IMG/VR virus record: IMGVR_UViG_3300044974_000778
Location: 1-40,383 of that record
Length of the DNA: 40,383 bases
Reading direction: 5' to 3' (one strand)
Source: a virus
The notes below the pieces were generated by a model. That model saw only the letters and a program-made list of their open reading frames with translations. It ran no database searches and had not been told where the DNA came from. Positions 1 to 40,383 of this stretch are shown piece by piece (the first letter of the stretch is position 1; each line of letters begins with the position of its first letter). A program made the translations under genes and the position numbers.

Positions 1-1
1 T

Positions 2-1573
2 CCTGAGATTTCTGCCGCATTAGATATCTACGCTGAGGAATCAACAACCACTAATGAAGATGGATTCATCTTACAGATATATTCAGAATCAAAAAGAATT
101 AAAGGTGTGTTGGCCGACTTATTTAACAACGCCTTAGACATCAACACTAACTTACCAATGTGGACTAGAAACACTTGTAAGTACGGTGATAACTTTGTTT
201 ATTTAAAATTAGACCCTGAAAAAGGAATTGTTGGAGTACAACAATTACCTACAATTGAAATTGAAAGACATGAGGTAGGTGCAAGTGGTAAAATTGCAAC
301 GGACGTAAAACAAGAAGTTGATAAGGATAGAAAGGCTCTACATTTCACTTGGAAGAACAAAAACATGGAATTCCAATCATGGGAAATTGCTCACTTTAGA
401 TTATTGGGTGATGATAGAAAACTTCCTTATGGTACTTCTATGTTGGAAAAAGCAAGAAGAATTTGGAAACAACTTTTATTATCGGAAGACGCGATGTTGA
501 TTTATCGTACATCAAGAGCACCTGAAAGAAGAATGTTCAAGGTATTTGTTGGAAATATGAATGACGATGATGTTGAAGCATATGTACAACGTGTTGCCAA
601 CAAATTTAAAAGAGAGCAAATTGTAGATAGTAAGACAGGTAATGTAGATATGAGATTCAACCAAATGGCGGTTGACCAAGATTACTTCATCCCTGTACGT
701 GACCCAGCAGCACCAGACCCAATTACAACATTACCTGGTGCAACTAACCTATCTGAAATTGCAGATATTGAATATATCCAAAAGAAACTATTAACTGCTC
801 TTCGTGTACCTAAGGCATTCTTAGGATTTGAGGAAGTTGTTGGTGATGGTAAAAACTTGGCACTACAAGACATTAGATTCGCTCGTACAATCAACAGAAT
901 CCAAAAGAGTATGTTAGCAGAGTTGAACAAAATTGCAATCGTTCACTTATTTTTATTAGGATTTGAAGATGAATTATCAAACTTTACAATAGGATTAACA
1001 AATCCATCAACTCAAGCGGATTTATTAAAAATTGATGTTTGGAAAGAAAAGGTATTGTTATACAAAGATTTGGTTGCTGACCCAGGAAACGGTATTCAGG
1101 CAACTTCATCTACATGGGCTAAGAAACATATCTTTGGTTGGTCTGATGAAGAAGTTCGTCTTGACTTACAACAACAAAGAATTGAAAGAGCGGTTGGGGA
1201 AGAACTTAAGGCAACACCTACTGTTATTACCAAGACAGGTTTATTTGATAATATTGATAAACTTTATGGAAGTGCAACAGGTGCAACACCAAGTGCAGGA
1301 GCGGCAACAACTCCTGATGGAGGTGAAGAATTGGCACCACCACCATCATTTGGTGGAGGTGATTTATCAGGAGGAGAACCTCCATTACCTGAAGCCCCAC
1401 CAGCTGAAGCTCCACCAGCAGGAGGAGAAGTAACACCAGAATCAAAAATGAAAGACCTTAATATTTTGGTTGAAAATAATCTAATTGAGGGGGCGGAAAT
1501 GATAAATTTAGGTCACGGACAAGATTCTTTAGGAGAAATTTCAAAAGAATTGGATAAGTTATTAAATTCATAA
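2..1573 (+). CDS. 20: Portal vertex protein, T4 gp20-like (5' end outside window)
   Basis: The reading frame is open from base 2 with no stop, so the gene starts before the window. The GTG at 107 is internal, because the residues before it already read as portal sequence (for example ALDIYAEE and LQIYSESKRI). In T4-like phages gp20 forms the dodecameric ring at the packaging vertex: it starts prohead assembly, docks the terminase and later joins the neck. Family-type stretches include the WEIAHFRLLGDDRKLPYGTS region and the RAPERRMFKVFVGN region, followed by VPKAFLGFEE. The last 80 or so residues are a Pro/Gly/Ala/Glu-rich low-complexity segment and then a short helical end, longer than I expect for T4 gp20. 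The gp21, gp22 and gp23 homologues follow on the same strand, which supports the call. Confidence 0.9.
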   Translation, partial: PEISAALDIYAEESTTTNEDGFILQIYSESKRIKGVLADLFNNALDINTNLPMWTRNTCKYGDNFVYLKLDPEKGIVGVQQLPTIEIERHEVGASGKIATDVKQEVDKDRKALHFTWKNKNMEFQSWEIAHFRLLGDDRKLPYGTSMLEKARRIWKQLLLSEDAMLIYRTSRAPERRMFKVFVGNMNDDDVEAYVQRVANKFKREQIVDSKTGNVDMRFNQMAVDQDYFIPVRDPAAPDPITTLPGATNLSEIADIEYIQKKLLTALRVPKAFLGFEEVVGDGKNLALQDIRFARTINRIQKSMLAELNKIAIVHLFLLGFEDELSNFTIGLTNPSTQADLLKIDVWKEKVLLYKDLVADPGNGIQATSSTWAKKHIFGWSDEEVRLDLQQQRIERAVGEELKATPTVITKTGLFDNIDKLYGSATGATPSAGAATTPDGGEELAPPPSFGGGDLSGGEPPLPEAPPAEAPPAGGEVTPESKMKDLNILVENNLIEGAEMINLGHGQDSLGEISKELDKLLNS

Positions 1574-1580
1574 TATTTAT
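1574..1580 (+). promoter_or_regulatory. TATTTAT motif, candidate late promoter -10
   Basis: TATTTAT lies right after the portal stop codon and 15 bases before the ATG at 1596. The same heptamer precedes seven other genes in this window. Its spacing favours the ATG at 1596 over the TTG at 1581. A role as a late promoter -10 element is inferred by analogy with T4 TATAAATA. Confidence 0.45.
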
Positions 1581-1595
1581 TTGAAAAAGAACAAA

Positions 1596-2294
1596 ATGAC
1601 CTTTGGAGCCGTAAAATCCCTTATTGAAAAAAATCTTTTGGAGTCCTACAAAAATGAAAAGGAATTCAAGAAGACATTGAGAGAATTCAAACACAATGTT
1701 TTGAGTAATAAATCTATGTCTAAGGCGTATACTATATACGACCAGTTAAGTACTCCACAAGGTTTAAGTGAACAGGACGCTAAATATTTTATTGAAGAGG
1801 GAATCAATATTTTAAACAAAGTGTTACCAACAGTAAAACTTCCGTCAAACGTTTCTGAAAAAACTGAAAATAATTATTCGGATATTGATACTTTAGTTTA
1901 TAGCCAAAGAATTAATTTAGTTGAAAGGGTTAATGCTAAAAAGAACCTAATTAAAATTCTAACATCTAATAAAGAATCAATTAAGGAAAGTGTGAATATT
2001 CCAATAAGTTCTATGGTTACGGTTGCAAACCAAACCATTAGAAATTATATAGAAACATTAGATGAAAACTCTAAAAAAGAATTTTTTCAATTAGTGTCTG
2101 AAGATACAAAAGTTTTAGAAACTAAATTTGAAACTATTCGTGAAAGTGCAATTTCTAAATTAAATAATATTTTAGAAAAAGAAGAAGCTGAAGAAATGAA
2201 AACAAGAATTTCTGAAACTATAGACAAAGTTAAACTCGAGAAGTTTGACCAACTTAACTTTTTAAAATTAAAGAATTTAGAAGAATCAATTTAA
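1596..2294 (+). CDS. Helical protein at the gp67/gp68 position, unknown function
   Basis: I do not recognise a named family. The 232-residue product is charged and mostly helical, rich in Lys, Glu, Asn and Leu, with no membrane segment and no cysteine. Its start reads MTFGAVKSLIEKNLLESYKNEK. A TTG 15 bases upstream is in frame, but the ATG is preferred because of the TATTTAT spacing. The gene lies between the portal and the protease; in T4 that slot holds the small prohead core genes 67 and 68, so a core or scaffolding role is possible on position only. The N-terminal NLLE-S resembles the LxE site cut by gp21-type proteases. Its 3' end overlaps the end of the convergent bS21 gene by 9 bases. 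Confidence 0.7.
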   Translation: MTFGAVKSLIEKNLLESYKNEKEFKKTLREFKHNVLSNKSMSKAYTIYDQLSTPQGLSEQDAKYFIEEGINILNKVLPTVKLPSNVSEKTENNYSDIDTLVYSQRINLVERVNAKKNLIKILTSNKESIKESVNIPISSMVTVANQTIRNYIETLDENSKKEFFQLVSEDTKVLETKFETIRESAISKLNNILEKEEAEEMKTRISETIDKVKLEKFDQLNFLKLKNLEESI

Positions 2295-2477
2295 TTCTGA
2301 ATTTTTGCGTTGTATGTATTTTGCCTTTAAAATCTGTGCTCTTCTAAGTACAGATTTTTTTGTATACTCTTTTTTCTCAAACAACTTTTGAGTTTGTTTT
2401 GTTTTGATTACTTTTGATTTTAGGGTCTTAAGAGCTCTCTCAAGATTTTCCCCTTGGTTGATTTTTACTATTAACAT
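2286..2477 (-). CDS. rpsU: Phage-encoded ribosomal protein bS21
   Basis: This 63-residue, strongly basic protein reads as bS21. It starts MLIVKINQGENLERALKTLK, where cellular homologues have a closely similar MLI-V-GE-IERALK opening. The middle holds KKSVLRRAQILKAKYIQR, which matches the conserved bS21 core of K-SV-RR--ILKAKY-Q. bS21 is a late-assembling small-subunit protein near the anti-Shine-Dalgarno end of 16S rRNA. Phage copies are known and are thought to replace the host protein on ribosomes during infection. The gene is alone on the minus strand, convergent with and overlapping the preceding head gene by 9 bases. A GGAG lies upstream of its ATG, unusual for this window. The length is normal for bS21, with no sign of decay. 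Confidence 0.88.
   Translation of the reverse strand: MLIVKINQGENLERALKTLKSKVIKTKQTQKLFEKKEYTKKSVLRRAQILKAKYIQRKNSELN
2329..2361 (+). terminator. Intrinsic terminator lying inside the bS21 coding sequence
   Basis: A 9-bp stem, AAAATCTGT (2329-2337) with ACAGATTTT (2350-2358), encloses a 12-base loop and is followed by a T run to 2361. On the plus strand it sits 35 bases after the stop of the 1596-2294 gene, so it would end the portal transcript. It overlaps the antisense strand of the conserved KKSVLRRAQILK codons of bS21. The stem is AT-rich and of modest strength. Confidence 0.5.
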
Positions 2478-2490
2478 ATTCTAGAAATAT

Positions 2491-2494
2491 CTCC
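2491..2494 (-). promoter_or_regulatory. rpsU: GGAG Shine-Dalgarno-like core before bS21
   Basis: Read on the minus strand, GGAGAT precedes the bS21 ATG; 13 bases separate GGAG from the start codon, which is on the long side. I checked the upstream bases of most other genes here and none has a comparable purine-rich core at a usable distance. Flavobacterial host rpsU genes are reported to keep a Shine-Dalgarno sequence for autoregulation, so its presence only here is suggestive. Confidence 0.4.
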
Positions 2495-2509
2495 GATTTA
2501 AAAAAAATT

Positions 2510-2538
2510 TTGACAATTAGGTATATATGTCGTATTTT
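2510..2538 (+). promoter_or_regulatory. Possible sigma70-like promoter
   Basis: TTGACA (2510-2515), a 17-base spacer and TATTTT (2533-2538) lie 37 bases before the ATG at 2576. The -35 is perfect for the E. coli consensus, but Bacteroidota use a different consensus and the region is AT-rich, so chance is a real alternative. Confidence 0.22.
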
Positions 2539-2575
2539 TTGATTAACAAAATAAACGTATATAATATGAACATTA

Positions 2576-3016
2576 ATGAAAAAAGGAAAAAGTGTAAAGC
2601 TTAACCTATTCAATCCCATTAAGTCTGTGTATGGAACTGTTGATTCTAAAAATTTAAAATCGGTATACATTAACATTCAATCGTGGGTAACACCAAAAGA
2701 TGACTACGATAATTGGAACAGAGTTGTTTCAAACTTAGGAAGAGAAATAAAACATTCTGTTTTCGAATCCATAAACCCAAAACTATTTAAAGAAAAAAGT
2801 ATTGTTGATTTAGACCTAAGGACAAGTGGAATATCAAAAGGAAAAAAATCTTTTTTTAATTTAGAAATTAACTTATATACCTTATGTGAAATGGATTTTA
2901 AATGTAATGAAATTAAAGATTCAGTAAAAACTATAGTAAAATCGGTATACAAAAATAACGTAATACAAAACAAATACTTTGAATTTTCAAACTCAAAAAA
3001 AGAAGTTACTCAATAA
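2576..3016 (+). CDS. Unknown protein between portal and protease genes
   Basis: The product has 146 residues, is basic at the N-terminus (MKKGKSVKLNLFNPIKS) and has no membrane segment or recognisable motif. The middle reads like an alternating beta/alpha fold (VYINIQSW, KHSVFESINPK, FFNLEINLYTLCEM), ending in a polar tail. I do not recognise a family. It sits between the portal and protease genes, so an accessory head role is possible, but it follows a terminator and a different promoter type than its neighbours. It is separated from the protease gene by 36 bases containing a TATTTAT motif. Codon use and base composition look like the neighbouring genes. Confidence 0.65.
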   Translation: MKKGKSVKLNLFNPIKSVYGTVDSKNLKSVYINIQSWVTPKDDYDNWNRVVSNLGREIKHSVFESINPKLFKEKSIVDLDLRTSGISKGKKSFFNLEINLYTLCEMDFKCNEIKDSVKTIVKSVYKNNVIQNKYFEFSNSKKEVTQ

Positions 3017-3032
3017 ACTATTCAAAACGGTA

Positions 3033-3039
3033 TATTTAT
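3033..3039 (+). promoter_or_regulatory. TATTTAT motif upstream of the protease gene
   Basis: The heptamer, in the context GGTATATTTATCTT, ends 13 bases before the protease ATG. This spacing is shared with the genes at 4065 and 10661. It is a candidate late promoter element. Confidence 0.5.
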
Positions 3040-3052
3040 CTTAAAAGATTAG

Positions 3053-3769
3053 ATGAAAAATTTAAGAATTTTAGAGGCCAGCGAGATTGGTCATGGTATA
3101 TTGATTGAAATGGATGCTGGATTTGTTTCCCCAACCGATGTTCGTAACATCGAGGTATTAAAAGAAGCAACAAATCTTGATTATAGAAATCCTTTCGAAT
3201 TTTACGCGGTACTTCAGAAATACGATACACCAAATAGAAACGGTAGAACTTATCCTGAAAGAATATTAAAAAGAGAAGCCGAAAGATATAAACAATCCAT
3301 TGCTAAAGGATTATCAACTTCAGAATTAAATCACCCTGAATCATCACTTATTGACTTAGATAGAGTGTCTCACATTATCACAGATATTTGGTGGGACAAA
3401 AATATCTTAATGGGTAAGTTAAAATTATTAACTTCTCCAGGGTTTCATGAAAGAGGAATTGTTTCAACAAAAGGAGACATTGCAGCAAATTTAATGAGAC
3501 AAGGTGTTACTATGGGAGTATCATCAAGAGGGGTTGGTTCACTTAAAAAAGTTGGAGAAAGAAATGAAGTTCAAGATGATTTTGAACTTATATGTTTTGA
3601 CTTAGTTTCGTCACCATCTACACCAGGAGCTTATTTGTTTTCAAATCCTGATGACAGAAATAAGTATGAGGAAAATTTAGACGAAGAAATAAAAACAAAA
3701 CAAGGAAATGATTATGTTGAAAAATCAGTTGACTTAATGAAAAAATTGAACGATTTTTTAGGAAAATAA
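3053..3769 (+). CDS. 21: Prohead core protease, T4 gp21-like
   Basis: This is a serine protease that digests the scaffold and trims head proteins before DNA packaging. The 238-residue product carries the family signatures: LNHPESS with the likely catalytic His94, GVTMGVSSRGVGSL with the likely nucleophile Ser157 or Ser158, and FDLVSSPSTPGA near residues 182-192. The N-terminus reads MKNLRILEASE; its I-L-E followed by Ala fits the LxE cleavage rule, so self-trimming after Glu8 is plausible. The length is close to T4 gp21. It sits in T4 order, upstream of scaffold and capsid genes, with a TATTTAT motif 13 bases before the ATG and no Shine-Dalgarno sequence. The DUF4494-like gene follows after 4 bases. 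Confidence 0.92.
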   Translation: MKNLRILEASEIGHGILIEMDAGFVSPTDVRNIEVLKEATNLDYRNPFEFYAVLQKYDTPNRNGRTYPERILKREAERYKQSIAKGLSTSELNHPESSLIDLDRVSHIITDIWWDKNILMGKLKLLTSPGFHERGIVSTKGDIAANLMRQGVTMGVSSRGVGSLKKVGERNEVQDDFELICFDLVSSPSTPGAYLFSNPDDRNKYEENLDEEIKTKQGNDYVEKSVDLMKKLNDFLGK

Positions 3770-3773
3770 AATT

Positions 3774-3983
3774 ATGGAAGAAAAATATTTTGTAGCAAAA
3801 ATTCAGTACGATTTCCCTGATGAAAATTCAGGAAAGATTAAAAAAATCAGAGAAGAAAAACTTGTAAAAGGTTTTTCAGTTACAGACGTTGAAGCGAAAG
3901 TAACAAAAAAATACGAGGGGTTCACACATGATTGGAGAATCACTGCGGTGTCTGAAAGTAAAATCGATGAAGTTATTGAATAA
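3774..3983 (+). CDS. Small DUF4494-like protein
   Basis: The product has 69 residues. It resembles DUF4494, a small family seen mainly in Bacteroidota: an N-terminal FVAKIQYDF strand, a middle EKLVKGFSVTDVEAKV segment (cellular members have a similar LVDA-SFTEAEARI) and a C-terminal DWRITAVSESKIDEVI segment. The function of the family is unknown. It starts 4 bases after the protease stop, so the two are probably co-transcribed, and a clear terminator follows. The family assignment is from memory of its sequence pattern and should be treated as moderate. It supports a Bacteroidota host. Confidence 0.7.
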   Translation: MEEKYFVAKIQYDFPDENSGKIKKIREEKLVKGFSVTDVEAKVTKKYEGFTHDWRITAVSESKIDEVIE

Positions 3984-4006
3984 TTGACTTAAACGTTAAT
4001 TAATTT

Positions 4007-4034
4007 AAAAGTGGTCTTAATGACCACTTTTTTT
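4007..4034 (+). terminator. Intrinsic terminator after the protease/DUF4494 pair
   Basis: A perfect 10-bp stem, AAAAGTGGTC (4007-4016) with GACCACTTTT (4022-4031), has a 5-base loop and a T run to 4034. It lies 24 bases after the stop of the DUF4494-like gene. Confidence 0.85.
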
Positions 4035-4044
4035 GTTTGGGGGA

Positions 4045-4051
4045 TATTTAT
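4045..4051 (+). promoter_or_regulatory. TATTTAT motif after the terminator
   Basis: The heptamer lies between the terminator and the next ATG, 13 bases before the start codon at 4065. A terminator directly followed by this motif is the arrangement expected of a promoter. Confidence 0.52.
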
Positions 4052-4064
4052 ATAAAAAAAATAT

Positions 4065-4388
4065 ATGAATTTCTTAGCAATATTAGGGACTACCCCATCT
4101 CAACAACAACATGTTATTTCTGCCAATACTTGGTCATCTTGTTTGGCGTATTGTGAAGGTACTGGTTTAAGTATTAACTCAATACAATTGATTCCTCAAG
4201 CTACAATTCACTATAATGTTGTTGGAACAAATTCTTATCAGGTTACCGCATTGGATGCATTAGGTACCCCAATAATATGCATAGTTTGGGAAACCAATTT
4301 TGATTCACTCACATCTTGGTTGGATTCACAAGGATATCAATTAGTTAAATCAGTACAACAATCAAATAAATCTTACGTAGTGGTATAA
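4065..4388 (+). CDS. Small unknown protein between protease and scaffold genes
   Basis: The product has 107 residues, starts MNFLAILGTTPSQQQHV and is rich in Ser, Thr, Gln and Val, with two cysteines in the N-terminal third (WSSCLAYCEG). It has no clear signal peptide; the hydrophobic start FLAIL is too short and lacks the basic region. The C-terminal half looks like beta strands (YQVTALDALGTPIICIVW) and ends in VVV. I do not recognise a family. It has its own TATTTAT motif and sits in the head gene cluster, so it is probably expressed late and may be a minor head or decoration protein, which is inference from position only. Confidence 0.65.
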   Translation: MNFLAILGTTPSQQQHVISANTWSSCLAYCEGTGLSINSIQLIPQATIHYNVVGTNSYQVTALDALGTPIICIVWETNFDSLTSWLDSQGYQLVKSVQQSNKSYVVV

Positions 4389-4417
4389 TCAAAATGAATT
4401 TTTTTTCATTTTGACAC

Positions 4418-4424
4418 TATTTAT
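4418..4424 (+). promoter_or_regulatory. TATTTAT motif upstream of the scaffold gene
   Basis: TATTTAT followed by A lies 23 bases before the scaffold ATG, a longer gap than at most other sites. The intergenic region is otherwise featureless AT-rich DNA. Confidence 0.45.
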
Positions 4425-4447
4425 ATGATAAATTAAATAATTTTTTC

Positions 4448-6067
4448 ATGCAAGAAAATAAAAACTTAGTACAAGAGGCGCTCATTCAAATGAAAAATGT
4501 TGAGGAGGCTATCGCCGAGAATGCAAAAGGAATACTTGCTTCAACTATGAAGGAAGAAATCAATCAGTTAGTAAAAGAATCTCTATCAGAACAAGATATG
4601 GAAGATGAGGTTGAATTAGATGTAGACATGGACGACGAAGACGTTGACATGGATACTGATAATGAGGATGATATGGAAATGGACATGGAATTTGACATGG
4701 ACATGGATATGGATTCTGAAGAAAGTCCAATAGATTTGACTGACGCTTCTGACGAAGAAATTCTTAAGGTGTTTAAGGCTATGGGTGAAGAAGACGGAAT
4801 CATCGTTAAAAAAGATGGTGAAGATATTCACTTAACTGACAACGACGCTGATGCAGAATATTTAGTTAAGCTTGGTGAGTCTGAGGAAGAAATGGATGAA
4901 ACTATGATAGATGAAATCGATGAAATGGATGTTGATACTGAAGATGTAATCAACGCAATTTTCTCAAAAGACGGAGACGTTGAAGATATCGACGTTGACC
5001 AAGACGAAGAAGTTATGTATGAAATCGAGTTTGATTCAGAAGACGACATGATGGAATCAGATGATGAGGACATGATGGAAGAAGAAGATGAAGACGACAT
5101 GATGGAATCAGAAGACGAAGACATGATGGAATCAGATGATGAAGACATGATGGAATCAGAAGATGAAGACATGATGGAAGAAGACGACGAAGAAGATTTG
5201 GACGAATCTTACAACCATAGAAGAGCTGTTAGAGAAGGTAAATCGACAGTAAAACCTAAAGGTGTTGGAATTGGCTCAGGACCTAAATTCACTTACAAAG
5301 ATAAAGCTGCAGGTGGATTTAAAGAGGACAAAAAAGAAGGTCCTAAATCAGTAGGTACTGGTAAAGCAAAATTCGAATACAAGAAAGGCGCAAATATGGA
5401 AGGCAAGTCAAAAGTTGTTAAAGCAGAAACAAAAGAAGGTCAAGGATACAAAGACAAGGAAGATGAAAGGTTATCAATGAAGCACGGTAAAATTGCTCCA
5501 AAAAACCTTAAAACGACTAAAGCTCGTAGAGATGACGCAGGTTTTGAAAAAAGAGAAACCAAAGAAGCTGCTAGAACTTATGGCATGGGTTCAAAAGAAG
5601 GTAGAGGTCTAAGAAAAGGCATCACAAATAACAGAAACTATGTTTATGGTAAAAGTGGTGTTAAAGTAGAATCTACTCAAGAAGAAGTTAATATGTTGAG
5701 AGAAAAGAATGAAGAATACAGAAAAGCGTTAAATATTTTCAGAGAAAAGCTTAACGAAGTTGCAATCTTCAACTCAAACTTAGCATATGCAACTAGATTA
5801 TTCACAGAACATTCGACTACTAAAAAAGAAAAAATAAATATTCTTAGAAGATTTGATAATGTAGAAACTTTGAAAGAATCAAAAAATCTTTACAAGTCAA
5901 TTAAAGATGAATTATCTAAAACTGAATCAACACCAATTAACGAATCAGTTGAAACAAAATTAAATAGAAATGTTTCAACAGGTTCATCAACTACCTTAAT
6001 TGAATCAAAAACTTACGAAAATCCTCAGTTCATGAGAATGAAGGATTTAATGAGTAAAATTGGGTAA
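4448..6067 (+). CDS. 22: Prohead core scaffold, T4 gp22-like, with a large acidic insertion
   Basis: It is the likely assembly core of the prohead, later digested by the gp21-like protease. Evidence is position (directly before the capsid gene) and architecture. Residues 1-50 are helical. Residues 50-252 are extremely acidic, built of Asp/Glu/Met repeats. Residues 255-405 are strongly basic, rich in Lys, Gly and Arg. The C-terminal 130 residues are a helical scaffold-type domain (EEVNMLREKNEEYRKALNI, then FNSNLAYATRLFTEH) that I take as the gp22-like part. At 539 residues it is about twice the length of T4 gp22. The acidic part contains a 24-base tandem repeat. The gp22 name rests on position and the C-terminal domain rather than on strong identity. 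Confidence 0.78.
   Translation: MQENKNLVQEALIQMKNVEEAIAENAKGILASTMKEEINQLVKESLSEQDMEDEVELDVDMDDEDVDMDTDNEDDMEMDMEFDMDMDMDSEESPIDLTDASDEEILKVFKAMGEEDGIIVKKDGEDIHLTDNDADAEYLVKLGESEEEMDETMIDEIDEMDVDTEDVINAIFSKDGDVEDIDVDQDEEVMYEIEFDSEDDMMESDDEDMMEEEDEDDMMESEDEDMMESDDEDMMESEDEDMMEEDDEEDLDESYNHRRAVREGKSTVKPKGVGIGSGPKFTYKDKAAGGFKEDKKEGPKSVGTGKAKFEYKKGANMEGKSKVVKAETKEGQGYKDKEDERLSMKHGKIAPKNLKTTKARRDDAGFEKRETKEAARTYGMGSKEGRGLRKGITNNRNYVYGKSGVKVESTQEEVNMLREKNEEYRKALNIFREKLNEVAIFNSNLAYATRLFTEHSTTKKEKINILRRFDNVETLKESKNLYKSIKDELSKTESTPINESVETKLNRNVSTGSSTTLIESKTYENPQFMRMKDLMSKIG
5045..5191 (+). repeat. 24-base tandem repeat in the scaffold gene
   Basis: Six copies of a unit starting GACATGATGGAA begin at 5045, 5069, 5096, 5120, 5144 and 5168, with spacings of 24, 27, 24, 24 and 24 bases. 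Each encodes Asp-Met-Met-Glu followed by four acidic or Ser residues. The copies are not identical, and they stay in frame, so copy number can change without breaking the protein. Confidence 0.85.
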
Positions 6068-6099
6068 TAAAAAATAAATTAAAACAAACAAATACTAAA

Positions 6100-7890
6100 A
6101 TGGGAGCATTATTAGAATCAGGTCTTGTTGGTAACATCGGTCTTAAGCACCTTAAAGTTATCAAAGAAGATACAATCAACAAATGGGACAAATTAGGATT
6201 CTTAGAGGGTCTTAAAGGTCACATGAGAGAGAACGTAGCTCAACTTTACGAAAACCAAGCTTCACACTTAATTAACGAAGCATCATCTACATCTGATACA
6301 GGTGCATTTGAAACAGTTGTTTTCCCTATCGTTAGAAGAGTTTTCTCTAAATTATTAGCAAACGATATCGTTTCAGTACAAGCTATGAACTTACCAATCG
6401 GTAAATTATTCTACTTCGTACCTAACATTCAGTCTTATGAGAATGCACAAAATCAGCACTGGGCACCTTACGGTTCACCAAACGCAGCTGCTAACCAAAC
6501 TCCAAACTCAGGTTATGACTATAACAACACAAAAGACCTTTACGATAGATTCTATGAAGGTAACGAACCAGCGTTAGACCCACCAGGTTTATTCGACTAT
6601 TCAAAAGGACAGTTTTCTGCAATCACAGCTCCTGTAACTACAGTTGCTTGGTTAGCTGATAATTTAGTTCCTTCTGCTTATACTCAATCTGATTACAGAA
6701 AAGTATTAGTAGTTATGTCAGGTTTCGCATCTGATGGAGCAGGTAAATTAATCGGTCCTGATGGTCAACCAATGGATAACGAAGCTTTCTTATCTGATTT
6801 GACAATCTATGGTGTTTCTGGAAACACAACAACTTCTGCTAACACAACTAACCCTTATTTATTCAGAGTTGTAACTCAAAGATATGGTAAAGGTATTGTA
6901 CAGTACGGTAACAACAACGCTACGTTAGTATTCCCTAACAGTAAAACTGATGGTGGTCAATATGACAACTTATGTGATGCTGAAGGAAAAATCTATTTAG
7001 AAGTTGATTTACAGGTACCAGTATGTATCACTTGTGGTGGTTCATTAGACGGTTACACAGGTTCTACATTCGTATCAACAGTTGATACATCAAACGCATT
7101 CACAGCAACTTATAGAATCTATAAGAACTTAGAATTCGAAGATAGAATCGGTGAGGTTTCTTTCGACCTTATGTCAGTAACAGTTTCTGTAACTGAAAGA
7201 AAATTAAGAGCACAATGGTCTCCAGAAATGGCACAAGACGTTGCGGCATTCCACAACATCGATGCTGAAGCTGAATTAACAGCTTTATTATCTGAGCAAG
7301 TTGCGGCTGAAATCGATAGAGAAATCTTGAGAGACCTTAGAAAAGGTGCGGCTTGGAACTTAAGATGGGATTACAACGGTTGGAAGAGATTAGGTTCTTC
7401 TGCAGTACCTTATACTCAGAAAGACTGGAACCAAACGCTTATCACAGCGATTAACCAAATTTCAGCTCAAATCCACAAATCTACCTTGAGAGGTGGAGCT
7501 AACTGGATTGTTGTATCTTCTGAAATCAGTGCAATTTTTGATGACTTGGAATATTTCCACGTATCAAACGCAGCTCCTGAGCAAGACCAATACAACATGG
7601 GTATTGAGAGAGTTGGTACATTAGCAGGTCGTTACCAAGTGTATAGAGACCCTTACTTCCCACCTAACCAAGTGTTAATGGGTCACAAAGGTACATCTTT
7701 ACTTGACACAGGTTACATCTACGCACCATACGTACCTCTACAATTAACTCCAACAATGTACAACCCATTCAACTTTACACCAATCAAAGGTATCATGACT
7801 AGATACGCTAAGAAAATGGTGAACAACAGATTCTACGGAAGAATCACAGTTGATGGTGTTAGAACATTTGACTTGAGAGAATTGAGATAA
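6100..7890 (+). CDS. 23: Major capsid protein, T4 gp23-like
   Basis: It forms the hexamers of the head shell. Family-type stretches are KWDKLGFLEGLKG near residues 29-40, FPIVRRVFSKLLANDIVSVQ near 75-94, and the EMAQDVAAFHNIDAEAELTALL region in the C-terminal half. The propeptide ends LINE-ASS: a cut after Glu60 fits the LxE rule for gp21 and would leave a mature protein of about 536 residues. At 596 residues it is longer than T4 gp23 (521). The insertions appear to lie in the middle third (Asn/Thr/Gly-rich, about 220-340). There is no Shine-Dalgarno sequence and no TATTTAT directly upstream, so it may be co-transcribed with the scaffold gene 32 bases upstream. A strong terminator follows. 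Confidence 0.95.
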   Translation: MGALLESGLVGNIGLKHLKVIKEDTINKWDKLGFLEGLKGHMRENVAQLYENQASHLINEASSTSDTGAFETVVFPIVRRVFSKLLANDIVSVQAMNLPIGKLFYFVPNIQSYENAQNQHWAPYGSPNAAANQTPNSGYDYNNTKDLYDRFYEGNEPALDPPGLFDYSKGQFSAITAPVTTVAWLADNLVPSAYTQSDYRKVLVVMSGFASDGAGKLIGPDGQPMDNEAFLSDLTIYGVSGNTTTSANTTNPYLFRVVTQRYGKGIVQYGNNNATLVFPNSKTDGGQYDNLCDAEGKIYLEVDLQVPVCITCGGSLDGYTGSTFVSTVDTSNAFTATYRIYKNLEFEDRIGEVSFDLMSVTVSVTERKLRAQWSPEMAQDVAAFHNIDAEAELTALLSEQVAAEIDREILRDLRKGAAWNLRWDYNGWKRLGSSAVPYTQKDWNQTLITAINQISAQIHKSTLRGGANWIVVSSEISAIFDDLEYFHVSNAAPEQDQYNMGIERVGTLAGRYQVYRDPYFPPNQVLMGHKGTSLLDTGYIYAPYVPLQLTPTMYNPFNFTPIKGIMTRYAKKMVNNRFYGRITVDGVRTFDLRELR

Positions 7891-7910
7891 TCTATGGTCT
7901 AACCAATATT

Positions 7911-7940
7911 AAAAAGGGTCCCAATGGGACCCTTTTTTTT
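7911..7940 (+). terminator. Strong intrinsic terminator after the major capsid gene
   Basis: A 12-bp perfect stem, AAAAAGGGTCCC (7911-7922) with GGGACCCTTTTT (7926-7937), has a 3-base loop and a T run to 7940. It is the strongest hairpin seen in the window, placed 20 bases after the capsid stop. Confidence 0.92.
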
Positions 7941-7949
7941 ATTATATGA

Positions 7950-7956
7950 TATTTAT
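7950..7956 (+). promoter_or_regulatory. TATTTAT motif close to the start at 7961
   Basis: The heptamer lies just after the capsid terminator and only 4 bases before the ATG at 7961. If it is a -10 element the transcript would be nearly or fully leaderless. An ATG at 7946 is in frame but lies upstream of the motif. Confidence 0.4.
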
Positions 7957-7960
7957 TAAT

Positions 7961-9187
7961 ATGATTAAACAAAATTGGAATATAGTTGAAAGTGAAAGAT
8001 TAAGAATTCTTAATTTACACGAGTCTGCAACAAAAAATTTATATTTGTCAGAACAAACATCTGTTGTTGTTGGTACCGAAACTAAAACTGAAAATAAAAA
8101 TTTCCCAACAACAAAATTAGGTGATAAGTTTGGGTTTGGTAAATATGAATCAGACGCTGTAAAAAAATCATTATCCGACTTAAAGCCTCAAATTGAAAAT
8201 TTTATTAAAGATTCAGATTCTTCAAAATTTACAGTTAATATTAGTGCGGGAGAATCACTAGTAACAAACCCAAAAGGTTTTGAAGAAAAAGGTAGTTTAG
8301 CTTTAGCTAGAGCTAACAGTATAAAAAATTATTTTGAGGAGTTATTCCCTGATTTGATTAAAAGTGGGACATTAGTTATTAATGCCCCTAAGGACGTAAA
8401 AGAAGTTAAGATTGGTCAAACGCCATATAATAGAGCCAAATCAGAAGAATTTAAACAAAAATATGCTGAAGCGTATTCTAAAGAACAATTTGTAGATTTT
8501 GATATAGTTGGACAGGGTACTAAAACTACAACAAGTACAAAAACAAAATTACTCTGTAATACGACTCCGTTAAATGCTGGAGGGGGATACCTACTACCTA
8601 AAAATGATTATACGAAAATTTATGATAAGACATTAGGTGCTGGTGAGGGTAATGTTTTCATTTCATATGAAACTTATTATCAACCTGACATAATATACTT
8701 TGAGTATAATGGAAAAACATATGGAGACGCCATGTTTAGAGGAGATTCTTCAGATGAGTATAGAATATTTTTAGGAACCGCATTAATGGCAAAATATGGA
8801 GGAGGACCATTACCATCTCAATACGGGGACACAACTTATGAAAGAATAAGTATGGATGACCCAAGATTGTCCGCAGCATTACCAGCAATGAAAGATTGGA
8901 AACTAGAGGATAGTTTCAAAAATACTTTTAGATTTCCACCTTTAGGTAATGAAAATTATATGAAAGCGTTTAGTGAGTTTGATGATGACGGTCGAAAAGG
9001 TAAACTTTTTAAAAAATTGGGACCAGATTTTCCTTGGGGAATTGTGACATCCGAAATTGGCGGTAATATTGTTAAAAACTTAGGGCCGATTCCCAAAGTC
9101 GACGGTCTTGATAGTATTAAGGTTATTAATGTTTGCCCTGTTGGTTCTACGTCGTGGAAGATTTTTTTTAATTGTAAACCAATTTAA
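7961..9187 (+). CDS. Candidate internal head protein with an OmpA-like segment
   Basis: The 408-residue product starts MIKQNWNIVESERLRILNLHESATKNLY. The first 21 residues form an amphipathic helix ending in Leu-His-Glu before Ser22, which resembles the capsid-targeting peptides of T4 internal proteins that gp21 cuts off. Residues about 70-125 (FTVNISAGES, then SLALARANSIKNYF) recall the OmpA-like peptidoglycan-binding fold, where a similar RA--V--Y helix occurs, but this is a weak resemblance. The rest is unrecognised, with a Cys-containing Gly-rich part and C-terminal Cys residues. It follows the capsid gene and has a TATTTAT motif. An ATG 15 bases upstream is in frame; 7961 was chosen because the conserved-looking N-terminus begins there. 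The 3' end overlaps the convergent secreted-protein gene by 108 bases. Confidence 0.7.
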   Translation: MIKQNWNIVESERLRILNLHESATKNLYLSEQTSVVVGTETKTENKNFPTTKLGDKFGFGKYESDAVKKSLSDLKPQIENFIKDSDSSKFTVNISAGESLVTNPKGFEEKGSLALARANSIKNYFEELFPDLIKSGTLVINAPKDVKEVKIGQTPYNRAKSEEFKQKYAEAYSKEQFVDFDIVGQGTKTTTSTKTKLLCNTTPLNAGGGYLLPKNDYTKIYDKTLGAGEGNVFISYETYYQPDIIYFEYNGKTYGDAMFRGDSSDEYRIFLGTALMAKYGGGPLPSQYGDTTYERISMDDPRLSAALPAMKDWKLEDSFKNTFRFPPLGNENYMKAFSEFDDDGRKGKLFKKLGPDFPWGIVTSEIGGNIVKNLGPIPKVDGLDSIKVINVCPVGSTSWKIFFNCKPI

Positions 9188-9430
9188 TAATTCAGGATAC
9201 ATTAATTTTATTTCTGATTCGCCTAAAGTAATGTAATTTTCTTTTTTAAAGTCATAATAAGTTATTTCATGGACTCTAAATGAGTCCATTTTTTCTTCCC
9301 ACACAACAAAAGTTATGTCTTGATTAATTTTTTCTGAAAGGTATTTAACCAAAGGACTACCCTCAGTTTTCTTTTGTCCAAAAGAAACTGATGAAATTAA
9401 TAACAAAAAAACAAATAATATTTTTTTCAT
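9080..9430 (-). CDS. Small secreted protein with flavobacterial-type signal peptide
   Basis: The 116-residue product begins MKKILFVFLLLISSVSFGQKK: a basic start, a hydrophobic core and a probable cut after Gly18. The SFGQ end is a hallmark of flavobacterial signal peptides. The mature part is short and charged, with no cysteine, so it is not a lipoprotein. I do not recognise its family. It would act in the periplasm or outside the cell; superinfection exclusion or a lysis-related role are guesses. Its last 36 codons lie antisense to the end of the 7961-9187 gene, and the Arg/Asn-rich tail there may have arisen by readthrough of an older stop. A Bacteroides-type promoter sits just before the ATG. 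Confidence 0.68.
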   Translation of the reverse strand: MKKILFVFLLLISSVSFGQKKTEGSPLVKYLSEKINQDITFVVWEEKMDSFRVHEITYYDFKKENYITLGESEIKLMYPELLNWFTIKKNLPRRRTNRANINNLNTIKTVDFGNRP

Positions 9431-9588
9431 AGAACAAAGATAAGGAAATTATTTTCAATTTTCCAAATTAAATTATAATTATAAATAGATTTAAGTTTAT
9501 CAGTCCCCAGTTTTAACGACTGTAGAGTATTCACGGATACAAAGGTATTGGTAACATAGTCATAAAACTATTGTTAAAACTAAAACAA
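9431..9588. other. Longest non-coding gap: divergent intergenic region
   Basis: These 158 bases separate the secreted-protein gene (minus) from the zinc-ribbon gene (plus). They hold the Bacteroides-type promoter and TATAAATA at 9480-9487, an exact match to the T4 late promoter on the plus strand and TATTTATA on the minus strand. From about 9500 the sequence is less AT-rich and contains a weak hairpin, CAGTC (9501-9505) with GACTG (9518-9522). I see no ORF or tRNA in it. It is the longest gene-free stretch in the window. Confidence 0.55.
9435..9467 (-). promoter_or_regulatory. Candidate Bacteroidota-type host promoter
   Basis: On the minus strand TATCTTTG (9442-9435) matches the TAnnTTTG -7 element. 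A TTTG (9467-9464) lies 21 bases upstream, close to the usual -33 distance. The -7 element ends 4 bases before the ATG, so the message would be leaderless or nearly so. The short motifs in AT-rich DNA make chance possible. Confidence 0.38.
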
Positions 9589-10359
9589 ATGTATTACACA
9601 ACACAAGTGGGCAAACCGACTGCGCACATCACAAAGAAAAAGTCACGTCTTAAGGTCTACAACGGCCACAATGTCTTTCTAACTGATAAAGACAATTTTG
9701 AATTTGAACTTCATAACCCAACTCACAAATCTGTTCTCTGTAAGATTAAGTTAAACGGAAATTACATCTCAACCTCAGGTGTTGTATTAAGACCTGGTCA
9801 GAGAGTGTTTTTAGAACGTTTCCTTGACACAAATAACAAGTTTGAGTTCTCTACCTACAAAGTAAAAGATACGTCCGAGAATAGGTCTGCAATTGACTTA
9901 AATGGGGATGTATTGGTTGAGTTCTATGATGAACAAGAAGTTAGGGTTTACCCTCACCTTTCAGGTGGAAATTGGGGTACTGGTTGGACAACTATTAATA
10001 CAGGGTCACCTTATTACGGTAACATGACATTTACCACAAGTAATAGTAATATTGTTGGCTCCACATCAACCTCATTTTATTCTTCAACATCAACACCTAC
10101 AGGACCAAACATAAGGTCTTTAAAATCAAAAAAATCAATTGAGACTGGAAGAATTGAAAAGGGAGAAAAGTCAAACCAAAACTTTACTAATTCTTATGAG
10201 CAGTTTAACTACCACACCTCTCATACGGTTAAATTTAAAATACTTCCGTTGGGTACTAAGAATATTAATGTTGAAGAAATAAGACAGTATTGTACCGAGT
10301 GTGGTACAAAAATTAAAAGAAATTTTAAGTTTTGTCCTTCTTGTGGAAACAAATTATAA
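9589..10359 (+). CDS. Unknown protein with beta-rich N-terminal domain and C-terminal zinc ribbon
   Basis: The 256-residue product has three parts. Residues 1-110 are a beta-rich domain with a recognisable pattern in phage and virus proteins (FEFELHNPT, then KIKLNGNYIS, then LRPGQRVFLERFLD). The middle is a Ser/Thr/Asn/Gly-rich linker. The C-terminus is a zinc ribbon, CTEC followed 13 residues later by CPSC. Zinc ribbons of this type bind nucleic acid or protein; here the function is unknown. A TTG 18 bases upstream is in frame, but the ATG at 9589 starts a normal-looking MYYTTQVGKP. The AT-rich 5' region is long for this genome. A bidirectional terminator follows. Confidence 0.72.
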   Translation: MYYTTQVGKPTAHITKKKSRLKVYNGHNVFLTDKDNFEFELHNPTHKSVLCKIKLNGNYISTSGVVLRPGQRVFLERFLDTNNKFEFSTYKVKDTSENRSAIDLNGDVLVEFYDEQEVRVYPHLSGGNWGTGWTTINTGSPYYGNMTFTTSNSNIVGSTSTSFYSSTSTPTGPNIRSLKSKKSIETGRIEKGEKSNQNFTNSYEQFNYHTSHTVKFKILPLGTKNINVEEIRQYCTECGTKIKRNFKFCPSCGNKL

Positions 10360-10362
10360 AAT

Positions 10363-10390
10363 AAAAGAGGTCCCGTGAGACCTCTTTTTT
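10363..10390. terminator. Bidirectional terminator between convergent genes
   Basis: The stem AAAAGAGGTC (10363-10372) pairs with GACCTCTTTT (10379-10388) around a 6-base loop, with T runs on both strands. It lies between the stop of the zinc-ribbon gene and the stop of the convergent 77-residue gene, so it can serve both. Confidence 0.85.
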
Positions 10391-10622
10391 ATTCTTCATT
10401 TGGTTGTTCTGTAAAATGGGTGTTCATTACTCTCAAAGATTTAGAAACTAATTCTGATTCTTGTAGTGTAAAAATTCTTGCGTTGTGTGCAAATTCTAAC
10501 GCTTTAATCATCATGTAATAAGCCTGTTCTAAGTTCATATCATCACATAATCTATTCACATCATTTGGCGTGTAATAAGCAACACTATCAAAAAGTAATC
10601 CTATTGGTTGTTTCTCTGTCAT
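10389..10622 (-). CDS. Small acidic unknown protein
   Basis: The 77-residue product is predicted to be helical and acidic, with no membrane segment (MTEKQPIGLLFDSVAYYTPN, then helices around NLEQAYYMMIKALEFAHNA and ESELVSKSLRVMNTHF). I do not recognise a family. It sits alone on the minus strand between two plus-strand genes, ends at a shared terminator and is divergent from the Cys-rich basic gene, with 38 bases between the two starts. It has no Shine-Dalgarno sequence. It is accepted as real because of clean boundaries and normal composition. Confidence 0.62.
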   Translation of the reverse strand: MTEKQPIGLLFDSVAYYTPNDVNRLCDDMNLEQAYYMMIKALEFAHNARIFTLQESELVSKSLRVMNTHFTEQPNEE

Positions 10623-10640
10623 AATTCTAATCTGTTTGTA

Positions 10641-10647
10641 TATTTAT
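10641..10647 (+). promoter_or_regulatory. TATTTAT motif in the divergent gap
   Basis: The heptamer ends 13 bases before the ATG at 10661, the same spacing as at 3053 and 4065. It points to the plus-strand gene rather than the divergent 77-residue gene. Confidence 0.5.
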
Positions 10648-10660
10648 TATAGTAAATAAT

Positions 10661-11353
10661 ATGAAAAAAAATACACTAAAAGAGGCAACTAGTTCAGGTA
10701 GTTCTGGAAAATTTAAAGTTCCAATCATTTTAGCTCCACAAGATTGGACTGAGGAAGAATTGGGTCCTTTTATAAACCCTGTTTACAAATACACAAACGC
10801 TCAGTTAGCATATCAAGAAGCCGACGGAGATTATCTTGAATCTCCTGAAGAAAGAGAAAGAATTGAAAAAAGAACCAAAAAGATTAGTAAAGTTGACGAT
10901 TATTTAAAACAATTCTATACAGGGCAGAACGATGAAGAAGGTTCTGCGATTAACCCAACAATAAGTGGGGAGCCCTTAAAAGAATCTCTTTTAAAAGAAG
11001 ACTTGGCGGTTTGGTTTGGCACTAAGAAAAAACCTAAAGGTTCAAAACAACCAAAAGGTCCGTGGGTAAATATTTGTAGAAAAAAAGAAGGTGGTGGTCA
11101 TCCTCCGTGTGGTAGACCAAATGCAACAGATAAAGGATATCCTAAATGTAGAGCCGCGGGAGTTGCATCAAAAATGTCTGATAGTCAGAAAAGAGCGGCT
11201 TGTGCTCAAAAAAGAAAGGCAGAAAAAACCCACTCAAAAGTGGGTACTGGCAACAAACCAAAAATGGTATCGTACAAACCTAAAAATGAATCAATAACAA
11301 ATACGATACGTAAGGTATTAAGAGAACATATTAATCAAGTCCGTCCAAAATAG
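10661..11353 (+). CDS. Cys-rich basic protein, DUF5872-like, candidate internal head protein
   Basis: The 230-residue product begins MKKNTLKEATSS. Leu-Lys-Glu followed by Ala at residues 6-9 fits the gp21-type cleavage rule and is placed as in T4 internal proteins, which are cut after about 10 residues. Residues about 115-205 resemble DUF5872, a phage-associated family (WVNICRKK, then GGHPPCGRP, then YPKCRAAGVASKM and QKRAACAQKRKAE). That stretch has four Cys and many Lys/Arg, so binding of nucleic acid or metal is plausible. The C-terminus ends in a helix, TNTIRKVLREHI. The gene is expressed from its own TATTTAT motif. Its end overlaps the end of the convergent minus-strand gene by 23 bases. 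The function is unknown. Confidence 0.72.
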   Translation: MKKNTLKEATSSGSSGKFKVPIILAPQDWTEEELGPFINPVYKYTNAQLAYQEADGDYLESPEERERIEKRTKKISKVDDYLKQFYTGQNDEEGSAINPTISGEPLKESLLKEDLAVWFGTKKKPKGSKQPKGPWVNICRKKEGGGHPPCGRPNATDKGYPKCRAAGVASKMSDSQKRAACAQKRKAEKTHSKVGTGNKPKMVSYKPKNESITNTIRKVLREHINQVRPK

Positions 11354-11750
11354 TTTGTAACGAATGTTTAATGTTACGTCTTATTTCATCTTGAATATTT
11401 TGTCTTTCCTCTTCAAGAATTGAATCAAATTTTTTAGTTAGTCTTGAATACGATGAATGGTCTTGAATATAAATGGTGTATGAATATACATGATTTGTAA
11501 TGTTGATTGTGTGGTTGTTAATTACAACAAACATTTGTTTGTCTTCATTAACAATATATCTACTTTCGGACACAGGAGCAAATGTCAATTTGGATAGATA
11601 ATTATCCAACAACTTCATACAAATTTGAACACAATATCTTTCTTCGTCCGTAATTTTTGGTGAAGGGTCAAATTTATCTTTAAGTTTTAAATAGAATTTA
11701 TATAGTATTTTTGTAAAATACCCCAATGTCCTCTTGTCTTTCTTTTCCAT
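11331..11750 (-). CDS. Unknown 139-residue protein
   Basis: The product is basic and begins MEKKDKRTLGYFTKILYKFYLK. It has helical ends and a beta-rich middle (MFVVINNHTINITNHVYSYTIYIQD). No membrane segment, signal peptide or catalytic motif was seen and I do not recognise a family. It is the last gene of the long minus-strand block, 28 bases after the Cys-rich protein at 11779, and its 3' end overlaps the convergent plus-strand gene by 23 bases. It is probably late-expressed with the upstream structural genes. Confidence 0.65.
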   Translation of the reverse strand: MEKKDKRTLGYFTKILYKFYLKLKDKFDPSPKITDEERYCVQICMKLLDNYLSKLTFAPVSESRYIVNEDKQMFVVINNHTINITNHVYSYTIYIQDHSSYSRLTKKFDSILEEERQNIQDEIRRNIKHSLQTILDGLD

Positions 11751-11778
11751 ATGGCAAATTTAAGGCAAAAATTTTGGA

Positions 11779-12249
11779 TTAACAATAGGTGCCTGAACAA
11801 TGTTTCTTACCGTCTAAACCTGGCATTTTACCTTTACAAACTTGGACTGCGTATCCATTAGCATAAGCGGATGGATAAACCTTGAATTTTGATTTCGCGG
11901 CTGCTTTTCCTCTTGAACAAAGTTTGGTACCAGTTTTTTTTCTTCCTTCACTAATGTCTTCGTAATCAACATATTGTTCTCTTTTATTTTTTTCATTCAT
12001 AAAAAAGTCAAAAACTTGGTCCATATTTGTTTTGGCTTCTGTTACGTGGTCATCCGCCCAATCGTGACCATTCTTAATGATTTCATCAAGCATTTGTGGG
12101 TCCATATCTAATAACATTTGACATTGTCTTGCCATTTGTTTTAGATTACTAAAAAACATATAGTTTTCAGTTTCTTGTTCTTGTTCCTTCAAAACTTTAT
12201 TAACTAACTTAGTTATATCTTTTTCTGTTAACTTTACTATTCTGCTCAT
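11779..12249 (-). CDS. Small protein with phage-type Cys/Lys C-terminal domain
   Basis: The 156-residue product has an N-terminal helix, RIVKLTEKDITKLVNKVLKE, a type of leader seen on several proteins of such phages. The middle is acidic and helical. The last 60 residues (GTKLCSRGKAAAKSKFKVYP, then NGYAVQVCKGKMPGLDGKK) are basic with four Cys, and I recall this as a recurring domain of unknown function in aquatic phage proteins. It resembles in style, not closely in sequence, the Cys-rich region of the 10661 gene. Its start codon overlaps the stop of the upstream gene (ATGA), so the two are translationally coupled. A virion-internal role is a guess. Confidence 0.68.
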   Translation of the reverse strand: MSRIVKLTEKDITKLVNKVLKEQEQETENYMFFSNLKQMARQCQMLLDMDPQMLDEIIKNGHDWADDHVTEAKTNMDQVFDFFMNEKNKREQYVDYEDISEGRKKTGTKLCSRGKAAAKSKFKVYPSAYANGYAVQVCKGKMPGLDGKKHCSGTYC

Positions 12250-13754
12250 GATTGTTTCGTATTTACAATTGAAAATGTTAATTGTCTTTTATAAGTATCT
12301 TTTTCTCCTGAAGTATTCACTTGAATGTCGACATAATATTGATTTGGAATTTTGTCTCTCATGTCAAATATAAAATAATACTCATTTGGTGTTCTGTTAA
12401 TTGGAGTCCAATCTTGAACAAGAACCTCTGTTGTTCCTTCCATAACATACACTCTATAGAATCCAGAAACATCTAATAATAGTTGTTGACCTGTATATGC
12501 CTGTTTGATTGTTACACCAACTTTACGAATATCTGTGTTTAATATTTTTTCGTTTTGTAAAATACCGTAAAAATCAAATCCATAAATTTGAGGTTCTTTT
12601 GACATTGAACCAATTTGAATACCCGCACTATATGGTTGTAATGTGAATTGATTTGTTACATTAGGAATAGATTGTCCATTGATTGTTAAACCTGACCAAA
12701 CATCATAAAATAAACATGGCGTTGGATAATTTGAAAATCCGTTAGGAACAACAACTTCGTAAACCCCTTTAGTCCTTAAACAAGTATTCAAAGAAGACAT
12801 ACCACTAACAGCATCCCCATTTCTATCTTCAATTCTAACGTATGGGTCGGAATCTAAATTAACTAAATCACCATTCTGATAAACGTATAAAAACAATTTG
12901 TTTTCTTGGTTCTTTAAAAATTGGTTTCTATTATCTTGAATTAAATCATTATAATCTGTAAGTAAAAAAGGTTGATAGAATGTTTGAGTTTGTCTTGAGA
13001 AAAACGCCACACTATAACTGTCGGTAAGACCTGTAATGTTTTCTATCTGAGGAAGATATGCCAATCCCCATCCTGTTACACCTGTAATAGAACCATTCAA
13101 TACACCGTTAATTTCACTACTCATATCCATATTAAGGTCTTCGTTACCAAGTTCAAAATGTTGTCTTGCTACGATTGTTAACCCTGAATAGTTTACAGTG
13201 CCCTCATTCTTATTGTTGTAGATACCGTTTTGAGACCAACCTGATATTGTTGTTGTTTGATACCAGTTTGAAGGTCTTGTAGAATATGCTCTACTATCAA
13301 CATATGTTAAGGGAGACGCCCCACCATTTGCACTGTTTTGTGCAATGTTAAAATCATTATAATCGTATCCAACTCCTTCGTCCCAATATTGTGGACCACC
13401 TGTGTTTCCTGATATTTGTGGAATTCTAAAAAGAATTAAATCAAATGATGTTGCTCTTCTTCTTTCGTTAGACATAAATGAATTTAATAGTTCATTGTCA
13501 AACGAAGATGTGTTAGTCATTTTTAATGTATGAGTCATTGCTGAGGTGCAACCTGTAGAAATAACTCCCGAAGAAATATTCTGGCGCAGTAAAGATAAAT
13601 CCAAATCAAAGATAAATCTTGTGTAACCGTAATTCGGAACTATTAAATCCGAAGCACCAAAATTTAACTCAATAACAGGGTTTCTTCCCGTGTTAACATA
13701 TGAGTTAGAAATGATGGTGTTATTTTTATTTATGTAAGACCTTAAAATCGACAT
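12246..13754 (-). CDS. Probable virion structural protein, beta-rich
   Basis: The 502-residue product is rich in Asn, Ser, Thr, Gly and Tyr and looks beta-stranded throughout, with no signal peptide, membrane segment or enzyme motif. It begins MSILRSYINKNNTIISNSY. The C-terminal part has strand-rich Ig-like pieces (FYRVYVMEGTTEVLVQDW, then EYYFIFDMRDKIPNQYYVDI). It lies directly downstream of the gp5-like gene with its own TATTTAT motif, so it is probably a late tail, baseplate or fibre component. I cannot assign a T4 equivalent. The many surface-type Ser/Thr/Asn residues make it one possible target of the glycosylation genes, which is speculation. Confidence 0.7.
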   Translation of the reverse strand: MSILRSYINKNNTIISNSYVNTGRNPVIELNFGASDLIVPNYGYTRFIFDLDLSLLRQNISSGVISTGCTSAMTHTLKMTNTSSFDNELLNSFMSNERRRATSFDLILFRIPQISGNTGGPQYWDEGVGYDYNDFNIAQNSANGGASPLTYVDSRAYSTRPSNWYQTTTISGWSQNGIYNNKNEGTVNYSGLTIVARQHFELGNEDLNMDMSSEINGVLNGSITGVTGWGLAYLPQIENITGLTDSYSVAFFSRQTQTFYQPFLLTDYNDLIQDNRNQFLKNQENKLFLYVYQNGDLVNLDSDPYVRIEDRNGDAVSGMSSLNTCLRTKGVYEVVVPNGFSNYPTPCLFYDVWSGLTINGQSIPNVTNQFTLQPYSAGIQIGSMSKEPQIYGFDFYGILQNEKILNTDIRKVGVTIKQAYTGQQLLLDVSGFYRVYVMEGTTEVLVQDWTPINRTPNEYYFIFDMRDKIPNQYYVDIQVNTSGEKDTYKRQLTFSIVNTKQS

Positions 13755-13768
13755 TTATCTTTTATTCA

Positions 13769-13775
13769 ATAAATA
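13769..13775 (-). promoter_or_regulatory. TATTTAT motif upstream of the structural gene
   Basis: Read on the minus strand, GATATTTATTG ends 14 bases before the ATG at 13754 and fills the 21-base gap behind the gp5-like stop. It is one of only two intergenic copies found in the minus-strand block. Confidence 0.48.
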
Positions 13776-15311
13776 TCAATTAAGTCGGATATTTCCGTTT
13801 AGAATCTTATTTGCTGCGTTTTGAAGTTCTGTAAGTATGCCTTGTGCGGATGTCCCATCTTGTGTAACAGGTACTGGTGGTAATCCAGGATATGCGTGAG
13901 TGTGTGTAACTAAGAACCTAACAATAAGTGAAATCAATTCAATTAATTCTTCACCTCTAACCATACTTGATGTTTTTGGTAAAAATTCATTTGTAAATTT
14001 TTCAGGTGAAATTCCATATAAAGTATCGTCAAAATTAATTTTTCCTTTACCTGGAATTTGTGAATTATGAGAAACTAAAAATAATATGTCACTTCCTAAT
14101 GCACCATATGAAGACTCTTGATTTACATATTTTTGTTGTTTGGCAACTTTTTTAATTGGGGTCCTTGGAATACCAACTTTACCTTTGGAATAAATTAATC
14201 CAAACCCTCCTTTAAGTGCTGGGTTTAATTTAATTCCTTTATAAATTTCACTAATGTTTTTTACTTCTATTGCGGTTGCGGAAGAACCCATATTAGTTGA
14301 TGGACTTAATTTAGAATACATCAACGTACTTGGTCTGTAATACATTGGAAATTTAGATGACGCGTTATTGTCATCAAATAATTTAATTCCACTTTCGGTA
14401 ACATTTTTAGAGTTACACGTTTTTATAAAATTATTAATAAATCTTATAACGTCTTGTTTTGATAGTGACGTAAATGTTTCGGTTGCAACTAATTTTTTTA
14501 AATTATCCGCAACAACACTATCAACTGTAATGTTTTTTGAGTTTACTGTTACGTCAGGTTTTAGTTGGTACAAATACACAGAACCAGTAAATTTATCTTG
14601 AGCGTTTTCAGGATTAACAATAACCCATTCGATAAGATATTTTGTCATCAAAACATCATCCCTCAATTCGTAGTAAACTTTAGGTTCTAAATTTTGTAAT
14701 ACACTTTGAAATTTTGATAACTGAAGAAATCCTCTTTGTTGATTGGCGACAGGAATTACGTTTGGTTGAAGTTGTGCTCCTTTGAATTTTCCAGCTCTAA
14801 TTAAAATTTCATCTTGTTTAACCACAACATCAGCACTACCTCTACCCATAAGAGCGTTATCCCCAGGTTGAGGAAACACACCTTTATGTACAGATTGGTC
14901 TGTTAAAGTACCGTCTTGATTTTTTAATGGTTTTGGGTTTTTAATTTGCATACCCGTACCTGTAAATTTATTTCCTCCGAAATAAAATTCTTTAAAGGTT
15001 GCGGTGGGACTAGAAAAAGTATTTTGTACGTAGTACTGATTTTGGTATTGAAAATCTTTGTTTACATAAATAACCTGTACTAACTCGTCAACTTTTGGAA
15101 CTGAGTATACAAAATATGGGAGTAATGTGTTAAAAACAAATGGGTCTCTAGATGTCCAAATGTCTTTCTCCTCATTCCATGGAGGGTCACTAATACCTTT
15201 AAGAATGTCATCGTAATTGTCAATAAGTCGAACACCCCTGATTCTACCAAGCATCATTGGGTCTTCTGTATTTAATACCCTACACTGAAAAAATATTGAG
15301 TTATTTTCCAT
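13776..15311 (-). CDS. 5: Baseplate hub/spike protein, T4 gp5-like without lysozyme domain
   Basis: In T4-like phages this protein forms the hub of the baseplate at the tube tip. The N-terminal 100 residues look like the gp5 OB-fold (FFQCRVLNTEDPMMLGRIRG, then YFVYSVPKVDELVQVIYVN). A gp5-type stretch follows at about 156-174 (GRGSADVVVKQDEILIRAGK). The middle lacks a T4 lysozyme pattern, and I see no long beta-helix repeat; the last 60 residues hold THTHAYPGLPP. The length (511) is close to T4 gp5 (575). The start overlaps the small upstream gene by 11 bases. The gp5 call is moderately secure; peptidoglycan cleavage, if any, must come from elsewhere. Confidence 0.72.
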   Translation of the reverse strand: MENNSIFFQCRVLNTEDPMMLGRIRGVRLIDNYDDILKGISDPPWNEEKDIWTSRDPFVFNTLLPYFVYSVPKVDELVQVIYVNKDFQYQNQYYVQNTFSSPTATFKEFYFGGNKFTGTGMQIKNPKPLKNQDGTLTDQSVHKGVFPQPGDNALMGRGSADVVVKQDEILIRAGKFKGAQLQPNVIPVANQQRGFLQLSKFQSVLQNLEPKVYYELRDDVLMTKYLIEWVIVNPENAQDKFTGSVYLYQLKPDVTVNSKNITVDSVVADNLKKLVATETFTSLSKQDVIRFINNFIKTCNSKNVTESGIKLFDDNNASSKFPMYYRPSTLMYSKLSPSTNMGSSATAIEVKNISEIYKGIKLNPALKGGFGLIYSKGKVGIPRTPIKKVAKQQKYVNQESSYGALGSDILFLVSHNSQIPGKGKINFDDTLYGISPEKFTNEFLPKTSSMVRGEELIELISLIVRFLVTHTHAYPGLPPVPVTQDGTSAQGILTELQNAANKILNGNIRLN

Positions 15312-15513
15312 TATTTCTTTCTTGATATGTTTTTAATATTCTGTTATACATCTCTTCTACTTTATCTAAATAAAGAGTACCTTTTATAATCGATTCTTTT
15401 GTTGACTCAAAATCTGACGACAATAAGTCTAAATACTCAACTAATTTAGTATTAGGTAAATCCTTTAGATTGGATATCCCATTTATAATTTCTTCAAATT
15501 TTTCGTCTTTCAT
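15301..15513 (-). CDS. Small helical unknown protein
   Basis: The 70-residue product is acidic and fully helical in appearance (MKDEKFEEIINGISNL, then NTKLVEYLDLLSSDFES and LDKVEEMYNRILKTYQE), so a coiled coil or chaperone is plausible. It sits between two large structural genes: 2 bases after the upstream stop and overlapping the gp5-like start by 11 bases. T4-like tail gene clusters often hold small chaperones in such places, but I do not recognise this one. Confidence 0.66.
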   Translation of the reverse strand: MKDEKFEEIINGISNLKDLPNTKLVEYLDLLSSDFESTKESIIKGTLYLDKVEEMYNRILKTYQERNNGK

Positions 15514-15515
15514 TT

Positions 15516-17615
15516 TTATAATTTTTTACCGAATCCTGGTCCTGATAAAGTAACAACCTCAATTTTACCATTTTCAGCTTCTTCCCTATCAATTGCTTTA
15601 TTTGAAACAAGATTATATAATAACATCAAATTTGGTGAACCATCAGGTAAGGTACCTGTTGGAATTCCTAATCCTTGAAGACCTTCAATTGCATTTGTTG
15701 TTGTTCTTTCGGGAGAAGTACCAGGTAACAAACTTGCCAATGCCAATAAAGGAAGAGGTATTTCATTTCCTGGTTTTTTAACAAATTGACCAACCAAATT
15801 TAACAATAGTAAAATATTATCTAAAAGACTTTTACACTTTCTATAGTCATTAATTAATTGAGATATAATAAGTGCTAATTGAACTAATCTTAAAATAATG
15901 GCATATTTTTTTAGAATCTTAGATTTTACCGCATCTTGAATAATAATAGAAACTAAATTTATAATATCTTTTTTTAGTATTTCATATAAAACTTTTAAAA
16001 ACTCAGCATTTATTTTTGAAATTACCTGAATTGAAAATGTTTTATATTTTTTTAAAAAGTCCGCTCCGTCGTTAACAATATTACTACCCTGTTTACCAAT
16101 GTTTGCACCTGCGTTACCGACATTAGTACTTATTGTGTTTGCGGAATTTATAAAAGTGTTTGCGCTTGATACTGCTTGATTATATGTGTATGTTGCGCCT
16201 GATTGTACAACAGATAATAAAGTGTATAGTGGTAATAGATTTTTAGGTGTTAAAACTCCCGCGGCTACCGCTAAAGGAATTTTTTTAATTACGTTTGTAT
16301 CTATTGATACTTTAACATTTAAACTGTTAGGACCATTCAAAGACCAATCAGGATTATTTGATATTGAATCAATAATTGTTTCTAAAACTGCAACTTGTTC
16401 TTCAACCGTAGTACCGCTTTCGGTATCCCTAAAGTCAATCAATTCATCAACTAAAACTTCAGAATCTACAGGTAACTTTATATTATCACAATCTTGAAAT
16501 TCTATTATTCCTTTTTGAATGTTTGAAATCTGAACTTCAATGTTTCGTAAATCAATTTCATTTAATTCGAAAAAAGAATCGTCAACGCCGTCCAATTCTG
16601 CAACTTTGGCAACTCCGCTTACATCAATTTCTCTTCTATCGTCAAAACAAAGTCCAAGTATTCTTGCAGCAATTAAACTAAATCTACTTTGGTTATCTAA
16701 TGCTCCGTACCCAACTTGTGCTTGTATATTTATTGCACCTGATATTAAATTCACAATTTGAGCTCCAATATCAACTGTATCAATCAATTTAATTGTGCTA
16801 TAATAATCGGATATAAATTCACCAACATTATTAGTTAAATTTCCCGAACCATCTTCCCTATCAACTAAAATAATTCTATAATAATCGCCAGTAACTCCAA
16901 AACTATTTGTTTTGGAATACTGAATATCAAAAAGATTTTGACCTGATTTACCTAAATAATTTTTACCATTTATTTGACTAAAAGACCTATTTTCGTTATC
17001 TGAGGTCATTAAGTTATATAACTGTTTGTTCATTGGGAAAGGAACGCTTCCTCCAAATGGTTTGAATGTAAGACTACCTGATGGTTCTGGTTTTTCGTAA
17101 TAAACCTTACCAAATTTTGTTTCTGGCGATTGTTTTAAATTTGAAAAAAAATCTATAGAATTTACGGGAATATATATTCCTTCTTGTTGAGGCCTTAAAG
17201 GTAAAGGTTGGATAGATAAACTAGCGGAAGAAGTACCATTATACGTCTGTTCAACAGAACAACCAAGGGCTTTGATTGTTTCTTCTTTCATTATGCCAGA
17301 TAACTTGGGCTCAATTTTTGCCGCGGCCTCTAATATTTTTTTTCTTAAATATGTTAAAGTACCAGACCCATTTCCCTGTGTTTGACCTAAAAACCCAAGA
17401 AGTTGGTCCATTGAGTTTTTTGGGTCTCTCTGAAATCTTTTTTGTAAATCTTTTACCTTGTCTAACTGACTTGTAATTTGTGAATTTGCCTCTGATGCAG
17501 AATTTGCCAACTTGCCTAAAAAACCTTTTTCAGACCTTGATACGTCTGTATAGGTTTTAAATGCATCAAGTTTGCTTGATATCGATTGTTGAGTAGAATT
17601 TAAATCTAATGGCAT
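15516..17615 (-). CDS. Large putative baseplate/tail structural protein
   Basis: The 699-residue product is not one I can name. The N-terminal 110 residues are helical and polar (KGFLGKLANSASEANSQITS). The middle is beta-rich (SGSLTFKPFGGSVPFPM, then GDYYRIILVDREDGSG). The C-terminal third has several long hydrophobic helices (KSKILKKYAIILRLVQLALI, then LLDNILLLLNLVGQFV) that could cross a membrane or pack in a tail tube. It is followed at 2 bases by a small helical gene and then the gp5-like gene, so a baseplate wedge, hub or tape-measure-like role is likely. It is too short for a normal myovirus tape measure. Lacking a signal peptide, it is probably a virion protein. Confidence 0.7.
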   Translation of the reverse strand: MPLDLNSTQQSISSKLDAFKTYTDVSRSEKGFLGKLANSASEANSQITSQLDKVKDLQKRFQRDPKNSMDQLLGFLGQTQGNGSGTLTYLRKKILEAAAKIEPKLSGIMKEETIKALGCSVEQTYNGTSSASLSIQPLPLRPQQEGIYIPVNSIDFFSNLKQSPETKFGKVYYEKPEPSGSLTFKPFGGSVPFPMNKQLYNLMTSDNENRSFSQINGKNYLGKSGQNLFDIQYSKTNSFGVTGDYYRIILVDREDGSGNLTNNVGEFISDYYSTIKLIDTVDIGAQIVNLISGAINIQAQVGYGALDNQSRFSLIAARILGLCFDDRREIDVSGVAKVAELDGVDDSFFELNEIDLRNIEVQISNIQKGIIEFQDCDNIKLPVDSEVLVDELIDFRDTESGTTVEEQVAVLETIIDSISNNPDWSLNGPNSLNVKVSIDTNVIKKIPLAVAAGVLTPKNLLPLYTLLSVVQSGATYTYNQAVSSANTFINSANTISTNVGNAGANIGKQGSNIVNDGADFLKKYKTFSIQVISKINAEFLKVLYEILKKDIINLVSIIIQDAVKSKILKKYAIILRLVQLALIISQLINDYRKCKSLLDNILLLLNLVGQFVKKPGNEIPLPLLALASLLPGTSPERTTTNAIEGLQGLGIPTGTLPDGSPNLMLLYNLVSNKAIDREEAENGKIEVVTLSGPGFGKKL

Positions 17616-17618
17616 ATC

Positions 17619-17987
17619 TTATCTCATTTTATATGATTCCTCATCGTTGGAAACATCTTTTTCAATAAGATTCTGTATTAAATCGTCATCCAAATCTGCA
17701 ATTGAAAATGATTCTTCTTTGTTATTGTTTGATTTTTCCCAAATGCTGGATTGTAATTTTGACAAACTGATTTTTTTCTCAACACAATCATTAACAATTT
17801 TTTGTTGTTTTTCAATTACAGGGCCAATAGTTGTCATATCAGCAGGGTCTTTCAACATTGCTAACATTTTATTTTGAATTCTAATTGCAGTCTGTCTTTG
17901 CTCGACAAGCTCATTATAGATTTCTTGCATAAGCGATAATATAGAATCTTTAGTAAAATTAATTTCTTTTCTCTGTGGTCTTGGCAT
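17619..17987 (-). CDS. Coiled-coil unknown protein before the tail gene
   Basis: The 122-residue product starts MPRPQRKEINFTKDSI, then a long helix (LMQEIYNELVEQRQTAIRIQ) and an acidic tail (IADLDDDLIQNLIEKD). It has one cysteine and no membrane segment. I do not recognise a family. It is 3 bases upstream of the large tail protein gene, so co-expression and a shared assembly role are likely. A TATTTAT motif lies 4 bases before the ATG. Confidence 0.66.
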   Translation of the reverse strand: MPRPQRKEINFTKDSILSLMQEIYNELVEQRQTAIRIQNKMLAMLKDPADMTTIGPVIEKQQKIVNDCVEKKISLSKLQSSIWEKSNNNKEESFSIADLDDDLIQNLIEKDVSNDEESYKMR

Positions 17988-17991
17988 ACCT

Positions 17992-17998
17992 ATAAATA
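17992..17998 (-). promoter_or_regulatory. TATTTAT motif between late sigma and tail genes
   Basis: On the minus strand AGTATTTATAGG lies in the 19-base gap after the sigma gene, 4 bases before the next ATG. It would let the structural genes be expressed late, independently of the upstream genes. The 4-base gap implies a leaderless message. Confidence 0.42.
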
Positions 17999-18006
17999 CT
18001 TTTTTA

Positions 18007-18753
18007 TTAGTTTTTCATTTTAACCTGAATGATTGTATATAATTTTTTGAATCTTTTGATAGAACTACGAATCTCTTTTGTACTTAAATTTGTCATTTCT
18101 CGTAGTGATAATAGAATAACATTTTTATTAAATTTGTTATTATCCGCACCTGAGAATATGCTTTCGTAGTTATCAAACAAATCAATTAAGGCATAACCTA
18201 ATTTTCGTTCATTATCATTTAACTGTTCAGATTCAATGAATTCCTTTAACTCTTTAAGATATTCATTAATAATAACATGAGTTTCAATTACGTCATCATC
18301 TATTCTATAAGACATGTCAGCCCTTTCCTCAAGGCTAGATGAAATGTCTTCGTAAGATATTTTTCTATTAGTTTCTTTTTGGTCCTTAATGATTTGACCC
18401 ATCAAGTAGTTCTTGCAAATAGTCCCAAAATAAGAATAAGCCTTTTTGTTTTTGTCAGGCTTAAACTTGTCAACTTTGGTCATTAAAAAGGAATGGGTAT
18501 CCGTATGAATTTCATTGAAGTCCATATCCTTTCGATATAATTTATATCGCCTAATAATAGATGAAATCATCTTATCAAGAGGGCCTCTTAAAAATTCGTT
18601 ATAAATCTTATTCTTTTCGTATGATGTTTCGGCGATTAGAAAATTTCTTACCGCCTCCTCTTCTCTTACATCAAAATAATTTAAGTTAACCGCTTTTCTT
18701 CCTCTTTTTTTAGATAAAACATCTTCTGTTGTGGCAGAGAGTGTTTCTTGCAT
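18007..18753 (-). CDS. 55: Late-transcription sigma factor, T4 gp55-like
   Basis: gp55 replaces the host sigma on RNA polymerase and directs late transcription. Residues about 50-125 match sigma70 region 2: LDKMISSIIRRYKLYRKDMD, then KAYSYFGTICKNYLMGQIIKD, where related sigmas have the AFTYFSTICRNYL pattern. The C-terminal part (NVILLSLREMTNLSTKEIRS) looks like a small helical domain. At 248 residues it is longer than T4 gp55 (185), with extra N-terminal basic residues. It abuts the preceding glycosyltransferase gene with no gap and precedes the tail genes. It is the natural partner of the TATTTAT motif in this window. Confidence 0.8.
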   Translation of the reverse strand: MQETLSATTEDVLSKKRGRKAVNLNYFDVREEEAVRNFLIAETSYEKNKIYNEFLRGPLDKMISSIIRRYKLYRKDMDFNEIHTDTHSFLMTKVDKFKPDKNKKAYSYFGTICKNYLMGQIIKDQKETNRKISYEDISSSLEERADMSYRIDDDVIETHVIINEYLKELKEFIESEQLNDNERKLGYALIDLFDNYESIFSGADNNKFNKNVILLSLREMTNLSTKEIRSSIKRFKKLYTIIQVKMKN

Positions 18754-19560
18754 TTACGCATTTTCAGATTGATATTTTATGACTCTGTCGTCAGTGAAGA
18801 AATATTCTCGTTTTGCGGTTTGAATCCAAAATTTTACTTCGTCTTCAACCATTTTGTTTTCACCATACTTGTAGTTCCAAAAAATAGAACCCTCTCTCAA
18901 GTTTACGTGTTTGTATCCAAGTCTAGGGATTGTCATAATTGAAATTGAGTTGTACGTCAATCTTAATAAGAACTCGTAGATGAAAGTTAACTTGATGGAA
19001 GGTTTAAATCCTCCAAAATCTTCTATAATCGATTTTTTAAATACTGAACCTGCGGTTTGAAAATTTTGATATTCTTGTAATGTGTCGTTTGTTAAAATTC
19101 CCATTTCCTGTGAGAAATTTGCTGCGAATGTTGCTTCATTTGTAAAACCAGCAAACAATCCTTTTTCATCCGTTTCAACAACCACGGGTAAAAACATTTG
19201 AACTTCTGGATATGAGTCAATATAGTTTTTTACATTCTTAAACCAAATAGAAGAATATTCGTCATCAAATTCAAAAAGAGAAACCCAAGTTCCTTTAGCG
19301 TTTTTAATACCGTGATTAACTTGGTCCGCATAATTAGATTCTTTGTCCCATAGAAGTTTTGTGACGTTTAATTCTCCAAAATCGTAAGTGTCTAAAATTT
19401 CAACTAACGATTGTTCTTGAGTGTGAACAATAACTAATTCTTCAAATACAATTTGTTGGTTCTTTAAAGATGTGATTGCTTTTTCAAAGTACTCAGTAAA
19501 ATCTTTTGCCTTTGCTGATTTTATTGGTAATATAACTGATAATGATAATGTATTGTTCAT
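18754..19560 (-). CDS. Glycosyltransferase, GT2-like (GT-A fold)
   Basis: It transfers a sugar from a nucleotide donor in the cytoplasm; donor and acceptor are unknown. The start SLSVILPIKSAKAKDF is the first GT2 strand and loop, and FEFDDEYS near residues 97-104 gives the Asp pair that binds the metal and nucleotide (DxD-like). The length (268) fits a single-domain GT2. It ends exactly where the late sigma gene begins and follows a GT-B gene by 1 base, so it belongs to the same transcript. No membrane segment is seen. Confidence 0.72.
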   Translation of the reverse strand: MNNTLSLSVILPIKSAKAKDFTEYFEKAITSLKNQQIVFEELVIVHTQEQSLVEILDTYDFGELNVTKLLWDKESNYADQVNHGIKNAKGTWVSLFEFDDEYSSIWFKNVKNYIDSYPEVQMFLPVVVETDEKGLFAGFTNEATFAANFSQEMGILTNDTLQEYQNFQTAGSVFKKSIIEDFGGFKPSIKLTFIYEFLLRLTYNSISIMTIPRLGYKHVNLREGSIFWNYKYGENKMVEDEVKFWIQTAKREYFFTDDRVIKYQSENA

Positions 19561-19561
19561 A

Positions 19562-20614
19562 TTATTCTTCTGTTTTAGAAATTTGATTTTCGAATGAGTC
19601 TGCTCTTGTGTTCAAGTACCCCTCAAATAGTGAAACTATTGAAGATTCGAATTTTGGTTTATCTGAATATCTTTCAACTGTGGTCTTCATTTCCCCAAAT
19701 ATTTTAGGGTCAATGTTATCTTCTAACCAATTCTGTACATAATCGGCAATAAGGTCAGGGAATAATGTTTGGTCTGTAATCCAAATACCATTGTCTTCCG
19801 TCATCCAATCAGGTGATAAATTTGGTACTTTACCAATTACAGGAACATTAGATTTCATAGACTCTAATGGGAATGTACCAAAACCACTGTGGTCATCAAT
19901 CCAAACACTTAAAAAACAATCTCTAAGTGAATTTGCAAATTCTTTTTCAGATAGACCTCTTAAATCTCTAAAGGTAAACCATCTGTATTGTGGGAACTTT
20001 AAATAAAATGTTTTAATAATGTTAATGGCATCGCTTTGTTCTTTAGTATGAATACCAATAATTGGCATTGATGGAGTTGACTTTGGGGTAAATTCTTCAC
20101 CTATTAAAGGTTCCACAATATCAAATGATATTTGTCTCATTACTCTCTCAATATATTCTTTTTGTTTGTTTGATGTTGTAATGCATTTTAAAAATCCAAA
20201 TTGATTCCAAGTTTGTCCTGGTTGAAGTGTTTCTAACATGTGTGCATATTGTTGTGTTAACACTATTTTTGCACATGGTAATTGTTTAACTTGGTCCATA
20301 ACAAATCCAAAAACTTCAGGAATAACTAAAAAGTCTTCAGGTGAGATTTCTAAATTTTGACCTTCGATGGCTTTGTGTGGTAATGACATATATTCTTCAT
20401 CCAACCACGCAATCACACCAGCGTAGTCTGCCTTTTCGTGTAGTATAATTGGGTTGAATCCGTTATCTTTTAATGTTTTTGCCATTTGGTATATAAGTCT
20501 AACAGAAGCCTTAGCATTACCTTTAGTGTCTTGCACTAAAAAATAGATTCTGGCTTGTTTGTCTCTCAATACCTTAATGGATTGTTTTACTTTGTCTTGC
20601 AATTGGTTTTCCAT
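19562..20614 (-). CDS. Glycosyltransferase, GT-B fold (GT4-like)
   Basis: It has two Rossmann-like halves: an N-terminal one (RIYFLVQDTKGNAKASVRLI) and a C-terminal one with SVWIDDHSGFGTFPLESMKS near residues 237-256. The latter is the donor-binding region, where GT4 enzymes have E-FG---LEAMA, and Glu251 fits the conserved acid. The length (350) suits the family. It lies 1 base from both neighbours. The acceptor is unknown; pairing with the adjacent GT2 gene suggests sequential additions to the same glycan. Confidence 0.72.
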   Translation of the reverse strand: MENQLQDKVKQSIKVLRDKQARIYFLVQDTKGNAKASVRLIYQMAKTLKDNGFNPIILHEKADYAGVIAWLDEEYMSLPHKAIEGQNLEISPEDFLVIPEVFGFVMDQVKQLPCAKIVLTQQYAHMLETLQPGQTWNQFGFLKCITTSNKQKEYIERVMRQISFDIVEPLIGEEFTPKSTPSMPIIGIHTKEQSDAINIIKTFYLKFPQYRWFTFRDLRGLSEKEFANSLRDCFLSVWIDDHSGFGTFPLESMKSNVPVIGKVPNLSPDWMTEDNGIWITDQTLFPDLIADYVQNWLEDNIDPKIFGEMKTTVERYSDKPKFESSIVSLFEGYLNTRADSFENQISKTEE

Positions 20615-20615
20615 A

Positions 20616-20900
20616 TTAATAATGATTGATTAGTTTTTTATTTAGTAAGCTATTAAATGCTATTCTGAAAGGAATACTGGTGTTTGAGTTTGACTTCATT
20701 CCAAGTTTTTCGTCCATAATTTCCTGTTCAGTTAAAACGGTTTCTAATAACATTTTAACCATTTCAAATTTAATAATATTAATTCTTGTTTCTGTAACCC
20801 CTGTCAATGAATCAGATGTGTTATCATCCTGACCCATATCTAAGTAACCTTCAATTTTATCTAAATCGATAAAATAATTTTCGCCTAACACTGGTATCAT
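20616..20900 (-). CDS. Small unknown protein next to PhoH and HAD-like genes
   Basis: The 94-residue product begins MIPVLGENYFIDLDKIEGYL, is acidic in the middle and ends in a helix, FRIAFNSLLNKKLINHY. I do not recognise a family. Its ATG overlaps the stop of the HAD-like gene by 4 bases and it ends 1 base before the GT-B gene, which indicates a real, coupled gene. No catalytic motif or membrane segment is seen. Confidence 0.66.
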   Translation of the reverse strand: MIPVLGENYFIDLDKIEGYLDMGQDDNTSDSLTGVTETRINIIKFEMVKMLLETVLTEQEIMDEKLGMKSNSNTSIPFRIAFNSLLNKKLINHY

Positions 20901-21493
20901 AGTATTTCTTGTATTTTTAATTTAAGTTCTTTTAAACTTGAAATTTTGTGTTCAAATTCAATATCCTTATTATAAACTGTGTTAAACTTAATAACCACTT
21001 TATCTTTGGGATGGTTTAATAATAGGTTAGGATTAGCAGTAAGTAAAACGTCTACTGAATCCCATAAAGAATTAATTGTGCTTTCACTATAAAATTTTAC
21101 AGACTCAACCAAGCATCCAAACTTAGAAATAAAAAATAACGAAGCTGGTTTTGATTTACCTATTTCATCTGAAACAATAAGAATGTCGTGTTCTTCTCTC
21201 ATGTCCAAATAAAAATCATTAAAATCTAAAAGACCAGATGGTTCAACCGAACCCGCGTGACCAAATATTTCCATTGTGTGTTCTTTATACAAAAAATCGT
21301 ATAACTCATTACTATCTCTAAATTTTAAATGTTTGGAAATATCTAATGAAGTTAATTCAGAAATGACCTCATATTTGAAATCATCTTCCTCTTCTTCTTT
21401 GAAAGGATTTTCAATGTACCATTTTTCGTACTCTTGTTGGATTTTTTTTAAAGTGTCTCTAAGTACTCCATTTAATTCAATACCTATTTTCAT
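20897..21493 (-). CDS. HAD-superfamily-like protein with altered catalytic motif
   Basis: The start MKIGIELNGVLRDT lines up with HAD motif I (normally DxDGV), but the two Asp positions are Glu6 and Asn8. Later DILIVSDEIGKSKPASLFFI resembles motif II and its following helix, and SVDVLLTANPNLL recalls the motif IV region. Active HAD phosphatases use the first Asp as nucleophile, so this protein is probably not a phosphatase and may bind a ligand or nucleotide instead. The length (198) fits small HAD nucleotidases of phages. It overlaps both neighbours by 4 bases. The fold assignment is moderate. Confidence 0.62.
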   Translation of the reverse strand: MKIGIELNGVLRDTLKKIQQEYEKWYIENPFKEEEEDDFKYEVISELTSLDISKHLKFRDSNELYDFLYKEHTMEIFGHAGSVEPSGLLDFNDFYLDMREEHDILIVSDEIGKSKPASLFFISKFGCLVESVKFYSESTINSLWDSVDVLLTANPNLLLNHPKDKVVIKFNTVYNKDIEFEHKISSLKELKLKIQEIL

Positions 21494-22224
21494 TCTTCGT
21501 ATCTTTCTAATATTTTTGAAATTAATGGATTTCTAACAATGTCTGTAGATTTAAATTCAAATACGCCAACATCATTCATATTTTGAAATTTTTGTAGTGC
21601 GTCCCACAATCCTGTGTGAGTTTTATCTTTGTGTCTATCAAATTGTTCCAAATCACCCGAGATAAAAAATTTAGAATTAAATCCAATTCTTGTTAATAAA
21701 AGTTTCATTTGACTCGGGGTTGAATTTTGAGCTTCCTCAAATATTAATATTGAATTATCAATATTCATCCCTCTCATGTAAGCCAAGGCAAAAACTTCGA
21801 TTGCCTCAATCTCTTTTAATTTTTCTCTAGATTCTTTTCCAATTATTTTATTTAACAAATAATATGATGGGAAAATATATGGGTCTAATTTTTCTTCAAC
21901 ACCACCAGGTAAACTACCTAATTTTTCTTCAGCTTCAACCGCTGGTCTTACTATGATTATTTTTTCATATGGTGTGTTTGGGTCGGCTAATAAATCTACC
22001 GCACATTTCATTGCGATATAACTTTTACCAACACCTGCTGGACCTGAACATATTGTAATTTGATTTGAAGATAATTTACTATAATATTCTTTTTGACTTT
22101 CTGATAAAAATTTTTCTTTTGTTTTTCGTTTAATTATTGAACAGATTTGCTGTTTCTTATTTCTAACTGGAACTTCGTCACTTGACAAAGTTGAGGTAGG
22201 TTTAGGTTTTAATACTTTACCCAT
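21490..22224 (-). CDS. phoH: PhoH-like ATPase
   Basis: PhoH proteins are P-loop ATPases common in phages and linked to RNA metabolism and phosphate stress; the exact phage role is unsettled. Walker A is GPAGVGKS (residues 61-68), Walker B is ILIFEEAQN (159-167), and the family stretch IIIVRPAVEAEEKLGSLPG lies at 90-107, with FFISGDLEQFDR at 187-196 as the sensor region. It is the C-terminal PhoH domain alone, preceded by a basic tail of 45 residues; no PIN domain is present. The gene starts 6 bases after the GDP-mannose epimerase gene and overlaps the HAD-like gene by 4. Confidence 0.9.
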   Translation of the reverse strand: MGKVLKPKPTSTLSSDEVPVRNKKQQICSIIKRKTKEKFLSESQKEYYSKLSSNQITICSGPAGVGKSYIAMKCAVDLLADPNTPYEKIIIVRPAVEAEEKLGSLPGGVEEKLDPYIFPSYYLLNKIIGKESREKLKEIEAIEVFALAYMRGMNIDNSILIFEEAQNSTPSQMKLLLTRIGFNSKFFISGDLEQFDRHKDKTHTGLWDALQKFQNMNDVGVFEFKSTDIVRNPLISKILERYEE

Positions 22225-22230
22225 TTTTAA

Positions 22231-23322
22231 TTATTTAATTTTATGTCTTTCAACATTTCCAATCTCTCTTTTGTAAATCGTTTCTCCATCTGGACTTTCA
22301 TAAATCCATTTAGTTTCTAATTCTTTTTTATCAACTTGTGATTTAATCCATTGATATGTTTTTTTAAGTCCTATAGAAAGTGGTTGACTAACTTCCCAAC
22401 CAACTTTTTCTCTATAAAGTTTGTTATCTGAATTTCTTCCTTGAACACCTAATGGACATTTGAAACCATACTTATCAATAAATTGTTGTCCTTCAATATT
22501 TTTGATTTCTATATCTTTATCTGAAATTGCAATTGCCATTCCTGCTAATTGATTAATTGTAACCATTTCTTCACTACCAATATTAACAGGACCAACAAAA
22601 TCACTCTCCATTAATCTCAATACCGCTTCAACACATTCATCAACGTATAAGAAAGAACGAGTTTGCATTCCGCTACCCCAAACCTCAATAACGTCTCCGT
22701 CTTTAGCTTCAGCAGCTTTTCTACACATTGCCGCTGGTGATTTTTCTCTACCACCTGTCCATGTACCTTGAGGTCCAAAGATATTGTGGAATCTTGCAAC
22801 TCTAACATCTAAACCGTAGTTTCTATTAAAAGCCAAGTATAATCTTTCTGAAAATAGTTTCTCCCATCCATATTCAGAATCAGGGTTAGCAGGGTAAGCC
22901 GATGATTCCTCACAATTTGGATTTTCAGGGTCTAACTGATTGTGTTCAGGGTACATACATGCTGATGATGAATAGAATACTTTACCCACTTTTTTCTTAA
23001 CACATTCTCTTACTACGTTAAGATTAATTGTTGCTGAATTATACATAACATCTGCATCGTGTTCACCTGTAAAGATATACAATGCTCCACCCATATCGGC
23101 AGCAAGTTGATATACTTCATCAACACCTTCTTCAATTACAAGTTCTACAACTTTAGGGTCTGTTAAATCTCCTAAAATAAATTCATGACAGAACTCGTCT
23201 TGAAAGAAGTATTCGTGTTTTTTAATATCACATACTCTTACGTGATTTCCTTCTTCTTTTAATCTTTTGGCAAGGTGTCCACCTATGAACCCTCCTCCGC
23301 CTAATACTACTATTTTTTTCAT
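22231..23322 (-). CDS. gme: GDP-mannose 3,5-epimerase
   Basis: This extended short-chain dehydrogenase converts GDP-D-mannose to GDP-L-galactose, using bound NAD. The residues that define GME rather than other NDP-sugar epimerases are visible: the GGGGFIGG loop (8-15), S120-A-C122, Y151-G-W-E-K155, GREK with Lys194, and GRNSDN with Arg296. In the characterised plant enzyme the matching Cys and Lys are the epimerisation acid/base pair. The stretches ADMGGA, RFHNIFGPQGTW and WGSGMQTRSFLYVDE also match. At 363 residues it is normal length with an extra C-terminal tail. It is flanked by glycosyltransferase-like and PhoH genes. Donor use by the GT10/GT11 enzymes is discussed in the findings. Confidence 0.9.
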   Translation of the reverse strand: MKKIVVLGGGGFIGGHLAKRLKEEGNHVRVCDIKKHEYFFQDEFCHEFILGDLTDPKVVELVIEEGVDEVYQLAADMGGALYIFTGEHDADVMYNSATINLNVVRECVKKKVGKVFYSSSACMYPEHNQLDPENPNCEESSAYPANPDSEYGWEKLFSERLYLAFNRNYGLDVRVARFHNIFGPQGTWTGGREKSPAAMCRKAAEAKDGDVIEVWGSGMQTRSFLYVDECVEAVLRLMESDFVGPVNIGSEEMVTINQLAGMAIAISDKDIEIKNIEGQQFIDKYGFKCPLGVQGRNSDNKLYREKVGWEVSQPLSIGLKKTYQWIKSQVDKKELETKWIYESPDGETIYKREIGNVERHKIK

Positions 23323-23331
23323 TGTTTAATT

Positions 23332-24234
23332 TTAATTCATTTTATATTCTAAGTATAGGTCATTTCCTTGAAAAATAACTTTCTTATTTGTACATTTATT
23401 TGGACTTCCAACGAACCATCCTAAGTTTGGTGGTACGTTAAGTGACTTAGAATAAATCACTTCTTTACCACAACATATTTTAAGTTTTAAAGGTAATTCC
23501 TCTTTAGTTATATTGATGAAATGTGCCTCATCGTTTGTTATAGATGTAATCTTCAATTTAGGTTTAGTGAAATCATTATACCTAATGTATTGTAAATCAA
23601 TTGGTATTTTATTAACCGATATATTGTGATTATCTAAATGATGTTTTAAGTTAACTTCATTTTGAGTTGTAAAATTAATGTCATCATTTTCAGACATCCA
23701 ATAATCTAATCGGTTCATATATACCTCCATTAGATTTCGAGGTCCAATTGCAAACCTATCGTTACATCCTCCAAAGTGGTCCTCTGACGGAGTTATTATA
23801 AATTCTCCCAAGGATTTCCAATTAAAAATACTTTTAAACTCCAAGTCAGGTCTTAATCTCATAACATAATCAAATGTCATGTTATTATCTTTCTCATATT
23901 CCTTAACCATATTGAATACAGATTGGAATTGTTTTAATTGATAGTAAATTAACTTTGGGTCGTTTTCACTATCAAGTTGATAATCTTGGTATTTGTATTT
24001 TGATTTTTGGTAACTTAAATCGGGGAGAACTGAGTCCTCCTCGATTTTAATTACTGATGATATTTTAAAAAAATCTGCGGGTATATTAATGGGTTTGTCT
24101 TCTTCTTTTGCAAAGGATGTGAAAAATTTTAACTTATAGTTTGAGTTAGTTAAAATCAAATTCTTAAAAATTGAAGGAAGGCATTTGTCAAAACTTCTGA
24201 ATTGCCCTGAAATACAAACCGCAACTGTTTTCAT
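23332..24234 (-). CDS. Glycosyltransferase-like protein (GQFR/RLRPDL type)
   Basis: The 300-residue product begins VAVCISGQFRSFDKCLPSIF and has YVMRLRPDL at 123-131. This pairing is seen in a family of putative GT-A proteins of bacterial surface-glycan and viral gene clusters. The Asp of RPD could be the metal-binding residue. The C-terminal 90 residues form a separate beta-rich domain with two Cys pairs (KICCGKE and SPNKCTNK), maybe for acceptor binding. I cannot name donor or acceptor. It shares one base with the start/stop of the upstream STELLO-like gene. Confidence 0.6.
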   Translation of the reverse strand: MKTVAVCISGQFRSFDKCLPSIFKNLILTNSNYKLKFFTSFAKEEDKPINIPADFFKISSVIKIEEDSVLPDLSYQKSKYKYQDYQLDSENDPKLIYYQLKQFQSVFNMVKEYEKDNNMTFDYVMRLRPDLEFKSIFNWKSLGEFIITPSEDHFGGCNDRFAIGPRNLMEVYMNRLDYWMSENDDINFTTQNEVNLKHHLDNHNISVNKIPIDLQYIRYNDFTKPKLKITSITNDEAHFINITKEELPLKLKICCGKEVIYSKSLNVPPNLGWFVGSPNKCTNKKVIFQGNDLYLEYKMN

Positions 24235-25169
24235 TAATTGAAATATTTTTGGTAGATGTCAAAATATTCAACCGTCTTTTCAGGTAGGATATTTCTATAG
24301 TCTGATAAGTTCTCTAATAAGTTTAGTGTTCCTCTATATCCAATTACCTCATTCTCCAAGTTTCTAACCAAGTCTTGAGGGTTTCTTGCTTGATATACCG
24401 ATGCTTTTGCAAATATAACAGAGTTCGGAAAATGATGTTGTAAGACATAGGACCCCCAAATGTCATCCATTCTACCTGTATAAGGAAAGACAGAGTAATG
24501 TTTAAGAACATCTCTGTGAATAAATGTATTTTGTGAGTTAAACGGTGTAAGTTGTTTTGTTGTGAAAGGTTCAAATGAGTTAAATTTTACGATTGGTTTT
24601 TTACTTAATCGACAAATTGCGTCGATGTCTGGGTCACCATCCCAGAATTCTGCTTGAATCATCGGTCTAATTTTTGTTTTACCTTTGTATTCAATGTTAT
24701 TTTTTACTTGAAGGTATTCGATTGGAAATCCTCTATGCCACAAGTCGTTATGTTCTGTTGTTGAAATCGCGTCAAAATAAGGACACGACAAATTTTCGTA
24801 TTCATCTACTTCAATTTCTTGACCCAGTAATATATTGTCACCCCAGAAATCATAAGGTATGTTGTCATCATCAACTGTTGCAATAATTTCTGCACCACTT
24901 TGATATGCGTAAACTAATCCAATATTTCTTCTTTGTATTGTTTTCCATCCAATAACCTCAGATAACTCAGGATATAATCTGTCTTGAGCTTCAGGATTAA
25001 GGTAAATTACGTTGTTATATTTTTCAGTTAAATCAACGTATGATTGGTGAGGAGTTTTTGTATCTCCAACAATTACAAATGTAAAATCTTTTTTATCTGC
25101 AATCTCACAAAATTTTATGGTTGCTTCGGTTGGTTCGTTAATCGTAGTTGTAATTATATATTTTTTCAT
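24234..25169 (-). CDS. STELLO/DUF288-like putative glycosyltransferase
   Basis: The 311-residue product starts with ITTTINEPTEATIKF, then VIVGDTKTP (33-40), QRRNIGLVYAYQSGAEII, and VDDDNIP (99-105). This order is the signature of the STELLO/DUF288 family: a VGD-KTP loop, an RKN-GYL helix and a DDDN metal site. Plant and animal members are Golgi-type proteins; here no transmembrane anchor is present, so it acts in the cytoplasm. The acceptor is unknown. Neighbours are a methyltransferase-like gene 1 base upstream and a GT-like gene overlapping by 1 base. Confidence 0.62.
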   Translation of the reverse strand: MKKYIITTTINEPTEATIKFCEIADKKDFTFVIVGDTKTPHQSYVDLTEKYNNVIYLNPEAQDRLYPELSEVIGWKTIQRRNIGLVYAYQSGAEIIATVDDDNIPYDFWGDNILLGQEIEVDEYENLSCPYFDAISTTEHNDLWHRGFPIEYLQVKNNIEYKGKTKIRPMIQAEFWDGDPDIDAICRLSKKPIVKFNSFEPFTTKQLTPFNSQNTFIHRDVLKHYSVFPYTGRMDDIWGSYVLQHHFPNSVIFAKASVYQARNPQDLVRNLENEVIGYRGTLNLLENLSDYRNILPEKTVEYFDIYQKYFN

Positions 25170-25170
25170 A

Positions 25171-25779
25171 TTAATAAACCAAATAAATGTGGTTTCCTTG
25201 TTCTGTGTTTATGATTGTATAATTTGGATTGATACTATGAAGAGCATCTTTAAATTCCTGTAAGGTTGGGAAGTTTCCTTGTCCTAAATCTTTACAGTCG
25301 TCAATTAACATAACGTGGTCGTTACGATTGCTTGCCTCTTTAATCGCGCCTAATTCTTCTCTTAATGGACCTTCTAACATACTGTGAGCATCTAATAGAA
25401 TAAAGAATCTTTCATCAGGTAATTCTTCTAATACAGATTTTAATACATCTCCTGAATTACCTTCCAAGAAAGTAAGGTTACCGTATTGTTCAGAAAGTTT
25501 TTGATATGATTCTCTATAACTTTTTCCATCGTAAGGATTACGGTCAGGAAATAATTCTACTGTGAATGTAACATCAAAATGTTCAGCCAAGAATATTGAA
25601 GTTCTTGCGTCATGAGTTCCTGTTTCAATTGCAAAATTTATTTCGTTTAAGTTTGGGATTTTGTCTTGGTACTGGTAAAGTAAACTAACAAATAAGTTAG
25701 GTATTGGTAATGATGTCTTATGTATGTCGGACATTTGTTCCCATCTACTGTCACCTGTATAATCTAAATTTAATTTCAT
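25171..25779 (-). CDS. Putative SAM-dependent methyltransferase
   Basis: The 202-residue product has a class I methyltransferase pattern: motif I AIETGTHDARTSIFLAEHF (50-68), an acidic TVELFPDR after strand 2 and LLDAHS (129-133) then VMLIDDCKDL after strand 5. It resembles enzymes that methylate sugars or macrolides, and its position between a dehydrogenase and the STELLO-like gene suggests a role on the glycan or its precursor. Motif I lacks the usual Gly-rich GxGxG, so catalytic activity is not certain. Confidence 0.6.
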   Translation of the reverse strand: MKLNLDYTGDSRWEQMSDIHKTSLPIPNLFVSLLYQYQDKIPNLNEINFAIETGTHDARTSIFLAEHFDVTFTVELFPDRNPYDGKSYRESYQKLSEQYGNLTFLEGNSGDVLKSVLEELPDERFFILLDAHSMLEGPLREELGAIKEASNRNDHVMLIDDCKDLGQGNFPTLQEFKDALHSINPNYTIINTEQGNHIYLVY

Positions 25780-25780
25780 A

Positions 25781-26809
25781 TTAGTTATTTTTTATAATAC
25801 ATTTTAGGATTTGGTCTTTATAATCCGCAACAGTATCAAATGCTTTTTGAATATCGTTAAATTCAAATTCATGGGAAATAATACCCTCAATCTCTTTGTC
25901 TCCTGTGTAGTTCTTAACACAGTCATCCAAAGTTTGATTCGACCTTCTTACGTTTTTGATTGTTAATTCTTTGGTTCTCATTCTGTGTGGGTTGTAGGTT
26001 ACAAAATCCGCTTCAGGTATCCCGATTAATGCAACTTTACCATTAACCGCTGCCACATTAATACAACCATCAATAGATTCTGTTGTACCTCCTGTGTCGA
26101 TAGCCATGGTTGTTCCCATTCCACCAGTAAGTTCTTTGATTTTTCTTGCGTAGTCATCGGCAAGTAAAAATGATTCGGTTGCTCCGAAATCTTTTGCGAA
26201 TTTGGTTCGGTAAGGTAGTTTGTCAATCATGAAAATATCTTTAACTCCTGCCTTCTTTAAAATTGAAAACATACATAAACCAATTGGACCCGCACCAAAG
26301 ATGGTTGCAGATTCAGTAAATTTAGGTTCAATTAAATTTGCGGTGTGAAGACAAACTCCAAGAGGTTCAAGTAAACTTGCCAAGTTGAATGACATTGAAT
26401 CGGGTATCTTTGCCAATTGTAGTTCTTCAACCACAACATAATCGGCAAACGCTCCTTGAGAATTTGCTCCCATGAAAGTTCCCTTATCACATAAGTTATG
26501 TTTACCTCTTAAAGACCAATAAGATGTGATACAAGGCATCCCAGGTTCAACTGCGACTCTATCACCATCTTTGAATTTTTTAGACCCGTTGGCGTCAACT
26601 ATGACCCCCGCAGGTTCATGTCCCATATACATTGGGAGAGGATTTTTAAAGGAGCCTAATCCTCCTTCTTTAAAGTAATGCATGTCGGAACCACAGATTC
26701 CAACAGATTTCATTGCGACAAGTATTTGACCTTCCTTTAATTTTGGAATTTCTTCCTCAAAAATCTCAATCTTTCTTATCTGAGTTAGTTTTGCTACTCT
26801 GTTCTTCAT
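25781..26809 (-). CDS. Zinc-type MDR dehydrogenase lacking half of its structural zinc site
   Basis: This NAD(P)-dependent polyol or alcohol dehydrogenase is like sorbitol/xylitol or L-iditol dehydrogenases. The catalytic zinc set is intact: Cys39 (GICGSD), His64-Glu65 (GHEP) and Glu148. The Rossmann stretch is FGAGPIGLCM near 171. The structural zinc site should have four Cys; here Cys93 and Cys107 remain, but the two between (96 and 99) are Ser. A 44-base overlap with the upstream aminotransferase gene is supported by the normal N-terminus here. In context it may oxidise a sugar hydroxyl to the ketone that the aminotransferase uses; the substrate is unknown. Confidence 0.8.
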   Translation of the reverse strand: MKNRVAKLTQIRKIEIFEEEIPKLKEGQILVAMKSVGICGSDMHYFKEGGLGSFKNPLPMYMGHEPAGVIVDANGSKKFKDGDRVAVEPGMPCITSYWSLRGKHNLCDKGTFMGANSQGAFADYVVVEELQLAKIPDSMSFNLASLLEPLGVCLHTANLIEPKFTESATIFGAGPIGLCMFSILKKAGVKDIFMIDKLPYRTKFAKDFGATESFLLADDYARKIKELTGGMGTTMAIDTGGTTESIDGCINVAAVNGKVALIGIPEADFVTYNPHRMRTKELTIKNVRRSNQTLDDCVKNYTGDKEIEGIISHEFEFNDIQKAFDTVADYKDQILKCIIKNN

Positions 26810-27929
26810 AATCGATTAAAGCTTGTTTTAAAACATCACAAATGTAATCGACCTCTTTTATTGATAACTCAGGGTATAGAGGAGGGCATACGTGATGTTT
26901 ACAATAATAATCAGTATTTGGTAAATTTACAGAGGAAAATTGCTCTTTATATAAAGGTTGTTGATGAACGGGGATTCTATATACCTCTCCCGTTAATGAA
27001 ATACCTCTTTCTTTACAATATTTTTTTAACCAAGCACCGTCCATAGGGGTAATAACAATTGCCTTATAGTTCGCACAAATACCCTTACCTTTTTGTTTGA
27101 TAACTGTGTATTTGGTCTTTTCTAAATTTTTTCGGTATCTCTCTAAAAGATAACTTCTTTGTTCAATTCTGTCATGAACTCTATCACATTCTATACTACC
27201 TAATAATCCAGTAAATTCGTTAATCTTAAAGTTGTTTCCATTTGGTGCGACAATAACACCCGCATCCTCAAGATGTCTACCAAAGTTCTTTAATGATTTC
27301 ATTTTTTCATAAAGTTCTTTGTTATTTGTAGTAATCATACCACCTTCACCTGTTGTCATAACTTTTGTTGGGAAGAATGAGAAGGTACCTACATCACCAA
27401 TAACTCCTGCTCGTTGAGTACCTTTTAAAGAAAAGTGGGCGTGGGCCGCGTCTTCAACTAATGGAACATTATGTTTTTTACATAACTGAACAATCTTATT
27501 AATATCGTGTGATATGATACCACCAATGTGAACAATAATAACCGCACCTGTTTCCGAAGTTATTTTAGATTCCAAATCTTTCAGACAAATTGAAAATGAT
27601 TGCGATTCCATATCTAATAATTCAACAATACCTCCAGCATTTGTAACTGCAACACTAGTTGCGAAAAATGTATTTGACGGCATCAAAACTTTTTTACCAT
27701 ATACTCCAAGAGACTTTAACGCTAACTCAATAGCGGTGGTACCATTTGAACAGGCTAACGCATATTTTGCATCACTCATCTTGGCAAATTTATCTTCAAA
27801 CTCTTTAACGTATTTGGATTCACCTAATGGTCTGTCAGAAGACAATATATCCCAAGAACCTCTTAGGAATTTAACTTTGGATTTGAAATCAAATTTCAAT
27901 CTAAAAATTGGAATACTTAATTTTCTCAT
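26766..27929 (-). CDS. DegT/DnrJ/EryC1/StrS-family sugar aminotransferase
   Basis: This PLP enzyme aminates a keto-sugar nucleotide or cyclitol. Motifs: ACSNGTTAIELAL (59-71), MPSNTFFAT, VEDAAHAHF with Asp160 pairing with the cofactor ring nitrogen, and SFFPTKVMTTGEGGM with Lys189 forming the Schiff base. The length (387) is normal. It overlaps the downstream dehydrogenase gene by 44 bases and the upstream acyltransferase gene by 4. Dehydrogenase, aminotransferase and acyltransferase in a row imply production of an N-acylated amino sugar. Which carbon and which sugar cannot be read from the sequence. Confidence 0.85.
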   Translation of the reverse strand: MRKLSIPIFRLKFDFKSKVKFLRGSWDILSSDRPLGESKYVKEFEDKFAKMSDAKYALACSNGTTAIELALKSLGVYGKKVLMPSNTFFATSVAVTNAGGIVELLDMESQSFSICLKDLESKITSETGAVIIVHIGGIISHDINKIVQLCKKHNVPLVEDAAHAHFSLKGTQRAGVIGDVGTFSFFPTKVMTTGEGGMITTNNKELYEKMKSLKNFGRHLEDAGVIVAPNGNNFKINEFTGLLGSIECDRVHDRIEQRSYLLERYRKNLEKTKYTVIKQKGKGICANYKAIVITPMDGAWLKKYCKERGISLTGEVYRIPVHQQPLYKEQFSSVNLPNTDYYCKHHVCPPLYPELSIKEVDYICDVLKQALIDYEEQSSKTNSDKKD

Positions 27930-28564
27930 AATTTATAAACTTTTTTAACTTTTGATGGTATACCTGCAACCATAACATTTGGTGGGACATCAGTTATTAC
28001 AACTGAACCCGCGGCAACAATAGAGTTATCACCAACTGTAACTTTAGGAATTATAGTACTTCCCGCACTAATAAAACAATTCTCACCAATATGAACATAA
28101 CCACATAGAGTTGTATTTGGAGATATTTGTGAATAATCCCCAACATGACAATCGTGTTCTACAACAGAACCCGTATTAATAATTGTACAATCTCCAATAT
28201 GAGAGTCGATGTGAACAACCGCGTTGGGACAAACCAAATTACCATGTCCAAACCTTTTGGATTCGACAACAGCAGTTGGGTGAATACAATTTATTGGTTC
28301 TTTCTTTGTATGTTCTTTGATTAACTCGTAATGTTTTTTTCTTAACAAATTGTCTCCCGTTGCAATAAAATATTCTATGTTAGGGGACTTAAGATGTTCT
28401 AAGGATTTTTCAACCGTTGAATATAAACGGTTGGTTATAATTTCGTCGGCATAACATTCGACATAATATAGTACGTGTCTCGGGTGAGTTATTTTAAAAA
28501 TGTTTGTTGCAATTTTTGCACCTGCCGAGCCACCGACAATTATTATTGATTTTGGTTCGCTCAT
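27926..28564 (-). CDS. Hexapeptide acyltransferase, PglD/NeuD-like
   Basis: This is a left-handed beta-helix sugar acetyltransferase that uses acetyl-CoA, acting on an amino (or hydroxyl) group of a nucleotide sugar. Residues 1-85 form a small Rossmann-like domain (SIIIVGGSAGAKIATNI). Residues about 95-205 are hexapeptide turns (VVHIDSHIGDCTIINTGSVV, then ISPNTTLCGYVHIGENCFIS), with the conserved EHDCHVGDY stretch where a His is the usual base. The length (212) fits PglD. It is coupled by 4-base overlaps to the aminotransferase and to the glycosyltransferase-like gene, so it probably acetylates the product of the aminotransferase. Confidence 0.82.
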   Translation of the reverse strand: MSEPKSIIIVGGSAGAKIATNIFKITHPRHVLYYVECYADEIITNRLYSTVEKSLEHLKSPNIEYFIATGDNLLRKKHYELIKEHTKKEPINCIHPTAVVESKRFGHGNLVCPNAVVHIDSHIGDCTIINTGSVVEHDCHVGDYSQISPNTTLCGYVHIGENCFISAGSTIIPKVTVGDNSIVAAGSVVITDVPPNVMVAGIPSKVKKVYKL

Positions 28565-29391
28565 ATAATTTCTATTGGTAAATCTTCGTTATACATACCC
28601 CAATTTTCTGAATTAGAGGTTTGTGTGAAATCTCGAATAATTTCGTTTTGGTCAGACATTGGAGGAACTGATTCGTCCTCATCTCTATCGCCACCTTTAC
28701 CGTGATTTAAATGAAAAATGTAATGGTCTAAAATTTTAATGTCTGAATAGAATGACGATTTCTTCATTACGTTTGTGTCAATACCACATCCAAATAAAAC
28801 TGATTCTTCAAACCCTTTCATTTTAAACCAAATATCTCTATGTCCAATCTGATAATCTCCACAACAATTAATTAAAGACCAACGGTCGTTTTCACTTTCA
28901 AATAGTTCTTTAGCCCTAAATGAATCTCTACGACTATTAAGGTGATTATATAGTGATTGATAATCGTTGAATGATAAATGAAGTTTTTCATCCACGTCCC
29001 TTCTTTGTACTGTATAAAACGAACCTGTGTCAAGAGTATTAAAATCCAGTGGAGTTGTCACTATGTCTATGTTAGTAGATACAATAAAGTCATTCTGAGC
29101 TCGTCTAACCCCTACATTACGACTGATTGATTCAATCATGTTATATTGATTAAGTTCGGGGTACTTTTCTTTTAATAGTTCTTTTGGAACTTGTATGTGT
29201 TTTAATTTACCTGTGTGGGGTATATTATGTTTTATGTTTGAAATAACACCTTCACCATTAACGGTCTTCCAATCAACAAAAATAACCTCATCATGATTTT
29301 CAATCAGGGAGGTTAATGCCATGGTGGTTCTTTTATGTAAATTTCCACCATAGTTATCGTTTCTTGATGATAGTACAACAGAACTCTTCAT
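28561..29391 (-). CDS. Glycosyltransferase-like protein, GT-A type
   Basis: The 276-residue product begins SSVVLSSRNDNYGGNLHKRT, a GT2-like start, and has ESISRNVGVRRAQNDFIVST (88-106) followed by NIDIV, which takes the place of the DxD metal site (Asn-Ile-Asp). GFEESVLFGCGIDTNVM in the C-terminal half resembles the galactosyltransferase-type ending. The first Asp of the DxD is Asn, so metal binding may differ. It overlaps its neighbours by 4 and 1 bases. The donor is unknown. Family placement is moderate. Confidence 0.6.
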   Translation of the reverse strand: MKSSVVLSSRNDNYGGNLHKRTTMALTSLIENHDEVIFVDWKTVNGEGVISNIKHNIPHTGKLKHIQVPKELLKEKYPELNQYNMIESISRNVGVRRAQNDFIVSTNIDIVTTPLDFNTLDTGSFYTVQRRDVDEKLHLSFNDYQSLYNHLNSRRDSFRAKELFESENDRWSLINCCGDYQIGHRDIWFKMKGFEESVLFGCGIDTNVMKKSSFYSDIKILDHYIFHLNHGKGGDRDEDESVPPMSDQNEIIRDFTQTSNSENWGMYNEDLPIEII

Positions 29392-30044
29392 TAAATTTTC
29401 TTATATAATTTATCACAAAACATTTTACCTGTCACCGAACTTCTATGGTGAGTACTGTCTTTAATAAACTCAAATCCTTTTGAAACTATGTATTCGTTTA
29501 CCTTTCTATCAAAGTCAGACCCTAAATCGGATACTTCAATAATAATGTAGGTAAAATTTTTAATCTCATCTCCAATACCCTCTAATACCTGTAATTCAGC
29601 ACCTTCAGTATCTATGTTTAATAAATCGTAGTTTTTGAAATCAAACCTTTCTCTTTCAAACAAGGTTTTAATTGTTATTGTTTTTGTTTTAACAATATTA
29701 CCACTTTGTTCTATTAGTGAACTTGAATCAGGATTTGATGACGGACAATAAAGATTCATTTCCAAATCGTCTTCATTCCATGCAGCTAAGTTGTATATCT
29801 TTTGACCAAACTGTTCAATCTCATTTTTAAACCTTTGGTACGAATTTGGGTTCGCCTCCAAGAAAATAGAATTATCACCACAATAATGAGAGTATTGTTT
29901 TGCTTCCCAAGCATCCCAAGCACCAATATGTAAAACACCTTTAGGTGTCCAATCTAAATTATGAAACAAACCTTTATTGTTTCCAAAATTTTCAGTTCCA
30001 ACTGGATTGGGGTCTTTATCCCAAAACGCTCCGAATAGGCTCAT
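29391..30044 (-). CDS. FkbM-family methyltransferase
   Basis: This enzyme would methylate an oxygen of a sugar or other small group using SAM. Visible are LHIGAWDAWEAKQY near 38-51 (motif I; FkbM members have a similar G-N-G), IFLEANPNSYQRFK with the acidic residue for the SAM ribose, and LLNIDTEGAELQVLEG (141-156), the FkbM hallmark. The length (217) is normal. It is one base from both its neighbours. FkbM genes are frequent in glycan clusters, where they cap or modify sugars. Confidence 0.8.
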   Translation of the reverse strand: MSLFGAFWDKDPNPVGTENFGNNKGLFHNLDWTPKGVLHIGAWDAWEAKQYSHYCGDNSIFLEANPNSYQRFKNEIEQFGQKIYNLAAWNEDDLEMNLYCPSSNPDSSSLIEQSGNIVKTKTITIKTLFERERFDFKNYDLLNIDTEGAELQVLEGIGDEIKNFTYIIIEVSDLGSDFDRKVNEYIVSKGFEFIKDSTHHRSSVTGKMFCDKLYKKI

Positions 30045-30045
30045 G

Positions 30046-30717
30046 TTATTTTCTTTTTAATATTATTTCTTCAGTTGCGTGACCAACGTTAGTAATTTGT
30101 ACGATTTCCCAATCCGTCGCATTTTCACGTATCCATTTTTCACTTATAAAAACAACTCTAATTATTTCTCTACCGTTCCAATTTTCAAAATTAGCTTGTT
30201 CGTTCCCGTCATGTTTATGTTTATTATCGTCATTTAACATTCCATCATACATCACAAAAATACATCCTGGATTTGCCACTTCCGCTAAATTTTTAAAAAC
30301 ATCTGACTTAAATTCTAAAGGTATGTGAGGAAGGACTGCGTTCGTAAACATGAAATCAAATTTAATTGGAAACTTATTTTCAAAACTTTCAGTTAAGTCC
30401 GATTGAATAAATTTTAAATTTTCAGTCTCATATTGTTTAGCATAATTAATTCTATTATTAGATAAATCGATTCCATAAGTCTTATCAAAAGTTTCACTTA
30501 AAACTCTGGTGAAATATCCTTGAGCACATCCAACGTCTAAACAATTCTTATTAACATTTTTATCTATTAAGTTTTTAATTTTTGGAATTAAATTTTCTTT
30601 CATCCAACTGACGTTTCTTTCTGGGTAACCTGTTTCAGAACCAGGGGTTCCTTCAGGGTTAATCAAACTTTCGTCTTCAAAATAATTTTTTAATGCTTCT
30701 TTAATGTTGTGTATCAT
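30046..30717 (-). CDS. Class I SAM-dependent methyltransferase
   Basis: The Rossmann SAM-binding loop is CLDVGCAQGYF (59-69), followed by YGIDLSNNRINYA with the acidic residue for the ribose, and FDFMFTNAVLPHI as motif post-II, where the His is typical of the Methyltransf_11 group. The length (223) fits. It is 1 base upstream of the FkbM gene and 1 base from DUF6165. The substrate is probably a glycan or its precursor; small-molecule and protein substrates cannot be excluded. Confidence 0.78.
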   Translation of the reverse strand: MIHNIKEALKNYFEDESLINPEGTPGSETGYPERNVSWMKENLIPKIKNLIDKNVNKNCLDVGCAQGYFTRVLSETFDKTYGIDLSNNRINYAKQYETENLKFIQSDLTESFENKFPIKFDFMFTNAVLPHIPLEFKSDVFKNLAEVANPGCIFVMYDGMLNDDNKHKHDGNEQANFENWNGREIIRVVFISEKWIRENATDWEIVQITNVGHATEEIILKRK

Positions 30718-30718
30718 A

Positions 30719-31102
30719 TTATTGGTATTTTACATATTCTTTCACCTCTCTAATTTCAGAATCGGTGATTGCGTTAATTTCATTCTTTAATCTGAATCTT
30801 TCATCGTTTGTGAAATATACTTTTCTTGCTTGGTCTATAAATTCACCTTCAAATCTTTTTTCAGTTTCAATGACTCTTAATCTATCTTCAACATCCCACA
30901 ATTTTTCATTAATATCACATAACTGGTGATACAATGCTTCAATGTCTGGACTATCTAAATAAATTGAGGATAAATTATACAATAGTTCAAATTCTTTATT
31001 TACTAAAACTAACTTTTCTTCGTTAGTTATTTTTGTTTTTTTTACGTGTAGGATTGATAATTTGTCAATTAATTCTCCAACACTAACTGGTACGTAAATC
31101 AT
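30719..31102 (-). CDS. DUF6165-like protein
   Basis: The 127-residue product starts MIYVPVSVGELIDKLSILHV and continues with KKTKITNEEKLVLVNKEFEL, then a helical acidic body and a C-terminal NAITDSEIREVKEY. The GELIDK-SIL--K pattern is that of DUF6165, found in bacterial glycan clusters and phages beside glycosyltransferases. Its function is unknown; helical and without a membrane segment, it may be a partner of a transferase. It overlaps the GT9-like gene by 4 bases. Confidence 0.72.
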   Translation of the reverse strand: MIYVPVSVGELIDKLSILHVKKTKITNEEKLVLVNKEFELLYNLSSIYLDSPDIEALYHQLCDINEKLWDVEDRLRVIETEKRFEGEFIDQARKVYFTNDERFRLKNEINAITDSEIREVKEYVKYQ

Positions 31103-31803
31103 TTTATATAAGTTAAATCTTTATCAAACATATGTTCCACCTGATGAAAACTCGGAGGATTGTGCCTTGAATAAACGGTTACGTTTTTCAATCCTAGTTT
31201 ATTTATGATGTACAATATCGAAGTTTCAACCGTATAGATATGTTTGGCTTTTAATAACAATCCTATCCAATCAAATAGGTTGTCCCACCCAAGATACGAC
31301 ATCTCTACAGAGTTTTCATATTCACCCATGTGTGGACAAGGTTTAGAATCTGGCGGAGACCCAAACATTCTATTAACAAAAACAAATTCTTTATCGTTAA
31401 CACCAAAATGGTCAATTAACTTTTGTTCTCTCTCCAAATTTCTTTCAAACGTGAAATGTTCAACCCAGTCACTAAAATCAATATCAAGTAATTTATACTT
31501 AGCGTGCATTACAGGACCGTTATAATGTCTATCGAAATGTTGAATAGGTAAATAAACATCATTTACGTTAATCATCATAGGTTTAGAATAACCTTCCATG
31601 TAGATATTTCTGTGTGGAAAATCTGCATTTTCATTCACGAAGATTAAATTATCAATTTTGATATAATCTTTAATGAACTCAAACTGAGGGATTACTGGCC
31701 ATATCACAAGATATCCTTTTGAGATATAATCCTTAGCTATTTTTTGTGTGAAAAAAATATCACCAATTCCAGCGGGTTGCCTTATCAAACAAATTTTAGA
31801 CAT
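31099..31803 (-). CDS. GT9-like (heptosyltransferase-type) glycosyltransferase
   Basis: The start ICLIRQPAGIGDIFFTQKIA has the GIGD phosphate-binding loop of the GT9/GT-B fold. The C-terminal half has AKHIYTVETSILYIINKLGL, where GT9 enzymes show a similar D(T/S)---H-A--L. At 234 residues it is shorter than typical GT9 enzymes (about 320-350), so a reduced acceptor domain is likely. It overlaps the GT10 gene by 8 bases. The donor is probably an ADP- or GDP-sugar by family, but this is not certain. Confidence 0.62.
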   Translation of the reverse strand: MSKICLIRQPAGIGDIFFTQKIAKDYISKGYLVIWPVIPQFEFIKDYIKIDNLIFVNENADFPHRNIYMEGYSKPMMINVNDVYLPIQHFDRHYNGPVMHAKYKLLDIDFSDWVEHFTFERNLEREQKLIDHFGVNDKEFVFVNRMFGSPPDSKPCPHMGEYENSVEMSYLGWDNLFDWIGLLLKAKHIYTVETSILYIINKLGLKNVTVYSRHNPPSFHQVEHMFDKDLTYIK

Positions 31804-32614
31804 ATTCTTTTAAATAGTTTTCAAAAATCCAATCATCCAACACACTATACTTTTGAACTCTATCGTAGTTGTCTTTGATTGCGTCCATTTTTGACTGATA
31901 CAACTCTTCCGTTAGTTTAGAAAGGTCAAACGTACCGTCAAAAAATATTATCCCATCAGGGTTAAAATATTCTACAACTTTCTTCGTTCCCATATAAACT
32001 GGTATAGTTCCTGTTGCAAAGCAATCCAATATTTTTTCAGTAAAGTAGGTATCATATGTATCGTTCTCAACCGCGAATGAAAACATATAATCTTTCAACC
32101 CAACCTCTTTGTTTGGTATTTCTTTAATACCTCTACCGAATACATCAATCTTATCAATGTTGTTCATTGCAAAATCGTGTCTGATTTCGTGTTGACGAGT
32201 CCATCTTTTATTAGATGTAATCATAGACGCCATCTTTGTTTTTGGGTGAATACCAAAATCTTTGATATAACTACCGTAAGCTGGTGTCCATTTGAACTTC
32301 GGATGTAATGAAAGTAATTCGTCATTGTGAGTCCAAATCTGTTCAAATGTGTTAAGTACATCATCTAAATTTGATTTGATGTTATCAATTGCTCCACCGT
32401 CAAACTTTCTTGATTCAATAACCCAAAGGAATTTTTTCTTTGCACCATTGTCAACTTTATGGTCTTCGATTCCCTTGAATAGGTCGTTATCCAAATATAC
32501 TGAAATTGGGTTGTCGTAACTATTAAAACACCATTCAATCAATTGAGGTGCTTTGTTTGCTGTAGAACCTTTGTCGTGAGCAAAGTTCCTTGATAACATG
32601 TTTAATTTAACCAT
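31796..32614 (-). CDS. GT10-family alpha-1,3/4-fucosyltransferase-like enzyme
   Basis: GT10 enzymes add L-fucose from GDP-fucose to the 3 or 4 position of a sugar. The donor-binding motif is visible: YMFSFAVENDTYDTYFTEKI (176-194), then LDCFATGTIPVYMGTKKVVE and YFNPDGIIFF (217-225). Family members have FSIAFENS---YVTEKI---F-AG-IPIYWG. The N-terminal half (FLWVIESRKFD) is the acceptor part. The length (272) is short but complete. GDP-L-galactose, the product of the phage epimerase, is the 6-hydroxy form of GDP-L-fucose and could serve as donor. It overlaps the GT11 gene by 13 bases. Confidence 0.8.
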   Translation of the reverse strand: MVKLNMLSRNFAHDKGSTANKAPQLIEWCFNSYDNPISVYLDNDLFKGIEDHKVDNGAKKKFLWVIESRKFDGGAIDNIKSNLDDVLNTFEQIWTHNDELLSLHPKFKWTPAYGSYIKDFGIHPKTKMASMITSNKRWTRQHEIRHDFAMNNIDKIDVFGRGIKEIPNKEVGLKDYMFSFAVENDTYDTYFTEKILDCFATGTIPVYMGTKKVVEYFNPDGIIFFDGTFDLSKLTEELYQSKMDAIKDNYDRVQKYSVLDDWIFENYLKEYV

Positions 32615-33411
32615 CCGTCTTCGTATTTAACTTCTAAAACAGTCCAGTATGGTTCATAAATATCTTTATAATTTCTTGGTCCCCTTGGTCCAAACCATAT
32701 TGAAGGTGCTACTATTTTTTTATTAGGGGTTTTATTTAAGAAACTTCCCCACCATGAAAATGTGGAGTTAACAATAATGTTGTTTTTACACAACGACATC
32801 AACCACATTTCTTTATAATCTTCATCCTCAACGTAAGTTACGTTTTCAAACTTAAGGTTTTGTTTTACCCATTCTTTGTCATCACTGAAAACAAAAACGT
32901 GAGAATATTCTCCGATTTCTTTAACGGCTCTCTCAATATATTTTTCAGTTGCGATTGGGTGGATATCAGGATTCATAAAACAATCACCTCTTCTAATGTG
33001 AACAGACAGTGTATTTTCTTGTTTTAATTCAGGGTGTTTTTCCATCATTTCACTTATGAATTCTTCTGTAGGTGAGAATATGTTTCTGATTCTATCATCA
33101 TGACCTAAGAAGTTTTTTGAACTTTGAAAGTATCCGTCAAAAACGGTATTCCCTTCTTTAACAAACACATCAATGTATTCCCAAGGACCTTCGCTAACTT
33201 TTTCAAATCCATCTATATTATCAACAAATTTCATATTTCTGAAAATGTTTTTTAGGTAGTTTTCAGTTTGTCTACCTTGCATTGGAGTCCAAGACCTTGG
33301 TACAAATACCACTTCTCTGTTATGTGTAATTCCTTGTGCAATTGCGTGAGCGGCTTGAAAAATCTGATTACCCAATCCTCCCATTAAATTACATGATATT
33401 AAGTTACTCAT
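32602..33411 (-). CDS. GT11-family alpha-1,2-fucosyltransferase-like enzyme
   Basis: GT11 enzymes transfer L-fucose from GDP-fucose in alpha-1,2 linkage. All the family blocks are present: GGLGNQIFQ (11-19), VHIRRGD (137-143, the phosphate/guanine-binding stretch), VFVFSDD (172-178) and NSTFSWWGSFLN (215-226). The length (269) is close to the bacterial norm of about 290. It overlaps the GT10 gene by 13 bases and the GT2 gene by 4. No GDP-fucose synthesis genes (gmd, fcl) occur in the window, so the donor comes either from the host or from the phage epimerase as GDP-L-galactose. Confidence 0.88.
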   Translation of the reverse strand: MSNLISCNLMGGLGNQIFQAAHAIAQGITHNREVVFVPRSWTPMQGRQTENYLKNIFRNMKFVDNIDGFEKVSEGPWEYIDVFVKEGNTVFDGYFQSSKNFLGHDDRIRNIFSPTEEFISEMMEKHPELKQENTLSVHIRRGDCFMNPDIHPIATEKYIERAVKEIGEYSHVFVFSDDKEWVKQNLKFENVTYVEDEDYKEMWLMSLCKNNIIVNSTFSWWGSFLNKTPNKKIVAPSIWFGPRGPRNYKDIYEPYWTVLEVKYEDGWLN

Positions 33412-34136
33412 CTAATTAACTTGTTTAATTTTGTTTTATTTCTGATTATGTTCGCACATCTTTCCTGTTCTTGATGACCTCCTCCAGTAGCACTACCTGG
33501 TTTGTGGTCATTGTATGGTGATTCTGCATTATAAACATAATACAATTCGGGTAAGAATCTATAATTTTCTTCACCTGCTAATTCTAAAAGCGAAAAGGTG
33601 TATGCAACATCCGCGGCGGATTTGAAGTATTCTCCATTATCGTCTTTTAAATAATTCTTTGGGATTGATTTCCAAAGAAACGATTTCCAAGTTCTTAGGT
33701 GAGAAAATCTAAATGCGTCTTTACGTACTGTGTTTGGGTTGCATTTTTGTGAAAAACCTGAGTCACCGTTTGTATACATAAAAGACCCGTTGGTTAACCA
33801 AACCTTTTTGTCGGAATATACTTTACGAATATCCCCAACAACATTTGAATTCAATAAAAAATCATCCCCATCTAATTCAATAACAATATCTTCATCATCA
33901 AAAGTGGTGATTAACTCATCAAGGTTTTTTAGTTTGAATTTTTTTTCTTCATTAATGATTAAATTAAATCTTTCGTCCTCTTGAATTAAAGATTTAATTA
34001 CATCTACCGAAGTGTCAGTAGATACGTCATCAATAATATAAACTTTAAAATTTGTGTCTTGTTGAGACTTTAAAGTTCTAATGCAATTTTTAATATACTT
34101 TTCTGCGTTCCAAACGCAAACAACAAATTTTATCAT
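33408..34136 (-). CDS. GT2-family glycosyltransferase
   Basis: This is a single-domain GT-A transferase. The N-terminal strand reads FVVCVWNAEKYIKNCIRTLK, the nucleotide-binding part has IIDDVSTDTSVDVI (34-47), and the metal site is IELDGDDFLL (86-95). Family enzymes have the same order. The length (242) is normal. It lies between the GT11 gene and the UDP-glucose dehydrogenase-like gene, each with a 4-base overlap. A UDP-glucuronate donor is possible from the adjacent dehydrogenase, but donor specificity cannot be read from the motif. Confidence 0.85.
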   Translation of the reverse strand: MIKFVVCVWNAEKYIKNCIRTLKSQQDTNFKVYIIDDVSTDTSVDVIKSLIQEDERFNLIINEEKKFKLKNLDELITTFDDEDIVIELDGDDFLLNSNVVGDIRKVYSDKKVWLTNGSFMYTNGDSGFSQKCNPNTVRKDAFRFSHLRTWKSFLWKSIPKNYLKDDNGEYFKSAADVAYTFSLLELAGEENYRFLPELYYVYNAESPYNDHKPGSATGGGHQEQERCANIIRNKTKLNKLIR

Positions 34137-35293
34137 TGTAAATTAATAACAAACCCTTCAGGGGTTGTGCCTGGTTTATAGAACTTAAGTTTACCATTGT
34201 ATTTTTCACTTAGGTCGGATAGTTGTTTAACCACTGGGTCAATTTCAATAACATTCAAATAATACCCTTCTTCTAATAGGTCTAAACATAATTTAAATTG
34301 TTGAGACTCTTCTAAAATATCGGTGCCCCTTTTATAGGTTACGTAATTCATAACAAATGGGATAGTCTTATCTGGGTTTTGTTTAATGAAAATGTTTTTC
34401 AAAAACAAAGAGTGTTCTTTATTAAATTCATCTACAGTTAAAGGTAAGTTTAACTCCATTCCAAGTTCTTTAGCGTAGTGTCCTAACGCCCTATTATCTC
34501 TTGGCAGACAAGGTCCACCAAACCCAAAACCATATTTCATGTATTTTTTACCAACTCTTGTGTCACCACCAATTGCGTTTAATACTGAGTCAATTTCATA
34601 CTCTAAATTTGATTTTGTTAGAATGTCACCCATCATATTTGCATAACTAATTTTAGTTGTTAAAAAACAGTTAATACCTATTTTAGTAATTTCCGCGGCT
34701 TTACAAGACATTACATGAGCATTGACGGGTGTAGTCTGTACTTTACCATAAATTTGAATTAATTCGTTAGCAAGTTCTTGATATTCAGTACCTATCAAAA
34801 CTATGTCCGATTCTTCAAGACCTTTTACTATTTCCCCTTGAGCGATAAACTCTGGGTTATACGCAACCTGTATACTGAACATAGAAAGTTTTTTCTGAAT
34901 TTGCTCAACATCTCCAGGATTGGTTGTGCATCCAACTATAAATTTTTTATTGAATATTGGTATCTCTAATTTAGATGCTTCGTAAAAATCATTGGCAACT
35001 TCAAACACTGCGGATGTATCATAACTTCCGTCAGTTGTTGATGGAGTTGCAACAAATGTGAATATAACATCACAATTCTCAATAATTTCAATATTATTTG
35101 TTGTTGCACTAAACTCATAAACTTCAAATAACATTTTTTGTATTAAAGGTTCGTTAGTGTCACAAATACCTTTGTTTAAATTGTATACGTAATCCTCTCT
35201 TTTATCAGATACTATTACAGAATAACCCGCCTTTTCACAAAGAAGTGCAAAAGTTAATCCTAGCCTTCCCGCACCAATAACTCCTATTTTCAT
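34133..35293 (-). CDS. UDP-glucose 6-dehydrogenase-family enzyme
   Basis: The family oxidises C6 of an NDP-hexose to the acid (UDP-GlcA or GDP-ManA, for example) with two NAD. The N-terminal Rossmann loop is GVIGAGRLGLTFALL (4-18). The middle has YNPEFIAQGEIV with Glu149, and NCFLTTKISYANMM with conserved Lys and Asn. The catalytic Cys262 lies in GFGGPCLPRD. The length (386) is a little short. It overlaps NadE by 4 bases and the GT2 gene by 4. Which NDP-sugar it uses is uncertain; UDP-glucose or GDP-mannose are the main candidates. Confidence 0.85.
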   Translation of the reverse strand: MKIGVIGAGRLGLTFALLCEKAGYSVIVSDKREDYVYNLNKGICDTNEPLIQKMLFEVYEFSATTNNIEIIENCDVIFTFVATPSTTDGSYDTSAVFEVANDFYEASKLEIPIFNKKFIVGCTTNPGDVEQIQKKLSMFSIQVAYNPEFIAQGEIVKGLEESDIVLIGTEYQELANELIQIYGKVQTTPVNAHVMSCKAAEITKIGINCFLTTKISYANMMGDILTKSNLEYEIDSVLNAIGGDTRVGKKYMKYGFGFGGPCLPRDNRALGHYAKELGMELNLPLTVDEFNKEHSLFLKNIFIKQNPDKTIPFVMNYVTYKRGTDILEESQQFKLCLDLLEEGYYLNVIEIDPVVKQLSDLSEKYNGKLKFYKPGTTPEGFVINLQ

Positions 35294-36084
35294 ATAATTT
35301 CGTTCTCTTTTAAATCAAAAACTGGTATGGATACCATTTTGTGTTTATTCTTTTTATTAAAGTTTAAATAAATTTCTACAATATTGTATTCTTTTTCACT
35401 GTATGATAACTTATCCACACCATACTCCATAGCCCATTCAAGTTCTTCATATGTCGCTCCAATTTGGGTTTCATCAACTCGGTTGTCATCCCATAACCCA
35501 TCCGTTGGTTCGGCGTTGACTATTTCTTCACAAACCCCTAAATAACGACCTAAGTTTCTAACCTCTGTTTTGTATAGGTCGGCAATTGGAGAAATGTCTA
35601 CACCACCGTCGCCATATTTTGTATAAAAACCAACACCAAAATCCTCAACTTTATTTCCAGTACCAACAACGATACCTCCTTTAGATGATGCAATTTGATA
35701 TAAAGTAATCATTCTTAATCTTGATTTGGTGTTAGCAAATCCTAATTCAGAATTATAATCTTTACGGAAAACAGGGTGAGATTTAAATTCTTCAAATGTT
35801 TTTGATAGGTCAACGTGTAGACCAATAACATTTTGTTTATACTTCGATGATAATTCAGAAATATGTTTTTCTGAAAGCTCGGTATTTTTTGGGGTTGAGT
35901 TTAACGGCATTCCAACAACTATGGTTGGTATTCCTGTTTTAGCACATAATGTTGACACTACTGCAGAATCAATTCCACCTGAAACACCAACTACTAATGT
36001 TTTTATATTGTTTTCTTCAACGTAGTTTTGTACCCAAGTTTGTATTTGATTTGATAAATTTTCATAATCAATAATTCGGTTCAT
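35290..36084 (-). CDS. nadE: NAD synthetase (ammonia-dependent type)
   Basis: It converts nicotinate adenine dinucleotide to NAD with ATP and ammonia. Motifs: the ATP pyrophosphatase loop SGGIDS (35-40), VGTGNKVEDFGVGF (140-153) and KYGDGGVDISPIADLYKTEV (156-175), all near-diagnostic for NadE. The length (264) matches the glutamine-independent form, with no glutaminase domain. It sits inside the glycan island, with a 1-base overlap to the bifunctional transferase gene and a 4-base overlap to the dehydrogenase gene. It could feed NAD to several NAD-dependent sugar enzymes encoded here, or counter host NAD depletion. Confidence 0.92.
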   Translation of the reverse strand: MNRIIDYENLSNQIQTWVQNYVEENNIKTLVVGVSGGIDSAVVSTLCAKTGIPTIVVGMPLNSTPKNTELSEKHISELSSKYKQNVIGLHVDLSKTFEEFKSHPVFRKDYNSELGFANTKSRLRMITLYQIASSKGGIVVGTGNKVEDFGVGFYTKYGDGGVDISPIADLYKTEVRNLGRYLGVCEEIVNAEPTDGLWDDNRVDETQIGATYEELEWAMEYGVDKLSYSEKEYNIVEIYLNFNKKNKHKMVSIPVFDLKENEII

Positions 36085-37709
36085 TATAAAACTTTTTTAT
36101 ATTCTTCTTTTATTTGTGACGCAACATTTGATGCGTAATATTTTTCAATGTCGGACGGAGGGTTGAATTTTTCTTTAGATAAAATAAACCCACCAGAATC
36201 AACTTTATAAATCCAACTTGGTTTACCGCACATCCATCCTTCAATGGTTGTTCTTCCTAATTGTATCCCTGCGGTTTCAGAACATTTTTGTACGTAAGGT
36301 TCAACATTCCATGTTGGTGGAAAATGTTTAACGTGAGAGTTAGTTAGAATTGCGGGAAGATAATTTGATTTATCTTCACCAACTAACCATAATTCTTTGT
36401 TATTTTCACTTGTATAGTCAATTAAATCCATAATTGTTTCTTTTCTTAAGTAATCTATGGTTCCAACAAATAACACATAGTTTTCTTCTTTAACTTGCTT
36501 GGATTTAAATTTTTCATTATCTATTGGATTATAGATAACTTCAATCATTTCTTTAGGAATTTCAAACTTATTAATAATATGTTCTTTAATTTCTGGTCTG
36601 ATTGCGATGTATTTTTTAATTGAGTCGTGTTTAATCGGGTCTTCTAATTCGATTACTTCAGAATGTATAGAATACACTTTATCTATTTCAGGGTAAAATT
36701 GAATCATTCTTTCCGCAATTGGTTTGTGTTGCATATGTATAACATCAAAATCAACTTCGGATACACGATACATTACGTTTGGTTGTGATGGTTGAAACCC
36801 TTTGTCGGTGTTCATTCCCCACTTACCATCGCCAAGTTTAAATCCTGGAGATTGCTCAAATGGTAGACATTTAATACCTTGTCTTTTTGCCATATCTGTT
36901 AACGGGCCTCCTATTTGAGATAGGACAGTAACGTCACAGTTTTGTTTCATTAAATTTTTGGCAAGTTCATAAACGTAAAGCTCTGAACCAGTAAAAGTCC
37001 TGAAGAACAAACAACTTAATAAAACTTTGATTCTTTTCTTCGGGTCGAAAGGTAGTTTTATAGGGAGATTTGATTTGTATTTTTCTTCAAAAAGTTTTCT
37101 ATTTTCTTCCCATTGTTGATTTGTTTGTCCAATAGATTTGTGAGTAATTCTGATATTAGTTATAACACCAACCTTAACCCCCTCTAAATGATTTTCAAAA
37201 CAAAATGGAATATCATAAAAATGGAATCCTTTAAATTCTTCATTGAATTGTTTTTTGATTCTTTGTTTGTGTATTGCAATAAACAAACCGTCAACTATAA
37301 CGGTTTCTATTATTGAATTTCCGACAGATGGTGCATATTTTGATTCCCATTTTTTTCCACCACTTTCGTGGTTTACTATACCAACCATTTTTTTTCTGTC
37401 TTGCCACCACATTCCTGTTGATGGCATTAATGTGGTTCCAGCCATTCCTATAATTCCAAAATCACTGGCTTCAAAATGTTTGATTAACTTACTGTACCAT
37501 GAATTTGTATCAAAGTAAATGTCGTCATGACAAAGAACAACAATGTCAGTTTTAGCTTCCGACAATATTTCATTATAAACTTGAGATAAAGATTTATTAC
37601 CGTCATTAACTTTTTCAATAACGTCAATCTTTTTAAACCCAGAACTTTTTTTTAAGTAATCAATAAATTCTGGTTTACTTTCCCTTGTCGAATATCCTAC
37701 TGTAATCAT
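36084..37709 (-). CDS. Two-domain glycosyltransferase (GT-A plus GT-B)
   Basis: The 541-residue product has two catalytic domains. Residues 1-215 form a GT-A unit: VGYSTRESKPEFIDYL, then DIVVLCHDDIYF with His61-Asp-Asp63 as metal site, and IRITHKSIGQ near 187-196. Residues from about 226 form a GT-B unit: KVLLSCLFFRTFTGSELYVY, VIYNPIDNEKF, LFVGTIDYLRK and LGRTTIEGWMCGKPSWIY, where the Glu is the usual GT4 acid. A fused pair can add two sugars in turn. It is the first gene of the tight NadE/dehydrogenase/GT run and lies 5 bases after dUTPase. Donors are unknown. Confidence 0.75.
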   Translation of the reverse strand: MITVGYSTRESKPEFIDYLKKSSGFKKIDVIEKVNDGNKSLSQVYNEILSEAKTDIVVLCHDDIYFDTNSWYSKLIKHFEASDFGIIGMAGTTLMPSTGMWWQDRKKMVGIVNHESGGKKWESKYAPSVGNSIIETVIVDGLFIAIHKQRIKKQFNEEFKGFHFYDIPFCFENHLEGVKVGVITNIRITHKSIGQTNQQWEENRKLFEEKYKSNLPIKLPFDPKKRIKVLLSCLFFRTFTGSELYVYELAKNLMKQNCDVTVLSQIGGPLTDMAKRQGIKCLPFEQSPGFKLGDGKWGMNTDKGFQPSQPNVMYRVSEVDFDVIHMQHKPIAERMIQFYPEIDKVYSIHSEVIELEDPIKHDSIKKYIAIRPEIKEHIINKFEIPKEMIEVIYNPIDNEKFKSKQVKEENYVLFVGTIDYLRKETIMDLIDYTSENNKELWLVGEDKSNYLPAILTNSHVKHFPPTWNVEPYVQKCSETAGIQLGRTTIEGWMCGKPSWIYKVDSGGFILSKEKFNPPSDIEKYYASNVASQIKEEYKKVL

Positions 37710-37714
37710 ATTAA

Positions 37715-38335
37715 TTATTTAATTCCTGTACTTCCAAATCCGTTATCACCCCTTTCTTTATCTTCAACTTTTTCAACAAGTTCTAATGACACGTATTTTC
37801 CATTAACCACAGGACAAAGAACCGCTTGAGCAATTTTCATTCCTTTTGATATTGTTACAGTTTCATTATTGGTATTAAAAACAATAACTTTAATCTCACC
37901 AACATACCCTGAATCTACGGTACCTGGTGTGTTTAATACTGTAATTCCTTGGTTTAATGCGAGACCGCTTTTAGGTCTTACTTGTATTTCATATTCGTCA
38001 GGAATAGATAACTTTAATCCTGTTGGGATTAATGCTCTACCAAATGGAGGTAAGTTATGTTCTATTGTAGAATATAAATCAAATCCTGAATCTGATGGGT
38101 ATGCGTAGGTTGGAAACTTTGCATCGTCATGAACTAATTCAACACCTACAGTTCTTGTTTTAATCATTTTCATGTGACCTTCATTCATTTCGTCAACAGA
38201 CATGCCCAACAATTCTTCTAACTCGGACATATATTCTTCATCAGGTTCAATACCCGCATCTTCTTTAATTTTATCAAATGTTTCTTGAATTTGAGACCAA
38301 ATCTCAGGGTCAATCCCTTCTGGTATTTGTTGCAT
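37715..38335 (-). CDS. dut: dUTPase with N-terminal extension
   Basis: This trimeric dUTP pyrophosphatase keeps uracil out of phage DNA and provides dUMP. All five motifs are present: SDSGFDL (81-87), RPKSG (120-124), NTPGTVDSGYVGEI (135-148), GMKIAQAV (165-172) and RGDNGFGSTG (195-204). The first 55 residues are an acidic helical extension (IWSQIQETFDKIKED, then EYMSELEELL) not found in ordinary dUTPases. An in-frame Met at 55 gives a normal-size enzyme, so the upstream start may be alternative. It shares one base with the exonuclease gene. Confidence 0.9.
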   Translation of the reverse strand: MQQIPEGIDPEIWSQIQETFDKIKEDAGIEPDEEYMSELEELLGMSVDEMNEGHMKMIKTRTVGVELVHDDAKFPTYAYPSDSGFDLYSTIEHNLPPFGRALIPTGLKLSIPDEYEIQVRPKSGLALNQGITVLNTPGTVDSGYVGEIKVIVFNTNNETVTISKGMKIAQAVLCPVVNGKYVSLELVEKVEDKERGDNGFGSTGIK

Positions 38336-39036
38336 TATACTAAATTTGTAATTTTTTTTATGACATCGATTAATACTAAAACATCTTTTTCACAGTATTC
38401 TACAATACCTTTGATGTCTTTTTTAACCCAATATGCCTCGTGTACTTTATTTCCTGTTACTTCCATGTTTTTTGATGACTCAACACCCATACAAACACAC
38501 ATTAATTCTAAAGATGCTATAGAACCGTACCCTCCGTATTGCCAAAGTTCTTTGGTGTCCAAAGCTTTAATTTCCCAAGGTTTTGTGTCATGACCTGGTA
38601 ATATCTTTGGTGGAAGTAATCCATTCATAATCATTCTCTTTGCCAACATTGGGATGTCAAATCCTTTTACGTTGTGACCACATAAGAAAAATCCTAGCTC
38701 ACCAATTCTTCTTAATAGTTTTTGAACTTCGATAAGAAGTTTTTTTTCATCGGTATCACTAAATGATTGTATTTTAGTTTCACCTTTTTCTGTTACAAAG
38801 GCAACACTAACACAAGCAATCTTCGCAAACTCAGGGACTAACGCCGCTCGGTTCACAAACATTTGTTCAACACCTTTATCGGCATCTTCAGGAAATCTTT
38901 TTTGAAACCAATCAAAATAGTTTCTAAACTGAAACGCTAATTCAGGTCTATTGTTTTCCAATGCTTCCCATTCAGGTTGAATACCAACGGTTTCAATATC
39001 GAGGAATAATAATTTGGTAAGTGGGGTGTTTATCAT
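38335..39036 (-). CDS. DnaQ/PolB-type 3'-5' exonuclease
   Basis: This RNase H-fold exonuclease has four acidic residues that hold two metals: LFLDIETVG with Asp13 and Glu15 (Exo I), GHNVKGFDIPMLAKR with Asp127 (Exo II), and VEYCEKDV with Tyr214 and Asp218 (Exo III). It resembles stand-alone exonucleases related to family B polymerases. T4 has dexA as exonuclease A; this may play a similar nucleotide-salvage or repair role. The length (233) is normal. It overlaps the GT4-like gene by 4 bases. Confidence 0.85.
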   Translation of the reverse strand: MINTPLTKLLFLDIETVGIQPEWEALENNRPELAFQFRNYFDWFQKRFPEDADKGVEQMFVNRAALVPEFAKIACVSVAFVTEKGETKIQSFSDTDEKKLLIEVQKLLRRIGELGFFLCGHNVKGFDIPMLAKRMIMNGLLPPKILPGHDTKPWEIKALDTKELWQYGGYGSIASLELMCVCMGVESSKNMEVTGNKVHEAYWVKKDIKGIVEYCEKDVLVLIDVIKKITNLV

Positions 39037-40244
39037 ATAATTGATTTATAAAATTCTGCTCTTGTTTTTGTTACGACATTTAAATCGTATTTGTCTTTAA
39101 CTGTCTCATATAATCTTTCTCCCATATCTTTAACAAGATTTGGGTTCTTTATTAGTTTCTCAATGTATTTGGCCCAATCACTGTGGTTTCTAACTTCTTT
39201 AACCAACATTGCGTTTCCGTCAACAAAGTTACCATTTTCTAAACAATGTTTTAAATCTATTGTATATGGACCAATTTCAGACGCAATTAATGCTTTTTTA
39301 TAGAATCCTGCCTCAATAACTTTAAGTTGAGATTTCATTCTATTAAACATTGTATTTTTAATTGGTGCCAAAGATACATCAAATTTTGAATAATTCTTAG
39401 CGTAGGATGTAACAGGTTTTGTCCAAACTCTCAAATATGATTCATTCATTTCATTTGAGTATGATTCTTGATTGTATTTTAACAAGTGTTTTTTATAATC
39501 TTCAGAGATTATTGAGAAGTTTTGTGTGAATATTTTTTCATATTGAGCCCACACAGTTTCAGGTGGTAATATGTTTCTTTTAGTATGTTCACCAGTCTGA
39601 GCATTTATTTCAGTTACCGTACCTCTTGTATCAAATCCGCATAATACGTATTGAACTTTATCTTTGTAACTTGTTACTTTTGAGAATCCATTATCAAGTA
39701 ATTGAATATCGTGCAAGTGAGAAGACCCACCTAACCAACCAATTCTTAATCTATCAGAATCTTCAGTTGGTTCTTTAAATTGTGGTTCGTTTGGATTTAT
39801 TGCGTTAGGGAATACAACTACGTTTTTATTAGCCTTTTTAATTTCGTCGGCAAACAAAGTTGTGGTAGTTGTAACGTATTTTGAAACTTTTAAATTTGCA
39901 ATAATTTTTTCGTTAATCTTATTAACACGAATAATATCATGAATTGGGTGTTCTTTACCTGGCATCCAATAATCGTCAATATCACAAACGGTAATAATAC
40001 CTAATGAATTTAACATTTGAATTAATCGGTGAGCCTTTTCAAAATCAGGACCAATACTTCTATGGTAAGCAACAATTTGATATTGTGTCCAAAAGTTAAA
40101 ATCGTCGTACGGTGGTTCATACACAATATCAACGTGAAAATCTTCTGGGTATTGATTTTGCAAGAAAATGTGAGGGTCTACTGACCTAAATTTACCAACT
40201 CCCGACCTGTCGGATGGTACAACTAAAATTTTGATTTTTGACAT
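39033..40244 (-). CDS. Glycosyltransferase, GT4-like (GT-B fold)
   Basis: The 403-residue product starts IKILVVPSDRSGVGKFRSVD, a Gly-containing loop of GT-B enzymes. It has DIDDYWM near 97-103, then VVVFPNAINPNEP and RIGWLGGSSHLHD, typical of the start of the second Rossmann domain. The donor-binding part (FNRMKSQLKVIEAGFYKKAL) has the Lys and Glu that contact the nucleotide. It is the most upstream complete gene of the minus block, 54 bases after the partial gene. A GAGG lies 15 bases before the ATG, too far to be a normal Shine-Dalgarno. Confidence 0.75.
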   Translation of the reverse strand: MSKIKILVVPSDRSGVGKFRSVDPHIFLQNQYPEDFHVDIVYEPPYDDFNFWTQYQIVAYHRSIGPDFEKAHRLIQMLNSLGIITVCDIDDYWMPGKEHPIHDIIRVNKINEKIIANLKVSKYVTTTTTLFADEIKKANKNVVVFPNAINPNEPQFKEPTEDSDRLRIGWLGGSSHLHDIQLLDNGFSKVTSYKDKVQYVLCGFDTRGTVTEINAQTGEHTKRNILPPETVWAQYEKIFTQNFSIISEDYKKHLLKYNQESYSNEMNESYLRVWTKPVTSYAKNYSKFDVSLAPIKNTMFNRMKSQLKVIEAGFYKKALIASEIGPYTIDLKHCLENGNFVDGNAMLVKEVRNHSDWAKYIEKLIKNPNLVKDMGERLYETVKDKYDLNVVTKTRAEFYKSII

Positions 40245-40298
40245 AAATTAAGATATATACCTCAAAATATAAGGTTTTATGTCAAATAAGAAAAGGGG

Positions 40299-40383
40299 TT
40301 AGGACAACTTTTTAATTTTGGTTACCTTACCTTCAAAAATGTGTTTCCCAACTTTAAAACTGAATACCTCGTTAGTCTTTTCT
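40299..40383 (-). CDS. C-terminal end of an unknown gene, cut by the window
   Basis: On the minus strand an open frame enters from the right edge and stops with TAA at 40299-40301. It reads 27 residues ending EVFSFKVGKHIFEGKVTKIK, then KLS. It is too short to name. The stop, the composition and the 54-base gap to the next gene fit a real gene. Nothing more can be said. Confidence 0.6.
   Translation of the reverse strand, partial: EKTNEVFSFKVGKHIFEGKVTKIKKLS

Follow-up and report, generated by a model that had tools for sequence, protein, structure and literature searches.

Genes at the locus

The window, meaning the whole stretch of DNA analysed, is the entire IMG/VR record IMGVR_UViG_3300044974_000778 (40,383 nt), yet it is a genome fragment. 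A 118,268-bp contig belongs to the same virus, with 99.98% identity to window positions 11493-40383 over the pieces compared. Relatives of the window phage are as large as 317-326 kb; if it is equally large, a great part of its genome lies outside these two sequences. The genes considered here are collected in Table 1. No Rfam family was found in the window at gathering score.

Table 1. Sugar-related genes of the window and their neighbours
Feature	Coordinates	Strand	Evidence
phoH	21490..22224	(-)	PF02562 212 bits, cut-off 27
GDP-mannose 3,5-epimerase (GME), 363 aa	22231..23322	(-)	sequence, fold, catalytic residues
GT10-family (fucosyltransferase-type) glycosyltransferase, 272 aa	31796..32614	(-)	PF00852 43 bits, cut-off 23.9
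GT11-family (alpha-1,2-fucosyltransferase-type) glycosyltransferase, 269 aa	32602..33411	(-)	PF01531 88 bits, cut-off 23.9
UDP-glucose/GDP-mannose dehydrogenase family enzyme	34133..35293	(-)	PF03721/PF00984; TIGR03026 205 bits, over cut-off; PDB
NH3-dependent NAD synthetase (nadE-type)	35290..36084	(-)	TIGR00552 188 bits, cut-off 64; PDB 3fiu 110 bits

By every sequence and fold test run, the epimerase is a GME. Among solved structures, Arabidopsis GME comes closest (2c59; E 2.8e-96, 326 bits), with 161 of 315 aligned residues identical (51%). The five top PDB sequences are all GMEs, and the best non-GME chain scores 95.5 bits. The catalytic set listed in full by the preliminary description (S120, C122, Y151, K155, K194, R296) aligns residue by residue with Arabidopsis S143, C145, Y174, K178, K217 and R306, and all six positions are invariant in the alignment (96/96 phage rows and 80/80 bacterial rows). 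The set comprises the SDR serine and YxxxK (S120, Y151, K155), present in 96/96 phage rows, as is the NAD-binding GxxGxxG or GxxGxxA (G8, G11, G14), together with the catalytic Cys/Lys pair and conserved Arg (C122, K194, R296). K194 sets the enzyme apart from the five phage Fcl rows, where the Lys position is occupied by H and the Arg position by K (four) or R (one). The structure model (pLDDT 80.4), with low confidence at part of the active-site region (135-145 and 188-192), has GMEs as its 14 best Foldseek chains at TM about 0.75. In a tree that included the plant enzyme and Fcl the long branches met; its replacement, limited to phage and bacterial rows, lacks an outgroup and has many unresolved forks.

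Other identities were rejected. The fcl model scores the epimerase at 107-108 bits against a cut-off of 500, which decides little alone, being reached by none of the phage fcl genes; the Lys in place of His also speaks against Fcl. Gmd and UDP-xylose synthase are ruled out by family scores, PDB matches and residue alignment, and a chance reading frame by the 597 IMG/VR stretches encoding relatives, the best 80 of them retrieved. As for ascorbate synthesis, the Pfam and NCBIfam results for the cassette reading frames scanned revealed no further step.

The GT10 and GT11 assignments of the preliminary description stand, both scores lying over the cut-off. The top PDB match of GT10 is the alpha-1,3-fucosyltransferase 2nzw (E 3.4e-7), and fucosyltransferases make up five of the six matches with E of at most 0.1; its product is proposed to be an L-galactosyl or L-fucosyl transferase. 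The GT11 gene overlaps that of GT10. A sequence search of the PDB gave no match for GT11. Its AF2 model (pLDDT 90) remotely matches NodZ, FUT8, Arabidopsis FUT1 and POFUT1 in Foldseek at TM about 0.5. The window GT11 was inspected for an H-x-R-R stretch, which we take to be a GT11 motif; in the alignment H138 and R140 are invariant and R141 nearly so.

The phoH gene serves as marker of the slot: it lies immediately after GME in the window, or after gmd in sister phages. The dehydrogenase often accompanies the cassette, its gene is paired with that of the NAD synthetase, and the window encodes further glycosyltransferases. Across IMG/VR loci the gene after GME is commonly phoH or another small gene; since it is mostly unlabelled, upstream content was used instead.

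GME and gmd as companions of GT11 and GT10

The window was described at the outset as lacking gmd and fcl, and the searches agree: there is no gmd match at E 1e-40, and the sole fcl-model match at E 1e-20 is GME itself (107 bits against a cut-off of 500). Their presence elsewhere in the phage had been named as counter-evidence; the 118,268-bp contig has no gmd match, and its only fcl-model match is its GME. A gmd over cut-off is absent from the window and from 57 more of the 61 GME records searched. This absence from GME loci is common, not universal. Four GME loci among those examined also contain gmd, three of these together with fcl; the gmd scored over cut-off in W02, G004 and G030 and was recognised by a custom profile in L064. 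Two relatives of the window (G003 and G006) have an fcl-like gene with no gmd over cut-off, so GDP-fucose could still arise there with host Gmd.

In both phage groups surveyed, GT11/GT10 are accompanied by GME or gmd in alternation. In the window's clade either gene occupies the same place before phoH, and in Kyanoviridae comparable places. There are at least 102 GT11 phage records, GenBank and RefSeq copies being counted separately. The 97 listed divide into 33 with GME only, 54 with gmd only (a count inflated by near-identical ACG-2014f genomes), two with both, which are one phage, and eight with neither. Among the last is KJ019150, an ACG-2014f genome whose gmd may be among matches beyond those listed; MH319729 and a GME-bearing contig carry the same organism name (AG-345-D19). 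Among the matches listed, GT11 is missing from 2 of 37 GME records (MH319723, 13.6 kb; MH319757, 74 kb, which carries GT10) and from 15 of 71 gmd records. In 15 representative GME cyanophage records (14 complete genomes and one 149-kb single-cell contig), GT11 is present in all 15 and gmd in one, and the gene next after GME is GT11 or GT10 in nine.

The window's clade was also sampled separately with phoH as anchor, giving 42 dereplicated loci over 18 kb, one of them (L187) from the window's own virus. They divide into 21 loci with GME and GT11/GT10, seven with gmd and GT11/GT10, five with GME alone, three with gmd alone and six with none. Every locus with GT11/GT10 thus has exactly one supplier (28/28), almost invariably at the position preceding phoH. 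None of the 42 has both suppliers, and GT11/GT10 occur in 0/6 supplier-less loci (Fisher p 5.7e-4 for the association, without correction for kinship). The loci end 10 kb from phoH, a distance just beyond which the window's own GT11 lies, so L188 and L229, scored as 'GME alone', may be truncated. The best NCBIfam family of the gmd proteins scanned is gmd in 10/10 (381-416 bits, next family at most 142); one of the ten exceeds the cut-off of 415. Of the gmd loci, 9/10 also encode an fcl with the Cys/His pair.

Supplier labels cluster on the GT11 tree: the gmd label needs 6 changes against 14.9 in shuffles, and 0/500 shuffles are as low. The GT11s of cyanophages are not cleanly divided by supplier, and in Kyanoviridae those of gmd-class and GME-class phages are up to 65% identical, which is unlike clean donor specialisation.

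A predicted route to L-galactose and its precedents

The cassette reading is based on enzyme identities from sequence and models, the shared slot and near-exclusive co-occurrence; from these we infer the activity and product of GME, the use of the donor and the target. Judged by its sequence, the enzyme should be active and yield GDP-L-galactose. A single GME would convert host GDP-mannose to GDP-L-galactose, the 6-hydroxy analogue of GDP-L-fucose. The phage GT11, probably with GT10, would then transfer L-galactose, possibly to a virion protein or host surface glycan, and at the corresponding step sister phages would transfer L-fucose made by gmd and fcl. That GME supplies GDP-L-galactose as the GT11/GT10 donor, replacing GDP-fucose, is the reading we favour and consider probable. 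A bolder version is offered tentatively and may well fail: two T4-like phage groups would each have put together a cassette devoted to L-galactosylation, consisting of GME and specialised GT11/GT10 L-galactosyltransferases and alternating with an L-fucose cassette in the same genome part.

The precedent of fucosyltransferases accepting L-galactose, raised in the preliminary description, is borne out by the part of the source consulted: they accept GDP-L-galactose both in vitro and in the mur1 mutant of Arabidopsis (PMC8787198), where a gmd gene is lost and L-galactose partly replaces L-fucose. The mutant's use of L-galactose is a makeshift, whereas the window has a cassette. The plant xyloglucan enzyme also belongs to another family (GT37) than the window's GT10 and GT11. 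The window GME has its catalytic residues and fold in common with characterised GMEs (Arabidopsis 2c59; Methylacidiphilum fumariolicum GM35E, PMC6678494). In the portions consulted (PMC6678494, PMC8787198), the plant enzyme is assigned to ascorbate and the cell wall and the bacterial one is thought to serve LPS or antibiotics, with no mention there of GT10/GT11 pairing.

Closer comparisons come from phages. The gmd-fcl cassettes with GT11/GT10 of P-SSM2, S-CAM7, S-SRM01 and ACG-2014f occupy a comparable genome place and use the same transferase families, but have a two-enzyme GDP-L-fucose supply where the window has GME. According to the sections consulted of Wang et al. 2022 (PMC9602691), GME of Synechococcus phage S-SCSM1 was predicted to act in GDP-L-galactose/L-gulose synthesis, in a genome that also contains gmd, fcl and several fucosyltransferases. 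There gmd and fcl directly precede GME, making fucose the obvious donor, whereas the window has no gmd. Because that prediction already exists, calling a phage L-galactose pathway undescribed was too strong. The L-galactose reading itself is supported in part: it retains the GME identity, the GME/gmd alternation and the fucosyltransferase precedent, whereas complete novelty and a universal absence of gmd/fcl do not survive. What appears new is the alternation pattern, of which a literature search found no published description.

Sugar cassettes in phages tend to be catalogued as auxiliary genes with no product stated; here a predicted product can be named. If the reading is correct, a switch from fucose to L-galactose would alter a surface epitope by a single hydroxyl group, for example dodging recognition, and such glycan epitope switching is a possible reason for phage carriage of these genes. 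The alternation of GME with gmd and fcl provides natural matched cassette sets with one predicted chemical difference, as well as candidate natural L-galactosyltransferases and a comparison set for GT11/GT10 donor specificity.

Competing explanations

GME might instead make GDP-L-galactose (or GDP-L-gulose) for another transferase of the cassette, with GT11/GT10 drawing on host GDP-L-fucose. Bacteria with GME mostly lack both transferases (of 42 genomes, GT11 in four and GT10 in one; 0/25 of those with GME and no gmd), and 13/46 GME records in IMG/VR, eight of them over 100 kb, have neither, so GME has other uses or partners. In B23, GT11 is present and GME and gmd are both absent; a host donor can therefore suffice. 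The window's further glycosyltransferases and the similarity of Kyanoviridae GT11s across supplier classes point the same way. Left unexplained are the alternation in one slot, the lack of supplier-less GT11/GT10 loci among the 42 and the position of GT11/GT10 directly after GME in 9/15 cyanophage loci, and we regard this explanation as unlikely.

In a second alternative, the neighbouring dehydrogenase would oxidise the GME product to a GDP-L-uronate, which the NAD-synthetase-like enzyme might amidate before transfer. This is suggested by loci where the dehydrogenase (L028, L031, L040, L065, L076) or NAD synthetase (L062) adjoins GME and by the pair near GME in S-SSM7, P-TIM68, Sf-FS3 and S-SCSM2R. 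Both enzymes look ordinary, however: UDP-glucose dehydrogenases outscore GDP-mannose dehydrogenase, and nadE is over its cut-off. S-CAM9, Bellamy, S-PRM1 and S-8S55 have GME and GT11 with no pair-profile match within 10 kb; the small protein annotated 'NAD synthetase' in three of these four is unmatched, with a GIY-YIG-like note in one record. This route is quite improbable.

Although phage sugar cassettes are mosaic and we know of no experiment on any phage GME, it is very improbable that the epimerase, as an SDR, truly acts on some other substrate and sits in a sugar-gene mosaic lacking a shared pathway, given its complete GME signature, top matches that are GME-only by sequence and fold, and its alternation with gmd and fcl.

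The epimerase and transferases of the window

The three reading frames previously claimed between positions 22231 and 33411, for a GDP-mannose 3,5-epimerase (GME) and transferases of families GT10 and GT11, were all found on the minus strand, with the two transferase frames overlapping. When the epimerase was compared with all solved structures, the top five sequences were GMEs (326 to 314 bits), followed at 95.5 bits by a UDP-glucuronate decarboxylase. It is identical to the Arabidopsis enzyme at 161 of 315 aligned residues, and the six GME residues named in the preliminary description align with S143, C145, Y174, K178, K217 and R306 of that protein. All six are invariant in 96/96 phage rows (the window and L002-L096; 85 distinct sequences) and 80/80 bacterial rows. 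Five phage Fcl rows carry His at the GME Lys position and Lys (four) or Arg (one) at the Arg position. The same residues are used for bacterial and plant GM35E by Gevaert et al. (PMC6678494). The 14 PDB chains closest to an AlphaFold2 model of the window protein (pLDDT 80.4) are likewise GMEs. By sequence, residues and model, the window epimerase is a GME of predicted activity.

Both transferases score above the cut-offs of their family models. No convincing PDB match was found with the GT11 sequence; its model (pLDDT 90) has remote matches to NodZ, FUT8, Arabidopsis FUT1 and POFUT1, all fucosyltransferases, with TM-scores near 0.5. GT10 weakly matches fucosyltransferases in the PDB (best E 3.4e-7).

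Features of the window and of compared loci
Sequence	Feature	Position	Strand	Match
Window	GME	22231-23322	-	
Window	Zinc alcohol dehydrogenase, DegT-type aminotransferase, NeuD-type acetyltransferase (overlapping)	25781-28564		
Window	GT10	31796-32614	-	PF00852, 43 bits
Window	GT11	32602-33411	-	PF01531, 88 bits
Window	Nucleotide-sugar dehydrogenase, NAD synthetase (4-base overlap)	34133-36084		
G003 (L267)	Fcl-like protein	107005-107910		
G006 (L268)	Fcl-like protein	3962-4870		
S-SCSM1 (L083)	wcaG RNA	8896-8982		
S-SCSM2R (L088)	wcaG RNA	8214-8311		
Nomurabacteria contig (L136)	GME	from 3411		
Nomurabacteria contig (L136)	GT11	from 4383		

The window, a 40,383-bp virus fragment from IMG/VR, has a gene for a T4-type major capsid protein; the best matches of this protein in the phage collection (a huge phage, Microcystis phage Mel-JY01 and Flavobacterium phage immuto) are 42-46% identical over about half its length. 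A 118,268-bp contig represents the same virus (99.98% identity in the stretches compared), and relatives are as long as 317-326 kb.

GMEs occur in many phages, and in part this has been described already. At least 37 phage-collection records, mostly from Synechococcus or Prochlorococcus phages, match the window GME above 300 bits among the 60 listed of 130 matches, and at least 597 IMG/VR stretches encode a relative. The listed cyanophage proteins mostly bear no more specific annotation than nucleotide-sugar epimerase, UDP-glucose epimerase or NAD-dependent epimerase/dehydratase. Cyanophage S-SCSM1 stands apart: for its GME, which neighbours gmd and fcl in a genome with several fucosyltransferases, Wang et al. 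(PMC9602691) predict a GDP-L-galactose/L-gulose product, and the gene name recurs in a later paper (PMC10665884); the accessible parts of PMC12542629 and PMC7003362 mention, of these phage genes, gmd alone. On an unrooted GME tree with many open forks, the cyanophage rows fall together in a single starred group and the window's group is interleaved with Bacteroidota, a mixing that suggests repeated exchange with hosts.

Sugar-donor genes and transferases in phages

GDP-L-fucose is supplied by gmd and fcl. To sample the window's own clade other than by choice of GME, searches were anchored on the adjoining phoH (PF02562); the best 80 loci gave 54 after dereplication, 42 of them longer than 18 kb. 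These 42 comprised GME with GT11/GT10 (21), gmd with GT11/GT10 (7), GME alone (5), gmd alone (3) and none (6); none had a transferase without a supplier (GME or gmd), and none had both suppliers. Confinement of transferases to supplier-bearing loci gave a Fisher p of 5.7e-4, uncorrected for kinship. Across all 54 loci the counts were 21, 7, 10, 4 and 12. The distance from the end of GME to the phoH that follows is 0-73 or 382-411 bases in 26/26 GME loci; from the end of gmd it is 1-27 or 408-475 bases in 9/10 gmd loci and 1,840 bases in L244. GME and gmd thus occupy one shared slot, leaving space before phoH for no more than a single small gene. Of the gmd proteins scanned, 10/10 match gmd best among the NCBIfam families (381-416 bits), one exceeding the cut-off of 415. 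An fcl with the Cys/His pair lies within 10-kb flanks in 9/10 gmd loci versus 0/26 GME loci. In the cyanophages S-SM2, S-SSM7 and P-SSM2, GME or gmd lies in the region following the T4-GC 249/250 genes, a place comparable to the phoH slot, not identical with it.

Whole-record searches covered 63 records: 46 from IMG/VR (the window and 45 picked by length from 80 GME loci), 15 GME-bearing cyanophage records hand-picked to represent the 37, and two GME-less controls. Of the GME records, 3/61 had gmd above cut-off (S-SCSM1, G004, G030); an SDR protein in G003, G045, W10 and W12 reached 164-180 bits, far below it. The fcl cut-off of 500 was reached in none of the 63; the best matches (455, 231 and 224 bits) belong to the same three records, followed by G003 (186), G006 (183) and G045 (153). 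GT11 was present in 47/61 GME records, including 15/15 cyanophage records, and in 0/2 controls; GT10 was present in 30/61, and both were missing from 13/46 IMG/VR GME records. Four phage records of 118-234 kb (G037-G040; L057-L060) carry GME without either transferase, and its product may have another use there.

Among the matches listed, 97 GT11-bearing phage records (GenBank and RefSeq copies counted separately) had GME only (33), gmd only (54), both (2, the two records of S-SCSM1) or neither (8). GT11 was present in 35/37 GME records and 56/71 gmd records among these matches. The eight supplier-less records are the complete cyanophage genome B23, two huge phages, an ACG-2014f genome that lies outside the gmd matches listed, and four fragments of 5 to 23 kb. 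The AG-345-E08 fragment has an fcl-like gene beside two GT11s. Whole-record searches of Synechococcus phage B23 (L179) found neither GME nor gmd; its GT11 heads a sugar cassette.

A candidate L-galactose route and its limits

GDP-L-galactose and GDP-L-fucose differ by the 6-hydroxyl, and GME epimerises GDP-mannose at C3 and C5. Host GDP-mannose would undergo both epimerisations to yield GDP-L-galactose; because this donor would be usable by fucosyltransferases, one gene would replace the work of two. Glycosylation could be directed to a virion protein or to a host surface glycan, both being possible. That fucosyltransferases can use L-galactose is borne out by two papers (PMC8787198, PMC4935801), where FUT8, Arabidopsis FucTA and an Arabidopsis xyloglucan enzyme transfer it in vitro, and transfer occurs in vivo in mur1 plants. 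A phage L-galactosylation pathway had been put forward as undescribed, which is too strong given the prediction already published for S-SCSM1; the accessible literature searched (few subscription journals, little bioRxiv) yielded nothing on L-galactosylation by phages or on GME replacing gmd and fcl.

A strict rule tying GME to GT11/GT10 is weakened by GME phages that lack both transferases, GME phages that also carry gmd, B23, the mixed cyanophage GT11s, and fcl-like genes without gmd above cut-off in G003 and G006. These two window relatives, neither with gmd above cut-off, each encode an Fcl-like protein, nearly the same in both, that has the Cys/His pair and may depend on Gmd from the host or have a different sugar as its substrate.

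On the GT11 tree, the supplier label required 6 GME/gmd changes, versus 14.9 for the gmd label in shuffles. Within the window's clade, no gmd-class GT11 exceeds 45% identity to a GME-class GT11, and for gmd-class GT10s the corresponding maximum is about 36%. The window GT11 itself is 54-89% identical to nine of 15 GT11s from GME loci and 26-36% to the other six. In cyanophages, GT11 identities between the gmd and GME classes reach 44-65%, so the transferases are not cleanly separated there. The pattern is compatible with partly specialised donor use, with promiscuous transferases whose supply can be exchanged, or with simple inheritance of cassettes.

Bacterial loci and neighbouring genes

Forty-two bacterial genomes with GME, from 42 of 80 bacterial GME loci, contained gmd above cut-off (17), GT11 (4) and GT10 (1). 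Every transferase-bearing genome also has gmd; neither GT11 nor GT10 was found in the 25 GME-only bacteria, many of which are draft assemblies from metagenomes. Among 80 bacterial loci, GT11 occurs less than 8 kb from GME in three and a weak GT10 in one. In one of these, on the Nomurabacteria contig, GT11 directly follows GME with UGDH near, resembling the phage pairing; gmd was not found at this locus.

The window's dehydrogenase-aminotransferase-acetyltransferase trio looks like an oxidise, aminate and acetylate route to an acetamido sugar, its dehydratase missing. In the 42-locus phoH sample it occurs in 8/26 GME loci versus 0/10 gmd loci. A wcaG RNA is annotated just upstream of the sugar cassette in S-SCSM1 and S-SCSM2R; no Rfam families were found in the window. 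The window's nucleotide-sugar dehydrogenase-NAD synthetase pair is kept near GT11 or GME across diverse phages (L026, L036, L065, L076, S-SSM7, P-TIM68, Sf-FS3 and S-SCSM2R). The synthetase may provide the dehydrogenase with NAD or, as a bolder idea, may amidate its uronate product.
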